This document shows, in pieces, positions 1 through 39,619 of a DNA stretch of 39,619 nt (position 1 is the stretch's first letter; each line of letters begins with the position of its first letter). The notes under the pieces were generated by a model. That model made no database searches. It had not been told where the DNA came from and saw only the letters and a list, made by a program, of their open reading frames with translations. Origin of the DNA: a virus; IMG/VR virus record IMGVR_UViG_3300044630_007113, positions 1 through 39,619 of that record, one strand, 5' to 3'. The position numbers and the translations under genes were made by a program.

Positions 1-25
1 AAATCCAGATCGCTCTGGATTTTTT
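1..25 (+). terminator. Rho-independent terminator
   Basis: An 8-bp stem AATCCAGA/TCTGGATT (2-9 with 14-21) with loop TCGC is followed by a T-run. It probably ends a transcript entering from the left edge. Confidence 0.85.
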
Positions 26-29
26 GTGG

Positions 30-45
30 GTGGTGCCCTCACCAC
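30..45. repeat. GTGGTG-CCCT-CACCAC inverted repeat
   Basis: This is a perfect 6-bp inverted repeat around CCCT, just after the terminator. Its GGTGCCCTCAC core resembles the GC-rich motifs that recur between genes up to about 3130, so it may be an outlying copy of that family. Confidence 0.5.
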
Positions 46-101
46 GATAACCTCAGGTTTCGATTCTTTAACTCACATTTTTATTTGTCGCGGAAATGAT
101 T

Positions 102-109
102 TACATTAG
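102..109 (+). promoter_or_regulatory. Host-type -7 promoter box (TACATTAG)
   Basis: TACATTAG matches the Bacteroidota TAnnTTTG -7 box with one mismatch. It is preceded by TCGCGGAAA and followed by CCTCATA, the same arrangement seen before the genes at 1325, 1846 and 2332. Confidence 0.5.
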
Positions 110-131
110 CCTCATACTAATACACACACAT

Positions 132-308
132 ATGATTGGCTTTAAAAACATTCTCCATTACATTACCAGAGACACCATTATTAATCTACCTTTGATAGTT
201 CAAATTCGAAAACGTAAGATGGAGCTAGAAGGTTTCTCAACGGATTCAATCAATTGGGAACATTACACCAAGGTTCTAATAGCTAAACAAAAAGCTTTAA
301 AAGATTAA
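132..308 (+). CDS. Small hypothetical protein
   Basis: 58-residue protein of unknown function. The frame is open from an ATG at 96, but that ATG lies upstream of the apparent -7 box (102-109), so the ATG at 132 (MIGFKNIL...) is the more likely start. The N-terminal half is hydrophobic and basic and the C-terminal half (after MELEGF) is polar and lysine-rich. It is followed after 3 bases by the next small gene and probably shares its transcript. No family recognised. Confidence 0.5.
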   Translation: MIGFKNILHYITRDTIINLPLIVQIRKRKMELEGFSTDSINWEHYTKVLIAKQKALKD

Positions 309-311
309 GGC

Positions 312-530
312 ATGAGAAAGACCTTTGAGCTGGAAATAATAAAGGGATTCGTTAATGAGCAACTCGCTAACGATCAAAACACCTTGGATGAAAAGCAAGG
401 TATGATCTCCGTGCTGGAACACGTGCTTCTTCGCAGTGATTCTTATCGGGGATTTATGTTTTTGGATGTAGGGGAAGAATCTATTGGACCTCCTGGCTCT
501 CCAAAGCATGTGAGAAGGAAGTATTTCTAA
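312..530 (+). CDS. Small conserved-looking phage protein
   Basis: 72 residues, acidic N-terminal half with a predicted helix, then a glycine/proline-rich end (YRGFMFLD ... GPPGSPKH). The short Y-x-G-F-x-(Y/F)-L segment followed by a loop is reminiscent of small proteins seen in other large tailed phages, but I cannot name a family. It starts 3 bases after the preceding gene, consistent with an operon. The late promoter of the next gene begins just past its stop. Confidence 0.6.
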   Translation: MRKTFELEIIKGFVNEQLANDQNTLDEKQGMISVLEHVLLRSDSYRGFMFLDVGEESIGPPGSPKHVRRKYF

Positions 531-533
531 TTG

Positions 534-542
534 GATATATAG
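534..542 (+). promoter_or_regulatory. Late promoter box GATATATAG
   Basis: Copy of the recurring [GA]ATATATA[AGC] box, 18 nt before the ATG at 561. Its resemblance to the T4 late -10 TATAAATA suggests recognition by a phage late sigma factor. Confidence 0.65.
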
Positions 543-560
543 ATTTAAAATAATAAGAAA

Positions 561-974
561 ATGAAACACGTTAAATTGTTTGAGTCATTTCCTGATGGAT
601 CAGATGCACCAAGATTCTTTTACGGACAAGACGACCTAGACACACCCGATGCTATAACTTATCCTGAACAAACACCCGAGGTTCAAACCACGCCAAGAAG
701 TTCCGCTGAGATCTATTTCAATAAGCTTCCTAAGGGTCTTAGAAATGAGTTGGTAAGACCTGTTAAAGATATGCTTTTAAATACCGAGATGAGGGAATGG
801 GAGGCCTTAGAATTTATTCTGCCAAAAATAGAAAGGTTCATGACTAAGTCGGGACTTCAATGGAAGAGATTTCCGTATATCGGTAATTTTTCACCAGACA
901 AAGGTATAGCGGGATTTGTAAATAATTTAGAAAAAGGATATATTCGAGCATTAGAAGATGTTTATTTCTCTTAA
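561..974 (+). CDS. Tagged putative head-packaged protein
   Basis: 137 residues beginning MKHVKLFESF, which fits the capsid-targeting-like tag shared by many proteins here. Leu-Phe-Glu at residues 6-8 would be the predicted prohead-protease site (cut before Ser9). Residues 10-50 are proline/threonine/acid-rich and probably disordered; the rest looks helical (LRNELVRPVKDML, MREWEALEFILPKIERF). Cargo function is unknown. It has its own late promoter and a strong terminator downstream (996-1022), so it forms a single-gene unit. Confidence 0.75.
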   Translation: MKHVKLFESFPDGSDAPRFFYGQDDLDTPDAITYPEQTPEVQTTPRSSAEIYFNKLPKGLRNELVRPVKDMLLNTEMREWEALEFILPKIERFMTKSGLQWKRFPYIGNFSPDKGIAGFVNNLEKGYIRALEDVYFS

Positions 975-995
975 ACTATAAATCATATAATAATG

Positions 996-1022
996 AGTCT
1001 GAGAGCAATCTCAGACTTTTTT
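996..1022 (+). terminator. Rho-independent terminator
   Basis: 9-bp perfect stem AGTCTGAGA/TCTCAGACT with a GCAA tetraloop, followed by six Ts. It ends the 561-974 transcript. Confidence 0.9.
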
Positions 1023-1028
1023 GTGTGT

Positions 1029-1096
1029 GGGGGATGGGAGGAGACCCCGCACGCGTACGAGGGGGATGGGGAGAGGACCCCGCGCTCGCGAGAGGG
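1029..1096. repeat. Imperfect tandem repeat, about 33 bp x 2, GC-rich
   Basis: Two adjacent units each start GGGGGATGGG, continue with an A/G stretch and ACCCCGC, and end in a GC-rich segment (CACGCGTACGA in the first, GCTCGCGAGAGGG in the second). They lie in a 350-bp stretch (975-1324) without a convincing gene. The stretch otherwise holds the terminator, further GC-rich motifs (about 1139 and 1216) and the promoter of the next gene. Confidence 0.6.
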
Positions 1097-1286
1097 TTTT
1101 TAGGGATTTCTTCCTTTTAGAAAGCTTTCTGAATTCTGGTGAGGACGCCCCAAACCGGGTTAACTCATTAACAACCATTACATTAAGAGAAATGCACACA
1201 GATGTGAGAATCGGAGAGGGCACCCCTGAAAGTGAAAAAGGATAGGATTAACCCTCTATACATTTTATTATCTCGGGGAGATCCTG

Positions 1287-1294
1287 TATATTTG
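1287..1294 (+). promoter_or_regulatory. Host-type -7 promoter box (TATATTTG)
   Basis: Exact match to TAnnTTTG, followed by CCTTATAA, 30 nt before the ATG at 1325. The upstream TCTCGGGGA parallels the TCGCGGA seen at the other early promoters. Confidence 0.65.
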
Positions 1295-1324
1295 CCTTAT
1301 AATTAATCACTAAAAATCACGACT

Positions 1325-1504
1325 ATGTTTGAAGAACAAATTTCACAAGCAATTCAAGTATTCAATTCCCTAGAAGGGGCTGCAAAATTGGCATTTACCT
1401 TTTGGATGACATGTGCCGCAGTTTTCTATGGTATGTTAGTTTACATTGTGGTCTTACTTATTAAAGAAGTAATACTTAAAATCTCTAGACTCTCTAGAAT
1501 TTAG
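1325..1504 (+). CDS. Small membrane protein
   Basis: 59 residues. An amphipathic N-terminus (MFEEQISQAIQVFNSLEGAAK) is followed by one long hydrophobic segment (about residues 21-48) and a short basic tail ending KISRLSRI. It has its own host-type promoter and its own terminator, so it is probably an independently expressed early gene acting at the inner membrane. No family recognised; a holin-like or host-takeover role cannot be told apart. Confidence 0.65.
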   Translation: MFEEQISQAIQVFNSLEGAAKLAFTFWMTCAAVFYGMLVYIVVLLIKEVILKISRLSRI

Positions 1505-1524
1505 AAAACACACTTAACAAAATT

Positions 1525-1552
1525 AAACCTGGATAACACCAGGTTTTTTTTT
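1525..1552 (+). terminator. Rho-independent terminator
   Basis: Stem AAACCTGG/CCAGGTTT (1525-1532 with 1539-1546) with loop ATAACA and a T-run. It ends the 1325-1504 transcript. Confidence 0.9.
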
Positions 1553-1595
1553 GCGGAAACATTTTTTACTTCCGCAGGTTTTATTTACTTTAGGG
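1552..1595 (+). repeat. 44-bp duplicated hairpin/promoter element, copy 1
   Basis: Identical to 2019-2062. It contains the inverted repeat TGCGGAA...TTCCGCA (stem 7, loop 11) followed by TTTACTTTAGGG, in which TACTTTAG (1586-1593) is a possible -7 box. This copy has no gene directly behind it; the next convincing ATG is at 1846. Confidence 0.85.
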
Positions 1596-1640
1596 GGTTT
1601 TTTTTGTGGGGTAACTTTTTTAAAAAATTCTATAAACTTC

Positions 1641-1766
1641 TAGTGAGAGCACCCCCGCGAATTTTAAACTATAAAACTTTTTGTAAAGGCGCCCTCGCGG
1701 GTTTTCTGGATACAGCTGAATATTTCCCAATCTCTCTCAAAAAATCCACGAGGTAGCCCTCACTAG
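1641..1766. repeat. Cluster of three GC-rich intergenic motifs
   Basis: Three degenerate copies of the GGGGTGCCC[CT]C[AG]CGG-type motif lie at about 1642-1660, 1686-1701 and 1747-1766. Two are attached to CTAGTGAG/CTCACTAG half-sites in opposite orientation. The surrounding sequence is AT-rich and non-coding. Confidence 0.55.
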
Positions 1767-1816
1767 AGAACTTGGAATTCTTTCCGTGCTCATTTTTTTC
1801 TTTCGCGGATAATTCA

Positions 1817-1824
1817 TACATTTG
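1817..1824 (+). promoter_or_regulatory. Host-type -7 promoter box (TACATTTG)
   Basis: Exact TAnnTTTG match, preceded by TCGCGGATAATTCA and followed by CCTTACA; 21 nt before the ATG at 1846. Confidence 0.7.
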
Positions 1825-1845
1825 CCTTACACTAAATAACACACA

Positions 1846-2007
1846 ATGGAAAAATTTAAATGTTGTCTATGCGACAAAGAAGTAGAAGGATTTGGAAACA
1901 ACCCTGATCCACTAGGAACTGGAACCGAAGATGAAGAATGCTGCGATGGGTGTAATCAAGAAAAGGTTATACCTGCTAGGCTAGAACTTCTTTTGAAAGA
2001 AGGTTAA
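1846..2007 (+). CDS. Small zinc-ribbon protein
   Basis: 53-residue protein with cysteines C6, C7, C9 and then C32, C33, C36, giving two knuckles (CCLCDKEVEGFGNNPDPL and ECCDGCNQEKVIPARL). The pattern CxxC...GxGNNPxPL...CCDxCNxxVIPARL is a well-known type of tiny phage protein with no defined role, presumably binding one zinc ion. It has its own early-type promoter. Binding to nucleic acid or to a host protein is possible but not shown. Confidence 0.85.
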   Translation: MEKFKCCLCDKEVEGFGNNPDPLGTGTEDEECCDGCNQEKVIPARLELLLKEG

Positions 2008-2018
2008 TCCCACATACC

Positions 2019-2062
2019 TGCGGAAACATTTTTTACTTCCGCAGGTTTTATTTACTTTAGGG
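2019..2062 (+). repeat. 44-bp duplicated hairpin/promoter element, copy 2
   Basis: Identical to 1552-1595. The stem is extended here to CCTGCGGAA/TTCCGCAGG (2017-2025 with 2037-2045). The TACTTTAG box (2053-2060) lies 19 nt before the ATG at 2080, so this copy probably ends one transcript or regulates and starts the next. Confidence 0.85.
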
Positions 2063-2079
2063 TTATAAATAAATAAATC

Positions 2080-2286
2080 ATGACAAAAATAACTTTTATT
2101 ATCGTATCAGTCCTTTATCTTGTCACCACAGCACTTTTCTGTTTCGCATTATACACAGATGGACATCCAACCTTATCAATGGCCATAGCAAGCCTAGCAA
2201 TCGTGGCATGGGCATGTGTTAAGATAGCTGTCGAGACCACTGGATTCAAAACCCCTCGTCGAAAAAACAAACCTCAGACATTTTAA
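2080..2286 (+). CDS. Small two-helix membrane protein
   Basis: 68 residues with two hydrophobic segments (about 5-27 and 33-52) and a basic C-terminal tail (KTPRRKNKPQTF) expected in the cytoplasm. It is preceded by the second copy of the 44-bp element. No family recognised; an early membrane-acting phage protein is the best description. Confidence 0.7.
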   Translation: MTKITFIIVSVLYLVTTALFCFALYTDGHPTLSMAIASLAIVAWACVKIAVETTGFKTPRRKNKPQTF

Positions 2287-2304
2287 TTCCTCGAGGAAAA
2301 GTCT

Positions 2305-2312
2305 TACATTTA
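2305..2312 (+). promoter_or_regulatory. Host-type -7 promoter box (TACATTTA)
   Basis: One mismatch to TAnnTTTG, followed by CCTTATAA and preceded by TCGAGGAAAA. This is the same layout as the promoters at 1287 and 1817, 19 nt before the ATG at 2332. Confidence 0.6.
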
Positions 2313-2331
2313 CCTTATAAAACACAAGAAC

Positions 2332-2568
2332 ATGAAATGGATTTTTGAAGTAATAAAATATATTCTAGGATTCCTTTATCTAGCATGGAAGGGACTAGCA
2401 TTCATCCTCATAGGCACAGCCTATTTCATTTGGGAATTTAGAATCTCCTCATTCAAGAAGGTCTGGGATTATCTCTTTGAAGACTTTTATACTCACAGAG
2501 ACGGGGCAACGACCTACTGGACTTACAAGACAATGGACGACTGGGTGAAAGGAGAAAGAACAAGATAA
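2332..2568 (+). CDS. Small membrane protein
   Basis: 78 residues; aromatic-rich hydrophobic region at about residues 4-35 (one or two helices), then a polar tail with many Trp/Tyr (FEDFYTHRDGATTYWTYKTMDDWVKG). It is the last gene of the left early block, with its own promoter upstream and a terminator 45 bp downstream. Function unknown. Confidence 0.7.
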   Translation: MKWIFEVIKYILGFLYLAWKGLAFILIGTAYFIWEFRISSFKKVWDYLFEDFYTHRDGATTYWTYKTMDDWVKGERTR

Positions 2569-2612
2569 AAGAAAATAGTGTTTGTGGTTAGTTAATAAGT
2601 GTTAACGAGAAG

Positions 2613-2638
2613 CCTTCCAAGAAATTGGAAGGTTTTTT
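2613..2638 (+). terminator. Rho-independent terminator
   Basis: Perfect stem CCTTCCAA/TTGGAAGG with a GAAA tetraloop and six Ts. Confidence 0.92.
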
Positions 2639-2683
2639 ATGTGGGATGGGCCAAAGGATTCTTAGGCATTCTTATAGCTTATA

Positions 2684-3130
2684 CTAGTGAGGGCACCTCC
2701 ACGGATAAAAACCGAAAAAACCCAAAAAACCCATTTTTAGGGTTTTCTAAATCGGGGTGCCCCCGCGGAAAATCAAAAAAGAGAAATTATAAAATTTAAA
2801 CGGGGGGTGCCCCCACGGAAAAACTAAAAAAAAGTTTTTTTAGAAAATCAAATCGGGGTGCCCCCACGGAAAAAAAGGAAAAAAAGGAAAAAGAGAGAAT
2901 TCCCATAGTGGGCGCCCTCACGGGTAAGTAAAATTAGGTTTTTTGGAAAATGCCATTATTTTAAATCGGGGTGCCCCCACAGAGAAAACCATTTAAAAAA
3001 ATTTTAAGGCTATCTTAGTATGGGGTGCCCTCGCGGGTTGATTATAGTCTTTCTATAATGAGGAACCCTCACAGTCAAAATAGGGACCAAAAAAAGCTCT
3101 ATTACATCCCCCGGGGTGCCCCCACTATAA
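2684..3130. repeat. Array of interspersed GGGGTGCCCCC-type motifs
   Basis: The stretch 2569-3542 has no convincing gene. Within it a GC-rich motif, consensus about GGGGTGCCC[CT]C[AG]CGG, recurs at about 2684-2703, 2752-2768, 2801-2818, 2853-2870, 2907-2924, 2966-2982, 3021-3037, 3061-3074 and 3112-3126. The copies are separated by 30-60 bp of A/T-rich sequence. The core GGGGTGCCCC is nearly self-complementary. This could be a set of protein-binding sites or origin iterons; nothing in the sequence decides. Confidence 0.8.
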
Positions 3131-3149
3131 AGACCATTATTTAGACCCT

Positions 3150-3236
3150 AGGGGAGGCTGGGGGGAACGGGGCCTAAAAAGGGCCCTAAAATGGGGGGCT
3201 AAAAGGGGGTATTTAGGGGGGTAAAAAAGGGGGGCC
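3150..3236 (+). repeat. G-tract cluster (G-quadruplex candidate)
   Basis: At least seven runs of 3-6 G occur in 87 bp on the + strand. The last four (3194-3234) are G5-G6 tracts separated by short A/T-rich loops of about 6-8 nt, which fits an intramolecular G-quadruplex. There is no coding signal. Confidence 0.7.
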
Positions 3237-3367
3237 GTATATGCTCATTTTTAATGTTTTTTAAAGATATAGTTCTTGAGATGATACTTTAAATATAGAA
3301 CTAGGGTTTCCGCAGGGGGTCCCTTCTTCCTTCCCGTTTTTCTTTTGCAGAAGACCTGACCCTACCT

Positions 3368-3382
3368 ATGCGCGTACGCACA
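3368..3382. repeat. ATGCGCGTACGCACA, copy 1
   Basis: 15-bp sequence with palindromic core GCGTACGC, repeated exactly 98 bp downstream. Between the copies are two ACATATTATA direct repeats (3394 and 3418). The layout resembles an operator or replication-control region. Confidence 0.6.
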
Positions 3383-3465
3383 TGACCGAGGCGACATATT
3401 ATAGTATAAGTACGACAACATATTATAATTTAGATACGGACCCGCGCACGTATTAGTGTCTACCA

Positions 3466-3480
3466 ATGCGCGTACGCACA
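3466..3480. repeat. ATGCGCGTACGCACA, copy 2
   Basis: Exact second copy of the motif at 3368-3382, 37 bp upstream of the late promoter box of the next gene. Confidence 0.6.
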
Positions 3481-3516
3481 CTGACTAGCTTATCCATTCG
3501 GATAAAATGGAATTTT

Positions 3517-3525
3517 GATATATAG
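3517..3525 (+). promoter_or_regulatory. Late promoter box GATATATAG
   Basis: Late box 17 nt before the ATG at 3543. Confidence 0.65.
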
Positions 3526-3542
3526 AAAAATGTTATAGCAAA

Positions 3543-4259
3543 ATGAAATACATTCACTTATTTGAATCTTTCGAAAATAAATCGATAAATTTAACCATCG
3601 CTAAAATCCGGGGATTAAAACCTTTTGTAAGAATGAGACGGTATTTAATGGCCATGCATGATTTATTAGAATCAGACTTTCATCAAATTCGTGTCTATCC
3701 TACCATAGGTAATTATTTGTCAGTTCATCTCCGGGGTGTGTGTACGTTTACTATAAATCCCGACCTTGGCACTATTAAAGTATTTCAGAAAGATATTAAG
3801 TCTACCCCTGGGTTCGTCCCAGATTTCTCTTCGACTAAAGGTTGGAATGAAATCATCACTGCTATCGATAGAGAACATATAAGAGTAGTATTGGGCATGA
3901 ACGATAAAATGTTTCTATCCCTTACAGATCCGGAGAGGTTCAGATCATGGGCTATGAATGATCTTCTAAAAAAGTTTGAGGGCGAATTCTATGGAATATG
4001 GATGACCTTTGATTACTCTGATGACAAGTTAGTCCCTGAAAGGAATTTAAACATTTTGAATCTCTTCACATCACATTTAAGAGAGCTTTTAGGATTAGCC
4101 CCAGATTTCGATCTGCAATTCGAGTACTACTTAGAGAAGGTGACTATGGATGCTGCTGCAGGTAAACCGATAAATTATCTGAATCAAATCCCTGACTCTT
4201 ATCGCGATGTGATCAAAGAGAAGGTTAGAGAGCTTCCTAACTATATTGCTTCCTTCTAA
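3543..4259 (+). CDS. Tagged putative head-packaged protein
   Basis: 238 residues starting MKYIHLFESF: the capsid-targeting-like tag, with Leu-Phe-Glu (residues 6-8) before Ser9 as the expected cleavage site. The body is mixed alpha/beta with no recognised motif; residues 30-110 are beta-rich (IRVYPTIGNYLSVHLRG...) and 120-235 mostly helical. It stands alone between the repeat-rich region and a minus-strand gene and has its own late promoter. Function as injected cargo is inferred from the tag only. Confidence 0.75.
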   Translation: MKYIHLFESFENKSINLTIAKIRGLKPFVRMRRYLMAMHDLLESDFHQIRVYPTIGNYLSVHLRGVCTFTINPDLGTIKVFQKDIKSTPGFVPDFSSTKGWNEIITAIDREHIRVVLGMNDKMFLSLTDPERFRSWAMNDLLKKFEGEFYGIWMTFDYSDDKLVPERNLNILNLFTSHLRELLGLAPDFDLQFEYYLEKVTMDAAAGKPINYLNQIPDSYRDVIKEKVRELPNYIASF

Positions 4260-4402
4260 TCATTTTTCTATCCCGGCATTCTTCCTTATCGGCTGGTCCG
4301 TTCAGAACCCTTCTATGGGTTCCATGTTCTATATGCAATCTGACCCGATGTTCCTAACCGCGTGTTCTGAACCTTTCTTAGCCTGCTATGATGGGGCGTG
4401 TG

Positions 4403-5080
4403 TTAAATGGCTTGTTCGGGTATTCTATTATCAAAGGTGAATGCCACCTCTTTATAAAAGTCTAGAAAATTCTCATTCTTAAGATCCCAGCGGATGTCTA
4501 CCCCATTCACTGCATTCACGTGCCACTTGGGAAAGTGAGGTAGGATTCTATCTCTGAAGTCCCGGAAGAGTGCATTGTTTCTCTGACCCTTTCTTAGATG
4601 GAACTCGCATACTATCTTTGGTACTGTTAGAAGAAAGGGAAGATTGTCCATGGTGAAGATATCGTATTCACCTCCCTCGCAATCTATTTTGAGAAAGTCT
4701 ATCTTGGGCAGGTGTTGGACCTCCAAGTATTCTTTGAATGATAGAGTGATAGGACTTGATTCCTCGTTGTCCCACTTAACTGTCAGTTGTTTGTCATTAG
4801 TGATTGCCGCTCGGATGAAAGAGACGGGTTCACCTTCTAGATTTCTTTTAATGGTATCAAACTGAGTCTTATTAGGTTCGACCACATAACAATGCCTAGG
4901 TCTCTTGGTCAAAGCTGCATAAGTAAAGATACCGACGGAAGCTCCTATGTCTACTACCACATCACCTTCCTCCACATCGAAGTGCCTATTATAAGTTCCA
5001 ATCTCGGAGAATTCTTTCTTTAGTAGGCTCTTTAGTCTTTCACTGCTGCTTCCAAAATCGAACTTATCAAAATCTATCAT
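4403..5080 (-). CDS. FkbM-type SAM-dependent methyltransferase
   Basis: 225 residues. The Rossmann motif I is VVDIGASVGIFTYAA (about residues 42-56), followed by VVEPN, the acidic residue that binds the adenosyl ribose. The FkbM hallmark DFLKIDCEGGEYDIF lies at about 127-141. Proteins of this family O-methylate sugars and small molecules and are common in polysaccharide clusters. It is on the minus strand, upstream of which is a weak TAATATAATAA box. The next gene on the same strand is the dioxygenase at 5288. Substrate unknown; a second, divergent FkbM gene lies at 29075. Confidence 0.88.
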   Translation of the reverse strand: MIDFDKFDFGSSSERLKSLLKKEFSEIGTYNRHFDVEEGDVVVDIGASVGIFTYAALTKRPRHCYVVEPNKTQFDTIKRNLEGEPVSFIRAAITNDKQLTVKWDNEESSPITLSFKEYLEVQHLPKIDFLKIDCEGGEYDIFTMDNLPFLLTVPKIVCEFHLRKGQRNNALFRDFRDRILPHFPKWHVNAVNGVDIRWDLKNENFLDFYKEVAFTFDNRIPEQAI

Positions 5081-5287
5081 CCTTATTATATTAGATCCGA
5101 GGGGATAGTTCCTTGTATGTTTCCCTCTGATCCTAGCCGGTCAGATCTTTTTTATGGGCATACGGGGCGGTTTTGTGAGTTCTCCTCCTTATTTTAAAGG
5201 GCGCGCTTTCCAGTGGACTGGAGATTCGGCCCCCGCCCCCTTTCTCAAAGGAACAACCCTTTCTCTAGACTGAGTGAGTGAGAATCT

Positions 5288-6109
5288 TTAAGCAGGATTG
5301 ATATCTGCGAATGTTTGGATGGCTATGCGATTGAAGCCGTTCTTAACCACCTCGATTGAGTGTCCCATGTTCCAATGGGTAAAGTCCATAATAGCATAGT
5401 TGCCATAGATGGGCTGGCACTTCACATAAGGAGGTAGGAAGTATTGGATCTGTTCGTCGTTCTTGGCTATATGATGGCCGATGGCTAGTTCACCTCCGTC
5501 TCCTTCTTGCCAGGTGTTAGGATCGGACAGATAGATGAGCATAACACAGGTCCGTCCTGGATTGATCCCATCATAGTGCACTTCCGAGAAGTCCCCATCT
5601 TGATAGAGAGTGAAGGCCGGGTTCATTACAAAGGAATCTCGCACCGCTCCAAGTTCTGGATAGACAAGTGAGAGATGCGTACGAATTAACCCTCTAAACC
5701 ATTGGTCCATCTCCGAGATTCTATTCTCATCACCCGGTAGATTGGTAAGTGCTAGTTTGCTCCATTGCTGAGTGGTTCGAATTCCACCTCCACCTGCTTG
5801 GACTGCCTTGACAAATTCTTTTCGGTTGGGTATTCTGTCCCAAGGGATATCATGCAGGTATTCTTCCTCCGTCGGGGTAGGTCCAGTGTATCCTGGCTTA
5901 TCAAGATAAACGTTAGGGTTGTTCTGAGCCGTGAAGTTGTTTCGATAATCGTATCTCAGCTCTTTCTGATCCAGAGTGCCTCTGAATGTCTGAGTGTGTC
6001 TTAGCAGGTCGGTCTCAGCATATCCTGTTCTTTCATTTAGCAGCTCACTTAGATCTCCTATGTGGTATCCATTGGTGATTAGGTCGGTGTATATCTCTTC
6101 ATGTGTCAT
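5288..6109 (-). CDS. 2-oxoglutarate/Fe(II)-dependent dioxygenase
   Basis: 273 residues from the ATG at 6109. The frame is open to 6235 but a late box ends 4 nt before this ATG. The catalytic double-stranded beta-helix is C-terminal: the metal site H-x-D is in SEVHYDG, then GRTCVMLIYLSD, GDGGELAI, and the distal HSIEVVKNGFNRIAI supplies the third His and the Arg that binds 2-oxoglutarate. This is a prolyl-4-hydroxylase-like family, frequent in large phages. The N-terminal about 120 residues match nothing I recognise. Target (protein, sugar or nucleic acid) unknown. Confidence 0.85.
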   Translation of the reverse strand: MTHEEIYTDLITNGYHIGDLSELLNERTGYAETDLLRHTQTFRGTLDQKELRYDYRNNFTAQNNPNVYLDKPGYTGPTPTEEEYLHDIPWDRIPNRKEFVKAVQAGGGGIRTTQQWSKLALTNLPGDENRISEMDQWFRGLIRTHLSLVYPELGAVRDSFVMNPAFTLYQDGDFSEVHYDGINPGRTCVMLIYLSDPNTWQEGDGGELAIGHHIAKNDEQIQYFLPPYVKCQPIYGNYAIMDFTHWNMGHSIEVVKNGFNRIAIQTFADINPA

Positions 6110-6113
6110 AACT

Positions 6114-6122
6114 CTATATATG
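6114..6122 (-). promoter_or_regulatory. Late promoter box CATATATAG (minus strand)
   Basis: On the minus strand the box ends 4 nt before the ATG of the dioxygenase gene, the same tight spacing as at 7702, 8371, 11863 and 15735. Confidence 0.6.
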
Positions 6123-6190
6123 AATGTCACGAAGATGCTAATCATTTGTTCTCGTGGTATTCCTCCACTAAATAGGGATCTGGAGATAGA

Positions 6191-6198
6191 TACATTTG
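6191..6198 (+). promoter_or_regulatory. Host-type -7 promoter box (TACATTTG)
   Basis: Exact TAnnTTTG match 18 nt before the ATG at 6217, in the divergent intergenic region. It would drive the phosphoesterase-glycosyltransferase pair. Confidence 0.5.
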
Positions 6199-6216
6199 AA
6201 ACATAAGGTATAACCC

Positions 6217-6906
6217 ATGGAAAAAATCGAAGCACTCTTTATTAGTGATGTGCATCTAGGTAGTAAAGGCAGTAATGCAGAGGATGTACTCGCTCTTCTA
6301 AAAAGGTATGAGCCTGAAATCCTTTTCCTAGTCGGGGATATTATCGATGGCTGGTTACTTAAACGTAAGTTTCGCTGGCCTCAATCCCATACCAATGTTA
6401 TCCGGAAGATTCTTTCTTACTCTAAGAACAATACCCGGGTCATTTACATTCCTGGCAATCATGATGAGTTTATGAGAGAGTATCTAGAATTCTCCTTCGG
6501 CAATATCGAGGTCCATAGGGAGTACATTTGGAAAGGCACACTTATCACTCATGGAGATCTTTATGATGGAGTAGTGAGTCTTAAATGGCTAGGAGTACTT
6601 GGATCTATCGGATATGACGCTGCTATCTCGATTGACCGGGGATTGAAAAAATGGGGCATGAAAAGAAGTCTGAGTAAGTTTCTGAAGAACAAGGTCAAAG
6701 AAGCCGTTAAGTTCATCACTCAATTTGAGGTTGAACTAACCAGACAAGCCCGAAAACAAGGCTGTCACACTGTTATCTGTGGGCACATTCATCACCCGGA
6801 AGATAGGCATATAGACGGGATCAGATATTTAAACACAGGAGACTGGATCGAAAACAATTCATACATCATATACAACAAGCATGGATACAAAGTCATTAAA
6901 GGATAG
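6217..6906 (+). CDS. LpxH-like calcineurin-type metallophosphoesterase
   Basis: 229 residues with the full metallophosphoesterase series: SDVHLGS (D8, H10), GDIIDGW, GNHDEF and CGHIHHPE, plus a final NTGDW. Length and motif order fit the UDP-2,3-diacylglucosamine pyrophosphatase (LpxH) group, which acts in lipid A synthesis, although many relatives act on other phosphodiesters. Its stop overlaps the next start by 26 nt, so it is translationally coupled to a glycosyltransferase, supporting a role in surface-glycan or glycolipid chemistry. Confidence 0.85.
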   Translation: MEKIEALFISDVHLGSKGSNAEDVLALLKRYEPEILFLVGDIIDGWLLKRKFRWPQSHTNVIRKILSYSKNNTRVIYIPGNHDEFMREYLEFSFGNIEVHREYIWKGTLITHGDLYDGVVSLKWLGVLGSIGYDAAISIDRGLKKWGMKRSLSKFLKNKVKEAVKFITQFEVELTRQARKQGCHTVICGHIHHPEDRHIDGIRYLNTGDWIENNSYIIYNKHGYKVIKG

Positions 6907-7597
6907 CCTAACCATTGTCATTCCCTGTAAGAATGAAACCCGCACTTTATACGATTGTATTTACAATCTTTCCCTGCAATCTGGAATCGATGGCACTAGG
7001 ATTATTCTAGCAGATGCCTCGGATAAGGGAGAAGCCTTGATGTGGTTAAGAAGGGTAGTCACCGATTTTGAACATATCCTCCAGATCGAAGTGATCCGTG
7101 GAGGATTTCCGAGTGAGGGCAGACTAAATGGAAGTAAACTTGTTACCACCCCGCAGTTGCTCTTCCTAGATGCCGACGTGTTTCTTACCCAACAGGATAT
7201 TCTAAAAGAGAGTGTCTCCCTCAATCCAGGTCTGCTAACAGTTCCCTTTCGAACTGATCCTCCTTACCGCTGGGTGTTCCGGGTATTTGATGCGTTCCAG
7301 CATCTATCCAAACTCCTGGGTACTCCTTTTGCGGTGGGTGGATTTCAATTGTGGAAGGTAGGGACTTACTGGGGAGTTGGTGGATATGATCCGTCGGAGA
7401 GATTTGCCGAGGACTATTCTCTCTCCCAGAAGGTGCGCGGGGAGGATTTTAGGATTCACCGCATTGGTGGGGTGTATACCTCTCCTCGAAGATTCAGATC
7501 CAAGGGGATTCTTTGGATGTTTAGCATTATGATCAAATCTTATCTTAATCGCAAAAACCCACAATTCTTTAAACATCACCACAATTATTGGGGCTAG
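6881..7597 (+). CDS. Glycosyltransferase family 2
   Basis: 238 residues. The N-terminal GT-A fold shows TIVIPCKNETRTLYDCI (residues 11-27), ADASD, then PSEGRLNGSKL, FLDADV (the DxD motif) and FAEDYSLSQKV (acceptor-side ED). There are hydrophobic patches near the C-terminus (ILWMFSIMIKSYL) but no clear transmembrane anchor. It overlaps the phosphoesterase by 26 nt. It transfers a sugar from a nucleotide donor, target unknown. An inverted repeat follows the stop. Confidence 0.87.
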   Translation: MDTKSLKDSLTIVIPCKNETRTLYDCIYNLSLQSGIDGTRIILADASDKGEALMWLRRVVTDFEHILQIEVIRGGFPSEGRLNGSKLVTTPQLLFLDADVFLTQQDILKESVSLNPGLLTVPFRTDPPYRWVFRVFDAFQHLSKLLGTPFAVGGFQLWKVGTYWGVGGYDPSERFAEDYSLSQKVRGEDFRIHRIGGVYTSPRRFRSKGILWMFSIMIKSYLNRKNPQFFKHHHNYWG

Positions 7598-7603
7598 GCC
7601 TTT

Positions 7604-7620
7604 CTTGCAAATCTTGCAAG
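7604..7620 (+). repeat. CTTGCAA-ATC-TTGCAAG inverted repeat
   Basis: Perfect 7-bp stem with a 3-nt loop, 6 bp after the glycosyltransferase stop, followed by another GCAAATCTT. There is no adjacent T-run, so it could be a weak terminator or mRNA 3' hairpin. Confidence 0.5.
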
Positions 7621-7688
7621 TCCCGCAAATCTTTATTTCCAAACCCCATTTAGGGGCCTTGATACGCGCCTTGGCTGTGATAGGCAAA

Positions 7689-7697
7689 GATATATAA
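7689..7697 (+). promoter_or_regulatory. Late promoter box GATATATAA
   Basis: Ends 4 nt before the ATG at 7702. If transcription starts about 6 nt past the box, the mRNA is leaderless. Confidence 0.7.
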
Positions 7698-7701
7698 GTG
7701 A

Positions 7702-8358
7702 ATGAAACACATTCAGCCATTTGCCCTTTTTGAATCAGAATCTCCTAAGAGAGATTTATCGGACGTCCTCTGGGATTTACTCGTCTCCCGTGTCACCCTT
7801 CCTGATCTTTGTAAGAACGACACTGTGGTTTGGTCTTGTGTTATAGATTCCGAAGATTATGATGATTATTTGGAAGCCTATGAGAACAGCTTTGATAAGG
7901 ATGATGGCATTGAATATGCTCCAATAGAAGAGGAAGAATATCTAAAATGGGTTGATGCCTATAAGCCTTCATCAGATCATCAAAGAACCTATGATGATTT
8001 TATGAAGTGTCTACACGGGTACAGCGATTGGTGCGAGGAGCATCGCGATGAACCTCTTGAATGGTACATGGAACGATTCGGGGTCAGCAGGGGGTTAGGA
8101 GTGATCCTGAAAGTTTGGAATAGTCCGTGGCCTAGCAATCTTAATGCCTCCATTGAAATCTGGGACGCAATGGACGAGTTTCCCGAGGTATTCCAACCCT
8201 TATTAAAGAATAAGGTTGATGAACTTATTGCAAATTGGAATTCACAAATAGCCAATGAGGTTAGAGCAAAAGCCCCTGGTCTTTGGCAAGAGGTGATTAA
8301 AGCCATAGATCCAACAGATGCAGAGACCTCAGCGGATCTAGGCGAGTTGGGATTCTAA
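7702..8358 (+). CDS. Tagged cassette protein 1, C-terminal ADLGELGF
   Basis: 218 residues. The N-terminal tag MKHIQPFALFES carries Leu-Phe-Glu (9-11) as the likely prohead-protease site. The body is very acidic in residues 45-115 and helical near the end (FQPLLKNKVDELIANW...). It ends in TSADLGELGF, the same peptide as the next three genes. It is the first member of a head-to-tail array in which each stop codon leads directly into the next late promoter. Cargo function unknown. Confidence 0.75.
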   Translation: MKHIQPFALFESESPKRDLSDVLWDLLVSRVTLPDLCKNDTVVWSCVIDSEDYDDYLEAYENSFDKDDGIEYAPIEEEEYLKWVDAYKPSSDHQRTYDDFMKCLHGYSDWCEEHRDEPLEWYMERFGVSRGLGVILKVWNSPWPSNLNASIEIWDAMDEFPEVFQPLLKNKVDELIANWNSQIANEVRAKAPGLWQEVIKAIDPTDAETSADLGELGF

Positions 8359-8366
8359 ATATATAA
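8358..8366 (+). promoter_or_regulatory. Late promoter box AATATATAA
   Basis: Overlaps the stop codon (TAA) of the preceding gene and ends 4 nt before the ATG at 8371. Confidence 0.7.
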
Positions 8367-8370
8367 GTGA

Positions 8371-9042
8371 ATGAAACACATCCAGACCTATACACTCTAC
8401 GAGAATAAGACAAGACAAGATCTTGAGAGTGAACTTAAACATGCTCTATACGAAACCCAGGCGGGCAAGGATCTGCTTGCTATTAATAAAATTACAGGCA
8501 TGGCTTCTGAAAGTCATAAAACTTGGGCTAGATTCTCGTATGTTAAACGGGGTGGTGCTACGGTATTTCCTGCTGTTGAGACCAATTATAGGGGGAAAAA
8601 TGTCCCCTTTGGCTCTCCTGCGATATCCCCAACACCACTCGAGGGAGATATTATGTGGTCCTGGGGATATAGGCCTGGTGAATTTAGTGGATACGGTAAC
8701 GTATATTTACCTGGCGGAGACTTTTCCACGGCAGAAGATTGTTTGAGATCTCTTTGGGAGGATCTTGTCCTTCTTATTTGTGACGCGGAGATCTTTCCGG
8801 ATGTTTTAATAAGGAAAGAACACGTAGAGCTTATTAAGTCTAATATTAAACTCTTTGAGGGACATGCCTATGACACGGAGGATTTAAAATTTCTAATCAC
8901 CAATCTCAAGGACATTCTATCAATGCAGGTTAAGCCTAATACTGCAAATATCTTGCGTCAGAGGTTTCCCTCACTCTGGCAAACCATGAGTGACACCCCT
9001 GGTATTACAACTTTTGCAGACTTAGGAGAGTTGGGATTTTAA
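8371..9042 (+). CDS. Tagged cassette protein 2, paralogue of 9054
   Basis: 223 residues, tag MKHIQTYTLYEN with Leu-Tyr-Glu (9-11). It shares with the next gene an N-terminal block (LK[HD]ALY-T-AGKDL) and a long C-terminal block (EHV-LI-SNIKLFEGHAYD-EDLKFLITNLKDILS), and ends in TFADLGELGF. The middle (aromatic/glycine-rich, residues 60-120) has diverged. The internal LFEG could be a second cleavage site. The pair is a tandem duplication; no enzyme motif is seen. Confidence 0.78.
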   Translation: MKHIQTYTLYENKTRQDLESELKHALYETQAGKDLLAINKITGMASESHKTWARFSYVKRGGATVFPAVETNYRGKNVPFGSPAISPTPLEGDIMWSWGYRPGEFSGYGNVYLPGGDFSTAEDCLRSLWEDLVLLICDAEIFPDVLIRKEHVELIKSNIKLFEGHAYDTEDLKFLITNLKDILSMQVKPNTANILRQRFPSLWQTMSDTPGITTFADLGELGF

Positions 9043-9077
9043 ATATATACAAAGTGAAATATTTAAAGAAATTTTCC
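9031..9077 (+). repeat. 47-bp cassette-junction repeat, copy 1
   Basis: Spans the last codons (LGF), the stop, the late box, the GTG start and the first tag codons. It is identical to 9663-9709 over 47 bp, with similarity extending further upstream through the tail codons. Confidence 0.85.
9042..9050 (+). promoter_or_regulatory. Late promoter box AATATATAC
   Basis: Starts at the last base of the previous stop codon and ends 3 nt before the GTG start at 9054. Confidence 0.65.
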
Positions 9078-9674
9078 CTCTTGGAGGGCTTTCCTTCCTC
9101 CGGCAAAAATAAAGACAACAAATTAAAGGACGCTCTTTATACAACCCCTGCTGGTAAGGATCTTCGTGCCGTCGCCAATGTGCGTGAATTAGGCCCTTCC
9201 CCTACCCATTTAGGGGAGTGGTATGCAACCTTTTACACTCACATAGGGAATAGGGGATTTGTTGCAGTTGAGCCTGTCACTAGAGATGGCCAGCTCTTCT
9301 GGAATTATGGAGATCGTTACCGTTTTGATTCAGATACTGTCAGGAATTGGAGGATGTTTACCACGGCAGAAGATTGTCTCCGTGGCCTTTGGATGATGCT
9401 GGTTCTCTACCTTTGTAGCCAAATCTTTCCAGATACTTTGATTAGAAGAGAACACGTAAAGCTTATTAGGTCTAACATTAAACTCTTTGAGGGACATGCC
9501 TATGACGTAGAGGATCTTAAATTTCTTATCACCAATCTCAAGGACATTCTATCTTCTAGTTTTAGCCCAAATGTTGCATGGGTTCTAAGTCAAAAATTTC
9601 CCAGAATCTGGAAGACTCTGAGTGACAACCCAGGTGTTTCAACCCTTGCCGACTTAGGGGATTTGGGATTTTAA
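9054..9674 (+). CDS. Tagged cassette protein 3, paralogue of 8371
   Basis: 206 residues from a GTG start. The tag is MKYLKKFSLLEG with Leu-Leu-Glu (9-11) as the expected cut. The N- and C-terminal blocks match cassette 2; the middle is shorter and ends ... YGDRYRFDSDTVRNWRMFTTAEDCLRGLW. The C-terminal tail is TLADLGDLGF. The GTG is supported by the identical junction at 9686. Function unknown. Confidence 0.78.
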   Translation: MKYLKKFSLLEGFPSSGKNKDNKLKDALYTTPAGKDLRAVANVRELGPSPTHLGEWYATFYTHIGNRGFVAVEPVTRDGQLFWNYGDRYRFDSDTVRNWRMFTTAEDCLRGLWMMLVLYLCSQIFPDTLIRREHVKLIRSNIKLFEGHAYDVEDLKFLITNLKDILSSSFSPNVAWVLSQKFPRIWKTLSDNPGVSTLADLGDLGF

Positions 9675-9709
9675 ATATATACAAAGTGAAATATTTAAAG
9701 AAATTTTCC
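9663..9709 (+). repeat. 47-bp cassette-junction repeat, copy 2
   Basis: Identical to 9031-9077; joins cassette 3 to the LRR cassette. Confidence 0.85.
9674..9682 (+). promoter_or_regulatory. Late promoter box AATATATAC
   Basis: Starts at the last base of the stop codon and ends 3 nt before the GTG start at 9686. Confidence 0.65.
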
Positions 9710-10858
9710 TTATTCGAATCTGCTTCGAGTCTATCTGCACCTCAGATAGCTTTTCTGAATAAAGGAACCCAAAGCGGTGGTACTTGGTCATTAAATTCCC
9801 AAACAGGTCTGGTTGATGTTGATGGTGATTTTAAAATCTATAAAACCTCTAGAACAGTACTTCCAGTTTCGTTTGGTGTTGTGACTGGTAATTTTATTTT
9901 TGCCAGATTCGCTGGACGTTTTATTTCTCTAAAAGGATCTCCATTAGAGGTTGGTGGTGATTTTATTTCTAGCGTCGTCGGACTTACCTCTATAGAGGGA
10001 GCACCCCAGAGGGTGGGAGGGAATTTCAGTTTTGGTGCAAATGAAATTACTTCCCTGGCGGGAGCACCTCAGCAGGTAGGAGGGAATTTTGATTGTTCGG
10101 AAAATAAAATTATCTCCTTAGAGGGAGCACCCCAAGAGGTAGTTGGTAATTTTGATTGTTCGGGAAATAAACTTACTTCTCTGACGGGAGCACCCCGGAG
10201 GGTTAGTGGTAATTTTATATGTTTTACTAATCAACTCACCTCTTTAGAGGGAGCACCCCAAGAGGTAGGAGGGGATTTTGATTGTGGCAACAATGAGCTT
10301 ACCTCTCTGGAGGGAATACCTGCTAAGATCGGGGGTGGTTTTGATTGTAGTAGTAATCGTCTTACATCCCTAGTAGGAGCACCACAGGGAATTAGACCTT
10401 ATTTTCATTGTGATAGAAATTATCTTACCTCTTTAATAGGATCACCACAGGGTGTTAGTGATAATTTTAATTGTGAATCTAATGAACTTACTTCCCTAAT
10501 AGGAGCACCGATTGAGGTCGGAAGAAATTTTCTTTGTCAATACAACGAACTTACCTCACTAGAAGGTGCACCCATGAGGATCGGGGGGACTTTTTACTAC
10601 AACAATACTTCATCCCAGTTTTATATACAATCGGAGATTAAATGGAATACGGAAGGATGGCTCAGGGGGCTAAATGAAGACCCAAATCTTTTTGTACCTT
10701 TTATTGCAAGGATGGCGGAAAAAATAGATCCTAGAGATCTCTCTCCGGAAGACCTTAATATCATCAGAAAAAAATTACCAGAGACCTTTAAGATTCTGGC
10801 TAAGAGATTTGGAGAGGGAGTTTCAACCCTTGCCGACTTAGGGGATTTGGGATTTTAA
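9686..10858 (+). CDS. Tagged leucine-rich-repeat protein, C-terminal ADLGDLGF
   Basis: 390 residues, GTG start. The tag is MKYLKKFSLFES with Leu-Phe-Glu (9-11). After a beta-rich segment (GGTWSLNSQTGLVDVDGDF) come about 11 repeats of about 21 residues of the type LTSLEGAP-x-x-VGGNFDCSxN, a leucine-rich-like solenoid with a regular cysteine found in many large phages. A helical C-terminal region (about 320-380) ends in TLADLGDLGF. Such solenoids bind proteins, so this may be an injected binding factor. A second, untagged LRR protein lies at 26735. Confidence 0.88.
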   Translation: MKYLKKFSLFESASSLSAPQIAFLNKGTQSGGTWSLNSQTGLVDVDGDFKIYKTSRTVLPVSFGVVTGNFIFARFAGRFISLKGSPLEVGGDFISSVVGLTSIEGAPQRVGGNFSFGANEITSLAGAPQQVGGNFDCSENKIISLEGAPQEVVGNFDCSGNKLTSLTGAPRRVSGNFICFTNQLTSLEGAPQEVGGDFDCGNNELTSLEGIPAKIGGGFDCSSNRLTSLVGAPQGIRPYFHCDRNYLTSLIGSPQGVSDNFNCESNELTSLIGAPIEVGRNFLCQYNELTSLEGAPMRIGGTFYYNNTSSQFYIQSEIKWNTEGWLRGLNEDPNLFVPFIARMAEKIDPRDLSPEDLNIIRKKLPETFKILAKRFGEGVSTLADLGDLGF

Positions 10859-10878
10859 ATTCATAATAAATTATTTAT

Positions 10879-10886
10879 TACATTTG
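10879..10886 (+). promoter_or_regulatory. Host-type -7 promoter box (TACATTTG)
   Basis: Exact TAnnTTTG match ending only 4 nt before the ATG at 10891, implying a leaderless message. It sits in the array where a late box would be expected; the corresponding late box is degraded (AAATTCATA). Confidence 0.5.
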
Positions 10887-10890
10887 GGAC

Positions 10891-11124
10891 ATGAAAGATC
10901 ATTCCATTGCTAGGGCTAGACAAAAATGGAAATCATACGGGATCGAAGGTCAAGGTCCGGTAGAAGATACCCTTGTCATGGATCTTGGCGATGAGCATCT
11001 ACTTAATATTATTAAACATCTAGAAAGACGAGGTCGCATATCCACTCTCCTTGCAATCTATTATACCATGCACGCAGAAATTGCCTGGCGACTGCGTGAT
11101 CATTGGACTACATACTCCGAGTAA
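10891..11124 (+). CDS. Small hypothetical phage protein
   Basis: 77 residues, helical (MDLGDEHLLNIIKHLERRGRISTLLAIYYTMHAEIAWRL), no capsid tag and no C-terminal cassette tail. It appears to be driven by a host-type promoter, unlike its late neighbours, so it is probably an early gene inserted in the array. The D-E-H-L...I-x-x-L-E-R-R pattern is of a kind common in short phage proteins; I cannot assign a function. Confidence 0.65.
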   Translation: MKDHSIARARQKWKSYGIEGQGPVEDTLVMDLGDEHLLNIIKHLERRGRISTLLAIYYTMHAEIAWRLRDHWTTYSE

Positions 11125-11210
11125 ATATTTTTTAATAAATGTGATGATCTAGCGGGAATTCTAATAAAGAATCATTGGGCTCGGAAACGGACTTGGTTTA
11201 AACTCTCAAA

Positions 11211-11219
11211 GATATATAG
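11211..11219 (+). promoter_or_regulatory. Late promoter box GATATATAG
   Basis: 20 nt before the ATG at 11240. A five-codon frame (ATG at 11226, stop overlapping the gene's ATG as ATGA) lies between. Confidence 0.6.
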
Positions 11220-11239
11220 AAACACATGAGATATCTGAG

Positions 11240-11821
11240 ATGAAGAATTATAAACAATTTTTAAACGAGAATATAAACAGGAAAGAGTTAGTTCTGGATC
11301 CAATCCCGATAGAATCTTTTCTTACTAGGTCAGGACTTCCAAATTATTTAGTAGATAACATTTCTAAGTGGTGGCATCAAAATAGAAGTCATATCGAGAT
11401 TTATTTGTTTCCATTTAATACCGATAAACCCATTATGGGGGGTATAATCGGTGAAAATAAAATAGCAGTCAACGAGACCCGTCCCTTACCTCCTCACATT
11501 AGATTATTTTTAGTCTTACACGAAAGCAGACACTGTGACCAATATAACGAAGGTGTATTTGAGAGAGGATACTTTGAAAGTGTTAAGAACGAGAATTTAA
11601 AAGCATTTTTAGGAGCTTATATGTATCTGGAAAAAGATGCAAATGATTTTGCAGTCTCCTCGATGAGGGCTTGTGGTTTTGGTAGAGAAATGGATTTTGA
11701 AGAATCAAGATTAAGAAAAAATGAAGAAGGTGGTGAGATTGTTTATAAAATGATGAGAGAGGATATAGCAAGATATAATTCCGATAACTTTTTTGATTTA
11801 ATAAAAATCCAAATATTATAG
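11240..11821 (+). CDS. Tagged HExxH zinc metallopeptidase-like protein, tail out of frame
   Basis: 193 residues. The tag is MKNYKQFLNEN, very close to the T4 internal-protein tag, with Leu-Asn-Glu (8-10) as the cleavage site. LVLHESRHCDQYNEG contains H94-E95-x-x-H98, and EKDANDFAV (E131) fits the third ligand and following Ala of gluzincin-type peptidases. The protein would thus be a small protease delivered with the DNA. The frame ends at 11821, but the array's C-terminal peptide (AYLGDLGF) is encoded immediately after in the -1 frame (to 11850), so the gene may be frameshifted near the A-run at 11804-11809. Confidence 0.82.
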   Translation: MKNYKQFLNENINRKELVLDPIPIESFLTRSGLPNYLVDNISKWWHQNRSHIEIYLFPFNTDKPIMGGIIGENKIAVNETRPLPPHIRLFLVLHESRHCDQYNEGVFERGYFESVKNENLKAFLGAYMYLEKDANDFAVSSMRACGFGREMDFEESRLRKNEEGGEIVYKMMREDIARYNSDNFFDLIKIQIL

Positions 11822-11850
11822 ATGCATACTTAGGTGATCTAGGATTTTAA
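11806..11850 (+). pseudogene. Out-of-frame remnant of the ADLGDLGF tail
   Basis: Read in the -1 frame relative to the metallopeptidase gene, this segment encodes ...NPNIIDAYLGDLGF and a stop that runs into the next late box, exactly like the in-frame tails at 8358, 9042, 9674 and 10858. This is a single-base indel, a programmed shift or an assembly error. Confidence 0.7.
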
Positions 11851-11858
11851 ATATATAG
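11850..11858 (+). promoter_or_regulatory. Late promoter box AATATATAG
   Basis: Directly follows the out-of-frame tail stop and ends 4 nt before the ATG at 11863. Confidence 0.7.
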
Positions 11859-11862
11859 AACC

Positions 11863-12285
11863 ATGCAAGATAATACTCATACCGAAAAAGAAACATTAAC
11901 GGGATTTGTTCCCAATCACCTCCACCTCCTAGTTAGAGGTCACATTCAGAATCCACCTAGAGAGGAAGAGGTTTTGAATCAATGGTTAAAAGATCTAGTC
12001 GAAAGAGTCCGCATGGTAGTTGTTGCTGGACCCACTTCAGTCTATGTGAATGAACCAGGTAATGAAGGTATCACAGGAACAGTCACCCTCGCTACTTCAC
12101 ATGCAGCTATTCATGTTTGGGATGCCAAGGATCCTGCTTTCTTTCAATTTGATATTTACTCATGTTCTCAATTTTCAGCTGATGAAGTGTTAGATCATTT
12201 CGATCGATTTGGTCTTATTTCCTGTGAATGGATGTACATTGACAGAAACAACGGACTAAAAGTTGTGTTAGAAGGAAAGAGATAA
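11863..12285 (+). CDS. SpeD-like S-adenosylmethionine decarboxylase family protein
   Basis: 140 residues, the usual length of prokaryotic SpeD. The core GITGTVTLATSHAAIHVWD aligns with the autoprocessing region: S79 would become the pyruvoyl group, H84 is five residues on as in SpeD, and C101 (in DIYSCS) is close to the expected catalytic Cys. The residue before S79 is Thr, where canonical enzymes have Glu, so processing or substrate may differ. SpeD makes decarboxylated SAM for spermidine. Some SpeD homologues are known to have changed to ornithine or arginine decarboxylation. No speE is in view. Confidence 0.85.
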   Translation: MQDNTHTEKETLTGFVPNHLHLLVRGHIQNPPREEEVLNQWLKDLVERVRMVVVAGPTSVYVNEPGNEGITGTVTLATSHAAIHVWDAKDPAFFQFDIYSCSQFSADEVLDHFDRFGLISCEWMYIDRNNGLKVVLEGKR

Positions 12286-12295
12286 AAATATAGAT

Positions 12296-12373
12296 ATGAA
12301 AAGAATTCCATTCGCACTTATCTCTATTCTCTTAATAGGATTACTTATCTTGTGGGTAATCCAAACACCATGA
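12296..12373 (+). CDS. Tiny membrane peptide
   Basis: 25 residues: basic start MKR, then one hydrophobic helix (IPFALISILLIGLLILWVI) and QTP. Its stop overlaps the start of the next gene in ATGA, a typical translational coupling. A weak AAATATAG box lies just upstream. Could be a membrane-anchored regulator or only a coupling leader; function unknown. Confidence 0.55.
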   Translation: MKRIPFALISILLIGLLILWVIQTP

Positions 12374-12987
12374 AGAATAATTATAATAGAATATTAATTC
12401 TAACGCATCCTAGAAGTGGAGGATTCAGTCTTTTACATTGGCTGGGAAATGAATTGGGAATAGACTCATATCACGAACCTCTTTTAAAAGGGATAGACTC
12501 ATTTGAATATTCGGACTCTATTTGTAATCCAAACGTGATAGTAAAAGAACAACTGGATAGTATTATAGATCTTAACCTGGATCCAATTAGATTTATTAAC
12601 TCTTTTGATCTAGTGATTTTTCATACTAGGGTTAATATAGAGAGTTGTTCAATTAGCAAAATAATGCAGCTAGAGACCGGCGAATCACACGTTTCCTATA
12701 CACTAGACGCCAAATGGATCTCTTTACATCAGAAGGAAATCCGTAAAGCGGGAGAAGAGCTAATTATCACACAAAAATTACTATTAGATCAAGCTTCTTT
12801 TTGTACTGGGAAAATTATCAGTACTACTTACGAGGGAATCTACGAAACAAAAAAAGATATTTCATTAATTACCGATACATTAGGAATATATGATCCCAAA
12901 TGGTTAAGCGTTATCGATCCAAAAAGAAGACTGCAAAATGGGGACCCAAAATTATCCGAGCCTAAAATAAAACCAAAGTTCATTTGA
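12370..12987 (+). CDS. Sulfotransferase-like P-loop protein
   Basis: 205 residues from the ATG at 12370 (the frame is open 18 nt further up, but the ATGA overlap with the upstream peptide favours this start). The N-terminal RILILTHPRSGGFSLLHWL has the PRSGS-type phosphate loop of PAPS-dependent sulfotransferases after a beta strand, followed by ELGIDSYHEP. Further strands (FDLVIFHTR) fit the fold, but the 3'-phosphate site is not obvious. It may sulfate a sugar; the identity is moderately sure from the N-terminus only. Confidence 0.65.
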   Translation: MKNNYNRILILTHPRSGGFSLLHWLGNELGIDSYHEPLLKGIDSFEYSDSICNPNVIVKEQLDSIIDLNLDPIRFINSFDLVIFHTRVNIESCSISKIMQLETGESHVSYTLDAKWISLHQKEIRKAGEELIITQKLLLDQASFCTGKIISTTYEGIYETKKDISLITDTLGIYDPKWLSVIDPKRRLQNGDPKLSEPKIKPKFI

Positions 12988-13048
12988 TTCTTTGTTGGGA
13001 AAGTGAAATATACAGCCATAAAGTGCTATAATAGATAAATTATCTCCT

Positions 13049-13213
13049 ATGTGGATTTTATTTGGTATTTGTTCCGTGATCTTAGTGCTTGCCTTCCATG
13101 TCTTAGGAGAGGTATCAGATCAAGAGAAACGCATTAATGAATTAGAAGAAAGACTTTCCAAACTTGAGAAAGACGCAGTTAAAATCACATTTGACAATGA
13201 CAGGGTTATTTAG
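13049..13213 (+). CDS. Small membrane-anchored coiled-coil protein
   Basis: 54 residues: N-terminal helix WILFGICSVILVLAFHVLG, then a heptad-like region (QEKRINELEERLSKLEKDAVK). Its end overlaps the next small gene by 17 nt in another frame. The size and layout (membrane anchor plus coiled coil, nested partner) recall spanin or Rz-like pairs, but there is no lipobox in the partner, so this is only a suggestion. Confidence 0.6.
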   Translation: MWILFGICSVILVLAFHVLGEVSDQEKRINELEERLSKLEKDAVKITFDNDRVI

Positions 13214-13298
13214 GAGGGGAGATAGAATCAAGCGATTGATTGTGCTCATGCTATTCATAGGCATGTTGGGAATCTGGATAAAGTATATAAACATTTAA
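13197..13298 (+). CDS. Tiny membrane protein overlapping its neighbour
   Basis: 33 residues: basic N-terminus (MTGLFRRGDRIKR) and one hydrophobic helix (LIVLMLFIGMLGIWI). Starts inside the preceding gene. A TATATAA sequence within its last codons (13284-13290) may be the late box for the cyclophilin gene at 13313. Confidence 0.5.
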   Translation: MTGLFRRGDRIKRLIVLMLFIGMLGIWIKYINI

Positions 13299-13312
13299 AT
13301 AGAAAAAGAAAA

Positions 13313-13744
13313 ATGAGTCAAGTTAAAATCACTACAACTAAAGGCGATATGATCGCAGATCTTTATGATGAGGCAACCCCAGTTACCGTTGCTAACTTTT
13401 TAAAATTAATTAACCAGGGATTCTATAATGGATTGAACTTTCATAGAGTGATTCCGGGATTCATGGCCCAAGGTGGATGTCCAAATAAAAGAGGCGACGG
13501 CGGACCAGGCTATACCATTCCTTGCGAGACCGGCGGGCAGATGCAGGTTCATGATCGTGGGGTATTAAGTATGGCACACGCTGGACGCAATACCGGAGGT
13601 TCCCAGTTCTTTATCTGCTTCAATCGACAAGGAACACAGCATCTAGATCACAATCATACTTGTTTCGGGAAGGTTATAACAGGATTAGATGTATTAGATC
13701 AAATTAAACAGGGTGACGACATAATTTCAATCTCGGCGATTTAG
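13313..13744 (+). CDS. Cyclophilin-type peptidyl-prolyl cis-trans isomerase
   Basis: 143 residues, a minimal cyclophilin. It shows the catalytic FHRVIPGFMAQGG (Arg in FHR), the binding-site segments GGSQFFI and MAHAGRNTGG, and the terminal HLDHNHTCFGKVITGLDVLDQI. No signal peptide, so it is cytoplasmic. It catalyses proline isomerisation during folding and probably assists phage or secreted phage proteins. It has no capsid tag. The last codons run into the late box of the next gene. Confidence 0.95.
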   Translation: MSQVKITTTKGDMIADLYDEATPVTVANFLKLINQGFYNGLNFHRVIPGFMAQGGCPNKRGDGGPGYTIPCETGGQMQVHDRGVLSMAHAGRNTGGSQFFICFNRQGTQHLDHNHTCFGKVITGLDVLDQIKQGDDIISISAI

Positions 13745-13752
13745 ATATATAA
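13744..13752 (+). promoter_or_regulatory. Late promoter box GATATATAA
   Basis: Overlaps the end of the cyclophilin stop codon; 16 nt before the ATG at 13769. Confidence 0.7.
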
Positions 13753-13768
13753 GTGAAATAATAAAAAC

Positions 13769-15052
13769 ATGAAGTATTTAGTAGAATTTAAATCATGGAA
13801 TGATGAAAGTGCAATGAACGAGCAAGAAGATCCTTACTACGTGTGGGGATTCAAAGCAAACGATCAGGACGCTTCTGGAACAAGTAAAGTTGGATTTTCA
13901 TCATTGAAATCCTATAATAATTACAAGGCAGAGGGATATCCATTAGCAAAAGGACTAACCAAAGATATGAGCCTTTTAGACTGGATGAACACCGAAGGAT
14001 TTACAGATTGTGAAGAAAGAGTTTTGAAAATTGTTGGCGACGATCAATCTAAGACAGCTCTTGAGGGGTTTAAAGAAAAATTTCCAGAAAAGTATGCCAT
14101 GTTTATTGTGTATGCAACTCATGACAAGCTTCCGAAGGATTACAAGGGAGAACCAGTGGATAGAAAAGCACCATTAGATCTAGGTAAGAATGTAAAAATA
14201 TATGCTGCTGATTTTTATAATAATCGCGAAACCCCTGGAGCTCCTGGCGAATCAACAGATCCTAAATCTTCTGACACTCCTCCGATATTATACCCAGAGG
14301 TTAAACTAGAAATTCCTCAAGATATTGACACTTCAGATTTCTTTGAGTTTAATAGTTGGACACTTTCGGAGAAATTTAAAACGTGGTTAACTGAAAATGT
14401 GATAAATCCTTCTAAGGAAGCAATCTCTAAATTAAACCCGCCGGACGGCAAACCTAAATCATATCTTAATTCTCTGAAGATTACAACATCTTCTTCTACT
14501 ATTCCAAACGGGGTTTCTCCTGAGGATAAAAAGAAACATACTTTTGCCGAACTCTCTGATCTTAGAGCAGAATCTACTATTAAGTATTTAAAAGAAGAAT
14601 TAGCTAAGATTGGGGTATTAATTGACGGTGACACCAAAATAGAAAAATCGACTAAAGGCACCAATGCAGGTAAAAAATCCACGGTTGCTTATGCATCTCA
14701 GCCTGTTGGCACAGATTTAACTGGTACGTCTGGCGAAGAATGGGATAAAACCGATGCAAATAAACAAGCTCTTAAGAAATATCAGAAAGTTTCTGTAGAA
14801 GCTGGAATAATTTTTAATGACACTAAAAAGGAAGAACCGGTTAAAGGAGCAGAAACTAAACCAGAACCAATTAAGGTAGATCCTAAAAAACCAATAGAGG
14901 TTAAGGAAAAAGCTTTCTTCGTGACTATTACAGCAGGTAAGAAACCTAAATTTAAGATACCTAGACTTAGACTCAATATTGACTGGAACATGTTATTTTA
15001 CAAATTAGAAAATAAAAGAAAATGGGGAAGAATGAGCTGTCCTAAGTTTTAA
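13769..15052 (+). CDS. Tagged protein with OmpA-like domain
   Basis: 427 residues. The N-terminus MKYLVEFKSWNDESAMNEQ is a longer version of the tag; Met-Asn-Glu (16-18) is a possible cut. Residues 20-130 form an unknown domain. The segment FAELSDLRAESTIKYLKEELAKIGV resembles the L-S-x-x-R-A-x-x-V-x-x-Y-L signature of OmpA C-terminal peptidoglycan-binding domains, preceded by a beta strand (LKITTSS) as in that fold. A Lys/Glu/Pro-rich linker follows. It converges with zero spacing on the CAP gene. A packaged wall-binding protein is the working idea. Confidence 0.65.
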   Translation: MKYLVEFKSWNDESAMNEQEDPYYVWGFKANDQDASGTSKVGFSSLKSYNNYKAEGYPLAKGLTKDMSLLDWMNTEGFTDCEERVLKIVGDDQSKTALEGFKEKFPEKYAMFIVYATHDKLPKDYKGEPVDRKAPLDLGKNVKIYAADFYNNRETPGAPGESTDPKSSDTPPILYPEVKLEIPQDIDTSDFFEFNSWTLSEKFKTWLTENVINPSKEAISKLNPPDGKPKSYLNSLKITTSSSTIPNGVSPEDKKKHTFAELSDLRAESTIKYLKEELAKIGVLIDGDTKIEKSTKGTNAGKKSTVAYASQPVGTDLTGTSGEEWDKTDANKQALKKYQKVSVEAGIIFNDTKKEEPVKGAETKPEPIKVDPKKPIEVKEKAFFVTITAGKKPKFKIPRLRLNIDWNMLFYKLENKRKWGRMSCPKF

Positions 15053-15676
15053 TTATTCCTCAAAGACTAAGGTAACGTAGATTTCTTTACCCGTCGAAAC
15101 CGAACTGACCGAAAAATAATTCCAAAGTGGATTGATCAAATTCTTATAATGAGAAGGAGAATCAATCCACTTTTTTATGATCTCACTTGCAAGCATGGTG
15201 TATGTAACTCGATCTGCTTCCCACATGAAATTAAATCCTGGATATTTGGATTTTAAATTTTCATAATTTTCTTTATAAATATTAAGAGGAGCTGGCGTTG
15301 TTTCATGAAACAGATTCTCCCCAAAGTGTCCTCTACCTATAACTAGTCTTATTCTTTGTGTGAAATCTAATGAATCTCTTTCGTGGGAAAAATTACCAGT
15401 CCTTTCCATATATCTTGTTTGTTCCCTTGCCACACTGTCACATCTCTCTGAAATCTTTAATCTATTAAGATTGTTTTTCCTTCTGAATCTATTTAAATCT
15501 GAGATAATAATATCCTCTAGTTTTTTACAATCTATCCTCCACCCAAGTTTATTGTCATAGACTATTCTATTGTCAATAAGGTCTGCTGCTCTTCCAAGAT
15601 CCCCACTAATAATCACTACCTGGGAATTTGCTCTAATCGAGATGACACAGAAAATAATTAATATAAGCCTTTGCAT
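15053..15676 (-). CDS. Secreted CAP/SCP-domain protein
   Basis: 207 residues with a Sec signal peptide (MQRLILIIFCVISIRANSQ). The CAP signatures are visible: LNRFRRKNNLNRLKISERCDSVAREQTRYM, FSHERD, GENLF, IIKKWIDSPSHYKNLINPLW and the final beta strand EIYVTLVFE. Bacterial CAP proteins are exported and poorly understood. It is on the minus strand and would be expressed from the AT-rich region at about 15680-15690 (TATATTTG on that strand). Unlike its neighbours it bears an export signal instead of the capsid tag. Confidence 0.88.
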   Translation of the reverse strand: MQRLILIIFCVISIRANSQVVIISGDLGRAADLIDNRIVYDNKLGWRIDCKKLEDIIISDLNRFRRKNNLNRLKISERCDSVAREQTRYMERTGNFSHERDSLDFTQRIRLVIGRGHFGENLFHETTPAPLNIYKENYENLKSKYPGFNFMWEADRVTYTMLASEIIKKWIDSPSHYKNLINPLWNYFSVSSVSTGKEIYVTLVFEE

Positions 15677-15721
15677 GTATCCAAATATATAAAGATTCTA
15701 CGAAACAAAAAAATGCAACCG

Positions 15722-15730
15722 GATATATAG
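15722..15730 (+). promoter_or_regulatory. Late promoter box GATATATAG
   Basis: Ends 4 nt before the ATG at 15735. Confidence 0.7.
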
Positions 15731-15734
15731 AATC

Positions 15735-16568
15735 ATGAGAAGAATTAAAAATTTTAGCCTTTTTATAAAAGAGGCACAGCAAATACCACTTAGTGATCCG
15801 TCAAAAGATGGTGAGATTTTTGCGGGTGTACTTGCGGCTCACAAAGACGCAAAAGAAGAGCCTAGAGGAAGTAACAAAGGTCCAGAGGTTACCAAATATT
15901 TACAAGCAGTAGGTCTTTCTGGGGGTCTTCCTTGGTGTATGGCTTTTGTCTATTATATTTTCGATGAGGTTTGTAAAAGACTTGGAAAAACAAACGGCAC
16001 AGTTAAAACCGGAGGGTGTCTAAATCATTGGAATCAAGCACCAAGTGATGCTAAAATACCTGTTGATAGAGTAAAGTCAAACCCAAGCTTGATCCGTCCA
16101 GGGCAAATATTTATTATGACCCGCCCAGGAAAAGGATTAGGACACACTGGTATTGTAGTTTCTGTTAACGAGGGTGACAGATCTTTCACCTCAATGGAGG
16201 GAAACACTAACGACCAACTTAGTGGGGAAGGAGATAGAGTAGGTATCAACAAAAGAAAAATAGATGGCACCAACCTGGTTGGATTTATTGATTATTTTAA
16301 AAATAGCAGAACCCCGGAATTTGAAACTGATATCTCTAAGGCAATAACAGGAGAGGCATCAAAACTTTCGCCTTTAACTGGTGATGATGTTTATCCTGAC
16401 GACGAAACTGTTGGGGGTGAGTTAGGAAAAGCACCAGATGATGCAAGTTCTACTCTTATGCAGCAGGCATTATCCAATATAGTTTCTGGTCAAAATGCTA
16501 AAGGCTCAACCACATCAGACATAAAAACCGATGCTGATGCGAAAGAACTTTTGAAAGAGTTAAGATAA
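15735..16568 (+). CDS. Tagged CHAP-type peptidoglycan hydrolase
   Basis: 277 residues. The tag is MRRIKNFSLFIKEAQ, with Ile-Lys-Glu (11-13) before Ala14 as the predicted cut. The NlpC/P60-CHAP-like domain covers about 30-185: catalytic Cys68 in GLPWCMAF, His137 in GLGHTGIV, and a third polar residue in SMEGNTN (155-159). Such domains cleave peptide or amide bonds of the wall. The tag suggests it is packed in the head and delivered with DNA, unlike an ordinary endolysin. The C-terminal about 90 residues are low-complexity and acidic. Confidence 0.87.
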   Translation: MRRIKNFSLFIKEAQQIPLSDPSKDGEIFAGVLAAHKDAKEEPRGSNKGPEVTKYLQAVGLSGGLPWCMAFVYYIFDEVCKRLGKTNGTVKTGGCLNHWNQAPSDAKIPVDRVKSNPSLIRPGQIFIMTRPGKGLGHTGIVVSVNEGDRSFTSMEGNTNDQLSGEGDRVGINKRKIDGTNLVGFIDYFKNSRTPEFETDISKAITGEASKLSPLTGDDVYPDDETVGGELGKAPDDASSTLMQQALSNIVSGQNAKGSTTSDIKTDADAKELLKELR

Positions 16569-16578
16569 AAAATAAGAG

Positions 16579-16587
16579 GATATATAA
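16579..16587 (+). promoter_or_regulatory. Late promoter box GATATATAA
   Basis: 44 nt before the ATG at 16632, the longest leader among the tagged genes. Confidence 0.6.
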
Positions 16588-16631
16588 AACATCTCTAGAG
16601 ACGGGTGTAAAAATAATATTAGATTTTAATA

Positions 16632-18053
16632 ATGGGAATAGTAGGATCGTTTAATGACTGGATAATATCGGATAAACATTTAACTGAGAATGTTCAGGCA
16701 GCCAAACAATATATGTTAAAAAGATTCGCTAAATCTAAGAAGATTGAGGTTTCCGCTATTACGCCAGAGGATCAAGCCAAAATTTTTGCAAATGAAGATT
16801 ATAAAAGGGTTTTGGAACTAGTTCAGGTAAACCCAGGATTCACCTCCATGTTTGTAAAATTTAGGTTTGATCATAATATATCAATTGAAGAATTAGCTCA
16901 GCTATTTGAGAAAATAAAAGCAAACGACAAATTTTTAGCAGAACTTTCTATGCCTATTATTGAATTTCCAAATCAGGAAGAGGTTAATGGTGTTCCCCCT
17001 TTCGAGGCATTAATGGACGAGTTTAATCAAATTGAAACCAGGCGTAAAGCAAAGTGGATTATAAACGTACTCCCGGGGGATTTACGTAGAGCTGCCAGGG
17101 AATTACCAAAGGAAGATCTTCAGAGATTATACAACGCTGCCACTATTATGAATAATCTTGGTGATGAGGTTAAGATCCGTCTAATAAAAAAGGCAAAGGC
17201 CTTTACCAATCCGATGGATTTTGTGCAATATACCGAGGATTATGCTAAAGGATATCTTAACTCTGATGTACAAAGTAAAATTGATAAGTTAGAGGACCTT
17301 GAACCAGAGGGATCAGTAATTTATGCAGACGAGAGATACCTAATGTTAAGTGCACGTACAGAAAAAGCACAAAAAGAGTTATGTTCAATTGCTAATTGGT
17401 GTATTAACAGAGGAAGTTTTAATGATAGACAATATGCTGGAGGAGCTGTACAAATCAATACATTTGATTTTGGCTTACCCCCTACACACCCAAACCACCT
17501 GATCGGAACTACAATTTCATACGAGGGTAATGTAACATATAGCCACGATATCAATGATTCTAATGTTAGGCGAAGTGATGATATTGCTACACACTTTAAA
17601 CAATTTGGTTATCCAGATAGGCTAATTAACACATTAATCAGGGTTTTTCCCATGGAGTCAGCAATTAAAAAGCTTATTACTGAGCTATCCATGGACAAAA
17701 AACAACCGATCGAAATTTTAGAATTTGTGATTAAATCTAGTTATCAAGCTACTAGTAAAAATGACATTAGAGACAATACGATAGTTGATATAATTACCAC
17801 TAGAATGTCGTCACAAAAGTCAGAAATCCTTGATATTTATATGAAATATGGCATAATGTCAATTCTTTCAGCTAAGTTATTTAATTCATTATTAGGTAAA
17901 AGTATCGACGAGGAAACTAAATCTGCTATTATGGAAAAAACGCAAAAGATTTTTGGGATGCTTAGATCCATACAATCAAATCCAAAGATTTTCAAACCAA
18001 ATATGGAAAATTCGCTCAAAGCCGAGCCTGAAATTTTAGCATTGGTTAAATAA
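16632..18053 (+). CDS. Large putative packaged protein with WC motif region
   Basis: 473 residues. The N-terminus MGIVGSFNDWIISDKHLTENVQ is a variant of the tag with Leu-Thr-Glu (17-19) before Asn20. Residues 30-220 are helical. Around residues 230-320 there is a beta-rich domain, MLSARTEKAQKELCSIANWCIN...FNDRQYAGG...VTYSHD, resembling a W-C-I...Y domain I recall from other phage proteins but cannot name. The rest is helical. The late promoter supports virion or late function; no enzyme assignment. Confidence 0.65.
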   Translation: MGIVGSFNDWIISDKHLTENVQAAKQYMLKRFAKSKKIEVSAITPEDQAKIFANEDYKRVLELVQVNPGFTSMFVKFRFDHNISIEELAQLFEKIKANDKFLAELSMPIIEFPNQEEVNGVPPFEALMDEFNQIETRRKAKWIINVLPGDLRRAARELPKEDLQRLYNAATIMNNLGDEVKIRLIKKAKAFTNPMDFVQYTEDYAKGYLNSDVQSKIDKLEDLEPEGSVIYADERYLMLSARTEKAQKELCSIANWCINRGSFNDRQYAGGAVQINTFDFGLPPTHPNHLIGTTISYEGNVTYSHDINDSNVRRSDDIATHFKQFGYPDRLINTLIRVFPMESAIKKLITELSMDKKQPIEILEFVIKSSYQATSKNDIRDNTIVDIITTRMSSQKSEILDIYMKYGIMSILSAKLFNSLLGKSIDEETKSAIMEKTQKIFGMLRSIQSNPKIFKPNMENSLKAEPEILALVK

Positions 18054-18058
18054 TCATA

Positions 18059-18067
18059 GATATATAA
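18059..18067 (+). promoter_or_regulatory. Late promoter box GATATATAA
   Basis: 16 nt before the ATG at 18084. Confidence 0.7.
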
Positions 18068-18083
18068 ATAAAATAAATCGATT

Positions 18084-18317
18084 ATGAAGCACATTAAATT
18101 ATTTGAAACCTGGGACGTAAAAGAAGAATCACAATTCATGTATGATATTGACAACTTAGCAGATCCTACTGAAGATTCATTACCAGCATACGCAAAGGAT
18201 TTCGACGAAGAAACACCTGAAGAGGAGGAAGCAGACTTTAAAGCAGAGTATGATCCTTATGACTTCGAAGCAGAAGAAGCGGAAGAAGTAGAAGAGGGTG
18301 AATCAGAAGAAGAATAG
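18084..18317 (+). CDS. Tagged highly acidic small protein
   Basis: 77 residues. The tag is MKHIKLFETWD, with Leu-Phe-Glu (6-8) before Thr9. The rest is almost entirely acidic (long Glu/Asp runs ending EEGESEEE) and surely disordered. An acidic packaged peptide could neutralise basic internal proteins, act in the prohead core or mimic DNA. It has its own late promoter and a terminator after it. Confidence 0.75.
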   Translation: MKHIKLFETWDVKEESQFMYDIDNLADPTEDSLPAYAKDFDEETPEEEEADFKAEYDPYDFEAEEAEEVEEGESEEE

Positions 18318-18340
18318 TCACACATAGAGAATTAATTAAA

Positions 18341-18368
18341 ATCCCGGCAATCCTGGGATTTTTTTTTG
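18341..18368 (+). terminator. Rho-independent terminator
   Basis: Stem ATCCCGG/CCTGGGAT (with a wobble pair) around CAAT, followed by nine Ts. It separates the acidic tagged gene from the sugar-nucleotide operon. Confidence 0.85.
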
Positions 18369-18382
18369 TTTGACCCTTAAAT

Positions 18383-18402
18383 AATTCAATATTGATTGAA
18401 TT
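18383..18402. promoter_or_regulatory. AATTCAAT-ATTG-ATTGAATT inverted repeat, possible operator
   Basis: Perfect 8-bp inverted repeat with a 4-nt spacer, 27 bp before the ATG of the epimerase operon. A TATAATTG box (18420-18427) just before the ATG could be its promoter, so the repeat is well placed for a regulator. Confidence 0.45.
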
Positions 18403-18429
18403 CATTAGACCTTTTCATCTATAATTGTC

Positions 18430-19401
18430 ATGAAGATTTTGATCACAGGAGGGGCTGGATATTTAGGCTCCGTTATCACCGGAAAGATATTAAATGCCGG
18501 TCACGAAGTTGTCGTTTTGGATAAATTGATATTCAATCAGACATCTCTATTAGTTTACACCTCAAACCCTAATTTTAGATTCATTCACGGGGATGTTAGA
18601 AATGAATCATTATTAGAAAAACTTTGCAATGAGGTTGATGCAATCATCCCTTTAGCTGCGGTCGTTGGATTTCCTGCATGTGATGCTGAACCTGAATTGG
18701 CTGAAGAAATTAACTATAAACAAATATTCAATATTTTTAAATTTACTCTAGGTAAAAATAAAAAAATTTTGTATCCTAACACTAACAGTGGATATGGCAT
18801 CGGGGTAGGGCAAACCGAATGTACAGAAGAATCCCCATTAAATCCTATATCAATTTATGGCAAAACAAAATGTAATGCTGAAGATTTATTAAAATCAAGT
18901 ACTGATGCTATCATCTTTAGATTAGCAACTGTATTCGGTGTATCCCCGAGGATGAGGACAGATTTGCTAGTTAATGACTTCACGTATAAAGCTATTACAG
19001 ACAAATACATTGTGGTTTTTGAGAAGAACTTTAAAAGAAACTTCATCCACATTCAAGATGTTGCAAATGTCTTTCTATTTATGTTAGAAAATTATGAGAA
19101 ATATAGCGGTGAGATTTTTAACGTTGGTCTAAGTACTGCAAATTTAAGTAAGCAGGAATTACTTGAAAAAATACAAAATCATGTTAAGAACTTTGCGATC
19201 TCTTATAATGACTATTACGAGGACCCAGATAAAAGAGATTATATTGTATCGAATTCAAAAATTGAATCAACTGGCTGGTTTCCTGAGTGGGATATAGATA
19301 GAGGAATAAAGGAATTGATAATGGGTTACCAAATGATTGTACCGAAAATGGGTGCAGAATTCAGAAATGGATTTCCCCTAGGATATGCAAATAATATGTA
19401 A
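18430..19401 (+). CDS. NAD-dependent nucleotide-sugar epimerase/dehydratase (extended SDR)
   Basis: 323 residues. The nucleotide site is ITGGAGYLGSVI (residues 5-16), then GDVRN, LAAVVG, and the catalytic YxxxK in SIYGKTKCNAE with an upstream Ser/Thr (NTNSGYG). RNFIHIQDVANVF and the end fit the substrate domain of nucleotide-sugar epimerases. It acts on an NDP-sugar in the cytoplasm. It starts a four-gene operon with an RmlC-like epimerase and a split thiamine-diphosphate enzyme, suggesting synthesis of an unusual sugar. Confidence 0.92.
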   Translation: MKILITGGAGYLGSVITGKILNAGHEVVVLDKLIFNQTSLLVYTSNPNFRFIHGDVRNESLLEKLCNEVDAIIPLAAVVGFPACDAEPELAEEINYKQIFNIFKFTLGKNKKILYPNTNSGYGIGVGQTECTEESPLNPISIYGKTKCNAEDLLKSSTDAIIFRLATVFGVSPRMRTDLLVNDFTYKAITDKYIVVFEKNFKRNFIHIQDVANVFLFMLENYEKYSGEIFNVGLSTANLSKQELLEKIQNHVKNFAISYNDYYEDPDKRDYIVSNSKIESTGWFPEWDIDRGIKELIMGYQMIVPKMGAEFRNGFPLGYANNM

Positions 19402-19402
19402 G

Positions 19403-19951
19403 ATGATGAGTAACAAATGGGACGAATTTACTGAAGCACCTTCGAAAAAGTTTGGATACGAAGTTCCAATATTTACACCCTCGATCTATAGAGAATATAG
19501 AGGAGAGATCTTTACCACGTTTCATAGTGAAGAACATCCAGTAATGAGACATATTCATTATGATAAGAATGAGATCAGTATTCACGGAAGATTTTCGAAA
19601 TCATATAAAGGGGTATTAAGAGGATTACATTACGATAATAAGACCTGGAAATTAGTTCAAGCAGCGATCGGAGACATCTATCTTATCGTTTTAGATATGA
19701 GAAAATTATCCCCAACTTTTGGAGATTGGGAATCATTTATGATCACAGAGAAGGATCGTAACCAGGTTCTAGTTCCTCCCGGATTTGCTAATGGACATTA
19801 TGCCTTAACAAATTGCATGTTTCATTATAATTTATTCTACAAAGATGGATATGTTGATGCTGATGAGCAGGGTGTAGTTAAATGGAACGATCCTGAGTAT
19901 CAGATGGAATGGCCAACAGATAAACCAATATTACAAAAAAGAGACCGATGA
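19403..19951 (+). CDS. RmlC-like dTDP-sugar 3,5-epimerase (cupin)
   Basis: 182 residues from the ATG one base after the epimerase stop (frame open from 19385). RmlC features: KGVLRGLHYD with the catalytic His, KLVQAAIGDIYLIVLDMR, LVPPGFANGHYAL, and the C-terminal VKWNDPEYQMEWP...ILQKRD typical of the dTDP-4-keto-rhamnose epimerase family. It would epimerise C3/C5 of a 4-keto sugar. It overlaps the next gene in ATGA, so the operon is coupled. The N-terminal 45 residues are longer than usual for the family. Confidence 0.9.
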   Translation: MMSNKWDEFTEAPSKKFGYEVPIFTPSIYREYRGEIFTTFHSEEHPVMRHIHYDKNEISIHGRFSKSYKGVLRGLHYDNKTWKLVQAAIGDIYLIVLDMRKLSPTFGDWESFMITEKDRNQVLVPPGFANGHYALTNCMFHYNLFYKDGYVDADEQGVVKWNDPEYQMEWPTDKPILQKRDR

Positions 19952-20580
19952 TAAAAAATTTAGAAAAATATCCTATTGTTACAGATCCAATATACACCAA
20001 AGAGGATTTATCAAAGTTTGAAAGGTTAATTGCTGATCACTGGGAAGCAGGAAAAATCAAAGGACCAGTACACCTAAGCGGAGGTAATGAGAACCAATTA
20101 ATCGAGATTGGAAAAAGAATTAGATCAACTGATTGGGTTTTTTCAACCTGGAGATCACATTATCATGCTCTAATTAAAGGAGTATGTCCGGTTTGGCTAG
20201 AGGAGGAAATTATAGCGGGTCGATCAATAACAATAGTAAGTCAAGAAGAAAGATTTTATGCTTCTGCTATAGTGGGAGCTATAATTCCGATAGCAACTGG
20301 TGTTGCTCTTTCTAATAAGAGAGAAAATCGCAACGATAAAGTTTGGTGCTTTGTTGGTGATATGGCTTTTGAAACTGGGGGATTTTATGAGATGCACAAG
20401 TATGCTAAAAATCTAAACCTTCCAATAGTGTTTGTTGTTGAAGATAATCACGTTTCAACCAATACTCCAACAATAGAAACCTGGGGAGGGATTAAAAGAG
20501 AAATCCCAGATAATGTTATCTGGTACGAATATGAAAAAGAATGGCCACATTACGGAACTGGTAAATGGGTGGTTTTTTAA
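19948..20580 (+). CDS. Thiamine-diphosphate enzyme, E1-alpha-like subunit
   Basis: 210 residues. STWRSHYHALIKG, IVGAIIPIATGVAL and the cofactor motif VGDMAFETGGFYEMHKYAKNLNLPIVFVVEDN (starts GD, ends N about 25-30 residues later) are those of the alpha subunit of 2-oxoacid dehydrogenase or acetoin-dehydrogenase-type enzymes. It is shorter than the usual about 330 residues, lacking most of the C-terminal part. It pairs with the pyrimidine-domain gene 17 nt downstream. The sugar-operon context suggests carbon-carbon chemistry on a sugar, not central metabolism. Confidence 0.87.
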   Translation: MIKNLEKYPIVTDPIYTKEDLSKFERLIADHWEAGKIKGPVHLSGGNENQLIEIGKRIRSTDWVFSTWRSHYHALIKGVCPVWLEEEIIAGRSITIVSQEERFYASAIVGAIIPIATGVALSNKRENRNDKVWCFVGDMAFETGGFYEMHKYAKNLNLPIVFVVEDNHVSTNTPTIETWGGIKREIPDNVIWYEYEKEWPHYGTGKWVVF

Positions 20581-20597
20581 CTAATAAAAATAATAAT

Positions 20598-21146
20598 ATG
20601 AGTCAACCAGAATATACACCTTACAAAGATGCTCTGACCAATTCGATGACATTCCTTGGAGAGCAACCAGATACTGTTTTTATCGGACAACAACTTCTAT
20701 GGCACGGAAATCCTATGAGTACTACAATTGGTAATGTTCCAAAGGATAAAATGATTGAAGTTCCTGTAATGGAAGAATCCCAAATGGGCATGTCTCTAGG
20801 GATGGCAATGGCTGGGGATTTTGTTATCACATTTTATCCTCGCTGGGATTTTTTAATCTGTGCAACGAATCAATTGGTAAACCACGTTGATAAGATAAAT
20901 TTAATGAGCCAGGGAAAATGGGATACTAATATGATAATTAGATTAGGAAAAGGATCAGATAAACCACTAGATCCTGGACATCAGCATAGAGGTAATTATC
21001 TGGCAGAATTTAAATCGATGTGTCCAAATATTAATTTTCATGATCTTAATAAATGGAATGATATTGAAGAGATCTATAAGAGTGCATATGAAAATGGAGG
21101 TATTCATGTTATAGTAGAATACCCCGAATTATATTACATTCAATAA
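20598..21146 (+). CDS. Thiamine-diphosphate enzyme, E1-beta/transketolase pyrimidine-domain-like subunit
   Basis: 182 residues from the ATG at 20598 (frame open from 20565). YKDALTNSMTFLGEQPDTVFIGQQL, EVPVMEESQMGMSLGMAMAGDFVITFYPRWDFLICATNQLVNHVDK corresponds to the beta-subunit pyrimidine-binding domain; the Glu in VPVMEES is the residue expected to activate the cofactor. It lacks the C-terminal transketolase domain. With the preceding gene it would make a minimal heteromeric enzyme. It ends one base before the stop of the convergent gene. Confidence 0.85.
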   Translation: MSQPEYTPYKDALTNSMTFLGEQPDTVFIGQQLLWHGNPMSTTIGNVPKDKMIEVPVMEESQMGMSLGMAMAGDFVITFYPRWDFLICATNQLVNHVDKINLMSQGKWDTNMIIRLGKGSDKPLDPGHQHRGNYLAEFKSMCPNINFHDLNKWNDIEEIYKSAYENGGIHVIVEYPELYYIQ

Positions 21147-21548
21147 TTACCAGCTAATTTCCCAATCGCTAAAGTCTGCGGCTAAGCAATCGATTTTATA
21201 ATCTTTTCTTCCGCCTACTATTTCTTGGATCTTGTTCTTTGCAGTGTTTCTTATCCCATTCAGGCCGTGAGTAAGTTCTAAGTTATTTCCGTCCTTTATA
21301 CCCTTTCGGTAATTTGATTCATTGTGCCAGATATGAAGATTCATTTGAGAAAGAACCACTATAGCTCTAATTGTGTCTGCATTTACTTTTTCGCTGGAAT
21401 CTAGCAAAATCTGAATATCATGGACAATGTCCTTAATCTCCTCCGAATATTCATCTTTATGTTGTGAGATAAAGACCTCTTTTAATTGTGAAATGCTTAA
21501 CCTGTCGACCAATTCTGCCAATGTGGGTAGATATTTTCTTTCTGCCAT
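21147..21548 (-). CDS. Helical hypothetical protein of sugar-cluster type
   Basis: 133 residues, all helical. LAELVDRLSISQLKEVFI at the N-terminus and NLHIWHNESNYRKG further on resemble small helical proteins that sit beside sugar and glycosyltransferase genes in large phages and bacteria (DUF4254-like pattern N-x-x-x-W-x-x-E), but this is recalled and weak. It converges with the TPP-enzyme gene with no spacer. Function unknown. Confidence 0.6.
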   Translation of the reverse strand: MAERKYLPTLAELVDRLSISQLKEVFISQHKDEYSEEIKDIVHDIQILLDSSEKVNADTIRAIVVLSQMNLHIWHNESNYRKGIKDGNNLELTHGLNGIRNTAKNKIQEIVGGRKDYKIDCLAADFSDWEISW

Positions 21549-21610
21549 GTTTTTTTATTATTTTAGTTTATTTGAGATCCTTTGTTTCTGAAAGATTGAT
21601 TTATGTATCT

Positions 21611-21619
21611 GATATATAG
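21611..21619 (+). promoter_or_regulatory. Late promoter box GATATATAG
   Basis: Ends 5 nt before the ATG at 21625. Confidence 0.7.
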
Positions 21620-21624
21620 AATCA

Positions 21625-21939
21625 ATGAAGCATTTAAAAATATACGAGTCTTACTCTGACGGAGAAAAGATAACGCTAACATCAAAGCAAAACAGGGATA
21701 TTATATTCACTGTCAAGGGGGGAAGAATAGAATCTATTGAAAACAATGCAGGCCTTAGATTTCCGTATTCCCCTGGCCAATCATACAACATGGGGATGAA
21801 AACCTGGGCATGCAATAATGGGTTTAAATGGAACGGAGAAGATCCTTGCCCAGAAGAGAAACTATTTGGAATTAGAAAAAAAGATATACCACAGGGACAT
21901 GAACTAAGAATGATGTTTCCACATAAATTTAGAAATTAA
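21625..21939 (+). CDS. Tagged small hypothetical protein
   Basis: 104 residues. The tag is MKHLKIYESYS, with Ile-Tyr-Glu (6-8) before Ser9. The rest is beta-rich and basic, with two cysteines (C63, C73) and no recognised motif. It shares one late promoter with the lysozyme gene that starts 1 base after its stop, so the two packaged proteins are probably made together. Confidence 0.72.
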   Translation: MKHLKIYESYSDGEKITLTSKQNRDIIFTVKGGRIESIENNAGLRFPYSPGQSYNMGMKTWACNNGFKWNGEDPCPEEKLFGIRKKDIPQGHELRMMFPHKFRN

Positions 21940-21940
21940 T

Positions 21941-22861
21941 ATGAGATACTTAAAACAATTTTCTGGTTTCGTAAATGAACAAGAGACAAAAGAGAAAGAC
22001 CCAATGAAAGATCCTACTGGCACAGGGGGATCAATGCTAGATACATTAAAAAGTGCTGCTGAGATAATTAAGGGGGCAGGATTTGGTGATTTCTTAGGGG
22101 GTGATTCCGAAGGCGGAGGTACATCATGGGGAGAAAGATTACAAGGAAGTGGTGCTAAAGTTCCTTCCGCAGAGGATGTTAAAAAGGGTGTGGATGAAGT
22201 AAACAAAGCAATGGACAGACATGAGATTACCGATAAAAATATGAGAGCATCTATTCAGGGTGTTATCGGAAAAGAGTGTGGTTGGGCACCACAGAACGAG
22301 GTTCCTTATACTAATACTAGTAATGACAGAATTAGAAAAATTTTCGGTAAAAGGGTTTCAACTTTAAGTGACGCTGAAATTAACACATTAAAAGCTGATC
22401 CTGCTAAATTTTGGGATAGAGTTTATGGCCCAGATGATCCTACAGGGGCTTCTCAAAAATATGGTAACACCCAACCAGGAGATGGATCAAAATATGCAGG
22501 AAGGGGATTTAATGGAATAACTTTTAAATCCGGATATGAAAAAATGCAAAAGCTCTATAACGAAAACGGAAAACTCGGAAAGTCAATAAATTTTGTTACC
22601 AATCCTGATGCCTTAAACGACTTAGATGTTGCAGCGGAAGTTGCAGTACTTTATTTTATAGAGAATTTAAAAAATCCTAAAGTTAAATCTCTGTATGGAT
22701 CAAATGATCCTAATGAGTTTCCCAATAAAGATGCAGCACTCAAAGCGGTCTTTCATGTTAACGCTGGTCTAGGCAACGATTTAAGTAAGCCTATATTCCA
22801 GGAAACCCTAGCAAAATCGACTGCTTTCAGAGATGATATGCTAGCTAAAAATATGGTTTAA
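21941..22861 (+). CDS. Tagged GH19-like lysozyme
   Basis: 306 residues. The tag is MRYLKQFSGFVNEQ, with Val-Asn-Glu (11-13) before Gln14. Residues 14-85 are a Gly/Asp/Lys-rich linker. The lysozyme domain (about 90-306) shows GVIGKECGW with the likely catalytic Glu112, an Asn/Tyr-rich PYTNTSNDRIRKIFG, then FWDRVYG and the family's YAGRGFNGITFKSGYEKM. The fold is the chitinase/lysozyme family used in phage endolysins. The capsid tag suggests it is a virion enzyme for entry, alongside the CHAP protein. Confidence 0.83.
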   Translation: MRYLKQFSGFVNEQETKEKDPMKDPTGTGGSMLDTLKSAAEIIKGAGFGDFLGGDSEGGGTSWGERLQGSGAKVPSAEDVKKGVDEVNKAMDRHEITDKNMRASIQGVIGKECGWAPQNEVPYTNTSNDRIRKIFGKRVSTLSDAEINTLKADPAKFWDRVYGPDDPTGASQKYGNTQPGDGSKYAGRGFNGITFKSGYEKMQKLYNENGKLGKSINFVTNPDALNDLDVAAEVAVLYFIENLKNPKVKSLYGSNDPNEFPNKDAALKAVFHVNAGLGNDLSKPIFQETLAKSTAFRDDMLAKNMV

Positions 22862-22862
22862 T

Positions 22863-23390
22863 ATGTTATTATCAGAACATCTTCAATTTCACATCAATAA
22901 TAGAATTTGTGTAGCAGAGTCAGTTTTCAGACCCGGCAGCGAATCTCATGTCTCTTTATTAACAGAGGCTCGTTCTTTATACCTAGATGGAAATCTTACA
23001 CTTGACAGAGCGACTGCTCTTTTATTTGAAGCTACAGATCTTGGTTTAACTGGATTATATGAGGGAGAAATTGTACCCCTTGATATGCCATTAGAAATTT
23101 TATACGAGGCAGAATACCACGGTAAGAATGTGAAATTGGGATACCCTATGAGGGGAGGAACTAAAAAATTCTATGTCTATGTTAAAAAAGATGATGGCAA
23201 AGTAATTAAGGTCCAATTTGGGATACATGGAATGTCTTCTAAAGTAAGCGATCCTGAAAGAAGAAGAAGTTTTGCAGCAAGACATAAATGCAAGGAAAAG
23301 AAAGATAAAACCAAACCAGGATATTGGGCTTGTAGAATAAATCGATATGCACACATCTGGGGAGGAAAAACTTATCCAGGATTTTGGTAG
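22863..23390 (+). CDS. Conserved phage protein with basic C-terminal domain
   Basis: 175 residues. The N-terminal half is helical with several hydrophobic-x-Glu sites (LLSE, VAES, LLTEA, LLFEA, GLYEG, ILYEA), suggesting prohead processing. The C-terminal half (about 78-175) is a conserved basic domain, LGYPMRGGTKKFYVYVKK..., SDPERRRSFAARHKC..., KTKPGYWACRINRY, ending GFW. I recall this from many marine and freshwater T4-like phages (a DUF5872-like domain) without known function. Starts 1 base after the lysozyme stop. Confidence 0.8.
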   Translation: MLLSEHLQFHINNRICVAESVFRPGSESHVSLLTEARSLYLDGNLTLDRATALLFEATDLGLTGLYEGEIVPLDMPLEILYEAEYHGKNVKLGYPMRGGTKKFYVYVKKDDGKVIKVQFGIHGMSSKVSDPERRRSFAARHKCKEKKDKTKPGYWACRINRYAHIWGGKTYPGFW

Positions 23391-23650
23391 AGACTAAACC
23401 ATATACAGACACACTATCCGAGGATTTTGTAACGAGAAGCTTCTCCCAGGATATAGACCCAATAGAGCTAATGTGGCATAGGGATTTAAAGAATAGAAAT
23501 GTTAAGGTGCTAGAAGGTAAGGATTGGAAAATTCAAATGGAAAATGAACTACCTAAATCCTTTGATACCATAACAATACCCAGACTGACTTGGCATAGAG
23601 TTATAAAGGGATCAGGAAATCTAGTTATACAAATAAAAGAATGGGAATAG
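23384..23650 (+). CDS. Small conserved phage protein, cupin-like
   Basis: 88 residues from a TTG codon overlapping the previous stop (TTTTGGTAG). LMWHRDLKNRNVKVLEGKDWKIQMENELPK and ITIPRLTWHRVIKGSGNLVIQIKE are a small double-beta-sheet (cupin-like) pattern seen in other large phages, where the two W-H-R motifs could form a binding site. Function unknown. A later ATG would remove the first conserved block, so the TTG is preferred. Confidence 0.7.
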   Translation: MVETKPYTDTLSEDFVTRSFSQDIDPIELMWHRDLKNRNVKVLEGKDWKIQMENELPKSFDTITIPRLTWHRVIKGSGNLVIQIKEWE

Positions 23651-23651
23651 A

Positions 23652-23792
23652 ATGAAAAAGAAAGACCTGAAAAAAATGACAGACGAAGAAAAAAAGGCTA
23701 TGAGAAAAGCAGCGGCCAAGATTATGGGCGACAAAATAATTCACGAGAAGAACATCAGAAAGGCCAAAGAGGAAGAAGAAATTACTGAATAA
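23652..23792 (+). CDS. Small charged helical protein
   Basis: 46 residues, almost all Lys/Glu/Ala (MKKKDLKKMTDEEKKAMRKAAAKIMG...), a single predicted helix. Starts one base after the preceding stop; operonic. Could bind nucleic acid; no family recognised. Confidence 0.55.
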   Translation: MKKKDLKKMTDEEKKAMRKAAAKIMGDKIIHEKNIRKAKEEEEITE

Positions 23793-23794
23793 TG

Positions 23795-23811
23795 CGCGTG
23801 TTCGCGTTTTT
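23795..23811 (+). terminator. Possible short terminator
   Basis: CGCG-TGTT-CGCG stem of 4 bp followed by five Ts, directly upstream of the next late box. Short stem, so tentative. Confidence 0.4.
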
Positions 23812-23820
23812 GATATATAA
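23812..23820 (+). promoter_or_regulatory. Late promoter box GATATATAA
   Basis: Ends 5 nt before the ATG at 23826. Confidence 0.7.
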
Positions 23821-23825
23821 GGGAT

Positions 23826-24032
23826 ATGAAAGAAGAAAAATCGATCAATCCCTTTTTAAGTGGGGAGAAAAACCCAAATTCCAAATTAACGGAATCAGAG
23901 GTTCAAGAAATCAGAAAAATTTATAAATCGGGGTCTGTTACTATGATCCAATTGGCAGAAAAATTTGGAATGTCAAGAAGGAGCATTTCTGCAATAGTAA
24001 ACAAGGATAGATGGAAACATTTAGATTCCTAG
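23826..24032 (+). CDS. Helix-turn-helix DNA-binding protein
   Basis: 68 residues. GEKNPNSKLTESEVQEIRKIYKSG followed by TMIQLAEKFGMSRRSISAIVN is a helix-turn-helix of the kind found at the end of phage HNH homing endonucleases, but here the nuclease part is absent. It may be a stand-alone regulator or a remnant of an endonuclease. It has its own near-leaderless late promoter and lies before the carbamoyltransferase. Confidence 0.8.
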   Translation: MKEEKSINPFLSGEKNPNSKLTESEVQEIRKIYKSGSVTMIQLAEKFGMSRRSISAIVNKDRWKHLDS

Positions 24033-24041
24033 AAATATAAA
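24033..24041 (+). promoter_or_regulatory. Weak late-type box AAATATAAA
   Basis: Degenerate late box 13 nt before the ATG at 24055; could allow separate expression of the carbamoyltransferase. Confidence 0.35.
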
Positions 24042-24054
24042 TTTAAAATCCATA

Positions 24055-25734
24055 ATGTATATACTTGGAATCTCTGCATTTTACCACGATTCTGCAGCAT
24101 GTCTGTATAGAAACAACACTTTGCTAGGTGCAGCAGAGGAGGAAAGATTCACTGGAATCAAGGGGGATAGCTCGTTTCCAACTGAAACCATTAAATGGCT
24201 ACTCAAGTCTAATAGAATATCAAAAAAAGATATAGACGTTGTTTGCTGGTACGAAAACCCGATAAAAAAGAGGGAAAGAGTAATCGAGACATTCAGAAAA
24301 AACCCAATTAAAAATATAGGGAGAATCTTAACACACTTATTTAGTGAAAAAAAGAAATCGATCGAAGAGATTTTATTAGAGGAGCTTGGATTTTCTAAAA
24401 AAATTCATTTTGTTGATCATCACCTATCCCACGCATCTTTAGCATATTTCACTTCTAATTTTTCCGAATGTAATATAGTAACAGTTGATGGTGTTGGTGA
24501 AAAAGAGACAGTCACTATTTCTAGGGCAAAAGAAAACCGAATAGCAAAATTACATTCAATAAGTTATCCGCATTCGCTAGGTCTTTTCTATTCTGCATTC
24601 ACCGCTTTTTTGGGATTTAAACCTAATGAGGGGGAATATAAGGTTATGGGTTTAGCTTCTTATGGTGATCCGTCTATTTATTATGACTCAATTAAAAAAA
24701 CCATAGATTACAGGGAGGATAAAATCATAGTAAATATGAAATATTTCTCATGGAATTATTCAGATAGAATAATGTTTAACCAAAATCTCCCTATTCTTCT
24801 TGACGTTCCACCAAGATCTCCCAAGGATGCCATAGAAACTCACCACAAGCATATAGCTGCCTCCGTTCAAAAGATCTATGAAGAAATATTGATGGAGGTA
24901 ATAAAGTTTAGCTACGAGCTTAATACCACTAGTAATTTATGTTTAGGAGGTGGATGCGCTTATAACGGTGTAGCAAACTCTAAAATATCCTCGGCTTCTA
25001 ATTATAAAAACGTTTGGGTACCGCTATCACCGTCAGATGGGGGATCAGCTATAGGTGCATGTCTTCATTATATAAATGTAGTAAAGGAATGGAAAAGAAA
25101 AGGATCATTTGATGCATATCAGGGTCCATCTTTTGAAAGGGAGGAGGTGGAAGCATCCATTAAACCTTTTGAAAAGAGTATTAATTACGATCATCTAGAT
25201 CCAACAGATCTTGTTTTTAAATGCTCAAATCTTCTTAATGAGGGAAATGTTATAGGATGGTTCCAGGGTAAAATGGAGTTTGGTGCAAGAGCATTGGGAA
25301 ATAGATCTATTCTAGCCTCTCCTCTTTATCCGCACATGCAGGACAGAATAAATTCAGTGATAAAGAAGAGAGAGATGTTTAGGCCGTTCGCACCTTCCGT
25401 TACCTTTGATGCGGCATCTAAATTTTTTGAAATAGAAGGTCCTATTCCGTATATGAATATGGTAGTAAAGGTTAAAGAGGGGTGGGATTTACCAGCAATA
25501 ACACACGTGGACGGAACAGCAAGAGTACAAACAGTAACCCCTTACGAAAATCCAAGATTTTATCGCTTATTAAAAACATTTGGCGAGTTATCTGGATATC
25601 CCATATTACTTAACACCTCTTTTAATTTCAAAGATCAAACAATAACATTATACCCGAGGGATGCTATAATAAGATTTTTAGATTCTGAAATGGATTTCTT
25701 AGTTTTAGGAAATTATTTAATCTCAAAAAAATGA
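24055..25734 (+). CDS. NodU/CmcH-family carbamoyltransferase
   Basis: 559 residues, full length for the family. The N-terminal ASKHA-type domain shows ILGISAFYHDSAACLY, EEERFTGIKGDSSFP, VDHHLSHASLAYF and IVTVDGVGE. The C-terminal YrdC-like part has WFQGKMEFGARALGNRSILA, FRPFAPSV and a final LNTSFN. These enzymes use carbamoyl phosphate and ATP to place a carbamoyl group on a hydroxyl of a sugar or antibiotic. It overlaps the next gene in ATGA. Among the glycan genes here it is the most secure assignment. Confidence 0.95.
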   Translation: MYILGISAFYHDSAACLYRNNTLLGAAEEERFTGIKGDSSFPTETIKWLLKSNRISKKDIDVVCWYENPIKKRERVIETFRKNPIKNIGRILTHLFSEKKKSIEEILLEELGFSKKIHFVDHHLSHASLAYFTSNFSECNIVTVDGVGEKETVTISRAKENRIAKLHSISYPHSLGLFYSAFTAFLGFKPNEGEYKVMGLASYGDPSIYYDSIKKTIDYREDKIIVNMKYFSWNYSDRIMFNQNLPILLDVPPRSPKDAIETHHKHIAASVQKIYEEILMEVIKFSYELNTTSNLCLGGGCAYNGVANSKISSASNYKNVWVPLSPSDGGSAIGACLHYINVVKEWKRKGSFDAYQGPSFEREEVEASIKPFEKSINYDHLDPTDLVFKCSNLLNEGNVIGWFQGKMEFGARALGNRSILASPLYPHMQDRINSVIKKREMFRPFAPSVTFDAASKFFEIEGPIPYMNMVVKVKEGWDLPAITHVDGTARVQTVTPYENPRFYRLLKTFGELSGYPILLNTSFNFKDQTITLYPRDAIIRFLDSEMDFLVLGNYLISKK

Positions 25735-26189
25735 TAAAAAAACAGGTATTGAGCCAATGTGAAACAATGATGTACGATTATTCTGACAAAGAATATAGTA
25801 AATGGACTTGCGATATGAGGGACAGAAGGGGAATAAAAGATTTGGGAAGCACCGCTATAGATATATTTGATCTTGATAAAAGGCACGTTAAGCCCATCTA
25901 CCTATCAGCAAGAACTTTCACTGAAGGAACTACTGTAACCTCTAAATTTAGGTTACTTCTAAATAACAGGGATTTTTTAAAATTTACTTCAACCGAAATA
26001 ACATCATTGAATGAAAGGGACGATCTAGAACAAATTAGACCTATTTATAAATTTACGATAAATGGGAATGCTATTAACTTTAAAGATTTCGGTCTCAGAG
26101 ATAGATTCTTAAGTGGAAATATAACACTAGAATTCATCAGAGATTTTTACTTTAATTATTGGATTCCTTCGGAAAATGGTAAAAATTAG
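25731..26189 (+). CDS. Hypothetical protein coupled to the carbamoyltransferase
   Basis: 152 residues, mixed alpha/beta, no motif recognised. It overlaps the carbamoyltransferase stop by 4 nt, so it is likely made with it. Sequence features: acidic/aromatic N-terminus with YDYSDKEYSKWTCDMRDRRG and a C-terminal FIRDFYFNYWIP. No tag and no signal peptide. Confidence 0.6.
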   Translation: MIKKQVLSQCETMMYDYSDKEYSKWTCDMRDRRGIKDLGSTAIDIFDLDKRHVKPIYLSARTFTEGTTVTSKFRLLLNNRDFLKFTSTEITSLNERDDLEQIRPIYKFTINGNAINFKDFGLRDRFLSGNITLEFIRDFYFNYWIPSENGKN

Positions 26190-26210
26190 ATATTAATCTT
26201 TTGAAACTTT

Positions 26211-26223
26211 TTATTTATTTAGG
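26211..26223 (+). promoter_or_regulatory. Early-type promoter element TTATTTATTTAGG
   Basis: TTTTTATTTATTTAGGG before the bS21 gene closely resembles TTTTATTTACTTTAGGG in the two 44-bp elements (1552 and 2019), which precede early-type genes. It ends about 15 nt before the ATG. Confidence 0.4.
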
Positions 26224-26238
26224 GATAGATATCATATT

Positions 26239-26433
26239 ATGATTATAATAGACACAACAAAATACGGATCTATAGATCAGGCCTTAAAGGTTTATAAGAA
26301 CAAAGTATCTAAAACTAAGCTTATTAATCAACTGAGGGAAAGACAAAGCTATACAAAGCCATCGGTTAAGAGAAGAAAGGAAGTTTTAGATGCGGTTTAT
26401 AAACAGGGAATGATCGATGCATCTAATGGATAA
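26239..26433 (+). CDS. rpsU: Ribosomal protein bS21 homologue
   Basis: 64 residues, the length of bacterial bS21. It begins MIIIDTTKYGSIDQALKVYKNKV, matching the MI-V...-E-SID-AL-R-K-K start, followed by LINQLRERQSYTKPSVKRRKEVLDAVYK, matching the conserved R-x-x-Y-x-K-P-S-x-x-R-K-x-K block. bS21 sits near the anti-Shine-Dalgarno end of 16S rRNA, and in Bacteroidota it helps hide that sequence. Phage copies are known in some large phages. It could replace host bS21 to favour phage messages. The C-terminus (QGMIDASNG) is less basic than in hosts. Confidence 0.88.
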   Translation: MIIIDTTKYGSIDQALKVYKNKVSKTKLINQLRERQSYTKPSVKRRKEVLDAVYKQGMIDASNG

Positions 26434-26451
26434 CCAATAATACCTAAGAGT

Positions 26452-26730
26452 ATGAATTCAGGAAAAGAAAAATGTGTTATGTGTGGAATACACACAGAAT
26501 ATAATGTATCTGACCATATTGATATAAGATATGGATACGTTGAGGGAATGGGACAGCTATGCACGTCATGCTATCAGGGATCCTCAAGATCCCATATAAT
26601 GATAGATCATCGGGTCATCTTGGATACACCAAATGACATGGAACTCGGTAAAAAAATAAGATCTTCCTATTTTAGAGAAACCGGAATGAATCCAACTATA
26701 TCTTTTGAGAAAATATCTATTGATAGATAA
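26452..26730 (+). CDS. Small four-cysteine zinc-binding protein
   Basis: 92 residues with KCVMCGIHTEYN and LCTSCYQG, giving two CxxC knuckles about 30 residues apart, a zinc ribbon. The C-terminal part is basic and polar. Starts 18 bp after bS21 and may be co-transcribed; a role at the ribosome or on DNA is possible but unproven. Confidence 0.65.
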   Translation: MNSGKEKCVMCGIHTEYNVSDHIDIRYGYVEGMGQLCTSCYQGSSRSHIMIDHRVILDTPNDMELGKKIRSSYFRETGMNPTISFEKISIDR

Positions 26731-26734
26731 ATGA

Positions 26735-27892
26735 ATGTCGAAAAAGTTACCCTCATCTTTAATAGAGTTTTTAAATAAATTTGTCTCCGGATCCTGGACC
26801 ATTACCCAAGAAGGTTCAGTTTTAATAAATGGGGATTTTGATTGCTCAAATGGTTTAAAGCCAGAACAAAAAGCTCTACCTAAAGTAGGAATTAAAAAAA
26901 TCACCGGCAATTTTAATTGCTCTAATAATAATCTAGAATCTCTTATAAATTGTCCGGAAGAGATCGGGGGATCTTTCAGATGCTCTTCTAATAAATTAAA
27001 ATCCCTAAAATACTCTCCAATAACAGTAGGATCAAATTTTGATTGCATGTACAATCAGATAGAATCTCTAAGGGGATGCACAAAAGAAATACCTGGAAAT
27101 TTTATAGCAGATTTTAACGAATTAACCTCGTTAGAAGAAGGACCTATTAAGGTCGGTGGCGATTACAGAGTAACTGTTAATAAATTAATTTCTCTTAGCG
27201 GATCACCTAGAGAAATAGGAGGATTTTTCCAGTGCGAAAATAATATATTAACCTCTTTAATTGGAGGTCCAAAAATTGTTGGTAAATTGTATAATTGTTC
27301 GGAAAATAGACTTGAAACACTAAAAGGATCACCGAATAAATTAAATGGGAAATTTATATGTTCCAATAATAACTTACGTTCTCTTGAGTTTGGCCCATCT
27401 ATCGTACTCGGAGATTTTGTGTGTAATAATAATTCATTAGAAAATCTTAAGGGATCCCCTAAAATATTAGGATCTGGTTTTAATTGTTCTTCAAATCTTT
27501 TAAATTCTTTGGAGGGATTACCTTTAATGGATCCTGAAAATTTAGTACTTTCTGCTAATACTGTTTCGGAAAAAACCCTAAACCTCCTTGCAAAGGACGT
27601 TTCCACAGGTACGCCATATAATGTTGCAATTGCTTTATCCTGGGATCTTATCGATTATAGGGACCAAGAGCATCTAAGTAAATTTTTAGATTACATGGAT
27701 GTCTCTAATTACATTTCAGGTAGCTACTCCAAGGATCCTATTAAGATAACGAAGATCTACGAAAGGCTTCCTGTTCACATAAAGCAAAGGGTGATTAAAG
27801 AGATCTCGAAGAGAAATGATAATAAATCCCTTCAAAAATCGATGGGCAACGTATATGATTTAATACAAGCGGGTATACTTGATGATATCTAG
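26735..27892 (+). CDS. Leucine-rich-repeat-like protein (untagged)
   Basis: 385 residues. After a short N-terminus (MSKKLPSSLIEFLNKFVSG) and SWTITQEGSVLINGDFDC come about 11 repeats of about 21 residues of the same type as at 9686: LxSLxGxPxxVGGxFxCSxNx. The C-terminal about 120 residues (after ENLVLSANT) are helical. It lacks both the capsid tag and the ADLGDLGF tail, so it is probably a cytoplasmic relative of the packaged LRR protein. Repeats suggest protein binding. Confidence 0.85.
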   Translation: MSKKLPSSLIEFLNKFVSGSWTITQEGSVLINGDFDCSNGLKPEQKALPKVGIKKITGNFNCSNNNLESLINCPEEIGGSFRCSSNKLKSLKYSPITVGSNFDCMYNQIESLRGCTKEIPGNFIADFNELTSLEEGPIKVGGDYRVTVNKLISLSGSPREIGGFFQCENNILTSLIGGPKIVGKLYNCSENRLETLKGSPNKLNGKFICSNNNLRSLEFGPSIVLGDFVCNNNSLENLKGSPKILGSGFNCSSNLLNSLEGLPLMDPENLVLSANTVSEKTLNLLAKDVSTGTPYNVAIALSWDLIDYRDQEHLSKFLDYMDVSNYISGSYSKDPIKITKIYERLPVHIKQRVIKEISKRNDNKSLQKSMGNVYDLIQAGILDDI

Positions 27893-27905
27893 TACCTAAT
27901 TCCTA

Positions 27906-28220
27906 CTACTTTTTAGACTTCTTTGCTTTTGTAGTATCAACCTTAGTCTTCTTAGCTACTGGTTTCTTAGCTACTGGGGTTTTAACCGCTGGCTTCTTAG
28001 CGACCTGCTTTTTAACCGCTGGTTTTTTAACCTCTGCTTTCTTAGATGCTGGCTTTCTAGTTTTTTTAACAGGTAGCTCTACAGAATACTCAACTTCCAG
28101 ATTAGCCGAAGGCTCTATTTTTTCTGGTGCTTCTTGTACTTTAGGCTTATCCTTTTTTATCTTATTTACGTAAATTAAGTACAAAGAACATATTGCGACT
28201 GCTAATATTAATATTCCCAT
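27906..28220 (-). CDS. Membrane-anchored lysine-rich (histone H1-like tail) protein
   Basis: 104 residues on the minus strand. The N-terminal hydrophobic segment (MGILILAVAICSLYLIYV) is a membrane anchor, followed by an acidic linker and then a tail of KKPAVKK, AKKPV and similar repeats (about residues 52-104) like the C-terminal tail of histone H1. It would tether a strongly basic, DNA- or RNA-binding tail to the inner membrane. The upstream AATATATAA box (28238-28246 on this strand) points to late expression. Confidence 0.75.
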   Translation of the reverse strand: MGILILAVAICSLYLIYVNKIKKDKPKVQEAPEKIEPSANLEVEYSVELPVKKTRKPASKKAEVKKPAVKKQVAKKPAVKTPVAKKPVAKKTKVDTTKAKKSKK

Positions 28221-28237
28221 AATTGTTGTTATTTAAT

Positions 28238-28246
28238 TTATATATT
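28238..28246 (-). promoter_or_regulatory. Late promoter box AATATATAA (minus strand)
   Basis: 17 nt upstream of the ATG of the lysine-rich membrane protein gene. Confidence 0.55.
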
Positions 28247-28345
28247 CAAAAGAATATGGGGTTTCCTTAAAAATTCCTCCGTACTGAAATATTTGGGAAA
28301 TAATAACTACAATTTTAAACGTTTAAATTCCTCGGGTATTATTCG

Positions 28346-28353
28346 TATTTTTG
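28346..28353 (+). promoter_or_regulatory. Host-type -7 promoter box (TATTTTTG)
   Basis: Exact TAnnTTTG match 20 nt before the ATG at 28374. It favours that start over the TTG at 28293. Confidence 0.45.
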
Positions 28354-28373
28354 ATCGATTTAAAATATTAAGA

Positions 28374-29063
28374 ATGTATAAAATAAAAAGCAGATTAGTG
28401 AAGGGGGTTGTTAAGGAGATGATCCCCGGGGTATATTGTGCTGCTATCGATGATGATTATGATCGGGCTATGCTTTTTTGCAGGTACCAGGAATTTTATG
28501 AATCACCATATAAAAACATAAGAAACAAGTACTTCACTTTGGAGGAATTCATGAGAACGTACACAAAGGAAAGGGGAGATACTAAGTTTACGTATCCCTA
28601 TGACTGGAGCGGTTATAATATACCCTCTAATATTCTCGAAAAGGCCAATAATAAATTCTATAAAGAAACTGAATATGACAAAGTTATGAATGGGATATAT
28701 TTTCATTGCTCTATCGATTCACAGAATAAAAACGGCGGTGAAAGGTGCAGATGGTATTTAATCGGTGCAGGAAACGACGACATCCAAACCATGCATCATG
28801 AGATAGCGCACGGATTGTATTTTACAAATAAAGAATACAAAAAAGAGTGTAATTCCATATTAGACTCAATGAACAAGAAGGACTATAATTTCCTAAAGAA
28901 GTCATTAATCAAATTTGGATATGCCGATGATAATAAAATAATTAGCGACGAGATTCAAGCATTTTTATCTACGGGGATTCATAAATCGTTCGATACCAAA
29001 GATGTGAGAAAATACGCCAAAGAGTTCAAATTTAACTTCGGAAGTTATTATAAAACTAAATAG
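28374..29063 (+). CDS. HExxH metallopeptidase-like protein (untagged)
   Basis: 229 residues from the ATG at 28374 (the frame is open from a TTG at 28293). DIQTMHHEIAHGLYF gives H142-E143-x-x-H146, and SDEIQAFLSTG (E193) is a plausible third zinc ligand. The N-terminal half is basic and aromatic. It resembles putative peptidases of other large phages, but proteolysis is unproven. It is unrelated in sequence to the tagged metallopeptidase at 11240 outside the HExxH site. Confidence 0.7.
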   Translation: MYKIKSRLVKGVVKEMIPGVYCAAIDDDYDRAMLFCRYQEFYESPYKNIRNKYFTLEEFMRTYTKERGDTKFTYPYDWSGYNIPSNILEKANNKFYKETEYDKVMNGIYFHCSIDSQNKNGGERCRWYLIGAGNDDIQTMHHEIAHGLYFTNKEYKKECNSILDSMNKKDYNFLKKSLIKFGYADDNKIISDEIQAFLSTGIHKSFDTKDVRKYAKEFKFNFGSYYKTK

Positions 29064-29074
29064 ATACAAAAGAT

Positions 29075-29761
29075 ATGATGAGAGAAAAATTCCACACAAT
29101 TGGTGGAGAACTAATGGATTTTGATAATGTTAATTTCAATGCCTCACAAACGGAAGTTGAAATGGCATATGGATGGGAGGCATGTATGTATTGGTCAACA
29201 TTCCATCACACCGAATTAACATTCCAACCTGAATGTTCTGTTAAGCCCGGAGACATTTTTGTTGATCTTGGATCTAATATAGGTATGTCCTCCCGATATG
29301 CAGAAAGAATTGGGGCTAAAGAGATATATGCATTTGAAGCTGATCCTGTTGTTTATGAGTCCCTATTAATGAATAAAGGAATTAATTGGAAAACATACCA
29401 TAAAGCAATTACAGATCATAGGGGAATGCTAGAAATAGGTCTTTGGCCGTCTTTGAAGGAAAAAGCATTGGTTGAAGCTATAACGCTGGATGATGTATTT
29501 TCTATTTGTGAATTAGATAGAATAGACTTTCTTAAGGTTGACATAGAGGGATCGGAAAGATCCTGTTTTAATACCATAACTGATGATACATTAAGGAAGA
29601 TTGATAGGATATTTGTTGAGTGGCATAACATAAAGGGAATTACCGAAAATTCAAACACAAAACTAATGGAAGCTTTTGTTAATAGAATTAATCAAGCTGG
29701 TTTTAATGGCTGGATACACGGAGCTGCTCATCAGTCCCTATTATATTTTTGGAAAATATAA
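29075..29761 (+). CDS. FkbM-type SAM-dependent methyltransferase
   Basis: 228 residues. Motif I is GDIFVDLGSNIGMSSRYA (about residues 59-76), then AFEADP, and the FkbM block LDRIDFLKVDIEGSERSCF near 150-168. It is only distantly similar to the copy at 4403. It starts 11 bp after the HExxH gene. It is likely a sugar O-methyltransferase; substrate unknown. Confidence 0.88.
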   Translation: MMREKFHTIGGELMDFDNVNFNASQTEVEMAYGWEACMYWSTFHHTELTFQPECSVKPGDIFVDLGSNIGMSSRYAERIGAKEIYAFEADPVVYESLLMNKGINWKTYHKAITDHRGMLEIGLWPSLKEKALVEAITLDDVFSICELDRIDFLKVDIEGSERSCFNTITDDTLRKIDRIFVEWHNIKGITENSNTKLMEAFVNRINQAGFNGWIHGAAHQSLLYFWKI

Positions 29762-29771
29762 ATCATAAAAT

Positions 29772-29993
29772 ATGATACCAAGCAAAGAATACTTAGAACA
29801 GATATCCAAAAAATTAGATACCTTCAATAAGATAAACGGAGTGAACCCAGAAATGAAAAAAGAAATGTTCAATGACTCTTTTGATCCATTCGATCATACG
29901 GGGAAGGCTGCTTTAGCTTATATGGAGAAGAGAAAATCGGAAGAAATAAATCATACTATAGATCCTTTATTTACCGACCACAATAAATATTAA
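29772..29993 (+). CDS. Small hypothetical protein
   Basis: 73 residues, charged and helical, starting 10 bp after the methyltransferase. The segment FDPFDHTGKAALAYMEKRKSEE has no recognised match. Operon placement is the only context. Confidence 0.55.
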   Translation: MIPSKEYLEQISKKLDTFNKINGVNPEMKKEMFNDSFDPFDHTGKAALAYMEKRKSEEINHTIDPLFTDHNKY

Positions 29994-30025
29994 ATATGAA
30001 ATCTTTGGAAAATTTATGAAATGAC

Positions 30026-30475
30026 ATGGGATACGAAATCAAATTAATTATTGGAGTACTAAGGGATAAATCATTCCTAGAGGTTGCTAGAGTCGATCTT
30101 TCTAAAATAGGTATAGGAACATTATCCAAATTAATTCTTTTTTCCAAGGGCAAAGAAATATCCCCAGAATTTAAAGATTGGAGGTTTTTAAATGATGTCA
30201 AGGGATCTCATCTTGGTTTGGATTCCAAATCCACAGAATTATTCGGCCTTGGTATGGATTATATTAACGTTGAAATCTGGGAGGGAGATGAAAAATTTAA
30301 AGAGGATCTCTACGGAGATCCCCTACCCGCAATTCCTTTATTACAGGTTTTATCAGCAATAGAACATGAATTAAAATACGACTCTTATCGAAGATTCTCC
30401 TTAGCTAAATCTATACTTGAAGGGATGAAAGGTGAAGAATGGGACGACATATACGTAGTTCCTTTTGGTCATTAA
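30026..30475 (+). CDS. Hypothetical protein
   Basis: 149 residues, alpha/beta. MGYEIKLIIGVLRDKSFLEVARVDLSKIGIG and a C-terminal EEWDDIYVVPFGH; residues 90-125 are helical (LLQVLSAIEHELKY). No family assigned. It looks globular and conserved in character, ending just before the late box at 30493. Confidence 0.65.
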   Translation: MGYEIKLIIGVLRDKSFLEVARVDLSKIGIGTLSKLILFSKGKEISPEFKDWRFLNDVKGSHLGLDSKSTELFGLGMDYINVEIWEGDEKFKEDLYGDPLPAIPLLQVLSAIEHELKYDSYRRFSLAKSILEGMKGEEWDDIYVVPFGH

Positions 30476-30492
30476 AAAAAATTAAATCGGGG

Positions 30493-30501
30493 AATATATA
30501 G
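30493..30501 (+). promoter_or_regulatory. Late promoter box AATATATAG
   Basis: 15 nt before the ATG at 30517. Confidence 0.6.
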
Positions 30502-30516
30502 GAAAAACCCCAGACA

Positions 30517-30639
30517 ATGGCAAAAGGAACCTCAAACAGTCAAAAAGTTACTTTCGGTAAGAGAAGAAACGGAAAGTCTAAGAAAAATCGCAACAAAAGC
30601 GATCGTAAAGAGAGAAACTACAGAGGTCAGGGAAGATAA
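30517..30639 (+). CDS. Very basic 40-residue protein
   Basis: 40 residues: MAKGTSNSQKVTFGKRRNGK, then an Arg/Lys/Asn-rich stretch and the ending NYRGQGR. The composition resembles small ribosomal or RNA-binding proteins. A phage protein with this composition could bind nucleic acid in the virion or on the ribosome. It has its own late box. I do not recognise a named family. Confidence 0.6.
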   Translation: MAKGTSNSQKVTFGKRRNGKSKKNRNKSDRKERNYRGQGR

Positions 30640-30690
30640 TACATTTTTGTTTACCGATATTTTATTTTAAATTTCTTAAAAATTAAGCAA

Positions 30691-31080
30691 GTGGAGAAAT
30701 CTTTATTTATTGTTAGGGGATTACCGGGATCCGGTAAATCAACTTTTGCATCAGAAATTACTGATACCTATTTCGAGGCAGATCAATATTTTATAAACCC
30801 ATCAGGTGAATATGTTTTTGACCCGTCGAAGATAAAGGATGCACACGAATGGTGTAGGACAAAGACAGAATCTGCAATGGTATCAGGAAGCCCCAAAATT
30901 GCGGTTTCCAATACATTCACACAGGATTGGGAAATGCAAGCATACTACGATCTGGCGGAGAAGTATGAATATCGGGTTTTTTCTATCGTAATAGAAAATC
31001 GTCACGGAAATAAAAATCTACACGGGGTGCCTGATGATACTCTTAAAAGAATGAAAGACCGCTTCCAAATATTATTATAG
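30691..31080 (+). CDS. P-loop kinase (polynucleotide-kinase-like, AAA_33 type)
   Basis: 129 residues from a GTG. Walker A is GLPGSGKST (residues 10-18), followed by EADQYF, and the C-terminal IENRHGNKNLHGVPDDTLKRMKDRFQ has the HGVP...M..RF motif of small kinases related to the 5'-kinase domain of T4 polynucleotide kinase. It is too short for a phosphatase domain. It may phosphorylate nucleic-acid ends or a small molecule. Confidence 0.82.
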   Translation: MEKSLFIVRGLPGSGKSTFASEITDTYFEADQYFINPSGEYVFDPSKIKDAHEWCRTKTESAMVSGSPKIAVSNTFTQDWEMQAYYDLAEKYEYRVFSIVIENRHGNKNLHGVPDDTLKRMKDRFQILL

Positions 31081-31118
31081 TTATTATTTTTACTGTGATG
31101 ATTTTCAGAGTTGTATTA

Positions 31119-31150
31119 GATATATAAACTCGAAAAAATCCTCATTCGGT
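31119..31150 (+). promoter_or_regulatory. Late promoter plus conserved leader, copy 1
   Basis: The box GATATATAA (31119-31127), four variable bases, then GAAAAAATCCTCATTC and GT match the segment at 38852-38883. It drives the exported-protein operon. The 31081-31283 intergenic region otherwise holds hairpins. Confidence 0.75.
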
Positions 31151-31173
31151 AAAAAAGCAAACAATTTTTTACC
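31148..31173 (+). other. Leader hairpin GGTAAAAAA/TTTTTTACC
   Basis: Perfect 9-bp stem (31148-31156 with 31165-31173) with an 8-nt loop in the 5' leader of the exported-protein operon. It could stabilise the message or attenuate it. Confidence 0.6.
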
Positions 31174-31258
31174 ACCAAATAGTCTCTCTCTTTGGGAAAC
31201 ACGATCCCCAATAAGAAAGGCTCTTTATTTGAATCCCCTACTTAGGGGGAATGCCGGG

Positions 31259-31283
31259 TTTTTTCCTAATAAAATAGGAAAAA
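31259..31283 (+). promoter_or_regulatory. Hairpin occluding the start region of the exported operon
   Basis: TTTTTTCCTA pairs with TAGGAAAAAA around AATAAA, ending right at the ATG (31284). The AGGA about 8 nt before the ATG is a rare Shine-Dalgarno-like sequence in this genome and lies inside the stem. A shorter CCCCTA/TAGGGG hairpin (31235-31248) lies upstream. Confidence 0.5.
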
Positions 31284-31787
31284 ATGCCAAACCTCTTTAA
31301 ATCTCTCACACTAACTTTAGTGGTTACCTTTTTTGCCCTTGCGTCATTCGCTCAGGGAAAGTCTGTTCTTATTGGGGAAATAAACAATAAGATCATGATA
31401 GGTAATTTAGCAGGATCTAGGCCTTTAACTTTCGGATTTAAAAATCTCCTAGAAGAATATCTCCAAGAAACAAATTTTGACATAGTAGAAGATGAAACCA
31501 AATTTGATTATAAAATCAATATAGATCTTTTATTCTTTGATGTTGAAACAACAAAATCTAGCGTTGCTGTATTCCATAAGAACAACGCCGAAACTGTACT
31601 AAAAATAAAAGCATACCTTTTAGATAACAAAGGGAAGAAAATAAAAGAATGCGTAATAACCGAAAAAGCTTCTGAAATCTCAGTATCAACCCTAATAGTT
31701 GATGAGGGAGGAAAGATGAATCAACAATCGGTTTCCACCGTTATTAAAAAGGTTTGCGGAACAGCAATAAAACAATTACTAAACTAA
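31284..31787 (+). CDS. Exported hypothetical protein, first gene of the surface operon
   Basis: 167 residues with a signal peptide (MPNLFKSLTLTLVVTFFALASFAQ, cut after Gln24). The mature protein is alternating beta/alpha (SVLIGEINNKIMIG..., FDYKINIDLLFFDVETTKS, VLKIKAYLLDNKGKKI) and ends in a helix with one Cys (KKVCGTAIKQLLN). It looks like a periplasmic accessory protein; no family assigned. It is separated from the next gene by one base. It lacks a lipobox. Confidence 0.75.
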   Translation: MPNLFKSLTLTLVVTFFALASFAQGKSVLIGEINNKIMIGNLAGSRPLTFGFKNLLEEYLQETNFDIVEDETKFDYKINIDLLFFDVETTKSSVAVFHKNNAETVLKIKAYLLDNKGKKIKECVITEKASEISVSTLIVDEGGKMNQQSVSTVIKKVCGTAIKQLLN

Positions 31788-31788
31788 A

Positions 31789-33429
31789 ATGAAAAAATTA
31801 TTAACACTCCTGGGAATATTAATATCCCTATCATCATTTGGTCAAATTACAGTATCTCAATCAGTTACACCTGCTCCGCCTTATAAGGTAGGCGATACAT
31901 TAACTGTAAAGTACAACGTAAACAGAGGTACTTCTCTTCCACGCTATTTCTGGCTGAGATATTCTTTTAACAACAAAGCATTGGCAATGGTACCAAACAG
32001 CACAGCATTTACACAGGGTAGTTCAACACAAACGTTTTTTACCGGCTGGAATAATTATGCATTTACTCCTGCTCCAAATGTAGCAGTTACTAATTTATAT
32101 GCGCAATATCAAGCTACACCCTGGGGTTATATCTCAAACAACGATTGGAACGTTGGGCAATTAACAATCCAAAGAGCTGATGCATCAATTAACGGGGACA
32201 TTGCAACGCAAAAATATGTATTAAAGGATCAAAATGCTTATAATGATATACACAAATTGGATTTAGCGTATGCTATTAGTGATTTGTCTGCAAATATTTC
32301 CCCAGTAACGAAGAATTCTACTAATCTATCATTAACAAATGTAGTTGGTAATACTTCCCAATTTAAGGTTAAAGTGTTATTCCCACAAGGATATACCATC
32401 ACCGATCATAATGTTCAGCTGATGAAATTGAAAACTGATGGAACGATCGATTGGGCATTACCGCCAGTTGCACAATTACCATTGGATGCTACCGGAGAAG
32501 CACTATTTACAACGCAGGTTAAAGTTGGTGATTCTGTTGGAGTATTTGTAAGTCCTGCTTCTCAAAAAGCTTGGATGAATAATGTCATTACTGTATCAGA
32601 TGCTTATAAATCATTTTTAGGTCATTCACAAACTGATATTAGTGGTAACTCTAATTTCTTTACTTACCCCAATTTGGAGAAGAAAGTCGGTAATATAACT
32701 AAGAACGATTCAATATTTAATGAATCAGATTCATACTATTCATTCGCTTATGTTATGGGACAAGACGTTTCAGCAAACGCATTTATTCCAACATCAACCG
32801 CAACATCTTGGAGATGGCTTAGCGGTTTGTTAAATCAAAGCTGGTTGGAAGGAAATATTAAAAACAAGGTTACTATTGATACACCGATCAAAGAGGTGTA
32901 TGCAGTGTATGCATGGGCTGGAGACTTAGACTGGTCACATTCATCAGATCCTGCAGAAATTTTAAGTAGAATTAATGCTGGTCAATTTACAAATTCTGTA
33001 AATTCCATTAACGCTAAGGCAACTATGTCAACTCAATCAATGGCTTATAGAACAGAAGCATTAGAAACTGCTAAATTGAGCGTAACATCAACATTAGAAG
33101 GAGGTAAAGTTGTTCTAACAACAAACTTAACAAAAGAAGGTTTAGCAGGATTAGAGGTTATTATGAATTATGATGAATCTAAATTAACTTTAGACAATGT
33201 GATCTTCGATGCTGGATCAACCATGACAAATTTCTCTACACATAAAGATGGTAGATTAACTTTCGGTTCAATCGATCAGATAAAAACTGCTAGAATTAAA
33301 ACTGGAAAACCGTACAAATTAATTTTCACACCGAAGGTTCAATTAACAAATACCGCAGGTTTATTCTACTTTGTTTTGTCTGATGCTGTTGATGGAGCAG
33401 GTAACAAAATAAATCTAATTGTAGAATAG
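31789..33429 (+). CDS. Exported adhesin-like protein with cohesin-like C-terminus
   Basis: 546 residues; signal peptide MKKLLTLLGILISLSSFGQ. Residues 20-150 are Ig/beta-sandwich-like (YKVGDTLTVKYNVN...), with a middle region containing an EF-like loop in a degenerate dockerin setting (NITKNDSIFNESDSYYSF). The C-terminal about 125 residues (LSVTSTLEGGKVVLTTNLT...GLEVIMNYDESKLTLDNV) resemble a cohesin-type beta sandwich. The same middle and C-terminal modules recur in the next gene, so they are paralogues. It is expected in the periplasm or on the cell surface. One base separates it from the next gene. Confidence 0.78.
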   Translation: MKKLLTLLGILISLSSFGQITVSQSVTPAPPYKVGDTLTVKYNVNRGTSLPRYFWLRYSFNNKALAMVPNSTAFTQGSSTQTFFTGWNNYAFTPAPNVAVTNLYAQYQATPWGYISNNDWNVGQLTIQRADASINGDIATQKYVLKDQNAYNDIHKLDLAYAISDLSANISPVTKNSTNLSLTNVVGNTSQFKVKVLFPQGYTITDHNVQLMKLKTDGTIDWALPPVAQLPLDATGEALFTTQVKVGDSVGVFVSPASQKAWMNNVITVSDAYKSFLGHSQTDISGNSNFFTYPNLEKKVGNITKNDSIFNESDSYYSFAYVMGQDVSANAFIPTSTATSWRWLSGLLNQSWLEGNIKNKVTIDTPIKEVYAVYAWAGDLDWSHSSDPAEILSRINAGQFTNSVNSINAKATMSTQSMAYRTEALETAKLSVTSTLEGGKVVLTTNLTKEGLAGLEVIMNYDESKLTLDNVIFDAGSTMTNFSTHKDGRLTFGSIDQIKTARIKTGKPYKLIFTPKVQLTNTAGLFYFVLSDAVDGAGNKINLIVE

Positions 33430-33430
33430 T

Positions 33431-35722
33431 ATGAAGAAATTATTAGTAATATTTTTTTTACTAATTTCATTTTTAGGGTTCGGACAGAGTGTATCTGCTC
33501 CGGACTCTAAATCGTTTTTACAATCAACTAGCGCACAAGATGCTAGTGGTTTTGTTTTAAGCGGATTTTCTTCAGCATCGACTTTACTGGCATCAATCAG
33601 TTTAGTTAATCCACCAACAGGTACAACATTTGTGCTAAACACAACAACGGGTCTAACCGCAGCAAGTGGATTCACATTAGCAGGTAATAAGACTCGTTTA
33701 GTGGTAACAGGAACGATGGCAAGTATCAATACGGCATTAGCATCTCTTAAAGTAAACACAGGTTCAGTAAGAGGTAATGTTGCATTATCGGTAGCAACAA
33801 CAGTCAATCCTGTAGGATATTTCTACAATGGTGTAAACGGACACTTTTATAGACCAATAGCAACTGGTGCAACTTATACAAATGCTAGAACACTAGCATC
33901 ACAACAAACATTCAAAGGACAGCAAGGGTATTTGGTAACAATTACTTCAGCAGATGAAGATGCGTTTATTTTTAATAACGTACCTCAATCAAATATATGG
34001 TTTGCATTAACCGATGAAGCGAGTGAAGCTAGATGGACAATTGATGCGGGGCCTGAAGCTGGAACTTTAATTAAAATAAATAACGGACAACTAAACGGAA
34101 ATATTCCCGGTCAATATAATAACTGGGCACCCGGTGAACCAAACAATAGTGGTAACGAAGATTATGCGGTAACTAAATGGAATGGTTCTCAATGGAATGA
34201 TTTACCAAACCATTTTTCAAATCCTTATGTAGTTGAATTTGGAACTTGGGCTAATCCTGATGATGCAACATTCACAGAATTTTATACCAATTCAGTAACT
34301 CACTCAAACGGGGAAGTTTTAACTGCAAGATTCAATTTTGACTTTGGTGGTAATGTAGATGAAACTAAATTCTCAGCAAAAGCAAATACTTATGTAAACA
34401 ATGTATGGGGTACAACAACTAATATATCAAGATCAATAAGTGGATTGGGTAAAGTTGATATTACAAACGATTTAGATACCGCAAAAATAAGTGGGGGTGG
34501 TGTTAGAGCAACAACAACCACAGGAGGAGTAGAGTGGTGTGTGATATATGATTACGATGCAACAAACCAAAGATATAGAATCGGTATCGACAGTAGAGAA
34601 GTAAACGGAATTTTATCTACCCCATCTTCAATTAGTAGTTTACAACTATTTGATTTATGGAATGGTCCTGTAACATTTAATTCCTATGACCCAAATGGAT
34701 GGACCGAGGTTTATGTTTACACGCCAACGCAATTCAACTTTTCAGGGTCATCTTTCTCATCCTTTATTAGAGAAGGGAATGGATCTTATGGATTAAGAGC
34801 TGAATTTTCATTTACACCTATTACTGCATTTAAACAACACGGAATTGATTTATCATACACCAATCAGACAGATTTAAACTCTTTGTACAATAGCGTCGTG
34901 ACAGTATCTGATGTGTTTATAGCATTTAAAGAATTATCGAGTGGTGGTTTATTTGGGAACGAAAGTGGAAATGAGTTTACCTCTGGTATTCAATTTATGA
35001 ACGCAGATGTAGATGGCAATGGTATATTCAACGAAGCTGACACATATAGGCTATTACAGCACCTAACTGGTGCAAAATCGCTTACTGAATATTCAGTATT
35101 AACTTATCTGATTAAACTTTATAGCAAGCCAGATTATGACGCAATTACTAAATCTAATTGGAATACCAAATTTAACTCAACAAGAAGTTTATTCCCATTT
35201 AGCTTGAATACTGGTACACTTAATAACACTTATAATGTAAATGCAACATGGATCGGAGACGTAAATCTATCTCATTCTGCACAACAAACTGTGGGTAGTG
35301 TTAGTGCTAATAGTGTAAGATCAATGAGCTTAATGACCAATTCAATTCCCACCGAAGTTAATGCATCTATTATGGGTGAAGTTAATGGTGATAAAATTAT
35401 AGTGACAATATCATTAGATCCATTACAGCAAGAAGTGACCGGTACACAATTTCAATTGAATTATGATAACACTAAATTGAAGTTTGAAAAAGTAGATTTC
35501 GTAACAAAAAATAATCCTATGAATTATGGTACCAATAAAGGCAATTTCATAAACTTAGGTTCATTGATCACAAACGGTGATGGTGTGTTGGATAAGACAA
35601 CTGAATATAGGATTACGTTTAACCCAATCGGTAGCTTAACCGATATCTTAGGTTTAACATCTATCTCAACAACGGATGCAGTTAATAAAGACGGCAAGCA
35701 ATTAAAAGTAAAATTAAACTAA
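33431..35722 (+). CDS. Exported C-type-lectin/dockerin/cohesin-like surface protein
   Basis: 763 residues; signal peptide MKKLLVIFFLLISFLGFGQ. Residues 35-125 are one cadherin-like beta repeat. Residues 130-273 are a C-type-lectin-like domain with the calcium/sugar-binding NWAPGEPNN (EPN) and QWND (WND) motifs, of mannose-type pattern. A beta-rich middle follows, then a dockerin-like calcium loop DVDGNGIFNEAD (about 525-536) and a cohesin-like sandwich (about 645-763). It could bind glycans on cells or matrix. Its stop overlaps the next start (TAATG). Confidence 0.85.
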   Translation: MKKLLVIFFLLISFLGFGQSVSAPDSKSFLQSTSAQDASGFVLSGFSSASTLLASISLVNPPTGTTFVLNTTTGLTAASGFTLAGNKTRLVVTGTMASINTALASLKVNTGSVRGNVALSVATTVNPVGYFYNGVNGHFYRPIATGATYTNARTLASQQTFKGQQGYLVTITSADEDAFIFNNVPQSNIWFALTDEASEARWTIDAGPEAGTLIKINNGQLNGNIPGQYNNWAPGEPNNSGNEDYAVTKWNGSQWNDLPNHFSNPYVVEFGTWANPDDATFTEFYTNSVTHSNGEVLTARFNFDFGGNVDETKFSAKANTYVNNVWGTTTNISRSISGLGKVDITNDLDTAKISGGGVRATTTTGGVEWCVIYDYDATNQRYRIGIDSREVNGILSTPSSISSLQLFDLWNGPVTFNSYDPNGWTEVYVYTPTQFNFSGSSFSSFIREGNGSYGLRAEFSFTPITAFKQHGIDLSYTNQTDLNSLYNSVVTVSDVFIAFKELSSGGLFGNESGNEFTSGIQFMNADVDGNGIFNEADTYRLLQHLTGAKSLTEYSVLTYLIKLYSKPDYDAITKSNWNTKFNSTRSLFPFSLNTGTLNNTYNVNATWIGDVNLSHSAQQTVGSVSANSVRSMSLMTNSIPTEVNASIMGEVNGDKIIVTISLDPLQQEVTGTQFQLNYDNTKLKFEKVDFVTKNNPMNYGTNKGNFINLGSLITNGDGVLDKTTEYRITFNPIGSLTDILGLTSISTTDAVNKDGKQLKVKLN

Positions 35723-36615
35723 TGAAAAAACTATTATTGATCATATCGTTAGTTTTAATTGGATTTGTATCAAATGCACAAATACAAACCCCGGATACAT
35801 TACAGCTATCTGCAAAAGAATTATTTGGGGAAAGTGATAATTGGAATGATGTAGGTATATTACAATCCTATGTTAATTTTTCAAAAGACATTCTTTCATC
35901 ATCAAATCTTTCGGTTGGTATTATCGGAAAGCAGGTATCAACTACTCTTAATTTGGGATATCACAAATCATCTTTGAACGGGAAGTGGGGGCATACCTTT
36001 GCCTCATCAATAAACCCTATATGGAAATATTATGGTGTAGGTTACGGTATTAGTAGAAACACAGAAAAAAGAACTACCACGCTACAATCGTTTTACTCAA
36101 CCGATTTTGATTTCCAAAAAGATATTACATTGTCATTTATTGATGTATTCAGAACAAAAAAGTGGGGAACGTTTGGTTATAGTTTAACTGCATCTAAATC
36201 ATTTTGGGGAAGTTATCAAGGTGAGTGGGAAGGAAAATATACGGTAGATGCAGATGGTAATTTTTTAGATTTAATATACCCGCAAATGCCAGCATCAAGT
36301 GAAATTACTTACAGATGTATGGCGATGTACACATATACATTCGAGGGAAAAAGATTAAACATATCTCCCCAAATATTTGCAATGAGCGACGTGTATAAAG
36401 TTTTTAAAGATGGAACTAAATCTGATTTATCGTATTTAGATGATTTTAATATGGACTTATACTATGGTACATCTATCGATTGGAAAATAACTAAAAGGTT
36501 TGTTTTAAATACAAATATCAGATATAACACAACTTGGGATAAACTAAGTGAATCTGTTGGATATAAAAAGAGTAACCCAATAATGTTTATGATAGGAACT
36601 AATTTTAAATTTTAA
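35722..36615 (+). CDS. Outer-membrane beta-barrel protein
   Basis: 297 residues; signal peptide MKKLLLIISLVLIGFVSNAQ. The mature chain alternates amphipathic strands and ends in aromatic F (MFMIGTNFKF), as outer-membrane barrels do. Strand-like segments with aromatic girdles recur every about 10-12 residues. It resembles the C-terminal domain of the protein at 37372 (both have a ...ISPQ-F... strand). Start and stop codons overlap its neighbours, so its production is coupled to the lectin protein and the lipoprotein. Confidence 0.82.
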   Translation: MKKLLLIISLVLIGFVSNAQIQTPDTLQLSAKELFGESDNWNDVGILQSYVNFSKDILSSSNLSVGIIGKQVSTTLNLGYHKSSLNGKWGHTFASSINPIWKYYGVGYGISRNTEKRTTTLQSFYSTDFDFQKDITLSFIDVFRTKKWGTFGYSLTASKSFWGSYQGEWEGKYTVDADGNFLDLIYPQMPASSEITYRCMAMYTYTFEGKRLNISPQIFAMSDVYKVFKDGTKSDLSYLDDFNMDLYYGTSIDWKITKRFVLNTNIRYNTTWDKLSESVGYKKSNPIMFMIGTNFKF

Positions 36616-36959
36616 TGAAAAAAATAATATTAATATCGTTGGTTCTACTAGTTGGATGCACAAAGATGGAAATAGAACCTGTAACACCTCCAACAGATCA
36701 AAACATATTTAGTGTTAGTGAGAGTGTAGTTACTGACGGACAAATTATTCAATTTGACCTACCCTCTAACGGTATTTATACACTAACGCTGATTGATAAA
36801 GAAACCAATCAGGCAATAAGCAGGGAAAAATTTACTGGGAAGTCTGGTGTAAATATTAAAAAGATCTATACTAATTCTCTAAAATCACAAGTAATGTATT
36901 TATTGTTAGAAGATTTAGAAAAGAAAGAAATCAAAAAAACAATAATCAGAATAAAATAA
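36615..36959 (+). CDS. Lipoprotein with type-IX-sorting-domain-like fold
   Basis: 114 residues. Lipobox LLVGC with Cys15 as the lipid-bearing residue. The mature part is a small beta-sandwich (VTDGQIIQFDLPSNGIYTLTLIDKETNQAISREKF...) ending KKTIIRIK, which resembles the C-terminal sorting domain of type IX secretion cargo (N-x-x-Y-x-L-x-L-x-D ... K-x-I-I/V-x-x). Because this is the whole mature protein, it may mimic or bind the host type IX machinery; this is an inference. TAATG overlap with the barrel gene. Confidence 0.75.
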   Translation: MKKIILISLVLLVGCTKMEIEPVTPPTDQNIFSVSESVVTDGQIIQFDLPSNGIYTLTLIDKETNQAISREKFTGKSGVNIKKIYTNSLKSQVMYLLLEDLEKKEIKKTIIRIK

Positions 36960-36971
36960 AAAAAATAAAAA

Positions 36972-37343
36972 ATGAAAAAGCTATTAATCCTATCTGCATG
37001 CTTCGCAATCTTATCTGGCTGTTCAAAAGATGACATTTTGCCTATTACGGATCAGGCTGTTAAACAAGAACTTAAAATAGAAAATAGTGTAGGCATCAAA
37101 TTAGAAACATCGTTTGTTTCTAAAGAAGTTTCTATGAACGTAAAGCTAGAAAATGCAGGCATTGTTACAATTAAAATAATGGACATTTCTAACAGAGTGG
37201 TATCTAAAGAACAAGTCAATGTAAAAATTGGCGACAACATATTAAAGGTTTACACCTCTGCTCTACCTTCTTCAGCTTATAGAATAGGTCTTTATGATTC
37301 TAATAATAACCTATTAGGAATTACGGATTTTAATAAACTGTAA
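36972..37343 (+). CDS. Surface-type lipoprotein, sorting-domain-like fold
   Basis: 123 residues. Lipobox LSGC (Cys17) followed by S-K-D-D, close to the lipoprotein export signal that sends Bacteroidota lipoproteins to the cell surface. The rest (VSMNVKLENAGIVTIKIMDISNRVVSKEQV...ALPSSAYRIGLYD) is a beta-sandwich similar in pattern to the preceding lipoprotein, so the two are probably paralogues. It lies 12 bp downstream in the same operon. Confidence 0.8.
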   Translation: MKKLLILSACFAILSGCSKDDILPITDQAVKQELKIENSVGIKLETSFVSKEVSMNVKLENAGIVTIKIMDISNRVVSKEQVNVKIGDNILKVYTSALPSSAYRIGLYDSNNNLLGITDFNKL

Positions 37344-37371
37344 TCAAGAATAAACTGTGTATGAATTGTAG

Positions 37372-38847
37372 ATGAAGAAATTATTAATGCTCCTTTTATT
37401 GGCCTTATCTTTTAATGTAGATGCACAAACATTTACCCAGACATATGTTGATAAATGTTCCGGAGAGATTAAGGTTGTTATTTCTACACCAATGCCAAAC
37501 GGAATGGTAATGATTGCATTCTACAATCAGATGAAATCATTCACTAATGCACAGGTTAACAACGGTACGGTTCAAGCTTGGTTAGATGCAGTCTATAAGG
37601 ATTATGGTACAAGACCGTGTCCAGTAACTACTGTTGTCACCCAGACTGTTCAGCAGACTGTTGCACAAGCAGCTTCTGCTGCTGCTTCTTCTGCAGCATC
37701 TGCTGCAGCTAGTAGTGCTGCATCGTCCGCTGCAAGTAGTTCAGCATCATCTGCTGCATCATCATCAGCAAGTAGTGCTGCAAGCTCTTCAGCATCTTCA
37801 TCTGCTTCTGCATCAGCAGGATCCTCTGCGGGATCTTCAGCTTCTTCTGGGGGATCCAGTTCTAGTGGATCATCTTCTAGTAGTGGATCTTCATCTTCAT
37901 CTTCTTCTAGCGGGGAAAGTAAAAGCAGTGGATCATCCAGCGAACAAAAATCTGAAACTAAATCAGAGTCTAAATCAGAATCTAAATCAGAGTCCAAGAC
38001 GGAAGAGAAGAAAGAGGAATCTAAATCAGAGACCAAAGAGGAAAAAAAAGAAGAATCCAAATCAGAAGAAAAGAAAGAAGAAAGCAAAAAGGAGGAGGAA
38101 AAGAAAAAAGAAGAAGAGAAAAAGAAAGAGGAGGAGGAAAAGAAAAAAGAAGAAGAGAAAAAGAAAGAGGAGGAGAAAAAGAAAAAACAATCTGTTAGCA
38201 ATCCCACTTTAGTCGCATCAGATTTAGCTGTAACCCAAGGAAATGACGGTAGATATTCCGCTATGATTTCAACAGGAATAAGCAAATCCTCTATGACTGG
38301 GACAGAAAGTTGGGGATTAACATCCATGATATGGACAACATTCGACCAATTTGCATTAAACGGAGGATACACTAAAATGAACTTTGAAAAGGGTAAGTTA
38401 AACAACATAAATTCATATTCCATGACTGTTGCTTACCTACAGGGAAATATCATGATTATGCAAGGCTATACGTTCATTAAACCAGATCCTAAGATAGGAA
38501 CATATGGTTACAATATTGGGGTTGTTAGCTTATTACTAAAAGACGGCAATCGATATACTTATTCTGCTTCTGTATCCTCTATAGGATTCTGGACAAGGGT
38601 TTATCAGATAAACAAGAAAGTAGCTATCTCTCCACAGGTTTTTATAACAAGCTCTCCTATATCATGGAATCCAAACACAAATCAAACATTGGTTAATAGA
38701 CAGTTTGGATTTATGAGTGGATTTTCATATGACTACAAATTAACAGGCAGATTCGGTCTTAATTTAAATTATAGATTTTCCGGATCAACCCAGCCTGGAA
38801 CAAAAATTTTAAATAATTTCATGATTGGATCCAGAATCATGTTGTAA
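37372..38847 (+). CDS. Exported protein: Ser/Ala linker, Lys/Glu stalk, outer-membrane barrel
   Basis: 491 residues; signal peptide MKKLLMLLLLALSFNVDAQ. Residues 20-95 form a small N-terminal domain with two cysteines (C29, C83). About 99-185 is almost pure Ser/Ala/Gly, and about 186-273 is Lys/Glu/Ser repeats that should form a long charged helix or coil. The last about 215 residues are amphipathic beta strands ending in SRIML, an outer-membrane barrel related to that at 35722. It is the last gene of the operon, 28 bp after the lipoprotein. Confidence 0.82.
   Translation: MKKLLMLLLLALSFNVDAQTFTQTYVDKCSGEIKVVISTPMPNGMVMIAFYNQMKSFTNAQVNNGTVQAWLDAVYKDYGTRPCPVTTVVTQTVQQTVAQAASAAASSAASAAASSAASSAASSSASSAASSSASSAASSSASSSASASAGSSAGSSASSGGSSSSGSSSSSGSSSSSSSSGESKSSGSSSEQKSETKSESKSESKSESKTEEKKEESKSETKEEKKEESKSEEKKEESKKEEEKKKEEEKKKEEEEKKKEEEKKKEEEKKKKQSVSNPTLVASDLAVTQGNDGRYSAMISTGISKSSMTGTESWGLTSMIWTTFDQFALNGGYTKMNFEKGKLNNINSYSMTVAYLQGNIMIMQGYTFIKPDPKIGTYGYNIGVVSLLLKDGNRYTYSASVSSIGFWTRVYQINKKVAISPQVFITSSPISWNPNTNQTLVNRQFGFMSGFSYDYKLTGRFGLNLNYRFSGSTQPGTKILNNFMIGSRIML
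37666..38190 (+). repeat. Low-complexity coding repeats
   Basis: Within the gene at 37372: short GCA/TCA/AGT repeats (Ser/Ala) up to about 37930, then repeated AAATCAGAG and GAGGAAAAGAAAAAAGAA units (Lys/Glu). Such tracts are prone to length change. Two long open frames on other frames here (37634-38212 and, reversed, 37650-38423) are by-products of the bias. Confidence 0.85.
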
Positions 38848-38851
38848 AAAA

Positions 38852-38883
38852 GATATATAATCTTGAAAAAATCCTCATTCAGT
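38852..38883 (+). promoter_or_regulatory. Late promoter plus conserved leader, copy 2
   Basis: GATATATAA, four variable bases, then GAAAAAATCCTCATTC and GT: the same module as 31119-31150. It precedes the membrane-protein gene at 39018 with a leader of about 150 nt. Confidence 0.75.
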
Positions 38884-39017
38884 TTGAAAGTAGAAATACC
38901 TTCATAAACACTTTTCAACGCCTTCAAAGATGTAGTACATCGGAAGGTTCTATGTAAAAGTAAATACCAGATCCGGGGATTTTTTCTAAGCCATTCAACA
39001 CGAATATAAAAAATAAA

Positions 39018-39341
39018 ATGAGCGAAGAAACACAAAACGAAGGAACCTGGTCAGGTTTAAAAAAGACAATCGTAGGCGTACTAGGTACAGTCGTAACAGC
39101 AGGAGGAGTATATCTAACTACTCTATTCGGTGGCGGAGATAAAGAAGCAGCACCAGCCCCTGCAGCAGCACCAGTAATTAACATCACAAACTCCAACCAG
39201 CAGCAACAATCCGCAGGTAAAACTGTAATTATTCAAGGTGGGGCTAATGGCGGATCAGCAACTCCAAAGCCTGTTGAGCCTGCACCTAAGCCTAAGAAAA
39301 AAGAAGGTGACGAGTTTAAAGAAGAAGCACCTAAGTGGTAA
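39018..39341 (+). CDS. Small membrane protein with Ala/Pro-rich tail
   Basis: 107 residues. N-terminal polar stretch, one transmembrane segment (about residues 17-38, TIVGVLGTVVTAGGVYLTTLF), then Ala/Pro, Asn/Gln and Lys/Pro-rich disordered sequence ending PKW. Its long leader is shared with the exported operon, so it may be a highly expressed late protein. Start chosen at the ATG after AAAAAATAAA. Function unknown. Confidence 0.72.
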   Translation: MSEETQNEGTWSGLKKTIVGVLGTVVTAGGVYLTTLFGGGDKEAAPAPAAAPVINITNSNQQQQSAGKTVIIQGGANGGSATPKPVEPAPKPKKKEGDEFKEEAPKW

Positions 39342-39343
39342 TC

Positions 39344-39499
39344 ATGGAACAAGGATTGAGTTTTATAGCGGTAATCGTATTATGTATGATAGCTATGTTT
39401 GTATTTAATTCCCAATCGATGTTTTTAACATTTTTTATTGGGGGTTGTAGTTATTTAATAATAAGAGGTAGAAAAAAGGGATGGTCTTGGAAAAGATAA
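39344..39499 (+). CDS. Small two-helix membrane protein
   Basis: 51 residues, two hydrophobic segments (about 5-21 and 26-40) and a basic tail (RGRKKGWSWKR). Starts 2 bases after the preceding stop. The size and shape would suit a holin, but no family is recognised. Confidence 0.6.
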   Translation: MEQGLSFIAVIVLCMIAMFVFNSQSMFLTFFIGGCSYLIIRGRKKGWSWKR

Positions 39500-39516
39500 A
39501 AAATAATAATAATAAT

Positions 39517-39619
39517 ATGAATAATGTAAAATACTACATACTAAGATATTGGGTTTCTATAATTTTTTTAGGATTAGCGTTCTATTTTTACGAACCAATA
39601 CAATCAATAACACATTGTT
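39517..39619 (+). CDS. Membrane protein, truncated by the window edge
   Basis: The first 34 residues are visible, including a hydrophobic helix (YWVSIIFLGLAFYFY). The gene continues beyond the window. Operonic with the two preceding small membrane proteins. Confidence 0.5.
   Translation, partial: MNNVKYYILRYWVSIIFLGLAFYFYEPIQSITHC

Follow-up and report, generated by a model that had tools for sequence, protein, structure and literature searches.

What would lead a phage to encode a contiguous set of exported, surface-type proteins, and what might such proteins build on an infected cell? The question is posed by IMG/VR virus record IMGVR_UViG_3300044630_007113, of which positions 1 to 39,619, the whole stretch of 39,619 nt analyzed here and referred to as the window, contain an operon of interest at 31284-38847. 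A preliminary description of this DNA had proposed seven genes with exported products and mostly tight junctions; all seven open reading frames (ORFs), g1 to g7, were found at the positions claimed, all on the plus strand (Table 1), and their junctions are, in order, two gaps of 1 nt, two overlaps of 1 nt, and gaps of 12 and 28 nt. Wherever dS was computable, omega (dN/dS) lay between 0.04 and 0.29 across the operon genes, indicating that they are real and under purifying selection. We consider that the operon probably specifies an adhesin scaffold built by the phage on the infected Bacteroidota cell, with a role in adhesion, aggregation, or receptor masking.

Table 1. Positions of the operon genes, upstream elements, and downstream features in the window
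Feature	Positions	Strand	Description	Basis or remark
Promoter-like motif ATATATAA	31120..31127	+	Upstream of g1 operon	ATATATA type
Structured 5' leader of g1 operon	31132..31265	+		RNA fold, closing stem
g1	31284..31787	+	167 aa; predicted periplasmic, Lipoprotein_16/YajG-like	SPI; PF03923 matches in homologues
g2	31789..33429	+	546 aa; predicted exported, dockerin-like and cohesin-like C-terminal modules	hhalign with g3
g3	33431..35722	+	763 aa; predicted exported C-type lectin with dockerin-like and cohesin modules	Pfam
g4	35722..36615	+	297 aa; predicted outer-membrane barrel, 12 strands in model	AF2 model, VIA
g5	36615..36959	+	Predicted lipoprotein, sorting-tail-like domain	Lipobox LVGC; paralogous to g6
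g6	36972..37343	+	Predicted lipoprotein, DUF3244/Por_Secre_tail-like	Pfam; CSKDD acidic start after Cys
g7	37372..38847	+	Predicted exported N-domain, linker, and C-terminal barrel homologous to g4	hhalign; found with c3
Second copy of ATATATAA motif	38853..38860	+		40-nt repeat common with 31118-31157, 85% identity
Second structured leader	38865..38986	+	Same closing stem	Pairing of 38865-38874 with 38977-38986
g8	39018..39341	+	107 aa; one predicted transmembrane helix and Pro/Lys-rich tail	By sequence

One uniform, simple signal-peptide rule was applied to 44 window genes, to homologues, and to 923 other ORFs. Within the window it called five SPI and two SPII signals, all in the operon and in no other gene. 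Signals were called in 95% of g2, 100% of g3, 87% of g4, 84% of g5, 98% of g6, and 93% of g7 homologues, and those of the downstream partner c3 were also conserved, within the 84-100% range given for g2-g7 and c3, against a background of 4% in the 923 other ORFs. The exception is g1, SPI in the window, for which only 15% of homologues passed the rule, most having an N-terminal membrane helix instead. The earlier view that all seven products carry signal peptides and belong to an exported surface complex is borne out by computed signals in g1 to g7 that are kept in homologues of g2 to g7, with g1 mostly membrane anchored in relatives. These data also bear on the notion that the products are virion fibers or decorations with unused predicted signal peptides, which we regard as very unlikely; lectin and adhesin modules are known on phage fibers too, and g7 has a low-complexity PHROG match to a tail-fiber family, but the signals persist across divergent homologues, lipoboxes, barrels, and type IX secretion system (T9SS) tails are present, and the nearest gp23 gene found lies tens of kilobases from the module in the contigs examined. 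Because signal peptides are conserved and the module of the cultivated Flavobacterium phage vB_FspM_immuto (NC_055915) sits among replication genes, there is no sign of a virion role, as the preliminary description had held.

The predicted adhesive components are g2 and g3. On the basis of its sequence, g3 is a putative C-type lectin with EPN and WND sugar-site motifs, which are present in 63 of 68 homologues; its Pfam matches to Lectin_C (1.4e-6) and Cohesin (2.3e-5) both exceed the cut-off, and its Dockerin_1 match (E 0.023) falls below it. Across the g3 family (n = 24), Lectin_C was matched in 19, Cohesin in 11, Dockerin in 9 (E <= 0.1, best 0.0013), and LCCL in 7 members, and a Cohesin domain was present in 18 of 22 related records. 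The dockerin-like and cohesin-like C-terminal modules of g2 are common to g3 (hhalign 99.7%, E 4e-26). A Pfam scan found no T9SS sorting tail in the window g2 or g3, and the CC-licensed literature searched yielded no relevant description of phage cohesin or dockerin. Bacterial cohesin-dockerin scaffolds of the cellulosome type likewise combine a cohesin module, a dockerin-like EF-hand segment, and a carbohydrate-binding tip, but here the dockerin is weak by profile, there are no enzymes, and anchoring would be by lipoproteins or a T9SS tail. Within g3, omega was 0.39 in the central region, the fastest evolving, versus 0.11 in the lectin and 0.06 in the dockerin. Such rapid change would also suit strict superinfection exclusion, in which adhesion would play no part and the complex, by hiding or altering the receptor, would prevent other phages from adsorbing or introducing their DNA. 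This is possible, if on balance unlikely: the predicted surface location, a lectin that could bind the host's own glycans, the sugar-modifying genes carried by the window and its relatives, and the proposal of the same benefit for pelagiphage curli (PMC9599517) speak for it, but the exclusion systems known usually consist of just one or two proteins of small size, and for exclusion alone a scaffold of lectin and cohesin on a base that spans the envelope seems elaborate.

Attachment of the putative adhesin scaffold may involve g5 and g6, members of one paralogous family of predicted lipoproteins resembling type IX sorting tails. The DUF3244 match of g6 has an E value of 0.0029, and at E <= 0.1 the family matches Por_Secre_tail in 7 of 18 and DUF3244 in 6 of 18 cases, the similarity being sub-threshold in the window g5 and g6; a profile search against PDB sequences gave matches confined to the signal-peptide region. 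An acidic K/Q..D/E start follows the Cys in 84 of 108 g5/g6 proteins, and we take this to resemble the Bacteroidota surface-lipoprotein signal. The two outer-membrane barrels previously proposed were also recovered. The g4 product is a predicted outer-membrane beta-barrel with a signal peptide; its AF2 model is a 12-stranded closed barrel of low confidence (pLDDT 61), which VIA aligned with autotransporter NalP at Z 20.2 and with FapF at Z 16.2, other 12-stranded barrels being as good as or better than FapF. No g4 match was confirmed among 84,980 species genomes scanned. Homology to g4 was detected in the C-terminal part of g7 (hhalign E 1.3e-10), which follows a predicted exported N-domain with two Cys residues and a 188-aa linker, Ala/Ser and then Lys/Glu. 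FapF, of the Pseudomonas functional amyloid secretion system, is similar in its 12-stranded barrel and, relative to g7, in the long periplasmic linker preceding it, but no sequence similarity was found and autotransporters (Z 20) outscore it.

The seven genes had been described as a complete complex, but the system runs past the window end, with g8 (predicted inner membrane), a two-helix membrane protein, and c3 (predicted periplasmic, CsgG fold); g8, c4, and c3 are conserved partners downstream of g7, partly beyond the window. A g8 homologue is present in 73 of 80 loci, and a g7 homologue accompanies c3 in 78 of 81 loci when the search is made from the c3 end. Structural modeling suggests a CsgG fold for c3: the top 16 Foldseek matches of a low-confidence model (pLDDT 60) were all CsgG (best E 1.9e-5), with a VIA Z of 11.9. 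By sequence, c3 gave no significant hhalign match to E. coli CsgG and no meaningful match in a profile search of PDB sequences. The same two comparisons were negative for g1, which showed no relation to c3 beyond 22 columns and whose search for bacterial relatives returned one poor match only, with internal stops. PF03923 (Lipoprotein_16/YajG) matched 26 of 37 g1 homologues at E <= 0.01 (best 7e-6); its curated cut-off is 25 bits, g1 of L037 scored 22.9 bits, and the window g1 gave no match.

The predicted fold of c3 invites comparison with type VIII (curli) operons, described in pelagiphages (PMC7029224, PMC9599517), as full systems in the latter account, and in methylophage Melnitz (PMC9004378), with proposed roles in superinfection defense or sibling capture. 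Those operons and the present module are alike multigene, phage-encoded surface or secretion modules of aquatic phages with a CsgG-fold protein, and curli genes have been reported in a marine Bacteroidetes T4-like genome (PMC7198788). Curli-like secretion, with c3 as the CsgG pore and small proteins as fiber subunits, is nevertheless improbable, and full curli membership was rejected: the CsgG model PF03783 matched in 0 of 12 contigs at E <= 1 (the E. coli control was detected), c3 being too divergent for it, and no Pfam match to CsgF or curlin was found among the operon and neighboring proteins scanned. Furthermore, by the simple rule the c3 signal is SPI rather than lipid-type SPII in 66 of 68 cases, and its first hairpin is rich in charge (4-7 charges in 20 residues, versus 4 in 30 in CsgG). 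Unlike phage curli, the present module comprises predicted cohesin, dockerin-like, and C-type lectin proteins, 12-stranded barrels, and sorting-tail lipoproteins, and its hosts are Bacteroidota.

The g1 and g8 operons share one previously undescribed structured 5' leader. That of g1 folds with z = -5.03 (0 of 200 shuffles were as stable), its 10-bp closing stem pairing GAAAAAATCC (31132-31141) with GGGTTTTTTC (31256-31265); 9-10 of these pairs form in 11 of 11 leaders examined. All nine occurrences of the leader motif in IMG/VR precede a g1 or g8 operon, with none elsewhere, and Rfam has no family for it. The multibranch fold has five compensated pairs and a positive covariation energy, giving it little covariation support, and only the closing stem is claimed as structure. 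The "late" promoter and expression previously assigned to the operon were not confirmed: ATATATA is present at 31120, but the same motif stands in front of many plus-strand genes, whatever their kind (18 plus-strand copies, all intergenic, versus 2 on the minus strand), and in seven relatives checked the 60 nt preceding the gp23 ORF did not contain it. A motif scan with AATATATAA, a mis-specified pattern, gave no matches.

The gene-order search suggested in the preliminary description located g1-g2-g3-g4-g5-g6 in about 65-74 of 80 IMG/VR contigs, and the carriers are large viruses of aquatic Bacteroidota. Among 12 large contigs, 7 contain the T4 gp23 capsid gene and 7 a tail sheath gene; the presence of these genes on the same contigs excludes host contamination. 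Misassembly of host DNA into the phage contig, for which bacterial-looking domains might be cited, is refuted also by synteny in dozens of contigs, by a cultivated isolate, and by 395 Bacteroidota genomes that matched neither g4 nor c3, and has a negligible probability. A phage-encoded, exported complex of the outer membrane and surface is supported. In immuto, gp013-gp019 constitute a compact version of the module, several parts of which are annotated as hypothetical: gp013 has a lectin match (3e-15), gp015 has cohesin (5.9e-9) and Por_Secre_tail (2.4e-8) matches over cut-off and ends in a true T9SS tail, and gp016, gp017, gp018, and gp019 correspond to g8 (60% identity), c3, the g7 N-domain, and g1, with no g4 match. 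Against cultivated phages, tblastn found c3 and g3 but nothing for g1, g2, g4, or g7.

Immuto also informs the proposal that the module serves lysis or outer-membrane disruption, with g8, c4, and the small transmembrane proteins acting like holins or spanins and the CsgG-fold and barrel proteins opening the outer membrane. These membrane proteins are adjacent and co-conserved, g8 shares the leader, some relatives have an endolysin gene (c25) close to g1, and a pore-timing role was proposed for CsgG in Melnitz (PMC9004378). We nevertheless judge lysis unlikely; it has no use for lectin, cohesin, or sorting tails, and spanin-type PHROG matches are limited to the signal-peptide region. The functions first listed (exclusion, aggregation, matrix binding, and lysis timing) are narrowed accordingly, lysis timing being less likely because the annotated holin and endolysin of immuto, at 43.7-44.8 kb, lie about 28 kb from the module.

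Explanations resting on one gene were rejected, and for the favored adhesin scaffold we envisage the following arrangement. Sec would export all seven proteins, and g2 and g3 would cross to the outside via the host type IX system or phage channels, to be held there by cohesin-dockerin contacts and the surface lipoproteins g5 and g6 or, in relatives, by a fused T9SS tail instead; g1, g8, c3, and the long g7 linker may form an envelope-spanning base. The lectin would bind glycans of neighboring cells or particles, causing adhesion and aggregation, or alternatively the host's own surface glycans, masking phage receptors. More tentatively, and with doubt outweighing confidence, the module may represent a new class of viral system, a dedicated machine running through the envelope that presents a scaffold of cohesin, dockerin, and lectin modules on the infected Bacteroidota cell. 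In that view the anchors would be interchangeable, either a fused T9SS tail or separate lipoproteins of sorting-tail type, and one shared structured leader RNA would control the scaffold jointly with its base proteins. The assertion that no described phage system has this composition stands within the literature searched, but not as regards function, as pelagiphage curli (PMC9599517) and phage T9SS cargo (PMC7468147) are close precedents. In the latter, Cryophage proteins encoded by variable genes, namely enzymes and a PA14 protein, have type A sorting domains and would use the host T9SS; here too, phage genes with sorting domains would do so and cargo varies among relatives, but the module is conserved and multicomponent, and the tail is fused only in some relatives, possibly being replaced by lipoproteins in the window.

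If the adhesin-scaffold reading is correct, numerous large phages of aquatic habitats use a multipart adhesin to remodel the exterior of the cells they infect. This would have consequences in lakes and seas for superinfection, for aggregation, and for attachment to particles, and would place the pelagiphage curli findings in a wider class. The surface-adhesin idea can be tested directly with immuto and its Flavobacterium host, and comparing fused sorting tails with stand-alone tail-like lipoproteins is a natural way to approach the workings of T9SS tails and of surface lipoproteins. Besides immuto, three further contigs encode, at the module position, proteins of about 634-640 aa with Por_Secre_tail over cut-off.

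Signal peptides were called with one simple rule, not SignalP, applied in the same form to all genes. Among 44 genes tested in this 39.6-kb IMG/VR virus record, the rule was positive for all seven genes of the operon (g1 to g7), in agreement with the preliminary description, and for no other. Homologues of g2, g3, g4, g5, g6 and g7 were called exported in 84-100% of cases, whereas for 923 other ORFs of related loci the figure was 4%; the exception was g1, for which 15% of homologues passed, most having a longer N terminus with a hydrophobic helix in the alignment. All genes are under purifying selection, with omega values of 0.04-0.29 across those for which dS could be computed. A CAP-domain (CRISP-like) protein encoded on the minus strand at 15053-15676 had no signal peptide called.

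Coordinates of the operon, the following gene and the leader RNAs
Feature	Position	Strand	Remarks
g1-g7 ORFs	31284-38847	+	consecutive; gaps of 1, 1, -1, -1, 12 and 28 nt
g8	39018-39341	+	next gene after g7
g1 structured leader	31132-31265		same 5' sequence as g8 leader; long-range closing stem
g8 structured leader	38865-38986		same 5' sequence as g1 leader; long-range closing stem

A scan with the barrel protein g4 returned 80 viral contigs, ranging in length from 7 to 335 kb, and BLAST found homologues of g3, g5, g6 and g8 in 73-74 of them and of g1 and g2 in 65. The order g1-g2-g3-g4-g5-g6-g8 recurs in these contigs; only the window and the three relatives closest to it have g7 next to g6, and elsewhere g7 usually lies a few kilobases downstream. 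T4-type gp23 and a contractile tail sheath, each present in 7 of the 12 large contigs searched, indicate large T4-related phages, and their presence excludes the suggestion that the operon is host contamination. Searches of 395 Bacteroidota genomes, run without a positive control, gave no g4 or c3 match. The hosts are likely to be Bacteroidota, since a TonB-receptor gene in 13 contigs is 63-71% identical to genes of Aquirufa antheringensis and a Cytophagaceae genome. This phage-encoded TonB-dependent receptor (L081:16506-20179 and similar loci, with a lipoprotein following it in 8) is itself likely to be host derived.

The seven genes had been thought to encode a complete complex, a view that did not survive comparison: four further families are conserved downstream, namely, g8 (one predicted transmembrane helix), c4 (two), c3 (240 amino acids, with an SPI signal) and, in fewer contigs, c7. 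A scan of IMG/VR with c3 gave 505 confirmed stretches; g7 accompanied c3 in 78 of 81 loci (the best 80 c3 loci plus the cultivated Flavobacterium phage immuto), and the compact loci L164 and L203 hold g1, a cohesin protein, g8, c3 and g7 inside about 6 kb. These conserved partners and the c3-g7 linkage place the operon within a larger system. The c3 model is of modest confidence (pLDDT 60); its top 16 Foldseek matches in the PDB were all CsgG (best E value, 1.9e-5), and VIA aligned it with CsgG at a Z score of 11.9 (5.0 A over 171 residues), ahead of PelC and FlgT; sequence and profile comparisons showed no match to CsgG. As the segment aligned with the first CsgG membrane hairpin is charge rich, we treat c3 as a CsgG-fold protein of the periplasm for which a pore is hypothetical. 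The g4 model, also of modest confidence (pLDDT 61), is a 12-stranded barrel whose best VIA matches (autotransporter translocators, Z score of 20; FapF, Z score of 16) show the predicted barrel type, not the family. In g7, a small two-cysteine domain comes first, followed by a low-complexity linker of 188 residues and then by a C-terminal part homologous to g4; as a helix, the linker would extend over about 28 nm.

In immuto (NC_055915; host, Flavobacterium sp. LMO8), a module at 10527 to 16409 encodes, in order, a lectin protein, gp014, a cohesin protein and homologues of g8, c3, g7 (N-terminal domain) and g1. The cohesin protein ends in a Por_Secre_tail domain (2.4e-8, above the cut-off), which also scored above the cut-off in proteins of about 634-640 amino acids in three further contigs; in L164 and L166 the protein concerned is the cohesin-type one that occupies the g3 position. 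The fused tail thus links the module, in phages that carry it, to predicted export through the type IX system of the host. In the window the sorting tail is unfused, and the paralogous lipoproteins g5 and g6, which resemble it, may act as its substitute.

The adhesin-like protein g3 has C-type lectin and cohesin domains that pass the Pfam cut-offs, together with a weak match to dockerin, and its C-terminal half is common to g2 (E value, 4e-26). C-type lectin (19), cohesin (11), dockerin (9) and LCCL (7) domains occur among 24 family members, the LCCL domain suggesting that binding domains are exchangeable, and EPN and WND sugar-site motifs are present in 63 of 68 family proteins. In a comparison of the window with L069, the central region of g3 was the fastest-evolving part (omega, 0.39), with constraint on the lectin (0.11) and dockerin (0.06) regions. 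Longer g3 homologues (L048, L047 and L006; about 860-885 amino acids) have an additional mid-protein segment. The phage may benefit through adhesion, aggregation or receptor masking, among which the sequence does not choose. Sugar- and surface-modification genes at 4403-29761 encode FkbM methyltransferases, a glycosyltransferase, nucleotide-sugar epimerases and a Nol-like carbamoyltransferase.

Pelagiphages carry curli systems, complete according to one study, for which superinfection defence or sibling capture has been proposed (PMC9599517, PMC7029224); Melnitz encodes CsgG and CsgF, with a proposed lysis role (PMC9004378), and Cryophage encodes type IX cargo (PMC7468147). These systems share an idea with the present module, but the parts differ. 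One marine Bacteroidetes T4-like genome has been noted to contain curli genes (PMC7198788), and a study of large aquatic Bacteroidota phages (PMC12619734) uses none of the words lectin, curli, lipoprotein or outer membrane.

The plus strand of the window holds 18 copies of ATATATA, all of them between genes; the minus strand holds two. For most copies a start follows 11-28 nt downstream, and ATATATA(A/G) is a probable phage promoter yielding very short leaders. Ahead of g1 and g8 the copies lie 164-165 nt before the start, the leader filling the space. In all 11 leaders examined, GAAAAAATCC can pair with a distal partner to form a stem of 9-10 bp, and none of 200 shuffles matched the g1 leader in stability (z score, -5.03). 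The promoter-plus-leader motif was found nine times in IMG/VR, always before a g1 or g8 operon, and no Rfam family matches the leaders, which are candidates for an undescribed cis-regulatory RNA. Late expression, as first supposed, was not supported: no ATATATA copy preceded the gp23 ORF within 60 nt in the seven relatives checked, and the immuto module follows replication genes. Elsewhere in the window, a row of related genes with near-identical junctions (7690-12285), together with ten 63-nt repeats at 9919-10600, likely reflects tandem gene duplication, and the element CGGGGTGCCCCC occurs five times, irregularly spaced, at 2745-3138.
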